From NCBI GenBank assembly GCA_903844775.1, contig CAIMUZ010000036.1, positions 1 through 34,658 of the forward strand: a DNA stretch of 34,658 nucleotides. Reading direction: 5' to 3'. Position numbers and translations under genes: made by a program. The stretch comes from an uncultured Burkholderiales bacterium. Its GTDB lineage: Bacteria; Pseudomonadota; Gammaproteobacteria; Burkholderiales; Burkholderiaceae_C. The first letter of the stretch is position 1. The number at the start of each line of letters is the position of its first letter. The notes beneath the pieces were generated by a model. The model was given only the letters and a program-made list of their open reading frames with translations, was not told where the DNA came from and ran no database searches. Below are positions 1 to 34,658 of the stretch, one piece after another.

Positions 1-2
1 CC

Positions 3-80
3 CAGAAGGTCGAAAATATGGGTTTTGACGCAAATGAGCCGATGACCACAATTCATTTGCAAATGGCTGGTGTCCGTTGA
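3..80 (+). CDS. 3' end of an unidentified gene (partial)
   Basis: An open frame enters from the left edge and stops with TGA at 78-80, giving 25 residues that end in HLQMAGVR. I do not recognise the family. The frame is the only one of the three forward frames that stays open through most of this stretch, and it ends 34 nt before the dksA start, so it is probably the tail of a co-directional upstream gene. No terminator is visible between it and dksA, so the two may be co-transcribed. Confidence 0.45.
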   Translation, partial: QKVENMGFDANEPMTTIHLQMAGVR

Positions 81-114
81 GGATGCGTAAGCCGCCACGG
101 CTAGGAGACAGGAC

Positions 115-720
115 GTGAAAAAGCCCCTTAAAACGAGCTCAAAAACCGCAGTGAAAAAGAACAGTTCGCAAGCCAGTGCCAAGGCAAAGGCTGCCACGCC
201 CGTGAAGAAGCAGGCTAAACCAGCGCCTGCCAAAGTTGCTCCTAAAAAAGCCGTGACAAAGCTGAAGCCAGTCGCAAAGAAAGCTGCGCCCAAAGCCGCA
301 GCCAAGCCAAGCAGCAAGCCAAGTGCCAAACCCGTCGCAAAGCCCACTGCCAAGACTGTGAAGCCGGCTTCGAAACCTGTTGCCAAAACAACGGCCAAGA
401 ATGCAAGCAAGGCTGTCTCCAAGACTGCATCCAAAGTAGCGCCGAAAGTCGCTGCCAGCAAGCCAGCAAGCAAAGCGCCTGTCAAAGCACCCATCAAGGC
501 GCTTGCTAAAGCCAAGACCGTCGCCAAGCCTGCCGCAAAACCGATCCTGAAGGCGTCCGCTAAGCCTGTCGCCAAAGCAGCGGCCAAACCAGCCGCCAAA
601 CCGGTCGCCAAACCGGTCGCGAAACCCTCAGCCAAAACGGGCGCGGCCGCGCCATCTGAAAAGTCAATTGCAAAGGCTGAAAAGCCTGCAAAACTAAGCA
701 AAGCAGAAAAAGCAAAAGCT
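115..720 (+). repeat. Imperfect tandem Ala-Lys-Pro coding repeats in dksA
   Basis: This stretch encodes dozens of short units such as KPVAKPTAK, KPAAKPVAK and KPSAKPVAK. At DNA level the units GCCAAACC(A/G)G and GTCGCCAAA recur many times, most densely at 555-640. Such repeats can expand and contract by slippage or recombination, so length may differ between strains. Confidence 0.75.
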
Positions 721-1374
721 GCGGCACCCGTTGTCGTGGTTGCTGCTGTACCTGTTGCGCCAGGCGATGTGCCAGCCAGAGCTGTGCGTCCCTCTGCGCG
801 CCTGGCCCAAATTACGGTGCCATCGATGGCTCAATCGGTGGCGTCTACCGCTGCCAAAGCAAGCTACTTACAAAATGAGCCGACTCAAGTTTTGACGCCC
901 CCCCCCTTTGTCGCTGTTAAAAAGGACCCCAAGTTGGCAAACAACTGGAAAACCAAAAAGCCCGATCAATTGACCGATGCTGAAGTCATGGCCATGTCCG
1001 ATAAGGAATACATGAACGATGCGCAAATGGCTTTTTTCCGAATCAAATTGGTTCAATTAAAGCAAGGTATTTTGATCAACGCCGGTGAAACTACCGAGCA
1101 TCTGCGTGAAGACACCGTGGTCGTGCCCGACCCTGCAGACCGCGCCACCATTGAAGAAGAGCATGCTTTGGAATTGCGCACGCGCGATCGTGAGCGCAAG
1201 TTGTTGAAGAAAATTGAGCAGTCCATTCAGCGGATTGATTCTGGTGACTATGGTTATTGCGATGAAACTGGCGAACCCATTGGCGTAGGTCGCTTGTTGG
1301 CCCGCCCCACTGCCAATTTGTCTTTGGAAGCGCAGCAACGCCGCGAACTCAAACAGAAAATGTTCGGGGATTAA
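115..1374 (+). CDS. dksA: DksA/TraR-family RNA polymerase-binding protein with long Lys/Ala/Pro-rich N-terminal extension
   Basis: DksA binds in the RNA polymerase secondary channel and, with ppGpp, redirects transcription in the stringent response. The C-terminal part (about residues 285-419) matches DksA. It has the coiled-coil tip DPADRA (D339, D342, A344 = the DxxDxA motif) followed by the RDRERKLLKKIE helix and the globular GYCDETGEPIG...ARPTANL region. Only the first of the four zinc-finger cysteines remains (C382); the others are T385, Ser and Ala, a pattern I know from alphaproteobacterial and DksA2-type proteins. Residues 1 to about 215 are a low-complexity, strongly basic run of AKP/KPA/AKK repeats resembling histone H1 tails. 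Typical DksA is about 150 residues, so the extension more than doubles it. The start is GTG with AGGAGA at 103-108. There is no in-frame ATG before the extension, and the repeats keep the frame, so the tail is probably really translated. Confidence 0.9.
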   Translation: MKKPLKTSSKTAVKKNSSQASAKAKAATPVKKQAKPAPAKVAPKKAVTKLKPVAKKAAPKAAAKPSSKPSAKPVAKPTAKTVKPASKPVAKTTAKNASKAVSKTASKVAPKVAASKPASKAPVKAPIKALAKAKTVAKPAAKPILKASAKPVAKAAAKPAAKPVAKPVAKPSAKTGAAAPSEKSIAKAEKPAKLSKAEKAKAAAPVVVVAAVPVAPGDVPARAVRPSARLAQITVPSMAQSVASTAAKASYLQNEPTQVLTPPPFVAVKKDPKLANNWKTKKPDQLTDAEVMAMSDKEYMNDAQMAFFRIKLVQLKQGILINAGETTEHLREDTVVVPDPADRATIEEEHALELRTRDRERKLLKKIEQSIQRIDSGDYGYCDETGEPIGVGRLLARPTANLSLEAQQRRELKQKMFGD

Positions 1375-1395
1375 TGACTTGTTTTTGCAGTCACC

Positions 1396-1422
1396 AAAGG
1401 CGCCTGATGGCGCCTTTTTTTT
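1396..1422 (+). terminator. Intrinsic terminator of dksA
   Basis: AAAGGCGCC (1396-1404), loop TGAT, GGCGCCTTT (1409-1417) form a perfect 9-bp stem, and the T-run extends to 1422. It lies 22 nt after the dksA stop codon, so it ends the dksA transcript and insulates the dcw cluster. Confidence 0.9.
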
Positions 1423-1640
1423 GACAAACTGGCTGCTAAGCGGCAGTCACGTTTAAAAAGATGAAATTTGTCAAAAATTTTTTACAAATTCAAATGTTTC
1501 AGAACTTACTTTCACACAAACTTCTAAGTGCCTAATTTTCAACGATTTTTTCTTTAAATATTGATGCAAAATCTGTTCTAAGCCATTGATTTCATTAGAA
1601 AAAACTTAAAAACCCTCTTGCGAGGGTGAGAATTCCTGAT

Positions 1641-1670
1641 AAAGTGCAAAAAAGTGCAATTAAGTGGGAG
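1641..1670 (+). promoter_or_regulatory. Three MraZ boxes (10-nt direct repeats)
   Basis: The units AAAGTGCAAA, AAAGTGCAAT and TAAGTGGGAG stand head to tail, so AAGTG recurs at 1642, 1652 and 1662 with an exact 10-nt period, one helical turn. MraZ is known to bind such 10-nt-spaced repeats (TGGGN with 5-nt spacers in E. coli, AAAGTG-type repeats in mollicutes). They end 44 nt before the mraZ GTG, so MraZ probably autoregulates the cluster. Confidence 0.8.
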
Positions 1671-1714
1671 AAATTCCCGCTTTGCTTTTCTATTGTTCAG
1701 GAATCGAGAATCAA

Positions 1715-2143
1715 GTGTTTCAAGGTGCATCTTCGTTAAGTTTAGACGCCAAAGGCCGCCTGTCGGTGCCAACCCGTCACCGCGAGGTTTTAAGCGCCAC
1801 AGCGGGCGGTCAACTCACCATCACCAAACACCCTCATGGCTGCTTGATGATGTTCCCTCGCACCGAGTGGGAGCGGTTTCGTGAGCGCATTGCACAGTTG
1901 CCGATGGAAGCGCAGTGGTGGAAGCGTATTTTTTTGGGCAACGCCATGGACGTCGAGATGGATGGCACGGGCCGTGTTTTGATTTCACCGGAATTGCGCG
2001 TTGCAGCTGGCATTGCCAAAGACACCATCTTGCTCGGCATGGGCAATCATTTTGAGTTGTGGGACAAAACAGCCTACGACACACAAGAAGCGAAAGCCAT
2101 GCAGGGCGACATGCCCGATGTCTTTAAGGACTTTTCGTTCTGA
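1715..2143 (+). CDS. mraZ: Transcriptional regulator MraZ
   Basis: MraZ is a DNA-binding protein of the AbrB-like fold that forms a ring-shaped oligomer and represses the dcw cluster. The product is 142 residues, close to the usual 140-155. The frame starts [20 protein letters not shown], the first of two repeated DxxGR modules; the second is [17 protein letters not shown]. An in-frame GTG at 1664 would add 17 residues unlike the family and would start inside the MraZ boxes. The GTG at 1715 is therefore chosen, with AGGAA at 1699-1703 or GAGAA at 1706-1710 as ribosome binding site. It is the first gene of the cluster, with three MraZ boxes just upstream. Confidence 0.93.
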
Positions 2144-2150
2144 GGCTTGC

Positions 2151-3086
2151 GTGACGACATCTACTCGGCAACACACCACCGTATTGCTCACTGAAGCAGT
2201 TGATGCATTGTTAGGCAATGCAGGCGAAGCCGCCAACAAAGATGTTTATGTCGATGCCACCTTTGGTCGTGGCGGCCACTCCCGTTTGATTTTGTCGCGC
2301 TTGCCAGCAGGTGCGCAATTGATTGCTTTTGACAAAGATCTCGAGGCCATTGCAGCGGCTGAAGAAATTGTCGATGCAAGATTTTCTATTCGTCATGAAG
2401 GTTTTAGACACCTGGGTGAACTGCCAACAGGCGGCATTGCCGGTGTGTTGATGGACCTGGGGATCAGCTCCCCTCAAATTGACAACCCCGACAGGGGTTT
2501 TTCTTTTCGTTTCGATGGCCCCTTGGACATGCGCATGGACACCACGCGCGGTCAGAGTGTGGCCGAGTGGCTGGCCTCTGCCAGCGTGGATCAGATCACG
2601 GAGGTGGTGCGTGACTATGGCGAAGAACGGTTTGCTTTTCCGATTGCAAAGGCGATTGTGGCTCGCAGACAAGAGCGGGGCCCAATTTCATCCACCGCCG
2701 ATTTGGCCGGGATCGTGGCTGGTACGGTCAAAACCCGCGAGCCGGGCAAGGACCCTGCAACGCGGACATTTCAGGCTCTTCGGATTTTCATCAACGCCGA
2801 GCTTGAGGAGCTTGAACAAGCGCTAGAGGCCAGCTTGAAAGTGCTGCAGCCCGGAGGTCGTTTGGTGGTGATCAGTTTTCATTCTTTGGAAGATCGCATC
2901 GTCAAGCAATTCATTGCGAAGCATTCCAAAGAGGTCTATGACCGGCGGGCGCCTTTTGCCGTGCCGCAAGCCATGAAGCTGAAATCGATTGAGCGTGTTC
3001 GCCCGGGTGATGTCGAAGTGTCGGCCAATCCGCGGTCACGCAGCGCCATCATGCGTGTTGCCGAGAGAACAGAGGTGGCTGCATGA
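2151..3086 (+). CDS. rsmH: 16S rRNA (cytosine1402-N4)-methyltransferase
   Basis: RsmH (MraW) transfers a methyl group from S-adenosylmethionine to N4 of C1402 in 16S rRNA, tuning the ribosomal P site. The 311-residue product has the expected length. It shows the SAM-binding [11 protein letters not shown], the acidic DKDLEAI, the family signature [19 protein letters not shown] and the C-terminal [20 protein letters not shown]. The frame is open further upstream into mraZ, but the conserved start [12 protein letters not shown] follows GTG 2151. TGAGG at 2141-2145, which contains the mraZ stop codon, serves as Shine-Dalgarno. It is 7 nt after mraZ and overlaps ftsL by 4 nt. Confidence 0.95.
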
Positions 3087-3397
3087 CCCGCCTGAACCTG
3101 ATCTTGGTGATCGCCGTCATTTTTTCAGCCATGTTTTTAGTGCACAGCCATTACCAAGCCCGACGCTCATTCATGGCTTTAGAGGCAGCCAGCAAAGAGG
3201 CGACTCGGCTTGAGTTGGAGCACGAACGTTTGCAAGTTGAGCGTCGCGCCCAAGCTTCGCCACTGCGCATTGAACAAATTGCAAAACAACAATTGCAAAT
3301 GCGTTTGGTCACCCCCGGCATCACCCAATATGTGAAGCAGCCTTCCGATTTACAAAAACCGGCCGAGTCGCAAAAGAGCGTGGGAGCAAAGCCATGA
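3083..3397 (+). CDS. ftsL: Cell division protein FtsL
   Basis: FtsL is a small bitopic membrane protein that forms a periplasmic coiled coil with FtsB and links FtsQ to FtsW-FtsI in the divisome. The 104-residue product has a very short cytoplasmic start, a membrane segment at about residues 4-20 ([17 protein letters not shown]) and a charged helical region rich in E, R and Q (about 25-70) with the family motif [15 protein letters not shown]. It overlaps rsmH and ftsI by ATGA on both sides, which couples translation. The position between rsmH and ftsI is diagnostic for this poorly conserved protein. Confidence 0.93.
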
Positions 3398-5127
3398 GCC
3401 GCAGTGTTCAGCTCTCCTCTAGCCCCTTGCTGGCCAGCAAGACGCCAGTTTGGCGAAGCAAACTCATTGTGGCGGCCATGGCACTTGCATTTGTAGGTTT
3501 GGCTGTGCGAGCTGCCTATGTTCAGGTTTTTGAAAACGCATTTTACAAACGACAAGGTGAAGTTCGTTTTGCGAGGACCCTGACGCTGCCTGCCAATCGC
3601 GGCCGTATATTGGACCGCAATGGTTTGATTTTGGCCTCCAGCGTACCAGCGCCCAGTGTGTGGGCCAACCCGGAAGAAATTGACCGTTCACCGGAAGGAC
3701 TGCGACAACTGAGTAAGTGGCTGGAGATGTTACCTGCTGAGTTGGCGAAAAAACTTGAGAACGAAGACAAAACATTTGTTTGGCTGCGTCGTCAAATGGA
3801 CGAGCACATTGTCAAAGAAATTTTGGCGCTGAACATCAAGGGAATTTACAGCCTCAAGGAATACAAGCGTTTGTATCCCGAGGGGGAATCTGCAGCGCAC
3901 ATTGTGGGCTTCACAAATGTAGAAGACAAAGGTCAAGAAGGCGTCGAGTTGGTTTTTCAAAATCAACTGGCGGGTAAGCTCGGTGCGCGCCGCGTCATCA
4001 AAGATCGCTTAGGCCGCGTGGTTGAGGATGTGGGACAAATGACGCCGCCAGTGGACGGTGAAGATTTGCAATTGAGCATCGACAGCAAGGTGCAATTCTT
4101 CGCATACCAAAAATTGCGTGAAGCCGTTCTGCAAAACAAAGCCAAGGCAGGCAGTGTGGTGGTGCTGGATGCGCAAACCGGCGAAATATTGGCCCTTGCC
4201 AATTACCCAAGCTACTCACCGGACAAGCGAGTGAATTTAAGTGGCGAGCAACTTCGCAATCGTGCATTGACCGACAGTTTTGAACCCGGCTCTACCATGA
4301 AACCCTTCGCCATTGCACTGGCGTTGGAAAAGGGCTTGGTTAAACCTGAGACCATCATTCAAACTGCGCCAGGCCACATCAACATCACCGGCTCCACCAT
4401 CACCGATACCCATCCCTATGGCGCATTGACGGTCAATGAAGTGATTCAAAAATCGAGCAATGTGGGCACAGTCAAAATTGCGATGCAAACTCAGCCGCGT
4501 GAAATGTGGGAAATGTTCACTGCAGTAGGGTTGGGGCAAAAACCTCAGCTTCCATTCCCAGGTGTTGTGAGTGGTCGTCTGCGTGCTGCCAAAACATGGC
4601 GTCCCATAGAGCAGGCCACCATGAGCTATGGCTATGGTGTTTCGACCAGCCTGTTTCAAATGGCGCGCGCCTACACCATCTTTGCCAGCGACGGTAAATC
4701 GCTGCCTGCGACGCTCATCAAAAACGGACAAATTCCAGCAGGTGTCCCCGTCATCAGCCCTGAAAATGCACAAGCAATGCGGCACATGTTGAACCTGGCG
4801 GCAGGGCCGGGTGGCACGGCACAAAAAGCCCAAACCATTGGTTACTCGGTAGGTGGCAAAACCGGAACTGCGCACAAGCAAGAGGGCAAAGGCTACGCCA
4901 GCAAAAAATATCGAGGTGTCTTTGTTGGCATGGCACCCATTGAGAAGCCGCGCATCGTGGTGGCCGTCATGATTGACGAGCCTTCGAACGGTGCCTACTA
5001 CGGCGGCGATGTGGCCGCGCCTGTTTTCAGTCAAACGGTTCAGCAAAGTCTGCGCTTATTGGGTGTGCAGCCTGACATGAACGTCAAGCCACAAATTGTG
5101 ACCACGGGTGTGGAGGAGTCGTTCTGA
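3394..5127 (+). CDS. ftsI: Septal peptidoglycan transpeptidase FtsI (PBP3)
   Basis: FtsI cross-links peptidoglycan at the division septum and is a beta-lactam target. The 577-residue product has a membrane anchor at about residues 22-42, a pedestal domain starting near RGRILDRNG, and a C-terminal transpeptidase domain. All three active-site motifs are present: STMK (nucleophile S300, K303), SSN (354-356) and KTG (489-491). The start overlaps the ftsL stop (ATGA) and the stop overlaps the murE start (TGATG). It works with FtsW, encoded further down the cluster. Confidence 0.97.
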   Translation: MSRSVQLSSSPLLASKTPVWRSKLIVAAMALAFVGLAVRAAYVQVFENAFYKRQGEVRFARTLTLPANRGRILDRNGLILASSVPAPSVWANPEEIDRSPEGLRQLSKWLEMLPAELAKKLENEDKTFVWLRRQMDEHIVKEILALNIKGIYSLKEYKRLYPEGESAAHIVGFTNVEDKGQEGVELVFQNQLAGKLGARRVIKDRLGRVVEDVGQMTPPVDGEDLQLSIDSKVQFFAYQKLREAVLQNKAKAGSVVVLDAQTGEILALANYPSYSPDKRVNLSGEQLRNRALTDSFEPGSTMKPFAIALALEKGLVKPETIIQTAPGHINITGSTITDTHPYGALTVNEVIQKSSNVGTVKIAMQTQPREMWEMFTAVGLGQKPQLPFPGVVSGRLRAAKTWRPIEQATMSYGYGVSTSLFQMARAYTIFASDGKSLPATLIKNGQIPAGVPVISPENAQAMRHMLNLAAGPGGTAQKAQTIGYSVGGKTGTAHKQEGKGYASKKYRGVFVGMAPIEKPRIVVAVMIDEPSNGAYYGGDVAAPVFSQTVQQSLRLLGVQPDMNVKPQIVTTGVEESF

Positions 5128-6698
5128 TGCAAACACTGCACAGTCCCACTCAAGCAGCAGCATGGTTGCGTCAACACGTCACAGGTCATTTGTGCACGGA
5201 CAGCCGAGCTGTTCATCCAGGTGACGGCTTCATTGCGTGGCCTGGTGCAGCAACCGATGGTCGAGCCTATGTCTCATCAGCTTTGTCGCAAGGTGCGGGT
5301 GCGTGTTTGGTTGAGGCACAAGGCGCTGAGAAATGGTTAGACCAGTGGTCTTTAGGTCGTATCCAAAATCAAGATCAAGTGGCAGCCTATGCAGGCTTGA
5401 AAGCTGATACGGGTTGGATTGCCAACGCGTACTACGAGCAGCCAAGCAAGTCACTCAAAGTTTTGGCGGTCACGGGGACCAACGGCAAAACTTCAACCAC
5501 TTGGTGGTTGGCACAAGCGCTCAATGCCCTGGGATTGGGTCAACCGAATCTTGCAACACGATGCGCTGTCGTGGGCACGCTGGGTGTGGGTGAACCACCG
5601 CATTTGAATGCCACTGGCATGACAACACCCGACCCTGTTTTGATGCAGGCAAAGTTTAGAAATTTTGTGGACGCTGGCGTGACCTACTGTGCGCTTGAAG
5701 CCAGCTCCATCGGCATTGCTGAACATCGTTTGGCAGGCACGCACATTCAATTGGCCATCTTTACCAATTTCACACAAGACCATTTGGACTATCACGGCTC
5801 GATGGCGGCCTATTGGCAGGCCAAGGCAGCCTTGTTTGCTTGGCCTGAATTGAAGGCAGCGGTGATCAATGTGGACGATGCACAAGGTGCTCAGTTGGCG
5901 GCCCATTTAAAAAGCAATCTAAGAGGCGGAACGAAAACCGTAGACCTCTGGACTTGCTCAAGCCAAAACAAGCCTGCGCGTTTACAGGCAAAAACATTGA
6001 AGCGTCATTTCAACGGCCTGTCGTTTGATGTGGTGGAAGGCGAGCAAGTATTGCCTTTGCAAACTGACTTGATGGGCGACTACAACGTTGATAATTTATT
6101 GGGTGTCATGGCTTCTTTGCGTGCCTTGGGGGTGAGCTTGCCGCAGGCGGTCCAACTTTGCAGTGCCCTTAAAGCAGTGCCTGGCCGCATGGAGAAAGTT
6201 TCTGTGCAGCAAAGTGTGAACTTGCCTTTGACATTGGTTGATTACGCACACACCCCTGATGCCGTGGCGCAGACTTTGTTGACGCTCAAACCCTTTGCGA
6301 ATTCCTTGGGCTCTAAGTTGTGGTGTGTTTTGGGTTGTGGTGGCGATCGCGATGCCAGCAAGCGCCCCTTGATGGCCGCCGCGGCTGAGTCGGTTGCAGA
6401 TCACGTGGTGTTGACCAGTGACAACCCACGAAGTGAATTGCCTGAAGTCATTGTGGCCGATATGCGCAAGGGTTTAAAAGTACCGAATGCCGCCCACCAA
6501 GAGCTGGACCGCGCCAAAGCCATTCTGTATGTGGTGGCAACAGCAGATGAGCGCGATGTCATCTTGATTGCAGGTAAGGGGCACGAAGACACCCAAGAAA
6601 TTGCGGGTGTGAAATATCCATTTGATGACCGTGTTCAAGCCCATGACGCATTGCTTCAAAGGGCTTCAGGCAAGTTGAAATCGGGTGCGGTTATATGA
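5127..6698 (+). CDS. murE: UDP-N-acetylmuramoyl-L-alanyl-D-glutamate--2,6-diaminopimelate ligase
   Basis: MurE adds the third residue of the stem peptide to UDP-MurNAc-L-Ala-D-Glu in the cytoplasm, using ATP. The 523-residue product has the Mur ligase P-loop GTNGKT at residues 117-122, the central THDH-like region (NFTQDHLDYHG) and the C-terminal DNPR motif at 432-435, which marks specificity for meso-diaminopimelate rather than lysine. The ATG shares its A with the ftsI stop, and the stop overlaps murF (ATGA). It is slightly longer than the E. coli enzyme (495). Confidence 0.96.
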   Translation: MQTLHSPTQAAAWLRQHVTGHLCTDSRAVHPGDGFIAWPGAATDGRAYVSSALSQGAGACLVEAQGAEKWLDQWSLGRIQNQDQVAAYAGLKADTGWIANAYYEQPSKSLKVLAVTGTNGKTSTTWWLAQALNALGLGQPNLATRCAVVGTLGVGEPPHLNATGMTTPDPVLMQAKFRNFVDAGVTYCALEASSIGIAEHRLAGTHIQLAIFTNFTQDHLDYHGSMAAYWQAKAALFAWPELKAAVINVDDAQGAQLAAHLKSNLRGGTKTVDLWTCSSQNKPARLQAKTLKRHFNGLSFDVVEGEQVLPLQTDLMGDYNVDNLLGVMASLRALGVSLPQAVQLCSALKAVPGRMEKVSVQQSVNLPLTLVDYAHTPDAVAQTLLTLKPFANSLGSKLWCVLGCGGDRDASKRPLMAAAAESVADHVVLTSDNPRSELPEVIVADMRKGLKVPNAAHQELDRAKAILYVVATADERDVILIAGKGHEDTQEIAGVKYPFDDRVQAHDALLQRASGKLKSGAVI

Positions 6699-8149
6699 AC
6701 CTGACGCTGGCACAACTTCAATCTTGGCTGCCATTGGCGGTGCCTGTGAGTGCGCTGAGCCCTGCAGCCTCCGTTAAAGAAGTTCAGATCAAAGCAGTGC
6801 GCACAGACAGTCGCAGTGTGGTTGCCGGTGATTTGTTTGTGGCGCTCAAGGGTGAAAAGTTTGATGGCACGGCATTCTTAGCCCAGGCGCAATCACAAGG
6901 CGCTGTGGCTGTGGTGTTTGAAGCCAATCATCCGACTCAGGGTGAACATCTGAAATACTTAGAAGGTATTTCTGTGCCTGCGTTTTGTGTGCCCAATGCG
7001 CGCGATGCTTTGGGTGAATTGGCTGCGCAATGGCGTCGTCAATTTTCATTGAACTTGATTGGTGTGACGGGCAGCAATGGCAAAACCACGGTCACTCAGA
7101 TGATTGCGTCAGTCCTGCGCACCGATATAACGCAAGCTTCTTTGTCAACACAAGGCAATTTGAACAATGAGATTGGCGTGCCTTTGACCTTGTTCAATTT
7201 ACGCGCCAACCACCAGCGTGCGGTGGTTGAGTTGGGCATGAACCACCCTGGCGAAATAGAAGTCTTGGCGCGTTTTGCACAACCCACTGTGGGCTTGGTC
7301 AACAACGCGCAGCGTGAGCATCAAGAGTTCATGACCAGCGTCGCAGCAGTGGCGCGCGAAAATGGCGAAGTGATTCGCGCTTTACCCGCAAATGGTGTGG
7401 CTGTATTTCCAGCACAAGACGAATACACATCCCTGTGGAAAGAGATGGCGGGTAATCGCAAGGTCGTCACGTTTGGCTTTGAAGCCGGAGACGTCCAAGC
7501 ACGTGACATGGCGTGGGTCGATGGCGCGTGGCAATTTAAATTGTGTGCATCTCAAGAAAGCTTGTTATGCCGCTTGTCAATTGCAGGCAGACACAATGTA
7601 CTCAATGCGTTGGCCGCCACTGCTTGCGCGCTGGCTTGCGGCATGAGTTTGGTTCAAATTGTCAAAGGACTTGAAAATTTTGAAGCTGTCAAAGGGCGTT
7701 CTAAATCATGCCAATGGCAATTTGCAGGCCATGCATTCACGCTGATCGACGACACCTACAACGCCAATCCAGATTCTGTTCGTGCTGCGATTGATGTGTT
7801 GGCAGAGCTCCCCGGGCCGCGTTGCTTGGTATTGGGCGACATGGGTGAGGTTGGACAAAAGGGACCCGAGTTTCATGCGGAAGTAGGCGCCTATGCGAAG
7901 TTGCGAGGCATTGATGCTTTGCTGACCTTGGGTCATTTATCCGTTTACAGCAGTCAAGCATTTGAGGGATCTAAACACTTCAATGACATGGCAGCGTTGC
8001 AGGAATTTGTATTGGCCCATATTACCGAGCAAAAGAGTTGGGTGATCAAGGGGTCACGCTTCATGAAGATGGAACGATTGGTTGAAGCTTTGCGTGAAAG
8101 CACTGAGTCTGCTCAAGTACAAGAAAGAGAGTCAGTGCATGCTGCTTAA
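6695..8149 (+). CDS. murF: UDP-N-acetylmuramoyl-tripeptide--D-alanyl-D-alanine ligase
   Basis: MurF attaches the D-Ala-D-Ala dipeptide made by Ddl to the UDP-MurNAc tripeptide, completing the cytoplasmic pentapeptide precursor. The 484-residue product carries the P-loop GSNGKT at residues 126-131, the [10 protein letters not shown] segment that follows it in MurF proteins, the NNAQREH region, and the C-terminal [14 protein letters not shown] block. It overlaps murE by 4 nt at its start and mraY by 11 nt at its end, so the mraY ribosome binding site lies inside murF. Confidence 0.96.
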
Positions 8150-9317
8150 TTTGGCACAGTGGTTACAAACCTTGTCTCCCGAATGGGGATTTTTGCGCGT
8201 CTTCCAATACATCACCTTTCGCGCGGTGATGGCAGCCATGACTTCTTTGTTGATTGGGTTGATTGCGGGGCCTGCAGTGATTCGCCATTTGACATCACTG
8301 AAAATAGGGCAGCCCATTCGTGGCTACGGCATGGCATCGCATCTTGCTAAAAGCGGGACGCCCACCATGGGCGGTGTTCTGATTTTGTTATCGATCGCCT
8401 TCAGCACCCTCTTGTGGTTTGATTTGTCCAATCGCTTTGTCTGGATTGTGTTGATTGTCACTTTGGGATTTGGCGCCATTGGGTGGGTGGATGACTGGCG
8501 CAAAGTCGTCAACAAAGATCCAGAGGGCATGCGCTCTCGTGAAAAATATTTCTGGCAATCGGTGATTGGATTGCTGGCCGCTTTTTACTTGGTCTTCAGT
8601 ATTTCCGAAAGTTCCAACTTAAGGGTGTTGGATCTTTTCTTCAATTGGGTGATATCAGGGTTTGACGTCAATTTGCCGCCGAAGGCGGGCTTGATGGTGC
8701 CCTTCTTCAAAGAAGTGAGTTATCCCTTGGGCGTTTTTGGATTCATGGTGTTGACCTATTTGGTCATTGTGGGATCTAGCAACGCTGTCAATTTGACCGA
8801 TGGTTTGGATGGCTTGGCCATCATGCCGGTGGTCATGGTGGGCTCAGCTTTGGGTTTGTTTGCTTACCTGACGGGCAGTTCGGTTTACGCCAAGTATCTG
8901 TTCCTTCCCTATATTCCTGGTGCGGGCGAGTTACTGATTTTTTGTTCTGCCATGGCGGGCGCTGGCTTGGCTTTCTTGTGGTTTAACACGCATCCTGCGC
9001 AAGTATTCATGGGCGACGTGGGCGCACTTGCCTTGGGCGCGGCACTGGGCACCATCGCCGTCATTGTTCGTCAAGAAATTGTATTGGCCATCATGGGCGG
9101 CATCTTTGTCGCAGAAGCTTTGTCTGTCATGGCGCAAGTCTCTTATTTCAAATACACCAAGAAAAAATATGGCGAAGGCCGGCGTATTTTGAAGATGGCG
9201 CCTTTGCATCACCACTTTGAAAAGAGCGGTTGGAAAGAAACCCAAGTGGTTGTGCGTTTTTGGATCATCACCATGTTGCTTTGTTTGGTGGGACTGTCGA
9301 CTTTGAAGCTCAGATAA
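8139..9317 (+). CDS. mraY: Phospho-N-acetylmuramoyl-pentapeptide-transferase MraY
   Basis: MraY is the polytopic inner-membrane enzyme that moves phospho-MurNAc-pentapeptide onto undecaprenyl phosphate, giving lipid I. The frame opens at 8082, but ATG 8139, preceded by AGAGAG at 8126-8131, gives the family start LLNLAQWLQ and a 392-residue protein of expected length. Hallmarks are the early GQPIRGYG...KSGTPTMGG loop, the acidic DDWRK, the [10 protein letters not shown] motif, [10 protein letters not shown] and the late HHHFEKSGW motif, with about ten hydrophobic segments. It ends 2 nt before murD. Confidence 0.96.
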
Positions 9318-9319
9318 AG

Positions 9320-10834
9320 ATGAAATACCTTCAAGGCCAACACATTTTAATTTTAGGACTGGGCAGTTCAGGCCTCGCCATGGTGCGTTGGTGCGCGCTC
9401 ATGGGTGCCGATGTCACGGTGGCAGACACGCGTCAGGCGCCCTCTAACTTGGCCATTCTTCAAAGCGAATTGCCGGAGGTGAAGTGGGTGAGTGGTCCGT
9501 TTGTGGCTGAGTTGGTCGAAGGCACAGCCATTCGCGCTGTGTTTGCAAGCCCCGGTTTATCGCCGACCGAAACAGCACCGGTGATGGAAGCTGCCAAATC
9601 GCAGGGCCTGTGGGTGGGTGGCGAGTTGACTTTGTTTGTGCAAGCGCTTGAAAAATTAAAACAAACACGTGACTATGACCCTCAAGTCTTGGCCATCACA
9701 GGGACCAACGGCAAAACCACCGTCACCTCACTCATCGGGCAATTGGTCGAGCGGGCGGGCAAGTCTGTCAAGTTGGCCGGCAACATTGGCCCCACTTTGC
9801 TAGACACGTTGCGTGAGTCGATGGACGCTGAGCTGCCCCAAATTTGGGTCTTAGAGCTTTCTAGTTTTCAGCTGGACAATGCGGGGCCTTTCGAGCCCAG
9901 AGCTGCCACCGTATTGAATGTCACACAAGATCATTTGGATTGGCATGGCACCATGCAAGCCTACGCCGCTGCCAAAGAAAAAATCTTTGGCAACACCTCT
10001 TTGATGGTGCTGAACCGAGATGACGCAAGCGTCATGGCCATGTTGCCTGAGCCAGTTCGCGCCAAACTGCAAAAGCCGGTTGAGCGCGAGCACATCACTT
10101 ATGGCGCGGACATGCCGCAGCGATCCGGTGACTTTGGATTGGAAACCGTCAACGGCATGACTTGGCTGGTGCGCGCCTTAGAGTCAGATGACACTCGGCG
10201 TTTGCGAAAAGGGGAAGTTGAAGAAATTTACATCCAGAGACTGATGCCTGCAGACGCACTGCGCATTCGTGGCCGACACAATGCGGTCAATGCATTGGCT
10301 GCTTTGGCATTGGCCAGCAGTACCGGCTGTAGTTTGGCGGCGATGTTATTTGGCCTTCGTGAATATAAAGGTGAGCCCCACCGTGTTGAGTCTGTGGCCA
10401 TTGTCAACGACATTGAATATTTTGATGACAGCAAAGGCACCAACGTAGGCGCCACGGTGGCTGCGTTGACGGGCCTCGGTGCAGAGCGCAAAGTTGTTGT
10501 GATTTTGGGGGGTGAAGGCAAGGGCCAAGATTTTTCACCGCTGGCAGACCCAGTCTCGCGATTCGCACGTGCCGCAGTTTTGATCGGTCGTTCTGCCTTG
10601 GAAATCCGTGCAGAAATCAAATGGTGTGGTGTGCCTTTGATGGATGCAAGCACACTGCCTGAAGCGGTGGCTGCTGCCAAAGACTTGGCGCAAAAAGGTG
10701 ATGCGGTCTTGTTGTCGCCAGCTTGTGCAAGTTTTGACATGTTCAAAGATTATGAACACCGCGCGAAAGTGTTTTGCCAGGCTGTTGCAGAAATTGCAGA
10801 CACTGCCGGTACAGCCATGGAGGGCGCACTGTGA
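9320..10834 (+). CDS. murD: UDP-N-acetylmuramoylalanine--D-glutamate ligase
   Basis: MurD adds D-glutamate to UDP-MurNAc-L-alanine. The 504-residue product begins with a Rossmann-like GLGSSGLAM segment and has the P-loop GTNGKT at residues 128-133, [20 protein letters not shown] and the C-terminal [13 protein letters not shown] block. The frame is open 30 codons further upstream inside mraY, but ATG 9320 fits the family N-terminus. It is longer than E. coli MurD (438), as is common in this bacterial group. Spacing from mraY is 2 nt. The stop overlaps the ftsW GTG start. Confidence 0.95.
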
Positions 10835-12114
10835 GTGCTTTGTGGTCACGCATCACGGATTGGTCGGCTGCTTTGTTGACCCGCACGGGCGTTGCCTCTT
10901 TGCAAGGTTCTGCTGAGATGGGCCTGCCCGTTAATTTGGGCAGCTACGACTACGCTAAGAATTCAGGCGCACAGGGCAAGATTCAAAACATAGACCAAAC
11001 CTTGGTGTGGGTGGTGGTGGCGCTGCTGATGTGGGGAATGGTCATGGTCTACTCGGCCAGCATTGCCATGCCGGACAACCCCAAATTTGCACGCTATTCG
11101 CAAACCCATTTTTTGTTCCGTCATGTGATCTCGATCCTGATTGGATTTGGCGTGGCCTTGCTCGCCTTCCAAGTGCCCCTTGAGATGTGGGAAAAAAATG
11201 CACGCCCCCTGTTCATCGTGGCACTGGTTTTGTTGGCGGCGGTACTGATTCCATTTATTGGCAAGGGTGTGAATGGTGCCAGGCGTTGGATTTCGTTCGG
11301 TGTGATGAATTTTCAGCCCTCAGAATTTGCCAAGTTGGCGGTCATTATTTATGCCTCTGATTACATGGTGCGCAAGATGGAAGTGAAAGAGCGCTTCTTC
11401 CGCGCTGTGTTGCCCATGGGTGCTGCGGTGGGATTAGCGGGCATCTTCTTGTTGGCTGAACCGGACATGGGCGCGTTTTTGGTCATCGCCATCATTGCCA
11501 TGGGCATCTTGTTCTTGGGTGGCGTCAATGCCCGCATGTTCTTTTTGATTCTGGCTATTTTGGTATTCGCCTTTGCCATGATCATTGCCGCCTCGCCATG
11601 GCGCCGCGAGCGAATTTTTGCCTACCTTGATCCATGGGACCCCACTCACACCTTGGGCAAGGGCTATCAGCTTTCGCATTCCCTCATTGCCATTGGTCGC
11701 GGTGAGATTTTTGGCGTGGGCTTAGGCGGCAGTGTTGAGAAATTGCACTGGTTGCCCGAGGCACACACTGACTTCTTGTTGGCTGTGATTGGTGAAGAAT
11801 TTGGTTTGGTGGGTGTGGTGGCCGTCATTGGCATGTTCCTGTGGCTCAGTCGCCGCATCATGGTGATTGGTCGTCAAGCTTTGGCGCTAGATCGCACCTT
11901 TGCCGGGTTGGTGGCACAGGGTGTGGGCATTTGGATTGGCTTCCAATCCTTCATCAACATGGGTGTGAACCTCGGCGCTTTGCCAACAAAGGGTCTGACC
12001 TTGCCGCTCATGAGTTACGGCGGGTCGGCTATTTTGCTCAACATGGTGGCGATTGCCATTGTGCTGCGCATTGATTCTGAAAACAAACAAATGATGCGGG
12101 GAGGCCGCACATGA
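10831..12114 (+). CDS. ftsW: Septal peptidoglycan glycosyltransferase FtsW
   Basis: FtsW is a SEDS-family polytopic membrane enzyme that polymerises lipid II into glycan strands at the septum together with FtsI. The 427-residue product has about ten hydrophobic segments, [21 protein letters not shown] and the C-terminal [16 protein letters not shown] signature. The chosen start is GTG 10831, overlapping the murD stop (GTGA) and preceded by a strong GGAGGG at 10819-10824. The frame is open to 10774, but starts there lack such a site. A second SEDS protein, RodA, is encoded at 24804. Confidence 0.95.
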
Positions 12115-13172
12115 GTCGTTGCGCTTTGATCATGGCGGGCGGAACAGGCGGGCATATTTTTCCAGGCTTGGCGGTGGCCGAGTCTTTGCGAGAGGCGGGT
12201 TGGCGTGTGCATTGGTTGGGCGTACCTGGCAACATGGAAAGCCAATGGGTTCCGCAGCGAGGCTTTGCATTTGAGCCCGTTGAGTTTGGTGGTGTGCGCG
12301 GCAAAGGCTGGGTCAGTTTGGCTTTGCTGCCTTTGCGATTGCTCAAGGCATTTTGGCAAAGTCTGTTGGTGGTTCGCCGCGTGAAGCCGCATGTGGTCGT
12401 CGGCTTGGGTGGCTACATCACTTTCCCTGGCGGCATGATGTCGGTGTTGTTGGGCAGACCTTTGGTCTTGCATGAGCAAAACTCAGTGGCTGGGCTGGCC
12501 AACAAGGTTTTGGCCGGTGTCGCCGATCGCATTTACAGCGCATTTCCAGATGTTCTCAAAAATGGCATTTGGGTTGGCAATCCGTTGCGCCAAGATTTTT
12601 TGAACAAGCCATCGCCCACGGCGCGTTTTGAGGGCCGAAGTGGTCCCTTGAAATTGTGGGTGGTGGGCGGTAGTTTGGGCGCACAGGCTTTGAATGACAT
12701 TGTGCCGAAAGCATTGGCGTTGTTGCCAGAGGCTGATCGTCCTTGGGTGGTCCACCAAAGTGGCGCCAAACAAATAGAAGCCTTGCAAACTAATTATGCC
12801 CATGCGGGTGTGACAGCCGAATTAACCCCGTTCATTGAAGACACTGCGCAAGCCTTTGCCGATGCTGATCTGATCATTTGTCGCGCGGGCGCAAGCACTG
12901 TGACCGAAATCGCGGCGGTGGGTGCTGCGGCCATTTATGTGCCATTCCCCTTTGCTGTGGACGATCATCAAACCACCAATGCCAATTTCTTGGTGAAGCA
13001 AGGCGCTGGTTGGCTCATGCCGCAGGCTCAATTGACCCCTGAGTTGTTGGCTGAGCGATTGAAGCAGTTGACTCGACCAGAATTGTTGGCTTGTGCAGAA
13101 AAAGCATGGACCTTGAAAAAGACCGATGCCACCCGCGAAGTAGTCGCAGCCTGTGAGGCATTGGCCGTATGA
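12111..13172 (+). CDS. murG: UDP-N-acetylglucosamine--MurNAc-pentapeptide pyrophosphoryl-undecaprenol GlcNAc transferase
   Basis: MurG is the peripheral membrane glycosyltransferase that converts lipid I to lipid II on the cytoplasmic face. The 353-residue product (E. coli 355) starts with the [10 protein letters not shown] loop (residues 10-19), has [12 protein letters not shown], the [11 protein letters not shown] nucleotide-sugar loop, and the C-terminal domain segment [16 protein letters not shown] followed by [14 protein letters not shown]. It overlaps ftsW and murC by ATGA at each end. Confidence 0.97.
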
Positions 13173-14578
13173 AGCACGCTATTCGCCATATCCATTTCAT
13201 CGGCGTCGGTGGCTCCGGCATGAGCGGTATTGCCGAAGTTTTATTGAACTTGGGCTACACCATCTCTGGTTCTGACTTGGCTGACAGCACCACTTTGCGA
13301 CGCTTATCGGGACTGGGCATCCAAACACAAGTCGGCCACAGTGCTGAGAATGTCAAAGGTGCAGACGCGGTGGTGACTTCCACTGCGGTGAAGTCAGACA
13401 ACCCAGAAGTGCTGGCGGCCCGTGCAAGACATATTCCAGTCGTGCCACGCGCCGTCATGTTGGCCGAATTGATGCGCATGAAGCAGGGCGTCGCGATAGC
13501 AGGGACACACGGTAAAACGACCACCACGAGTTTGGTGGCCAGTGTGTTGGCAGAAGGTGGTTTAGACCCCACCTTTGTGATTGGCGGTCGTTTGAACAGT
13601 GCCGGTACCAATGCAAAGTTAGGCACGGGTGACTACATTGTGGTCGAGGCTGATGAGTCTGACGCTTCGTTTTTGAATTTATTGCCTGTCATGGCGGTGA
13701 TCACGAACATTGATGCGGATCACATGGAAACCTATGGCCACGATTTCGAGAAACTGAAATCTGCATTTGTTGACTTCTTACATCGCATGCCGTTTTATGG
13801 CACGGCCATTTTGTGCACTGACGATGCGGGTGTCAGAAGCATCATCGATGCTTTGGCCCGACCCATCACCAGCTATGGCTTGCAAGAAGGTGCACAAATT
13901 AGGGCGGTGGATGTTCAAGCGAAAAATGGCCAAATGCACTTCACCGTGCAACGGCGCAATGGCCTGACCTTGCCTGATCTCCCCATTGTTCTTAATTTAC
14001 CGGGTGAGCACAACGTGTTGAATGCGTTGGCCGCGATTGCGGTGGCTGTTGAATTAGGCGTAGACGACAGTGCCGTGCAGCGCGCATTGGCCGTGTTCAA
14101 AGGCGTGGGTCGCCGGTTCCAGAGGTATGGCGAAGTCAAACTTCAAAACAAAGCGGGCAGTTTCACTTTGGTTGACGATTATGGCCACCATCCTGTTGAG
14201 ATGGCGGCCACCTTGTCAGCGGCGCGTGGTGCATTTCCAGGTCGTCGTTTGGTGCTCGCGTTTCAGCCCCACAGGTACAGCCGAACACGCGATTGCTTTG
14301 AAGATTTTGTGAGTGTCATCAGTCACGGTGCAGACACTGTTTTATTGTCTGAAGTTTATGCAGCGGGCGAAGCACCGATCGTTGCTGCAGATGGTCGAAC
14401 CCTCGTGCGAGCTTTGCGTGTTGCGGGCAAAATTGAACCTGTTTTCGTCGATAAAATTGAGGGCATGGCGCAGGCTATTTTGGACAATGCGAATGACGGC
14501 GACGTCGTCATTTGCATGGGTGCCGGCTCGATTGGTGCTGTGCCCGCTCAAGTTCAAAAAATGGGAGGTTCGGCATGA
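13169..14578 (+). CDS. murC: UDP-N-acetylmuramate--L-alanine ligase
   Basis: MurC adds the first stem-peptide residue, L-alanine, to UDP-MurNAc. The 469-residue product opens with the [12 protein letters not shown] nucleotide-binding turn, has the P-loop GTHGKT at residues 112-117, [23 protein letters not shown] and the C-terminal DDYGHHPVE motif typical of MurC/Mpl. It overlaps murG at its start and ddl at its end (ATGA). A paralogue, Mpl, lies on the minus strand at 28853-30247 and uses a preformed tripeptide instead. Confidence 0.97.
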
Positions 14579-15552
14579 GTGCAGCCGCTTTCCAGTTTGG
14601 CAAAGTTGCAGTCCTGATGGGCGGCCGCTCTGCTGAACGCGAAGTCTCTTTCATGTCAGGTACAGGCGTGTTGGCGGCCTTGCGTGCCAAGGGTGTTGAT
14701 GCCCACCCCTTTGACCCCGCCGAGCGCAATTTAAGTGACTTGAAAGAAGAGGGTTTTGACCGATGCTTCATTGCATTGCATGGCCGATTTGGGGAGGATG
14801 GTACTGTTCAAGGCGCACTCGAATTACTTGGTATTCCCTACACCGGTTCGGGTGTCATGGCTTCTAGCATTGCCATCGATAAAACCATGACCAAGCGTGT
14901 TTGGTTATCGGAAGGCGTGCCCACACCCCGATATGTACTCCTGAAAAATGACAATCTCGGCGCCGATGCACAAGCAAAGGTCTTGCAAGCTTTGGCATTG
15001 CCCTTGATTGTGAAGCCCTCGCGCGAAGGCTCGTCCATCGGTGTCTTTAAAGTTGAGAAAGCCAGTGATTTACCGCATGCCCTTGAAGAGGCGGCCAAGT
15101 GCGATACCGATATTTTGTGTGAGCAATTCATTGCTGGCGATGAAGTGACATGCCCTGTTTTAGGCGAAGGCGATACAGCGCAAGCATTGCCCATCATTCG
15201 AATTGTGGCACCCGAAGGCAACTACGACTACCAGCACAAATACTTTACCGATGAGACTCAATACATCGTGCCTTCTGGCTTGCCCGAGGCAGAAGAAAAA
15301 GTCATTCAAGCGCATGTCCTCAAGGCCTACCGTGTTTTGGGTTGCAAAGGATGGGGTCGTGTCGACGTGATGATTGACGCCAAAACAAGACAAGCTTATT
15401 TGCTAGAAATTAATACGTCCCCTGGCATGACGAGTCACTCTTTGGTTCCCATGTCGGCCAAAGCTGCGGGCATGGATTACGAAGCCTTGTGCTTGCATTT
15501 GTTGGCCAGCGCCGCTTTAGAGCACCCCAGCACTGACAAGGAGGCGGCATGA
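14575..15552 (+). CDS. ddl: D-alanine--D-alanine ligase
   Basis: Ddl joins two D-alanines with ATP, supplying the dipeptide used by MurF. The 325-residue product has the N-terminal [11 protein letters not shown], the [14 protein letters not shown] segment, the ATP-grasp [15 protein letters not shown], and the C-terminal RVDVMID...[17 protein letters not shown]. The frame is open 21 codons upstream inside murC, but ATG 14575 overlaps the murC stop and gives the expected N-terminus. Its position before ftsQ corresponds to ddlB of E. coli. Confidence 0.96.
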
Positions 15553-16337
15553 AAAAACCACTGGTCTTGCCCATGGATGTGCGACTCATGCAATGGACTT
15601 CATTGACCCTGTTTGTGTTGGCTTTCTTGCTTTGCATGGCCAGCGCAATTGGATGGCTTTTTCGACATCCTGCGTTCTCTATTCAGGGCATTACGGTCAA
15701 GGGCAATGTGACACACAGCAATGTGGTGACCTTAAGGGCCAACGTGCTGCCTCAGTTGTCAGGTAACTTTTTCACCTTGAATCTTTTGCAAGCACGTCAA
15801 GCCTTTGAACAGATTCCGTGGATTCGTTCTGCATTTGTCAGGCGCGAGTTCCCCAATCGCTTGTCGGTCACTTTGGATGAGTTCTCCCCCGTTGCGCAAT
15901 GGAGCGTTGAGGGAGATGGTAAGTTTCTAAGCGCTGAGGGTACCGTCTTTGAGGTCAATGCAGATGAAGTCGAAACAGAATCATTGCCGCTTTTGAAGGG
16001 CCCTGAGTCACAGGCCAAAACAGTTTTAGAAATGTATCAATTTTTAAAACCTCTCCTGGCCAAGATGGACATGCGAATCGACAAATTAGAGCTCAGCCAA
16101 AGGGGCAGTTGGTCTGTGCACTTGGAGTCCGGTTCAACCTTGGAATTGGGTCATGGCTCGCAGCAAGAAGTTGGAGAGAGGTTACAGATTTTTTTTAAAA
16201 CCTTAACGCAGGTGTCCTCGCGTTACGGCCGGACAGCGACATCATTGTTGTCAGCAGATTTGCGTTATGAAAATGGTTACGCCTTGCGATTGAGGGGTGT
16301 AAGCACAGTGGTTCCAGAGAGTTTGAAAAAACTCTAA
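15549..16337 (+). CDS. ftsQ: Cell division protein FtsQ
   Basis: FtsQ is a bitopic inner-membrane protein that recruits FtsB-FtsL to the divisome. The 262-residue product has a short cytoplasmic start, one membrane segment at about residues 15-36 ([20 protein letters not shown]), then a POTRA domain beginning at [14 protein letters not shown] and the beta domain with [19 protein letters not shown] and [14 protein letters not shown]. The ATG overlaps the ddl stop. The order ddl-ftsQ-ftsA supports the call. Confidence 0.95.
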
Positions 16338-16375
16338 TCAGTAGATTGAAGATATAGACAAGAACGGTTGAACAT

Positions 16376-17605
16376 ATGGCAAAAGAATACAAAGATTTGG
16401 TGGTCGGTCTCGACATTGGTACATCCAAGGTCATGGTCGTTGTTGCCGAGGTGATGCCAGGTGGCGAGTTGAAGTTGGCTGGCATGGGTGTGGCGCCAGG
16501 CAATGGCTTGAAGCGTGGCGTGGTGGTCAATATTGATGCCACGGTGCAAAGTATTCAACAAGCGCTTAAAGAAGCCGAATTGATGGCAGATTGCAAGATC
16601 ACTCGCGTGAACACGGGTATCACCGGTAGCCATATTCGTGGTTTGAACTCAAGTGGCATGGTGGCAGTGAAAGACAAAGAAGTGACGCCTGCCGACGTTG
16701 CACGCGTGGTTGAAACCGCCAGGGCCATTAATATTTCTACAGACCAGCGCTTGTTGTTGGTAGCCCCCCAAGAATTTGTGATCGATGGCCAAGACGTGAA
16801 AGAGCCGATTGGCATGAGCGGTATGCGCTTGGAAGCCAAGGTGCACATCGTCACAGGTGCACAGAGCGCTGCCGAAAACATCATCAAATGCGTGCGTCGA
16901 TGTGGCTTGGAAGTAGATCAGCTCTTGCTCAATCCTTTGTCTTCTAGCTTGGCGGTGCTGACCGAAGACGAACGCGAATTGGGTGTGGCCTGCGTCGACA
17001 TTGGCGCTGGCACCACCGATGTGGCCATCTTTACCAATGGTGCGATTCGTCACACCGCCGTGATCCCCATTGCGGGCGATTTGATCACCAGCGACATTGC
17101 CATGGCACTGCGAACTCCCACCAAAGATGCAGAAGATATCAAAGTTGAAAGCGGTTGTGCCAAGCAGTTATTGGCAGACCCTGAAGCACAAGTCGAAGTG
17201 CCGGGTCTGGGTGATCGTGCGCCGCGCATGTTGTCCAAGCAAGCTTTGGCCGGTGTGATTGAGCCGCGTGTGGAAGAAATATTTTCACTGGTTCAGCAAG
17301 TCATTCGTGAATCTGGGTATGAAGAAGTTTTATCTTCTGGCATTGTCCTCACAGGCGGTAGTGCTGTCATGCCTGGCATGGTGGAGTTGGGTGAAGATAT
17401 TTTCTTGAAGCCTGTGCGCCGCGGCGTTCCCAAGTACAGCGGTGCCTTGTCTGACATGGTGAGCCAGCCGCGTGTGGCCACTGTCATGGGCTTGATGGAA
17501 GAAGCCCGATTGGCTCGGTTAAGAGGTTTTAAAGTTTCTCAGAAGAAGGGCTCCATGAACAACGCTTTCACTCGTTTGAAAGACTTTATCGTGGGGAATT
17601 TTTAA
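16376..17605 (+). CDS. ftsA: Cell division protein FtsA
   Basis: FtsA is an actin-like ATPase that tethers FtsZ filaments to the inner membrane and helps start constriction. The 409-residue product has the phosphate-1 loop LDIGTSKVMVVV near the N-terminus, VDIGAGTTDVAIF as the phosphate-2 loop, VLTGGSAVMPGM as the adenosine motif, and a C-terminal basic and hydrophobic tail (FTRLKDFIVGNF) fitting the membrane-binding amphipathic helix. It starts 38 nt after ftsQ, the first real gap in the cluster since murC. Its upstream sequence has no strong Shine-Dalgarno. Confidence 0.96.
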   Translation: MAKEYKDLVVGLDIGTSKVMVVVAEVMPGGELKLAGMGVAPGNGLKRGVVVNIDATVQSIQQALKEAELMADCKITRVNTGITGSHIRGLNSSGMVAVKDKEVTPADVARVVETARAINISTDQRLLLVAPQEFVIDGQDVKEPIGMSGMRLEAKVHIVTGAQSAAENIIKCVRRCGLEVDQLLLNPLSSSLAVLTEDERELGVACVDIGAGTTDVAIFTNGAIRHTAVIPIAGDLITSDIAMALRTPTKDAEDIKVESGCAKQLLADPEAQVEVPGLGDRAPRMLSKQALAGVIEPRVEEIFSLVQQVIRESGYEEVLSSGIVLTGGSAVMPGMVELGEDIFLKPVRRGVPKYSGALSDMVSQPRVATVMGLMEEARLARLRGFKVSQKKGSMNNAFTRLKDFIVGNF

Positions 17606-17730
17606 TGGACTGGCGCAAACGTTACTTGGCAAGGGGGAGTCCACATCAGCGATGTTGAAACCCCGTATCCCATAAAAAAAATTTTCAAAAATCAATATTT
17701 AGGCAACTGCAAAAGTTTTAGGAGAGCACC
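17606..17730 (+). promoter_or_regulatory. ftsA-ftsZ intergenic region
   Basis: This 125-nt gap turns AT-rich at 17670-17700 and ends with the ftsZ ribosome binding site AGGAGA (17720-17725). It is the widest gap inside the cluster, consistent with an extra ftsZ promoter. A -35-like TTGAAA lies at 17655-17660, but I cannot assign a convincing -10. Confidence 0.35.
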
Positions 17731-18954
17731 ATGAGCATTGAAATGATCCAAGTCGAAGAGTTCAATCAAGGAACGCAAATCAAAGTGATCGGCGTGGGTG
17801 GCGGCGGCGGTAACGCTGTCGAACACATGATCGAGCGCAACGTTCAAGGCGTTGAATTCATTTGCGCTAACACCGATGCGCAAGCGTTGGCACGCAGCGC
17901 AGCGCACCGCTTTATTCAGTTGGGTCACACCGGTTTAGGCGCAGGCAGTAAACCAGAAAAAGGTCGTGATGCCGCTGAGGAAGCCATCGAAGACATTCGC
18001 GCAGCGATCGAAGGTGCGCACATGTTGTTCATCACGGCAGGTATGGGTGGCGGCACTGGCACCGGTGCTGCGCCGGTCATTGCCCGCGTCGCCAAAGAAA
18101 TGGGCATCCTCACTGTGGGTGTGGTCACCAAGCCGTTCGACTTTGAAGGCGGTCGCCGCATGCAGAGCGCTGAATCTGGTTTGGCCGAGTTAGAAGCCAA
18201 TGTCGATTCCTTGATCGTGGTGCTCAATGAGAAGCTCATGGAATTGCCAGGGGGCGAAGACATGACCCAAGACGAAGCGTTTGCGCACGCCAATGACGTG
18301 CTCAAAAACGCGGTGGGTGGCATTGCCGAGATCATCAATGTGCCAGGTCACGTCAACGTCGACTTTGAAGACGTCCGGACTGTCATGGGCGAACCCGGTA
18401 AAGCCATGATGGGCACCGCCTCAGCCAGCGGTCCTGACCGTGCACGCATTGCGTCTGAGCAAGCGGTCGCTTGCCCATTGCTTGAGGGCATTGATCTGTC
18501 TGGTGCGAAAGGTGTGTTGGTGTTGATCAGTGCGGCCAAAGGTTCCCTCAAATTGAGTGAATCCAAGCAAGCCATGAACACCATCCGCGCTTATGCCTCT
18601 GAAAGCGCGCACGTCATTTACGGTACGGCTTATGACGAAAGCTTGGGTGATGAAATTCGCGTCACTGTCGTGGCCACCGGCTTGTCAAGCCAAGGTGCAC
18701 GCCGCACTGCACCTCCTTTGCAAGTGCTGCGCACGGGGACTGACAACGTAGCTTTCACCGTGGACACAGGCGACGCAGTCTCTTCCAACTTGGGTGGTCA
18801 AACACCAACTTTGGGCGGTGACTATGGCCGTTTGAACACCCCCAGCGTGTGGCGTACCAACCGCACTCAAGCTGCCGCCAAGGTTGATGGCATGGCTTCC
18901 GCAGGGATGGATGACATTGAAATTCCAGCATTTTTGCGCAAGCAAGCTGACTGA
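17731..18954 (+). CDS. ftsZ: Cell division GTPase FtsZ
   Basis: FtsZ is the tubulin-like GTPase that polymerises into the Z-ring. The 407-residue product has IKVIGVGGGGGNAVEHM at the N-terminus, NTDAQAL, the tubulin signature GGGTGTGAAPV, the synergy-loop region GGIAEIINVPGHVNVDFEDV, a variable linker (about residues 325-390) and the conserved C-terminal peptide DDIEIPAFLRKQAD that binds FtsA and other partners. It has a strong ribosome binding site, AGGAGA, at 17720-17725. It is followed by lpxC after 68 nt with no terminator. Confidence 0.98.
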   Translation: MSIEMIQVEEFNQGTQIKVIGVGGGGGNAVEHMIERNVQGVEFICANTDAQALARSAAHRFIQLGHTGLGAGSKPEKGRDAAEEAIEDIRAAIEGAHMLFITAGMGGGTGTGAAPVIARVAKEMGILTVGVVTKPFDFEGGRRMQSAESGLAELEANVDSLIVVLNEKLMELPGGEDMTQDEAFAHANDVLKNAVGGIAEIINVPGHVNVDFEDVRTVMGEPGKAMMGTASASGPDRARIASEQAVACPLLEGIDLSGAKGVLVLISAAKGSLKLSESKQAMNTIRAYASESAHVIYGTAYDESLGDEIRVTVVATGLSSQGARRTAPPLQVLRTGTDNVAFTVDTGDAVSSNLGGQTPTLGGDYGRLNTPSVWRTNRTQAAAKVDGMASAGMDDIEIPAFLRKQAD

Positions 18955-19010
18955 TTTTCAATCGCAGTGGGTCTAACAACCTTCTTGAAGCAAGCTTGGG
19001 TCTGAGAATC

Positions 19011-19016
19011 TAAAAT
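19011..19016 (+). promoter_or_regulatory. Putative -10 element for a leaderless lpxC transcript
   Basis: TAAAAT ends 6 nt before the lpxC ATG (19023), the spacing at which transcription would start on the A of the start codon. There is no Shine-Dalgarno sequence. A -35-like TTGAAG (18985-18990) is 20 nt away, which is too far, so the match rests on the -10 and the repeated pattern in this window. Confidence 0.45.
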
Positions 19017-19022
19017 CAGCTC

Positions 19023-19946
19023 ATGCTTGCTCAAAGAACCATCAAAACCCTGACCCAAGCGGTGGGTGTGGGTTTGCACAGCGGCCAGCGGGTTGAGCTC
19101 ACACTCAAACCTGCGGCGCCTGATACTGGCATTATTTTTCGCCGTGTTGATTTGGTTGAGCCTGTCGATATTCATATCTCTGCACAGAGTGTGACCGACA
19201 CGCGTTTGGCTTCCACCATTTCAAGCGGCCAAGCCAAAGTTCATACCGTTGAGCATTTGATGTCGGCTTGTGCAGGCTTAGGCATCGATAACTTGATCGT
19301 CGATATCACGGCAGAAGAGGTGCCCATCTTGGATGGCTCTGCTTCCTCCTTTGTTTTCTTGCTGCAAAGCGCAGGCATTGAATTGCAGAAGGTCCCCAAG
19401 AAATTCATTCGCGTTTTAAAAACAGTCGAAGTGAAAGACGGGCAGGGCGAAAATATCAAATGGGCCAAGTTGGAGCCTTACAACGGCTACCGTCTGAGTT
19501 TTGAGATTGATTTCCATCACCCTGCGGTCGATTCCACAGGGCAGCAGGTGGTCTTTGACATGGGTCGCGATGTTTATGCACGCGACATCGCTCGAGCACG
19601 TACCTTTGGTTTTACAAAAGATGTCGAAATGTTGAGATCAAACGGCTTGGCACTGGGCGGCGGTTTAGACAACGCCATTGTGATGAACGACTACAAAGTT
19701 CTCAACAGTGACGGCCTGCGTTATGACGATGAATTTGTGAAGCACAAGATCTTGGATGCGATGGGCGATCTGTACCTGATTGGCAAGCCACTGATTGCCA
19801 GTTACACAGCTTTCCGTTCCGGTCATGCCATGAACAATCTGTTGCTGCGTGCCCTGCTCGAGCAGCCGGATGCCTATGAGATCGTCAGCTTTGATGATGT
19901 GAAAAAAGCACCCGAAGGATTTGCTCTTCCCGTTCGTGCTTGGTAA
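19023..19946 (+). CDS. lpxC: UDP-3-O-acyl-N-acetylglucosamine deacetylase
   Basis: LpxC is the zinc-dependent deacetylase of the committed step of lipid A synthesis. The 307-residue product (E. coli 305) has the first zinc-site motif VEHLMSA (E77, H78), the second HKILDAMGD (H241, D245) and the catalytic-site histidine in SGHAMNN (H268). It also has GVGLHSG and the hydrophobic-passage region [14 protein letters not shown]. It ends the dcw cluster, as in many proteobacteria, tying outer-membrane synthesis to murein and division genes. Confidence 0.97.
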
Positions 19947-19949
19947 TTC

Positions 19950-21191
19950 ATGGCGGATCAAGCACCCCCCTCTTTGAAGGCGTTGCTCGCGCATCAACCC
20001 TTTCTGCGTTTTTGGCTTGCCAGGTTGACAGGCATCTTGGCCAATCAAATGCTGATGGTGGCCTTGGCTTGGCACATCTATGAAATCACGGGCAGTGCTT
20101 GGGACTTGGGACTGGTCGGTTTGTTCCAGTTTGTTCCTGCTTTGATCATGACGCTGCCTGCAGGGCATATCGTAGACAGACACCACAAAGTGCACATCTA
20201 CTCAGTTTGCATGTTGCTTCAAGCGGTGGTGGCTGGCCTGTTGGTTTGGGGAACGCACACTGATTCAGTCACCCGGGAGTGGGTATTTTTTGTGTCAGTG
20301 GTGTTGGGAATTGTGCGTGCTTTTCAGATGCCGACCCAACAAGCGCTCACAGCCGATCTGGTGCCTCCTAACTTGCTACAGCGAGCAGTGGCCATGAGCT
20401 CAACCGGTGTTCAGGCTGCGGTGATTGGTGGCCCGGCCATGGGTGGTATTTTGTATGCCTTCCATGTCAATGCGGTTTACGTCACATGTGCCGTTTTCTT
20501 AACGCTTGCATTCCTGCTGGCGCTCACAGTTCGCTACGAGCACAAACCATCTCAAGCTGCGGTTGATTTGCAAAGCGTGATGGCGGGTGCCTACTTTGTT
20601 TGGCATCACAAAGTATTGTTGGGCGCTTTTGCATTGGATCTGTTTGCGGTGCTGTTGGGTGGTGTGACGGCCCTGCTGCCCATTTATGCCAAAGACATTT
20701 TGCACACAGGTCCCGAAGGATTGGGCGTCTTAAGATCTGCGCCCGCGGTCGGGGCATTGATGATGGCGGTTGTCTTGACCCAATGGCCTATTGAGCGCCG
20801 TGTGGGTCGATGGCTTTTGATTTCAGTGGCTATTTTTGGCGCTGCTAATTTTGTGTTTGGCTTGTCAACTCACATGGGCTTGTCGATTGCCGCCCTCATG
20901 CTGGCGGGTGCGGCTGACAATGTGAGTGTGGTGGTGAGGATGACGCTCATGCAACTTGAAACACCCGAAGACATGCGCGGGCGCGTGGCGGCGGTCAATA
21001 CGATCTTCATTGGCGCGTCGAACCAGCTGGGTGAATTTGAATCAGGTGCCACTGCGGCCATGTGGGGGCCTGTGGCTTCAGTGGTCTTTGGCGGCTTGGC
21101 CACGGTGGGTGTGGCACTGGCCACCTTGAAAATATTTCCTGCGCTGGCGCAACGCGATCGAATGATCAGTACCAAGCCCAGCAGCCACTAA
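19950..21191 (+). CDS. MFS transporter (EntS-like family), substrate unknown
   Basis: The 413-residue product is a polytopic membrane protein with about 12 hydrophobic segments. It has the major facilitator loop-2/3-type motif GHIVDRHHKVHIY after the second segment, PTQQALTADLVP, and a second-half repeat GRVAAVNTIFIGASNQLGEFESG that recurs in EntS/MFS_3-type proteins. Some members of that family export siderophores, but nothing here shows the substrate. The ATG lies 3 nt after the lpxC stop without a clear ribosome binding site, so expression probably depends on lpxC read-through and coupling. It converges on ruvC with only 7 nt between. Confidence 0.8.
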   Translation: MADQAPPSLKALLAHQPFLRFWLARLTGILANQMLMVALAWHIYEITGSAWDLGLVGLFQFVPALIMTLPAGHIVDRHHKVHIYSVCMLLQAVVAGLLVWGTHTDSVTREWVFFVSVVLGIVRAFQMPTQQALTADLVPPNLLQRAVAMSSTGVQAAVIGGPAMGGILYAFHVNAVYVTCAVFLTLAFLLALTVRYEHKPSQAAVDLQSVMAGAYFVWHHKVLLGAFALDLFAVLLGGVTALLPIYAKDILHTGPEGLGVLRSAPAVGALMMAVVLTQWPIERRVGRWLLISVAIFGAANFVFGLSTHMGLSIAALMLAGAADNVSVVVRMTLMQLETPEDMRGRVAAVNTIFIGASNQLGEFESGATAAMWGPVASVVFGGLATVGVALATLKIFPALAQRDRMISTKPSSH

Positions 21192-21198
21192 GGCGTCA

Positions 21199-21747
21199 TC
21201 AATGACTGCGGCCGTCTCTGAACATGCCGTGGGTTTTGCGATGAAGAAGATCCAACGCAGCCAGTTTGTTCATGGACGGACTGGCGTGCGCGTGTGTGAT
21301 CGCCAAGCCCAATGCATCAGCCGCGTCAGGGCCAGGCACCGAGGGAAGTTTCAACATGCGTTTCACCATCTCTTGAATTTGAGATTTGGCCGCACGGCCA
21401 TGACCTGTGATGGCCTTCTTCATTTGCAATGCGGTGTATTCAGCCACGGGCAAATTGCATGAAACCAGAGCGGTCAGGCAACATCCACGGGCTTGACCTA
21501 AGAGCAAAGTGGCCTGTGGGTTGACGTTGACGAAAACGATTTCGACCGACGAGACTTGGGGCTGATAACGTTGGTTGATTTCAAGGATGCCGTCGTAAAT
21601 CACCTTCAGACGATTGGGCAAGTTGCCTTGCTCAACTTTGTGGGTGCGAATGACACCGCTGGCGACATAGTTGAGTTTGGCGCCATCAACGTCAATCACA
21701 CCAAAACCAGTGGTTTGAAGGCCAGGGTCTATGCCAAGAATTCTCAT
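21199..21747 (-). CDS. ruvC: Crossover junction endodeoxyribonuclease RuvC
   Basis: RuvC is the dimeric endonuclease that resolves Holliday junctions together with RuvAB. The 182-residue product starts with [17 protein letters not shown], and the acidic catalytic residues are visible as D7, E69 ([16 protein letters not shown]), D141 and D144 ([14 protein letters not shown]). The LLLGQARG segment is also typical. ruvA and ruvB are not in the window. It follows mtgA on the same strand by 21 nt and has its own putative promoter reaching into the end of mtgA. Confidence 0.96.
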
Positions 21748-21753
21748 GCTGCG

Positions 21754-21782
21754 ATTGTCATTCGATGTTCAAGGTAAAGCAA
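21754..21782 (-). promoter_or_regulatory. Putative ruvC promoter (leaderless)
   Basis: On the minus strand TTGCTT (21782-21777), a 17-nt spacer and GACAAT (21759-21754) end exactly 6 nt before the ruvC ATG. There is no Shine-Dalgarno sequence. The -35 lies in the last codons of mtgA. Confidence 0.45.
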
Positions 21783-22515
21783 CATCATTCATGCGCGCCA
21801 TGATGGTTTGAGCGCGATCACTCAAATAAACAGACTCGGGTAATTTTTCAAAAAATCGAGGTCGAGGCAACATCACAGACAGTCGTGCGGATTCCCACTC
21901 CGTCAGTTTGGCGGCGGATTTTTGAAAATAGTGTTGCGCTGCAGCCTCTGCCCCAAAAACCCCCAAGCCCCATTCCACATGGTTTAAGTAAAGCGTGAGA
22001 ATTTGTTTCTTTGACAAAAAGGCTTCGAGGGACAGGGTGATGACCCATTCTTGCGCTTTTCTAACCATGGTTCGCTCACCCGTGAGCAACAGATTTTTTG
22101 CCAGCTGTTGCGTGATTGTGGAGCCACCTACAATTTTGGGCGCCTTTGCCTTGGCATTGTTTTTCTGAGCGGCTTGTGCTTCAAGTTTGGCTTGAGCACT
22201 TGCATTTTTTCGCCACGCTTTTTCAACAGCGTCCCACCATACGCCATTGTGTTGGGTAAAGCCGCTGTCCTCAGAAGCCAACACGGCACGCTTTAAGTTG
22301 TTCGATATTTGATCGGTTCCGCGCCAATCTTGTCGCCAGATCAGATGACCTTTCTTGGACATGATTTGCCAGGCTTGAGACCGCTCAAAGGCTGTAGAGG
22401 CTGGATCAGCAAAGGCCATCACGCCAACGCGACTGATGAAAAAAAATTGCAGCAACACAAAGCCAACAAGCACCAGCTTGAGCCATTGTTGGAATGCAAA
22501 GATGAAACTTTTCAT
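21769..22515 (-). CDS. mtgA: Monofunctional biosynthetic peptidoglycan transglycosylase
   Basis: MtgA polymerises lipid II into glycan strands without a transpeptidase domain (GT51 family). The 248-residue product has one N-terminal membrane segment (about residues 10-33), the catalytic EDSGFTQHNGVWWDAVEKA block, GGSTITQQLAKNLLL and RKAQEWVITLSLEAFLSKKQILTLYLNHVEWGLG. An insertion rich in Ala, Lys and Gln (about residues 103-126) sits between the first two motifs. No good ribosome binding site precedes ATG 22515. aroE often precedes mtgA in related bacteria and is missing here. Confidence 0.94.
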   Translation of the reverse strand: MKSFIFAFQQWLKLVLVGFVLLQFFFISRVGVMAFADPASTAFERSQAWQIMSKKGHLIWRQDWRGTDQISNNLKRAVLASEDSGFTQHNGVWWDAVEKAWRKNASAQAKLEAQAAQKNNAKAKAPKIVGGSTITQQLAKNLLLTGERTMVRKAQEWVITLSLEAFLSKKQILTLYLNHVEWGLGVFGAEAAAQHYFQKSAAKLTEWESARLSVMLPRPRFFEKLPESVYLSDRAQTIMARMNDVALP

Positions 22516-22629
22516 GGCTTCAAAGCCTGGGGTGCAAGCATGCGGGTTTCACACCGAAAACCCCAAAGCCCACACCCAATGCCGATCTGAGTTGCGCTGG
22601 AAAGTCAATGGTGAGAAAGTCTTGTGCAT
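22516..22629 (-). pseudogene. Short rnr-coupled ORF and gene remnant between rnr and mtgA
   Basis: The rnr stop codon TAA overlaps an ATG (TAATG at 22631-22627) that opens a 26-codon frame (stop at 22551-22549) beginning HKTFSPLTFQRNSDRHWVWA. Such an overlap normally marks an intact downstream gene, yet the frame dies after 26 residues. A second minus frame, open through the same stretch, ends in GVFGVKPACLHPRL and stops at 22522-22520, just before mtgA. I read this as a scar: the start of one lost gene joined to the end of another. From gene order in related bacteria, tonB-like and aroE are candidates, but the identity is a guess. Confidence 0.35.
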
Positions 22630-24707
22630 TATGGCGCTGAAGAATCGTCCGAGGGGGTTTCGTCGACATTCAGGGCAATGGCAATGGGACCTGCGGCTGA
22701 ATCTTCAAGTTCTTCCAAGCCATCCTCGCCAGCCTCTGGATCAGGGTTGTGGGTGTCTAAGGATGCCAACTTTTCTATCACTGTGCCGTTGACATCAAGC
22801 GCCATTGCATCAACTGCACCCAATTGCACCTTGACTTTGTCGCCTCGCACCAAACCAGAGGCGCCGACGACTGACAACATCAAGGGCAAATTGTCGGCAC
22901 GAACCAACCAACTGCCGCCCGCCATTTCTTTGACCAAACTCGCAATGACTTCGGTGATATTTTCTTGTTTTAAATACTGAAGCGTCCAAAAACGTTCCAT
23001 GCCCGTTTGATAGCTGTTGTAAGCCGTATAAGCTGCATCGAAGGCGCTGATGATGGCAAACATTTGCGCATCTTTCGGTTTGAACGGCGCAGCCAGCGCT
23101 GCGGTGGCACCATGTTTGGCGCAGGCAATGATTTGCCATTGGTTCACCAAATCGGTGTAACGACGCAGCGGCGAAGTGCTCCAAGCATAAGCCGGGACAC
23201 CAATGCCGGCATGCGGGAGCGCTTTGGTGCCCATGCGCACCTTGACGCCGGGCGCCATGCTGGCTTGACTGCGGTAAATGGCCGGCACCCCCAAGCTGGC
23301 GAGCCATTGCCCCCAGGTGCTGTTGGCCAAAATCATGGCCTCTGCCACAATCAAATCAAGGGGCGCGCCGCGTTGACGCACACTGATCTGCACCGTCTCA
23401 TGGCCTGTGGGTGGCGCATCATTTTGGCTGCGTTGTAAGCGGAAGTTGTAGTCGGGACGATTGAAGGTTTCAGGTTTGCCCCGCACCACTTCACGACCCG
23501 CTTTGAGGTGCTGCGCTAAGCGCCAGAAAAATGCCAAGCTTTGATGTGCAATCGGCAACTGAGGTTCGCCACTGCGTGGTGCGGGCGCGTTGTCTTCGAG
23601 CCAAGCTTGAGTGACCCACGCATCGAGTTGATCATGGCGCAAATTGGCCGCAATAGGGACGCGTTCTAACTTGGTTTCACTGTGTTGAATGCTGAGCGTG
23701 GCTTCATCAAAGGTGACATAAAGCGACACCGCGGGACAGGCCTGGCCTTCTGCCAAGGTGTATTGCTGAACCACTTCATCGGGCAACATGGTAATTTTGT
23801 AGCCTGGCATGTAAACCGTCGACAAGCGTGAACGACCTAATTGATCAACAGCGCTGTTGGGCTCAATGGCCAAACCCGGTGCGGCAATGTGGATGCCGAC
23901 CACCACGGTGCCAGAGCCGAGTCCTTGCACAGACAAGGCATCGTCAATCTCTGTGGTTTGAGAATCGTCAATTGAGTAGGCCTGTACCGTGGCCAATGGC
24001 AGCGCGTCAAACATGCGCGGTGCTTCTAATTTTGGAAAGCCTGTGCCCTTTGGAAAATTATCAAACAAGAAACGTTGCCAATGGAAATCGTAGGCACTGG
24101 CAATCGCCCCTGCATTTTGTAAAAGTGTGAGAGGTGCAATTTGACTGCTGCGACTGGCCTCCACCACGGCCTTGTACTCTGGCGCATTTTTGTCGGGCCT
24201 GAACAATATTTTGTAAAGCTGATCTTTGATGGGTGCAGGGCATTCACCTGCAATCAGTTCATGTGACCAGCGTTCAATTTGCACCACTATTTGTTTTTTC
24301 TTTTCAATGCCTGCCAAGGCCAACTGAACCGTTTCCGAGGCGGCTTTTTTGAATCGACCTTTGCCAGCTCGGCGGAAATAATGAGGGGCTTCGTAAAGAC
24401 GAATGAGTGCGCCCACTTGATGAGTGAGGCTTGCATCGGCACTGAAATATTCGCGGGCGATGTCGGCAAAACCAAATTCGGTTTCAGGCGCAAACTCCCA
24501 GGCCAAATCAAGCTCAATGCTTTGGCTCATGATGGAGGCTTCGGCCAGCAGTTGCGCAGGAGCAGGCTTGTCAAATTTCAAAAGTACGTTGGCACCTTTG
24601 ACCTTGACTCTTTTGCCACTGTCCAACTCCACCTGAACAGAGGCCTCAGCCTCTGACAGGATGCGTCCGGCTAGAAATTTACCAGCTTCTTCAAACAATA
24701 AAAACAT
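22629..24707 (-). CDS. RNB-domain (RNase II/R family) 3'-5' exoribonuclease
   Basis: This 692-residue product is a processive RNA exonuclease of the RNase II family, acting in RNA decay. The RNB domain starts near AYSIDDSQTTEIDDALSV, which holds the catalytic acidic cluster, and continues with HIAAPGLAI, RLSTVYMPGYKITMLP and the late SPLRRYTDLVNQWQI motif. A weak S1-like region follows near residues 590-660 (GDKVKVQLGAVDAMALDVNG). The N-terminal 60 residues (FLLFEEAGKFLAGRIL) look like a small beta-barrel. The layout differs from classical RNase R, so I give no gene symbol. Upstream, GACAAT ends 7 nt before the ATG. Confidence 0.9.
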   Translation of the reverse strand: MFLLFEEAGKFLAGRILSEAEASVQVELDSGKRVKVKGANVLLKFDKPAPAQLLAEASIMSQSIELDLAWEFAPETEFGFADIAREYFSADASLTHQVGALIRLYEAPHYFRRAGKGRFKKAASETVQLALAGIEKKKQIVVQIERWSHELIAGECPAPIKDQLYKILFRPDKNAPEYKAVVEASRSSQIAPLTLLQNAGAIASAYDFHWQRFLFDNFPKGTGFPKLEAPRMFDALPLATVQAYSIDDSQTTEIDDALSVQGLGSGTVVVGIHIAAPGLAIEPNSAVDQLGRSRLSTVYMPGYKITMLPDEVVQQYTLAEGQACPAVSLYVTFDEATLSIQHSETKLERVPIAANLRHDQLDAWVTQAWLEDNAPAPRSGEPQLPIAHQSLAFFWRLAQHLKAGREVVRGKPETFNRPDYNFRLQRSQNDAPPTGHETVQISVRQRGAPLDLIVAEAMILANSTWGQWLASLGVPAIYRSQASMAPGVKVRMGTKALPHAGIGVPAYAWSTSPLRRYTDLVNQWQIIACAKHGATAALAAPFKPKDAQMFAIISAFDAAYTAYNSYQTGMERFWTLQYLKQENITEVIASLVKEMAGGSWLVRADNLPLMLSVVGASGLVRGDKVKVQLGAVDAMALDVNGTVIEKLASLDTHNPDPEAGEDGLEELEDSAAGPIAIALNVDETPSDDSSAP

Positions 24708-24714
24708 GGGCTAG

Positions 24715-24720
24715 ATTGTC
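24715..24720 (-). promoter_or_regulatory. Putative -10 element for the RNB exonuclease gene
   Basis: On the minus strand GACAAT ends 7 nt before the ATG at 24707, with no Shine-Dalgarno between. This fits the leaderless pattern seen at ruvC and mpl. Confidence 0.35.
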
Positions 24721-24760
24721 CCATGAGGAACCCCCCTGAGGAGGTGGGGCTGGGTAAATC

Positions 24761-24766
24761 TAGAAT
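24761..24766 (+). promoter_or_regulatory. Putative -10 element of the rodA promoter
   Basis: TAGAAT ends 7 nt before an in-frame ATG at 24774. Transcription from it would start near 24774 and leave either a leaderless start there or a 30-nt leader before ATG 24804, which has AAGGA at 24789-24793. Confidence 0.4.
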
Positions 24767-24803
24767 TTGTGACATGGAAAGGGAAGCGAAGGATAATCAG
24801 ACC

Positions 24804-25958
24804 ATGCCACGCGTGATTGAAAAGCCCAGTTTGTTGTCTCGAATCCTTTATTTATTTGAAGGATTCGATGGCCCTTTGGCGTTTGCGGTCTTTGTGCTGG
24901 CCTGCGCCGGCATGCTGATCATGTATTCCTCCGGGTTCGATCATGGCACCCGCTTTGTCGATCATGGCCGAAACATGCTCATTGCCGCTGTCATCATGTT
25001 TGGCATGGCCCAAATTCCTCCCCAAAGATTGATGTCGCTGGCGGTACCCATTTACACAGTGGGCGTCATGCTTTTGATTGCGGTGGCCATTTTTGGCATC
25101 ACCAAAAAAGGTGCCAAGCGCTGGCTCAATGTGGGGGTGGTGATTCAACCCAGTGAAATTTTAAAAATTGCCATGCCCTTGATGCTGGCATGGTGGTTCC
25201 AAAAGCGAGAGGGCCAACTTCGACCCCTCGATTTTTTGGTGGCGGGCCTTTTGCTTTTGGTGCCCGTGGGTTTGATCATGCGTCAACCCGATCTGGGCAC
25301 CGCATTGTTGGTTCTAAGTACGGGCATTGCCGTTTTGTTTTTTGCTGGACTTAGCTGGCGTCTCATTTTGCCGCCTGTCTTTCTGGGCGTGGTTGGGATT
25401 GTTTTGTTGGTGGCTTTCGAAACTCAATTGTGCGCAGACGGGGTTGATTGGAAAGTCCTCCACGAGTACCAACGGCAAAGGGTTTGCACGCTTCTTGACC
25501 CCGCCCGTGACCCCTTGGGCAAAGGCTTTCACATCATCCAGGGCATGATTGCCATTGGTTCGGGAGGGTTTTGGGGTAAAGGATTCATGCAAGGAACGCA
25601 AACGCATCTGGAGTTCATACCAGAAAGAACCACAGATTTTATTTTTGCTGCGTTTTCGGAAGAGTTTGGTTTGGTCGGCACGCTTTTGCTGATTGCGGGC
25701 TTTTTCTTTTTGGTCTTTAGGGGCTTGGTCATCGCCCGTGAGGCACCTACGCTTTTTACCCGATTGCTGGCGGGCAGCGTGAGCATGATTTTCTTTACCT
25801 ATGCCTTCGTTAACATGGGCATGGTCAGCGGCATCTTGCCGGTGGTCGGCGTACCCCTGCCGTTTATCAGCTATGGCGGTACGGCCATGGTGACCTTGGG
25901 CCTTGGCTTGGGCATTCTGATGTCTATTGCCAAAGCCAAACGCTTGGTTCAGACCTGA
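24804..25958 (+). CDS. rodA: Rod-shape peptidoglycan glycosyltransferase RodA
   Basis: RodA is the SEDS glycan polymerase of the elongasome, working with PBP2 along the cell side wall. The product has about ten membrane segments, MYSSGFDHGTRFVDHGRNM, QPSEILKIAMPL, MRQPDLGTALLV, and the C-terminal GVPLPFISYGGTAMV signature. The frame opens at 24723. ATG 24804 gives the family-like start PRVIEKPSLLSRI (384 residues) with AAGGA upstream, while ATG 24774 (10 residues longer) would fit a leaderless start. The usual neighbours mreBCD and mrdA are absent. tldD follows 81 nt later. Confidence 0.93.
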   Translation: MPRVIEKPSLLSRILYLFEGFDGPLAFAVFVLACAGMLIMYSSGFDHGTRFVDHGRNMLIAAVIMFGMAQIPPQRLMSLAVPIYTVGVMLLIAVAIFGITKKGAKRWLNVGVVIQPSEILKIAMPLMLAWWFQKREGQLRPLDFLVAGLLLLVPVGLIMRQPDLGTALLVLSTGIAVLFFAGLSWRLILPPVFLGVVGIVLLVAFETQLCADGVDWKVLHEYQRQRVCTLLDPARDPLGKGFHIIQGMIAIGSGGFWGKGFMQGTQTHLEFIPERTTDFIFAAFSEEFGLVGTLLLIAGFFFLVFRGLVIAREAPTLFTRLLAGSVSMIFFTYAFVNMGMVSGILPVVGVPLPFISYGGTAMVTLGLGLGILMSIAKAKRLVQT

Positions 25959-26027
25959 TCAAGCCATGTTCAAGGCGCTGCTTGTGCCTTTCCCATCCCT
26001 CAGTGTGCAGGGGCTTCAGAGCGTGCC

Positions 26028-26033
26028 TACAAT
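26028..26033 (+). promoter_or_regulatory. Putative -10 element for a leaderless tldD transcript
   Basis: TACAAT (one mismatch to TATAAT) ends 6 nt before the tldD ATG at 26040. No Shine-Dalgarno is present in the preceding 20 nt. No good -35 is visible. Confidence 0.45.
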
Positions 26034-26039
26034 GGGCAC

Positions 26040-27500
26040 ATGATTTCACGCGAACCCACCATTGAACGCCTGGCCACGGCCAGATCTTTGTTGCTCGAAC
26101 CTTTTGGTTTGGACGAAACGCATTTGGCCAAAGCTTTGAGCGCCATCAAGGCGCACAAAGTGGACGATGCCGATTTGTATTTCCAATACACCCGCTCAGA
26201 GGGCTGGAGTCTGGAAGAGGGCATTGTGAAAACGGGCAGTTTCAGCATTGACCAAGGCGTAGGGGTGCGCGCTGTGGCCGGCGAAAAAACGGCTTTTGCT
26301 TATTCAGACGACATTTCTGAAGCGTCCCTGATGGATGCGGCCGTCACCGTCAGAGCCATTGCACAAGCCAGTCAAAATCGCAAAGCCAAAGTACCTGCGC
26401 GCAAGGTCGCTGGCATTCGGTCTTTGTATCCCTCGCTGGACCCCATGGGCACTTTGAACAGCACCGATAAAGTGAAGTTGCTGGAAAAGGTCGAGCAATT
26501 GGCCCGTGCCAAAGATGCGCGCGTGGTGCAAGTCATGGCTGGCTTGGCCAGTGAGTATGACGTGGTCATGGTGGCGCGAGCTGATGGCACTTTGGCAGCC
26601 GATGTGCGTCCCTTGGTGCGTCTTTCTGTCACCGTCATCGCTGAAAAAAATGGTCGCCGTGAGGTCGGCAGCGGTGGTGGTGGTGGTCGATTTGGTTTGG
26701 CCTATTTTGACGATGCCATGATCAACACTTATGTAAATGACGCAGTGCATGCGGCTTTGACCAATTTGGACGCGCGCCCAGCCCCTGCGGGTGTCATGAC
26801 AGTGGTGCTCGGGCCTGGCTGGCCGGGCGTGCTGTTGCATGAAGCCATTGGCCATGGTTTGGAAGGTGATTTCAATCGCAAAGGCTCTAGCGCCTTCAGC
26901 GGCATGATTGGCAAGCGCGTGGCCGCAAAGGGCGTGACGGTGTTGGACGATGGCACTATTTCTGATCGACGTGGTTCTTTGAATGTGGACGATGAAGGTT
27001 GCCCCAGTCAGCGCAATGTGCTCATCGAAGACGGCATTTTGAAAGGCTACATCCAAGACGCCATGAACGCACGACTGATGGGCGTGAAGCCCACAGGCAA
27101 TGGTCGCCGCGAAAGCTATGCGCACATTCCGATGCCGCGCATGACCAACACGTACATGTTGGGTGGCGACAAATCGCCCGAAGAAATTGTCGCCAGCATC
27201 AAGAAAGGTTTGTACGCCACCAACTTCGGCGGTGGCCAAGTGGACATCACCAGTGGCAAGTTTGTTTTCTCAGCCAGCGAAGCTTACTGGGTAGAAAACG
27301 GCAAGATTCAATACCCTGTGAAAGGGGCAACTTTGGTCGGCAGTGGGCCAGAATGTCTGAAGCAAGTCAGCATGATTGGCAATGACATGCGCCTTGATTC
27401 TGGCGTGGGAGTTTGCGGCAAAGAAGGTCAAAGCGTGCCTGTGGGTGTGGGCCAACCCACCCTGCGCATTGAGGGTCTCACCGTGGGCGGCACCGCTTAA
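26040..27500 (+). CDS. tldD: Metalloprotease TldD
   Basis: TldD forms a heterodimeric zinc protease with TldE/PmbA that cleaves unfolded peptides, for example in microcin B17 maturation and CcdA degradation. The 486-residue product (E. coli 481) has the HExxxH motif HEAIGH at residues 267-272, followed by GLEGDFNRKGSSAFSG. The C-terminal domain has MPRMTNTYMLGG, the cysteine-containing GSGPECLKQVSMIGNDM, and GVCGKEGQSVPVGVGQPTLRI. The partner gene is not in the window. Confidence 0.95.
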   Translation: MISREPTIERLATARSLLLEPFGLDETHLAKALSAIKAHKVDDADLYFQYTRSEGWSLEEGIVKTGSFSIDQGVGVRAVAGEKTAFAYSDDISEASLMDAAVTVRAIAQASQNRKAKVPARKVAGIRSLYPSLDPMGTLNSTDKVKLLEKVEQLARAKDARVVQVMAGLASEYDVVMVARADGTLAADVRPLVRLSVTVIAEKNGRREVGSGGGGGRFGLAYFDDAMINTYVNDAVHAALTNLDARPAPAGVMTVVLGPGWPGVLLHEAIGHGLEGDFNRKGSSAFSGMIGKRVAAKGVTVLDDGTISDRRGSLNVDDEGCPSQRNVLIEDGILKGYIQDAMNARLMGVKPTGNGRRESYAHIPMPRMTNTYMLGGDKSPEEIVASIKKGLYATNFGGGQVDITSGKFVFSASEAYWVENGKIQYPVKGATLVGSGPECLKQVSMIGNDMRLDSGVGVCGKEGQSVPVGVGQPTLRIEGLTVGGTA

Positions 27501-27545
27501 ACTCTGGCTTTGTTGATCTGTTTTCAGAAAACTCAGCAAAACTTG

Positions 27546-27554
27546 TGCTACATT
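27546..27554 (+). promoter_or_regulatory. Putative extended -10 promoter of the aroG leader
   Basis: TGC-TACATT has the TGn extension and a -10 hexamer with four of six consensus bases. Transcription would start about at 27561, directly at or before the leader-peptide ATG (27563). No clear -35 is seen, as is common for extended -10 promoters. Confidence 0.4.
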
Positions 27555-27562
27555 CATTTCCA

Positions 27563-27637
27563 ATGACCCAGCGCTTCAGCTCTTTTAGTTTTTATTTTGC
27601 ATTCTCAGTCTCAGGCGGACGAGAGGCCAGCGCATAA
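27563..27637 (+). CDS. Phenylalanine-rich leader peptide of aroG
   Basis: A 24-codon ORF in the aroG leader encodes a peptide whose core reads FSSFSFYFAFS: five Phe codons (27575, 27584, 27590, 27596, 27602) and one Tyr codon (27593) within ten codons. It stops with TAA at 27635-27637, 21 nt before the attenuator stem. The design matches pheL/pheM-type leaders of E. coli. The ATG has no Shine-Dalgarno, but the putative start of transcription lies just before it, so it may be read as a leaderless message. Ribosomes short of Phe-tRNA would stall over 27584-27604 and leave the antiterminator strand at 27614 free. Its function is inferred; the codons and structures are seen directly. Confidence 0.75.
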   Translation: MTQRFSSFSFYFAFSVSGGREASA

Positions 27638-27690
27638 GTCACTGAACCCCTCTACCAACCGCCGGACTCAACCCCCGGCGGTTTTTTTTT
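27614..27690 (+). terminator. Transcription attenuator (terminator and antiterminator) of aroG
   Basis: The terminator is AACCGCCGG (27657-27665), a 9-nt loop, and CCGGCGGTT (27675-27683), a perfect 9-bp stem running into nine Ts (27682-27690). The competing antiterminator pairs GGCGG (27614-27618) with CCGCC (27659-27663), and AGAGG (27622-27626) with CCTCT (27649-27653). Both left-hand strands lie within the leader-peptide ORF downstream of the Phe codons. TCTC (27609-27612) with GAGA (27621-27624) could in turn block the antiterminator. The stem stands 36 nt before the aroG ATG, so it controls aroG rather than ending tldD alone. Confidence 0.8.
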
Positions 27691-27726
27691 GATACCCATT
27701 TTTTATTTTTCAGACAGGAGCACACG

Positions 27727-28851
27727 ATGAACACCAAAGCCAAAGCCAGTTCGGAGCCTCGTTATGTCAACCCTTTGGACCGCATGGGGCAGACCGACGA
27801 CGAACGCATCAAGGACATCACCGTGCTGCCGCCTCCCGAACATTTAATGCGCTTTTTCCCCATCACGGGAACGGCTGTGGAAACTTTGATTTCGCAGACC
27901 CGCCGCAAAATTCACAACATCATCGCGGGCAAGGACGATCGCTTGTTGGTGGTCATTGGCCCCTGCTCCATTCACGACCCTGCGGCAGCCCTGGATTACG
28001 CAAGACGCTTAAAGCCCTTGCGCGACAAGTACCAAGGCAGCTTGGAAATTGTGATGCGTGTCTACTTCGAAAAACCACGGACCACGGTGGGTTGGAAAGG
28101 CTTGATCAACGATCCTTACCTGGACGAAAGCTACAGAATTGATGAAGGCTTGCGCATTGCTCGCCAATTGCTGATTGAAATTAACCGCCAAGGACTACCG
28201 GCTGGCAGCGAATTTTTGGATGTGATTTCACCCCAATATATTGGCGACTTGATCAGTTGGGGGGCCATCGGTGCACGAACCACTGAAAGCCAAGTTCACC
28301 GTGAACTGGCGTCGGGCCTTTCAGCGCCCATTGGTTTCAAAAATGGCACCGATGGCAACATCAAAATTGCCACGGATGCAATACAAGCTGCAGCCCGCGG
28401 CCACCACTTTTTGTCTGTGCACAAGAACGGCCAAGTGGCCGTTGTGCAAACCCAAGGTAACCCCGATTGCCACGTTATTTTGCGGGGTGGCAAAGCGCCC
28501 AATTACGACGAAGCCAGCGTGAACGCAGCTTGCAAAGATCTAGAAGCCGCCAAATTGCCACCGACATTGATGGTCGATTGCAGCCATGCCAACAGCAGCA
28601 AGCAGCATGAACGTCAGGTGAATGTGACGCAAGACATTGCGGCGCAAGTCAGCAAAGGCTCACGTCAAATATTTGGTGTGATGGTGGAAAGCCACATTGA
28701 GTCTGGCGCTCAAAAATTCACACCCGGCAAAGACGATGTGACCCGGTTGAAATATGCGCAGAGCATCACTGATGCTTGCATTGGTTGGGCTGACAGCGAG
28801 AAAGTATTGGAGATTTTGGCCAAAGCGGTTGAAGCAAGGCGCAAAAAATAA
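27727..28851 (+). CDS. aroG: 3-deoxy-7-phosphoheptulonate synthase (class I DAHP synthase)
   Basis: DAHP synthase condenses phosphoenolpyruvate and erythrose 4-phosphate in the first step of the shikimate pathway towards Phe, Tyr and Trp. The 374-residue product is of the AroF/G/H type. It has LVVIGPCSIHDPAAALDYARRL, RVYFEKPRTTVGWKGLINDP, GARTTESQVHRELASGLS, the FKNGTDGN loop and MVDCSHANSSK. A strong AGGAG (27716-27720) precedes the ATG by 6 nt. The leader carries a Phe-rich peptide and an attenuator, so expression probably rises when charged Phe-tRNA is short. The isozyme's feedback inhibitor (Phe or Tyr) cannot be told safely from sequence alone. It converges on mpl with one base between the stop codons. 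Confidence 0.95.
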   Translation: MNTKAKASSEPRYVNPLDRMGQTDDERIKDITVLPPPEHLMRFFPITGTAVETLISQTRRKIHNIIAGKDDRLLVVIGPCSIHDPAAALDYARRLKPLRDKYQGSLEIVMRVYFEKPRTTVGWKGLINDPYLDESYRIDEGLRIARQLLIEINRQGLPAGSEFLDVISPQYIGDLISWGAIGARTTESQVHRELASGLSAPIGFKNGTDGNIKIATDAIQAAARGHHFLSVHKNGQVAVVQTQGNPDCHVILRGGKAPNYDEASVNAACKDLEAAKLPPTLMVDCSHANSSKQHERQVNVTQDIAAQVSKGSRQIFGVMVESHIESGAQKFTPGKDDVTRLKYAQSITDACIGWADSEKVLEILAKAVEARRKK

Positions 28852-28870
28852 ATTATTTTTTCTGCTTCAA
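28829..28870. terminator. Inverted repeat at the aroG/mpl convergent junction, possible bidirectional terminator
   Basis: TTGAAGCA (28829-28836) and TGCTTCAA (28863-28870) are perfect inverted arms around the near-palindrome AAAAAATAAATTATTTTTT (28843-28861), which contains both stop codons. The fold has a 6-nt bulge on one side. It lacks a GC-rich stem directly before a T-run, so termination is uncertain. Confidence 0.35.
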
Positions 28871-30247
28871 GGCGTTCAATAATTTGTCGTGAATCCCGCC
28901 AAAGCCACCGTTGCTCATGCACAGCAAGTGGTCCCCCGCTTGAGCGTGTTTCATGACGGCATTGACCAACTCATCGATGTTTGCAGCCACTTGCGCTTTC
29001 TTGCCCATTTCAGCCAAGGTGGCGTTGGCATCCCAATCTAGGCCGCCGCTGTGGCAAAAAGACAGGTCGGCCTGCGCCAGGCTCCAAGGAAGTTGAGACT
29101 TCATGGTGCCCAGTTTCATGGTGTTGCTGCGAGGCTCAAAGATGGCCAAGATGCGCTGCGAAGCACCAATTTGCCTTCTGAGTCCGTCCAGTGTGGTCCG
29201 AATGGCGGTGGGATGGTGCGCGAAATCGTCGTACACCGTGACACCGTCCACCGTGCCGCGAACTTCCATGCGGCGCTTCACGTTTTGAAAACTCGACAAG
29301 GCTTGCGCTGCAACTTCGGGTGACACGCCCACATGCTCGGCAGCTGCAATGGCAGCCAATGCATTCAGTTGATTGTGAACGCCCCCCAATGACCAATTGA
29401 CATGCGCCACTTTGTGGCCTTGCAGCATGACATCGAAATCACTGGGCTCTCCGTGGGCTGTGAAGTCACTCACGGCTGCGCCAAAGCTTCTGACCTCGCT
29501 CCAACAACCTTGTGATACCACACGCGCCAAACTCTCTTCCAAACCATTGACCACCAATCGCCCTTGGCTAGGCACCGTTCTTACCAGATGGTGAAATTGT
29601 TTTTCGATGGCCTGGAGGTCATCAAAAATATCGGCGTGATCAAACTCCAAATTGTTCAGCAACGCCGTGCGTGGTCGGTAATGTACAAACTTGCTGCGCT
29701 TGTCAAAAAATGCCGTGTCGTATTCGTCGGCTTCAATGACAAAGTAATTGCGTGAATGACCTGGTGCAACATCGCCCAGCCTGGCGGAGACGCCAAAGTT
29801 CAGAGGAACGCCGCCAACCAAGAAACCTGGTTTGAGGCCAGCCGCTTCTAAGATCCAAGCGAGCATCGAGGTGGTGGAGGTTTTGCCATGGGTGCCCGCC
29901 ACAGCCATCACGTGCCGCCCTTGAAGGACATGTTCAGACAACCACTGAGGCCCACTGGTGTAGGGCGCGCCAGACTCCAAAATTGCTTCCATCAGGGGAA
30001 ATTTGGGCTCACCTGTTGCAAGTCGGCTTCGGCTGACGACATTGCCAATGACGTACAAATCGGGTTTGAGCTTCATTTGGTCGACGCCAAAACCCTCAAT
30101 CAACTCAATGCCCAAAGCCGCCAGTTGGTGGCTCATGGGGGGATAAACGCCAGCATCACAGCCAGTGACCCGGTGGCCGGCTTCCCTGGCCAATGCGGCC
30201 AAGCCGCCCATGAAGGTTCCGCAGATGCCCAATATATGAATATGCAT
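28853..30247 (-). CDS. mpl: UDP-N-acetylmuramate:L-alanyl-gamma-D-glutamyl-meso-diaminopimelate ligase
   Basis: Mpl recycles murein by attaching the recovered tripeptide L-Ala-D-Glu-mDAP to UDP-MurNAc. The 464-residue product starts HIHILGICGTFMGGLA, which separates Mpl from MurC, and has the P-loop GTHGKT at residues 118-123, EADEYDTAFFDKRSKFVHYRP, NLEFDHADIF, and DDFAHHPTAIR. It is transcribed away from the gene at 30279. TAAAAT ends 6 nt before its ATG. Together with murE it shows that mDAP peptide recycling is available. Confidence 0.95.
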   Translation of the reverse strand: MHIHILGICGTFMGGLAALAREAGHRVTGCDAGVYPPMSHQLAALGIELIEGFGVDQMKLKPDLYVIGNVVSRSRLATGEPKFPLMEAILESGAPYTSGPQWLSEHVLQGRHVMAVAGTHGKTSTTSMLAWILEAAGLKPGFLVGGVPLNFGVSARLGDVAPGHSRNYFVIEADEYDTAFFDKRSKFVHYRPRTALLNNLEFDHADIFDDLQAIEKQFHHLVRTVPSQGRLVVNGLEESLARVVSQGCWSEVRSFGAAVSDFTAHGEPSDFDVMLQGHKVAHVNWSLGGVHNQLNALAAIAAAEHVGVSPEVAAQALSSFQNVKRRMEVRGTVDGVTVYDDFAHHPTAIRTTLDGLRRQIGASQRILAIFEPRSNTMKLGTMKSQLPWSLAQADLSFCHSGGLDWDANATLAEMGKKAQVAANIDELVNAVMKHAQAGDHLLCMSNGGFGGIHDKLLNALKQKK

Positions 30248-30253
30248 AAGGGG

Positions 30254-30259
30254 ATTTTA
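30254..30259 (-). promoter_or_regulatory. Putative -10 element for a leaderless mpl transcript
   Basis: On the minus strand TAAAAT (five of six consensus bases) ends exactly 6 nt before the mpl ATG (30247). It lies 8 nt from the opposing -10-like element of the divergent gene, so the two promoters would overlap. Confidence 0.5.
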
Positions 30260-30266
30260 GGCGGTG

Positions 30267-30272
30267 CACAAT
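30267..30272 (+). promoter_or_regulatory. Putative -10 element for the gene at 30279
   Basis: CACAAT ends 6 nt before ATG 30279 and has no Shine-Dalgarno after it. Only four of six consensus bases match. The call rests on the repeated spacing in this window. Confidence 0.3.
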
Positions 30273-30278
30273 GGTGAA

Positions 30279-30863
30279 ATGGCAGATTTGACAGATGAAA
30301 TTGCAGCTTCGGCTGCCCAATGGGTCGTAGAGGAGGGCTTGGAATATGGCCCTGCCAAAAAACGCGCCTTGAAAGTCTTGGGCCTTCCGCCGCGAACCCC
30401 ATTGCCCCATAACGATCAAGTTGAAGCGCAGGTTCGGGAATACATTGAAATTTTTTGTGCGGAGACTCAGCCGAAAGAACTGCTGGCTTTACGAAGGCAT
30501 GCCTTGATGTGGATGACCCGTTTGGCGGAATTTAGACCTTATCTGGGAGGCGCTGTGTGGCACGGAACGGCAACGCGCTTGTCTGACATTTACTTGCAGT
30601 TGTTTTGCGATGACACCAAAGCCACGGAAATTGAATTGATCAACAAAGGGGTTGATTTTGAGGCTCGTTCAGTCAATGGGCTTCAAGGGGAGCCAGTCGA
30701 TGCCTTGAGTGTGCACAGCCATTGTGAAGAACTCGGTGAGGAAATTGGCGTGCACTTGCTGATCAATGATTTTGATGGGATTCGAGGTGCATTGAAAGCA
30801 GACGCACAAGGTCGCTCACCCAGAGGTGACTTGAACGCGCTTAGGCTATTAATTGAGGCATGA
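30279..30863 (+). CDS. Conserved hypothetical protein, possible nucleotidyltransferase-like fold
   Basis: The product is 194 residues, soluble, mostly acidic, with a Trp-rich middle. I recognise it as a protein found beside mpl in Burkholderiales, but its function is not known to me. The segment GGAVWHGTATRLSDIYLQLF loosely recalls the G[ST]...[DE]x[DE] signature of nucleotidyltransferases, though the second acidic residue is Tyr, so activity is doubtful. Similar short proteins are sometimes labelled as a MurC-type ligase in databases. That label is not supported here, since there is no GxxGKT P-loop. A GTG at 30264 would add five residues. ATG 30279 is preferred because of the -10-like element 6 nt upstream. 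The next gene begins 7 nt after its stop. Confidence 0.75.
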   Translation: MADLTDEIAASAAQWVVEEGLEYGPAKKRALKVLGLPPRTPLPHNDQVEAQVREYIEIFCAETQPKELLALRRHALMWMTRLAEFRPYLGGAVWHGTATRLSDIYLQLFCDDTKATEIELINKGVDFEARSVNGLQGEPVDALSVHSHCEELGEEIGVHLLINDFDGIRGALKADAQGRSPRGDLNALRLLIEA

Positions 30864-30870
30864 TATCGGC

Positions 30871-31485
30871 ATGAAGAACGAAGTTAATGAAAATAAAGTA
30901 CCAGTTTCGGAAGTGACGCAGCTTCATGGCAACGAGCCCCTTGGCGCTTCTGCCCCATTGATGGGCCGGCGGCACTGGTTAATGGCGGGTCTTGGCGTGG
31001 CAGCTGGACTGACGGGCGCCTTTGCGGCCTGGCAAAAATTCCAACCTCATGGGGAGATGGACGGCGCTGTGGTCAATTTTTGGGCGCAAGAATTTGAAAA
31101 ACCCGAAGGAGGCACCTTGTCGATGCGTGAGTTGCGCGGCAAGCCTTTGTTGGTTAATTTTTGGGCGACTTGGTGTCCGCCATGCATAGAAGAACTGCCG
31201 CTAATTGACGCCTTCTTTCAGCAAAATAAGGCTAAATCTCTTCAAGTTGTGGGTTTGGCAGTAGATCAGCCCAGCATGGTCAGACGCTATTTAGGGCAGA
31301 AACCATTGAGCTTTTACGTTGGCTTGGCTGGATTTAATGGCACTGAGTTGGGTAAAACACTTGGCAATGTTCAAAGTGTTTTGCCATTTAGCGTTATTTT
31401 TGATGCAAAAGGCATGCTTTTAGCAAAAAAAGCAGGCAAATTAGATCAAAAAGATCTTGATGCCTGGTTGAAAAAAGTGGTTTAA
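30871..31485 (+). CDS. Membrane-anchored or exported thioredoxin-like protein (TlpA/ResA type)
   Basis: The 204-residue product has a polar N-terminus, a hydrophobic segment at about residues 36-55 preceded by an RR pair (MGRRHWLMAG, R33-R34) that resembles a Tat signal or an anchor, and a periplasmic thioredoxin domain. The redox motif is WCPPC (C102, C105) in VNFWATWCPPCIEELP. The late cis-Pro region VLPFSVIFDAKG is also present. Such proteins reduce disulfides outside the cytoplasm, often for cytochrome c assembly, but no client is visible nearby. ATG 30871 is chosen over the in-frame TTG at 30853, since it lies clear of the previous gene. Confidence 0.85.
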   Translation: MKNEVNENKVPVSEVTQLHGNEPLGASAPLMGRRHWLMAGLGVAAGLTGAFAAWQKFQPHGEMDGAVVNFWAQEFEKPEGGTLSMRELRGKPLLVNFWATWCPPCIEELPLIDAFFQQNKAKSLQVVGLAVDQPSMVRRYLGQKPLSFYVGLAGFNGTELGKTLGNVQSVLPFSVIFDAKGMLLAKKAGKLDQKDLDAWLKKVV

Positions 31486-31611
31486 AGTCTTTCGCGGCAT
31501 CATTTGCCCCATGAAAGCATTTCTAAATATGAGAATTGAGAGCATTTGTAGCTATTTAGATGTGTTTTTAGTGTAAATTCAGCCTTTCCGCAGGCAAACA
31601 CAGGGGGTAAC
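31486..31611 (+). promoter_or_regulatory. accB upstream region
   Basis: This 126-nt AT-rich gap separates the thioredoxin gene from accB. A possible promoter is TTGTAG, a 17-nt spacer, and TAGTGT around 31546-31574, giving a leader of about 30 nt that includes the strong Shine-Dalgarno AGGGGG just before accB. The -10 match is only moderate. Confidence 0.35.
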
Positions 31612-32106
31612 ATGGATTTGCGCAAACTTAAAACCTTGATTGACTTGGTTTCTGACTCCAATGTCACTGAACTAGAAATCACAGAGGCAGAAGGCAAGGT
31701 TCGGATTGTCAAAGGAGCAAGTGCTTCTGGCGTACCCATCTCCACCCAGCAGGTCATGGTTCCAGCATCAGCACCGCTGGTTGCTGCACCCGCCCTTGCA
31801 CCCACGGCTGCCGAAATTGCCGATGCCGCCGCAGTCACCGCTGCTGCTGTGGCAGCCGAGGCCTTGGCCGCCGGCCACTCAGTCAAGTCTCCCATGGTGG
31901 GCACTTTCTACCGCTCCTCTAGCCCGGGAGCCGCGCCATTTGTTCAGGTTGGCGACACAGTGAAAGAAGGCCAAACCCTTTGCATTATTGAGGCGATGAA
32001 AATTTTGAATGAAATTGAATCCGACAAAGCCGGCACTGTGAAACAAGTGCTGTGTGAAAACGGTCAAGCTGTTGAATACGGCCAAGCCCTCTACACCATC
32101 GAATAA
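31612..32106 (+). CDS. accB: Biotin carboxyl carrier protein of acetyl-CoA carboxylase
   Basis: AccB carries the biotin that shuttles CO2 from AccC to the carboxyltransferase in fatty acid synthesis. The 164-residue product starts MDLRKLKTLIDLVSDSNVTELEITEAEG as in the family, has an Ala/Pro-rich linker (about residues 45-85) and a biotinyl domain with VKSPMVGTFYRSSSPGA and IEAMKILNEIES, whose K130 is the biotinylated lysine. It is followed by accC after 15 nt. Confidence 0.97.
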   Translation: MDLRKLKTLIDLVSDSNVTELEITEAEGKVRIVKGASASGVPISTQQVMVPASAPLVAAPALAPTAAEIADAAAVTAAAVAAEALAAGHSVKSPMVGTFYRSSSPGAAPFVQVGDTVKEGQTLCIIEAMKILNEIESDKAGTVKQVLCENGQAVEYGQALYTIE

Positions 32107-32121
32107 TCAACCGGGCTTCTT

Positions 32122-33471
32122 ATGTTCAAGAAAATTCTGGTTGCGAATCGCGGGGAAATTGCACTGCGAATTCAGCGTGCATGCCGTGAACTCGGTATCA
32201 AAGCCGTGATGGTTTACTCCGAAGCCGACCGAGAGGCTAAATATGTCAAATTAGCTGAAGAAGCTGTTTGCATTGGGCCTGCCGCCTCCAATTTAAGTTA
32301 CCTCAATATGCCGGCCATTATTTCGGCAGCAGAAGTCACAGATGCCGAAGCCATTCACCCAGGCTACGGATTCTTGAGTGAAAACGCTGACTTCGCCGAA
32401 CGTGTCGAAAAAAGCGGTTTCCAATTCATTGGCCCGGCACCAGAATCCATTCGCATCATGGGCGACAAGGTGTCGGCCAAGCAAGCCATGATCAAAGCAG
32501 GTGTGCCTTGCGTGCCAGGTTCTGAAGGTGAATTGCCCGACGATTCTGTGGTCGTGCGTCGCATTGCCAAAAGCATTGGCTACCCCGTCATCATCAAAGC
32601 CGCGGGCGGTGGGGGTGGCCGTGGCATGCGTGTGGTCCACACCGAAGCAGCGCTGATCAACGCCGTGCAGATGACCAAGGCAGAAGCAGGTGCTGCCTTT
32701 GGCAATCCTTCGGTCTACATGGAAAAATACTTACAAAATCCACGGCACATTGAAATTCAAATCTTGGCCGATAAACACAAAAATGCCGTTTATTTGGGTG
32801 AACGTGATTGCTCCATGCAACGCCGTCACCAAAAAGTCATTGAAGAAGCACCCGCTCCCGGTATTCCCCGCAAGCTGATCGATAAAATCGGCGAGCGCTG
32901 TGTGGCAGCGTGCAAAAAAATTGGCTACCGGGGCGCTGGCACATTCGAGTTCCTTTACGAAAATGGTGAGTTCTATTTCATCGAAATGAACACACGCGTG
33001 CAAGTGGAACACCCCGTGACGGAGTGGGTGACGGGCATTGACATCGTGAAAACGCAAATCATGGTGGCTGCCGGTGAAAAGCTTCCTTTTACCCAGCGCC
33101 AAATTGAAATTCGCGGTCACGCCATTGAATGTCGTGTCAATGCGGAAGATCCATTCAAGTTCACACCTTCACCAGGCCGCATCACAACCTGGCACGCACC
33201 CGGGGGCCCTGGTATTCGCGTTGACTCGCACATTTACAACAATTACTTTGTCCCCCCCAATTACGACTCCATGATTGGCAAAATCATTGCCCATGGCGAT
33301 ACGCGTGCGCAAGCCATTGCGCGCATGCAAACTGCGCTGTCAGAAACTGTGCTGGAAGGCATCAGCACCAACATTCCACTTCATCGTGAAGTTTTACGTG
33401 ACTCAAAATTTGTGGCCGGTGGCACCAATATTCATTACCTCGAAGAGTGGTTGCGTCAACGCAAAAACTAA
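32122..33471 (+). CDS. accC: Biotin carboxylase subunit of acetyl-CoA carboxylase
   Basis: AccC uses ATP and bicarbonate to carboxylate biotin on AccB. The 449-residue product (E. coli 449) begins [19 protein letters not shown], has the ATP-grasp glycine loop [13 protein letters not shown], the HIEIQILAD and [16 protein letters not shown] segments, and [14 protein letters not shown] with the catalytic Glu and Arg. It lies between accB and prmA in an evident operon. Confidence 0.98.
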
Positions 33472-33474
33472 TCA

Positions 33475-34368
33475 ATGTTTGAATTGAACTTGATGTGCCC
33501 AGAGGCACGCGTTGAAGTTTTGAGCGATGCGCTTGAGGCGCTGGACGCCTTGAGTGTTTCGGTTGAAGATGCAGACGCACAAACAGATCTCGAACAGGCC
33601 TTGTTTGGCGAGCCAGGGATGCCACCGCCCAAAGACGGTTGGCACAGATCCAAAATCCTGGCTCTTTTTTCCCAAGAGAGTGCCGCCAAAGAAGCTGCTG
33701 TTTTGTTGGCAGCACAAGATTTCTTCGTGGATTGCCAGGTTCTTTCCATTGCAGCTGTCCCCGATCAAGATTGGGTACGCCTCACACAGTCGCAGTTTGC
33801 GCCTGTCGAAATTACCCCTGAGTTTTGGATTGTGCCCACTTGGCACGAGCCCCCCTCGCAAGCTCGCGAGATCATTCGACTCGATCCTGGATTGGCGTTC
33901 GGTACCGGCACCCATCCCACCACGCGCATGTGTTTGCGCTGGATTGCCACGCACAATGTGAAGGGTCAGCGCATTCTCGACTATGGTTGTGGTTCAGGTA
34001 TTTTGGCCATTGGCGCTGCCAAATTCGGTGCCCAAGAAATTGACGCCGTTGACATCGATGCGTCAGCCGTCACTTCCACTGAGCTCAATGCAAAAGCCAA
34101 TCAGGTGAGCTTGAACACGGGCCTTCCTGAGTTGGCCAATGGCACTTATCAAACGGTGTTGGCCAATATTCTCGCCACCCCTTTGAAGGTTCTGGCCCCC
34201 TTGCTTAGCAACCATGTGGAAGTCAATGGGCATCTGGTTTTAGCGGGCATCTTGGCGCGCCAAGAGGAAGAATTGATTCAGGCCTACGCACCTTTTCTTC
34301 TCTTGAAGGTGGTCGATCGCGAAGACGGCTGGATCTTAATGACCGCCGAGAGAACAAGCACTCCCTGA
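33475..34368 (+). CDS. prmA: Ribosomal protein L11 methyltransferase
   Basis: PrmA trimethylates ribosomal protein L11 at several amino groups using S-adenosylmethionine. The 297-residue product (E. coli 293) has an N-terminal substrate-recognition domain ending near residue 100 and a methyltransferase domain with LAFGTGTHPTTRMCLRWI, the SAM loop LDYGCGSGILAIGAAKFGA, DIDASAV and the NPPY-like VLANILATPL. It begins 3 nt after accC without a clear ribosome binding site, so translation is probably coupled. Confidence 0.96.
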   Translation: MFELNLMCPEARVEVLSDALEALDALSVSVEDADAQTDLEQALFGEPGMPPPKDGWHRSKILALFSQESAAKEAAVLLAAQDFFVDCQVLSIAAVPDQDWVRLTQSQFAPVEITPEFWIVPTWHEPPSQAREIIRLDPGLAFGTGTHPTTRMCLRWIATHNVKGQRILDYGCGSGILAIGAAKFGAQEIDAVDIDASAVTSTELNAKANQVSLNTGLPELANGTYQTVLANILATPLKVLAPLLSNHVEVNGHLVLAGILARQEEELIQAYAPFLLLKVVDREDGWILMTAERTSTP

Positions 34369-34520
34369 ATTGCCCTGGTCCTGCAGCTTTTGACGCAGCT
34401 TCAACGTTGAGGCTTGGCGCAATGATTGAGCTTGATTGGGTCCTCAGCTTGAAAGTGGGCGATCCGCCATTCGTCGGTGATCGCTGGCTCACTTTTTATC
34501 CCTAGTCGCCTCGCATGAAA

Positions 34521-34550
34521 AAAGCCCGACGCTTTTCAGCATCGGGCTTT
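34521..34550. terminator. Bidirectional intrinsic terminator
   Basis: AAAGCCCGA (34521-34529) and TCGGGCTTT (34542-34550) form a 9-bp stem with a 12-nt loop. On the plus strand it is followed by TTTGCTTTGCTTT, and on the minus strand by six Ts (34523-34518). It probably ends the accB-accC-prmA transcript from the left and the minus-strand gene whose stop is at 34572 from the right. Confidence 0.8.
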
Positions 34551-34571
34551 GCTTTGCTTTCGCTTAGCGCT

Positions 34572-34658
34572 TTAACGTTGAATCAAGGCTTCGCGGCCGA
34601 AGGAAACGGCCATGCAGCTTGAGGGTTCAATGTCGTGTGCGCAGCGGCAGCAGGGGCA
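34572..34658 (-). CDS. 3' end of an unidentified minus-strand gene (partial)
   Basis: A minus-strand frame entering from the right edge stays open for 28 codons, ending SSCMAVSFGREALIQR and a TAA at 34574-34572. I do not recognise the family. The support is mainly positional: the stop lies 22 nt before the minus-strand terminator at 34550. A plus-strand ATG at 34612 with AAGGAAA upstream is the competing reading. Confidence 0.4.
   Translation of the reverse strand, partial: CPCCRCAHDIEPSSCMAVSFGREALIQR

Follow-up and report, generated by a model that had tools for sequence, protein, structure and literature searches.

The aroG gene of the window (the whole stretch of DNA analysed, 34,658 nucleotides in length) was preceded by a conserved leader that very probably operates as a ribosome-dependent transcription attenuator, a classical kind of control, coupling aroG expression to the charging of aromatic tRNAs. 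The leader contained a short reading frame rich in Phe and Tyr codons, an intrinsic terminator and a predicted antiterminator (Table 1). The initial annotation had proposed such a mechanism, and as a prediction from sequence this is well supported by the parts themselves, by selection on the reading frame and by the conservation of mutually exclusive predicted pairings. Its coordinates for the open reading frame (ORF), the Phe and Tyr codons, the terminator and the antiterminator all proved correct to the base when checked again. The assembly containing the window was 2.5 Mb long and 78% complete, and belonged to a genus that includes Limnohabitans sp. MMS-10A-178.

Table 1. Coordinates of the leader and its neighbouring genes in the window
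Feature	Position	Strand	Evidence
tldD, metalloprotease TldD; upstream neighbour, same strand as aroG	26040..27500	+	NCBIfam NF008006, 679 bits; Pfam PmbA_TldD domains
Extended -10 promoter-like element, TG-C-TACATT; last base 8 nt before leader ATG	27546..27554	+	Motif in relatives
Leader peptide ORF, 24 codons, MTQRFSSFSFYFAFSVSGGREASA; ATG at 27563, TAA at 27635-27637	27563..27637	+	Sequence; frame selection in relatives
Regulatory codons: Phe 5, 8, 10, 12, 14 and Tyr 11	27575..27604	+	Sequence; aromatic run kept in relatives
Predicted protector (1:2) hairpin, 27602-27606 and 27608-27611 with 27617-27625	27602..27625	+	Folding
Antiterminator 5' strand, GGCGG...AGAGG	27614..27626	+	Sequence; GG[CT]GG in relatives
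Antiterminator 3' strand, CCTCT...CCGCC; overlaps terminator 5' arm	27649..27663	+	Sequence; predicted pairing in relatives
Intrinsic terminator: 9-bp stem 27657-27665/27675-27683 and T run 27682-27690	27657..27690	+	Sequence; conservation
Shine-Dalgarno AGGAG of aroG	27716..27720	+	Sequence; SD-like 4-mers at aroG starts of relatives
aroG, class I DAHP synthase, 374 aa; putative regulated gene	27727..28851	+	Pfam DAHP_synth_1, 1e-96; NCBIfam aroFGH TIGR00034, 547 bits

The end of the leader ORF and the start of aroG were separated by 89 nt. Within this interval the terminator arms, AACCGCCGG (27657-27665) and CCGGCGGTT (27675-27683), were paired at nine of nine positions around a loop of 9, and two of the nine Ts in the T run also belonged to the stem. 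The antiterminator would consist of GGCGG (27614-27618) paired with CCGCC (27659-27663), and AGAGG (27622-27626) paired with CCTCT (27649-27653). A third helix, absent from the initial annotation, was predicted between 27602-27611 and 27617-27625; it starts within the last Phe codon and would keep the antiterminator strand hidden. A simple consensus scan of the window for promoters and terminators found no sigma-70 site (i.e., a -35/-10 pair), and also missed the leader terminator because the loop limit of the scan was 8.

Stretches with six Phe or Tyr codons were found twice among the 50,682 overlapping, stop-free 10-codon stretches in the six frames of the window, and no stretch contained more. 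Across 160 distinct leaders, the third base of TTN and TAN codons preceding GG[CT]GG was T or C in 1040 cases and A or G in 25, and all 25 of the purine-ending codons were TTG. This test was used in place of codon-position diversity, which was only mildly informative because changes from Phe to Tyr occur at the second position. The bias represents the synonymous change at conserved aromatic codons that the initial annotation had suggested looking for, and by this comparison the Phe/Tyr reading frame of the leader is under selection.

The label of 'Phe attenuator' given initially was correct in so far as Phe codons were present in all leaders, but it was too narrow; Tyr codons were likewise present in 161 of 161 distinct leaders, while 119 of the 161 also contained Trp, which was situated within the first 18 residues in 117 cases. 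Typical aromatic cores in relatives were FYFFYFWF, FYFAYFWF and KFYFYFFWYL. The commoner form of the leader thus contains codons for each of the three end products of the pathway entered through aroG, and 'aromatic attenuator' is a better name for the predicted element, of the Phe/Tyr kind in the window's lineage. Within the genus, Trp was present in 47 of 76 leaders and absent from the other 29, which included the window's clade. All members of this clade (L001-L019 and L021, with AroG at least 91% identical) were without a leader Trp codon, L014 being masked at its start, and each had a single DAHP synthase match; many other genomes in the genus had a second, approximately 55% identical. The joint absence of the Trp codon and the second enzyme from this clade may reflect one event.

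Beyond the aromatic run a different element was conserved. The GG[CT]GG strand was present in 133 of 133 leaders, compared with 13% of shuffled segments (from 87 distinct segments), and it occurred in frame 0 in 103 leaders and in frame 2 in the other 30. In some genera a stop codon fell within this conserved stretch, and the peptides ended in PGG or LGG. The two frames and the early stops imply that, past the aromatic run, it is the RNA strand that is conserved while the peptide is free to change.

The case for an attenuator rests on conservation. The fold energy of the region in the window was only mildly unusual (z = -2.04), and its antiterminator alone was not more stable than shuffled sequences (p = 0.155), while 36 of 87 leaders achieved p ≤ 0.05. 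A terminator was situated between the leader ORF and the structural gene in 133 of 134 leader-bearing loci, the exception being L094. In the alignment, 94.5% of antiterminator cells were paired, with changes on both sides at two of seven pairs; the corresponding values for the terminator were 96.2% and three of nine pairs. The initial annotation had looked for compensatory changes in both stems, and this expectation was borne out in part. The paired share, the number of changed cells and the covariation score exceeded all 500 of 500 shuffles, as well as slid controls, for both stems, but the number of antiterminator pairs with two-sided changes was not above chance (295 of 500 shuffles were as high), owing to a core without variation. 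Further terminator pair types were not clearly above chance either (77 of 500 shuffles were as high). Four of the seven antiterminator pairs and five of the nine terminator pairs formed an invariant core which, since it never varies except for one T, is silent as structural evidence. One set of three columns (60, 130 and 145) covaried across all three strands, being C-G-C in 30 leaders, T-A-T in 8 and A-T-A in 1 of the 52 aligned, while the remaining 13 showed a misfit or wobble only. In the window's clade there was an A-G mismatch past the 5-bp GGCGG helix.

The predicted pairings were mutually exclusive; the antiterminator was positioned beyond the regulatory codons and has one strand in common with the terminator. 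With the terminator made only as far as its 5' arm, an antiterminator with GG[CT]GG was predicted in 97 of 97 distinct leaders. The combination of 1:2 hairpin and terminator was more favourable than the antiterminator in 96 of the 97, and the full fold included the terminator in 92. Median energies were -17.8 kcal/mol for the antiterminator and -18.3 kcal/mol for the terminator; the antiterminator at least equalled the terminator alone in just 49 of the 97 leaders. The protector hairpin over the regulatory codons was predicted in 156 of 160 leaders, with a mean energy modestly below that of shuffled sequences (-9.4 vs -8.0 kcal/mol); 138 of the 160 were below their own shuffle mean.

A motif of the form TGnTAnnn[TG] was present in 132 of 161 distinct leaders, ending 6–9 nt upstream of the ATG (6 nt in 29, 7 in 61, 8 in 41 and 9 in 1); the 44 nt further upstream contained it in 3 of 161. 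None of the 132 leaders with the box had a Shine-Dalgarno-like 4-mer between -16 and -4 of the leader ATG, whereas among the 48 loci with an AroG match beginning at residue 1 on a start codon, 44 had such a 4-mer in the same position relative to the AroG start; it was within 40 nt of the aroG start in 123 of 134 loci. The spacing of the box and the lack of this 4-mer suggest a transcription start on the leader ATG, or no more than about 2 nt away, and a leader mRNA that is probably leaderless. Loci resembling those of Burkholderia and Oxalobacteraceae differed, having a TATAAA or TATAGT box some 30–40 nt upstream. A search of the window's genome for a second promoter-plus-ATG site with up to three mismatches returned 64+82 matches, against 47+46 for the reversed control, with no clear second member; among the matches listed, the arrangement was exact only at the aroG leader.

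In the proposed mechanism, RNA polymerase would initiate on the leader ATG or no more than about 2 nt from it, and the emerging 5' end would be loaded with a ribosome without the help of a Shine-Dalgarno sequence. Where charged Phe-tRNA or Tyr-tRNA is scarce (or Trp-tRNA also, in many relatives), the ribosome would stall in the aromatic run, where it would mask or melt the 5' side of the 1:2 hairpin. This would free GGCGG(N3)AGAGG to pair with CCTCT(N5)CCGCC, occupying the terminator arm and allowing transcription to continue into aroG. With ample charging, the ribosome would reach the stop codon and cover roughly 27617–27648, assuming a footprint of the usual size, or would depart and allow the 1:2 hairpin to reform; in either case the terminator would form and the RNA would end near 27690.

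The distribution of the leader was surveyed with a covariance model built from 52 leaders, in which the terminator was the only structure modelled; more distant leaders may escape this model. The match in the window extended over 27563-27691 and scored 96.7 bits. Within the genus, 82 of 90 genomes had one full-length copy at 79–115 bits. The next best among the matches listed scored 33.9 bits, and most of the lower matches among those listed (below 34 bits) spanned the terminator alone. Of the eight genomes lacking a leader match, four (G029, G031, G061 and G062) had only the paralog or fragments, three (G043, G044 and G053) lacked any AroG match, and the contig of G059 stopped about 60 nt upstream of aroG. 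G043 and G044 were 95% and 92% complete, and had no match to the window's DAHP synthase even so. A leader was situated upstream of all 78 aroG orthologs in the genus that had enough upstream sequence; from 81 AroG orthologs, leader and terminator were identified by script in 76 and by eye in two (L145 and the part of L014 that is not masked), while three were too short upstream. No leader was found at any of nine sampled DAHP synthase paralogs with about 55% identity. L006 and L031 were one and the same contig stretch.

Sampling across the family (250 genomes from 126 genera) gave one match in each of 245 genomes, representing 124 genera (E ≤ 1e-7). Three of the five genomes without a match had no AroG match in the assembly and one had a C-terminal fragment; the fifth (G270) had an intact aroG from which the leader was wholly gone. 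At this locus (L208; G270:C2, upstream of 283784) the tldD stop codon was followed by 47 nt and then the aroG ATG, and by this arrangement it is a natural deletion of the putative attenuator. Across the order, a match was obtained in 112 of the 399 genomes sampled, and in 62 of the 164 genera (E ≤ 1e-5), although a few of the weakest were not before aroG; in the class sample there were matches in 8 of 370, including four before aroG from outside the order and one partial match that was not before aroG. The initial annotation had framed its inference in terms of the window's lineage; by these counts the leader is not peculiar to that lineage, being near-universal among the sampled members of the family and of scattered occurrence in the order. 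No aromatic leader preceded aroG in three of three Polynucleobacter loci examined (L056, L058 and L060); together with the loss in G270, this indicates that the leader is dispensable. In L056 and L058, aroG lay close behind tldD.

AroG was encoded directly downstream of the leader in 36 of 37 loci in one set, and in 45 of 49 in another (L203-L206 being common to both). The four others (L247-L250) were without aroG and had weak matches of 34.6–38.2 bits; L249 and L250 were partial matches to the model, while in L247 and L248 a leader preceded another gene. These two loci (G929:C1:1711110-1711260 and G874:C50:51624-51774) contained a related aromatic leader, MITFSAVFNAYFYWYRSSRRLQGASLD, a hairpin and a T-rich stretch. 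The ORF downstream had no Pfam or NCBIfam match, and both loci came from one genus in another family of the same order.

It is improbable, though the best placed of the alternatives, that the leader works chiefly in trans, through a stable small RNA or a leader peptide set free by termination, with attenuation of aroG being secondary. In its favour are the strong conservation of a single copy and a precedent in the leaderless trpL of Sinorhizobium meliloti, whose RNA and peptide are both reported to act in trans (PMC7298713). However, past the aromatic run the conserved strand occurs in two frames, and in some genera an early stop intervenes, so that the C-terminal half is not conserved as a peptide; the synteny with aroG is also tight. 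Attenuation of aroG in cis is the preferred reading.

We consider it very improbable that the hairpin does no more than end transcription of tldD or of a small RNA, and that the Phe-rich ORF arose only because the stretch is rich in T. The tldD gene does end at 27500 on the same strand, and these genomes contain many terminators of the CCGCCGG/CCGGCGG type. Yet T-richness would not yield 1040 pyrimidines to 25 purines at third bases, and the promoter-like box 6–9 nt before the ATG (132/161) and the GG[CT]GG strand (133/133) would go unexplained, as would the presence of the leader before the ortholog and its absence from the paralog (9/9 sampled).

Neither the window nor five relatives (L022, L081, L069, L088 and L203) matched any Rfam 15 family at gathering thresholds, and at a relaxed threshold the leader region gave four sub-threshold matches, all to unrelated families. 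The least credible alternative, that a protein or metabolite takes the place of the ribosome in reading the RNA (through a riboswitch or TyrR-like control), could account for the near-invariant GGCGG/CCGCC/GGCGG core by a bound factor, but near-invariance is also expected where one strand pairs with two partners, no riboswitch or T-box was matched in the window or these relatives, and selection on an aromatic frame has no place in such a model.

Among known systems, the pheL-pheA and pheM-pheST attenuators of enterobacteria combine a Phe-rich leader peptide with 1:2, 2:3 and 3:4 hairpins and an intrinsic terminator. The aroG leader is like these in its Phe-rich peptide, predicted alternative hairpins and terminator, but it differs in preceding the entry step of the pathway, in having Tyr and often Trp codons, and in having no Rfam 15 match at threshold. 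The ilvGMEDA and thr leaders are attenuators that respond to several amino acids; like the aroG leader as predicted here, they sense several end products of a shared pathway with one leader, although their codons are branched-chain or Thr/Ile rather than aromatic. The trpL leader of S. meliloti (rnTrpL) is reported to be leaderless, its RNA having a 5' end at the leader ATG (PMC7298713). It resembles the aroG leader in that 5' end (predicted for aroG), in its codon run and in the attenuation of a biosynthetic gene; it differs in having Trp codons only, in being upstream of trpE(G) in an alphaproteobacterium, and in that the leaderless start is a prediction for aroG.

In gammaproteobacteria, DAHP synthase genes are controlled by TyrR and TrpR, whose regulons are described for lineages of that class (PMC5343134); the available part of that source describes neither regulon for the window's bacterial group, which leaves room for another control of the DAHP synthase step here. 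Gene function and end-product signals would be shared with the aroG leader, but TyrR and TrpR are DNA-binding regulators that act at the promoter, whereas the aroG leader would act by termination within the leader. There may be an even chance that the charging of each of the three aromatic tRNAs is sensed by one leaderless leader mRNA, which would control entry to the shikimate pathway in the window's family and in many other families of the order, in the role that TyrR and TrpR have in enterobacteria, and that lineages like the window's have since lost the Trp codon and narrowed to Phe and Tyr.

Among the titles and openings of abstracts listed by searches of an open literature library, none reports an aroG attenuator in these bacteria; an earlier prediction may exist, for example in the tables that supplement a survey of attenuators from 2010 (PMC2965389) or in Vitreschak et al. 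(2004). The aroG leader looks like a conserved, uncatalogued attenuator with unusual features. It offers a concrete, if predicted, control of the first committed step of aromatic synthesis in a group for which the available part of PMC5343134 describes no TyrR or TrpR regulon. Being near-universal in the family sample and without a match in Rfam 15, it is a candidate for a named RNA family. The existence of leaders with and without a Trp codon, and of one species with a deleted leader, provides a system for studying the evolution of attenuators that respond to several amino acids, and the probable leaderless start provides another for ribosome loading on an attenuator without a 5' UTR. The leader is also relevant to the metabolic engineering of aromatic compounds in these bacteria.

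Two further loci were labelled as Devosia and Anaerolineae MAGs, although these labels may be doubtful. L101 had aroG, a Tyr/Trp-rich leader and a terminator-like hairpin, and L094 had an aromatic leader-like ORF and a long hairpin without a T run. A plasmid match was sought and none was found. Elsewhere in the window, 3394-22515 contained a long run of ORFs on the same strand, many overlapping end to end, followed by two on the opposite strand; from its layout, this is perhaps a division and cell-wall cluster.
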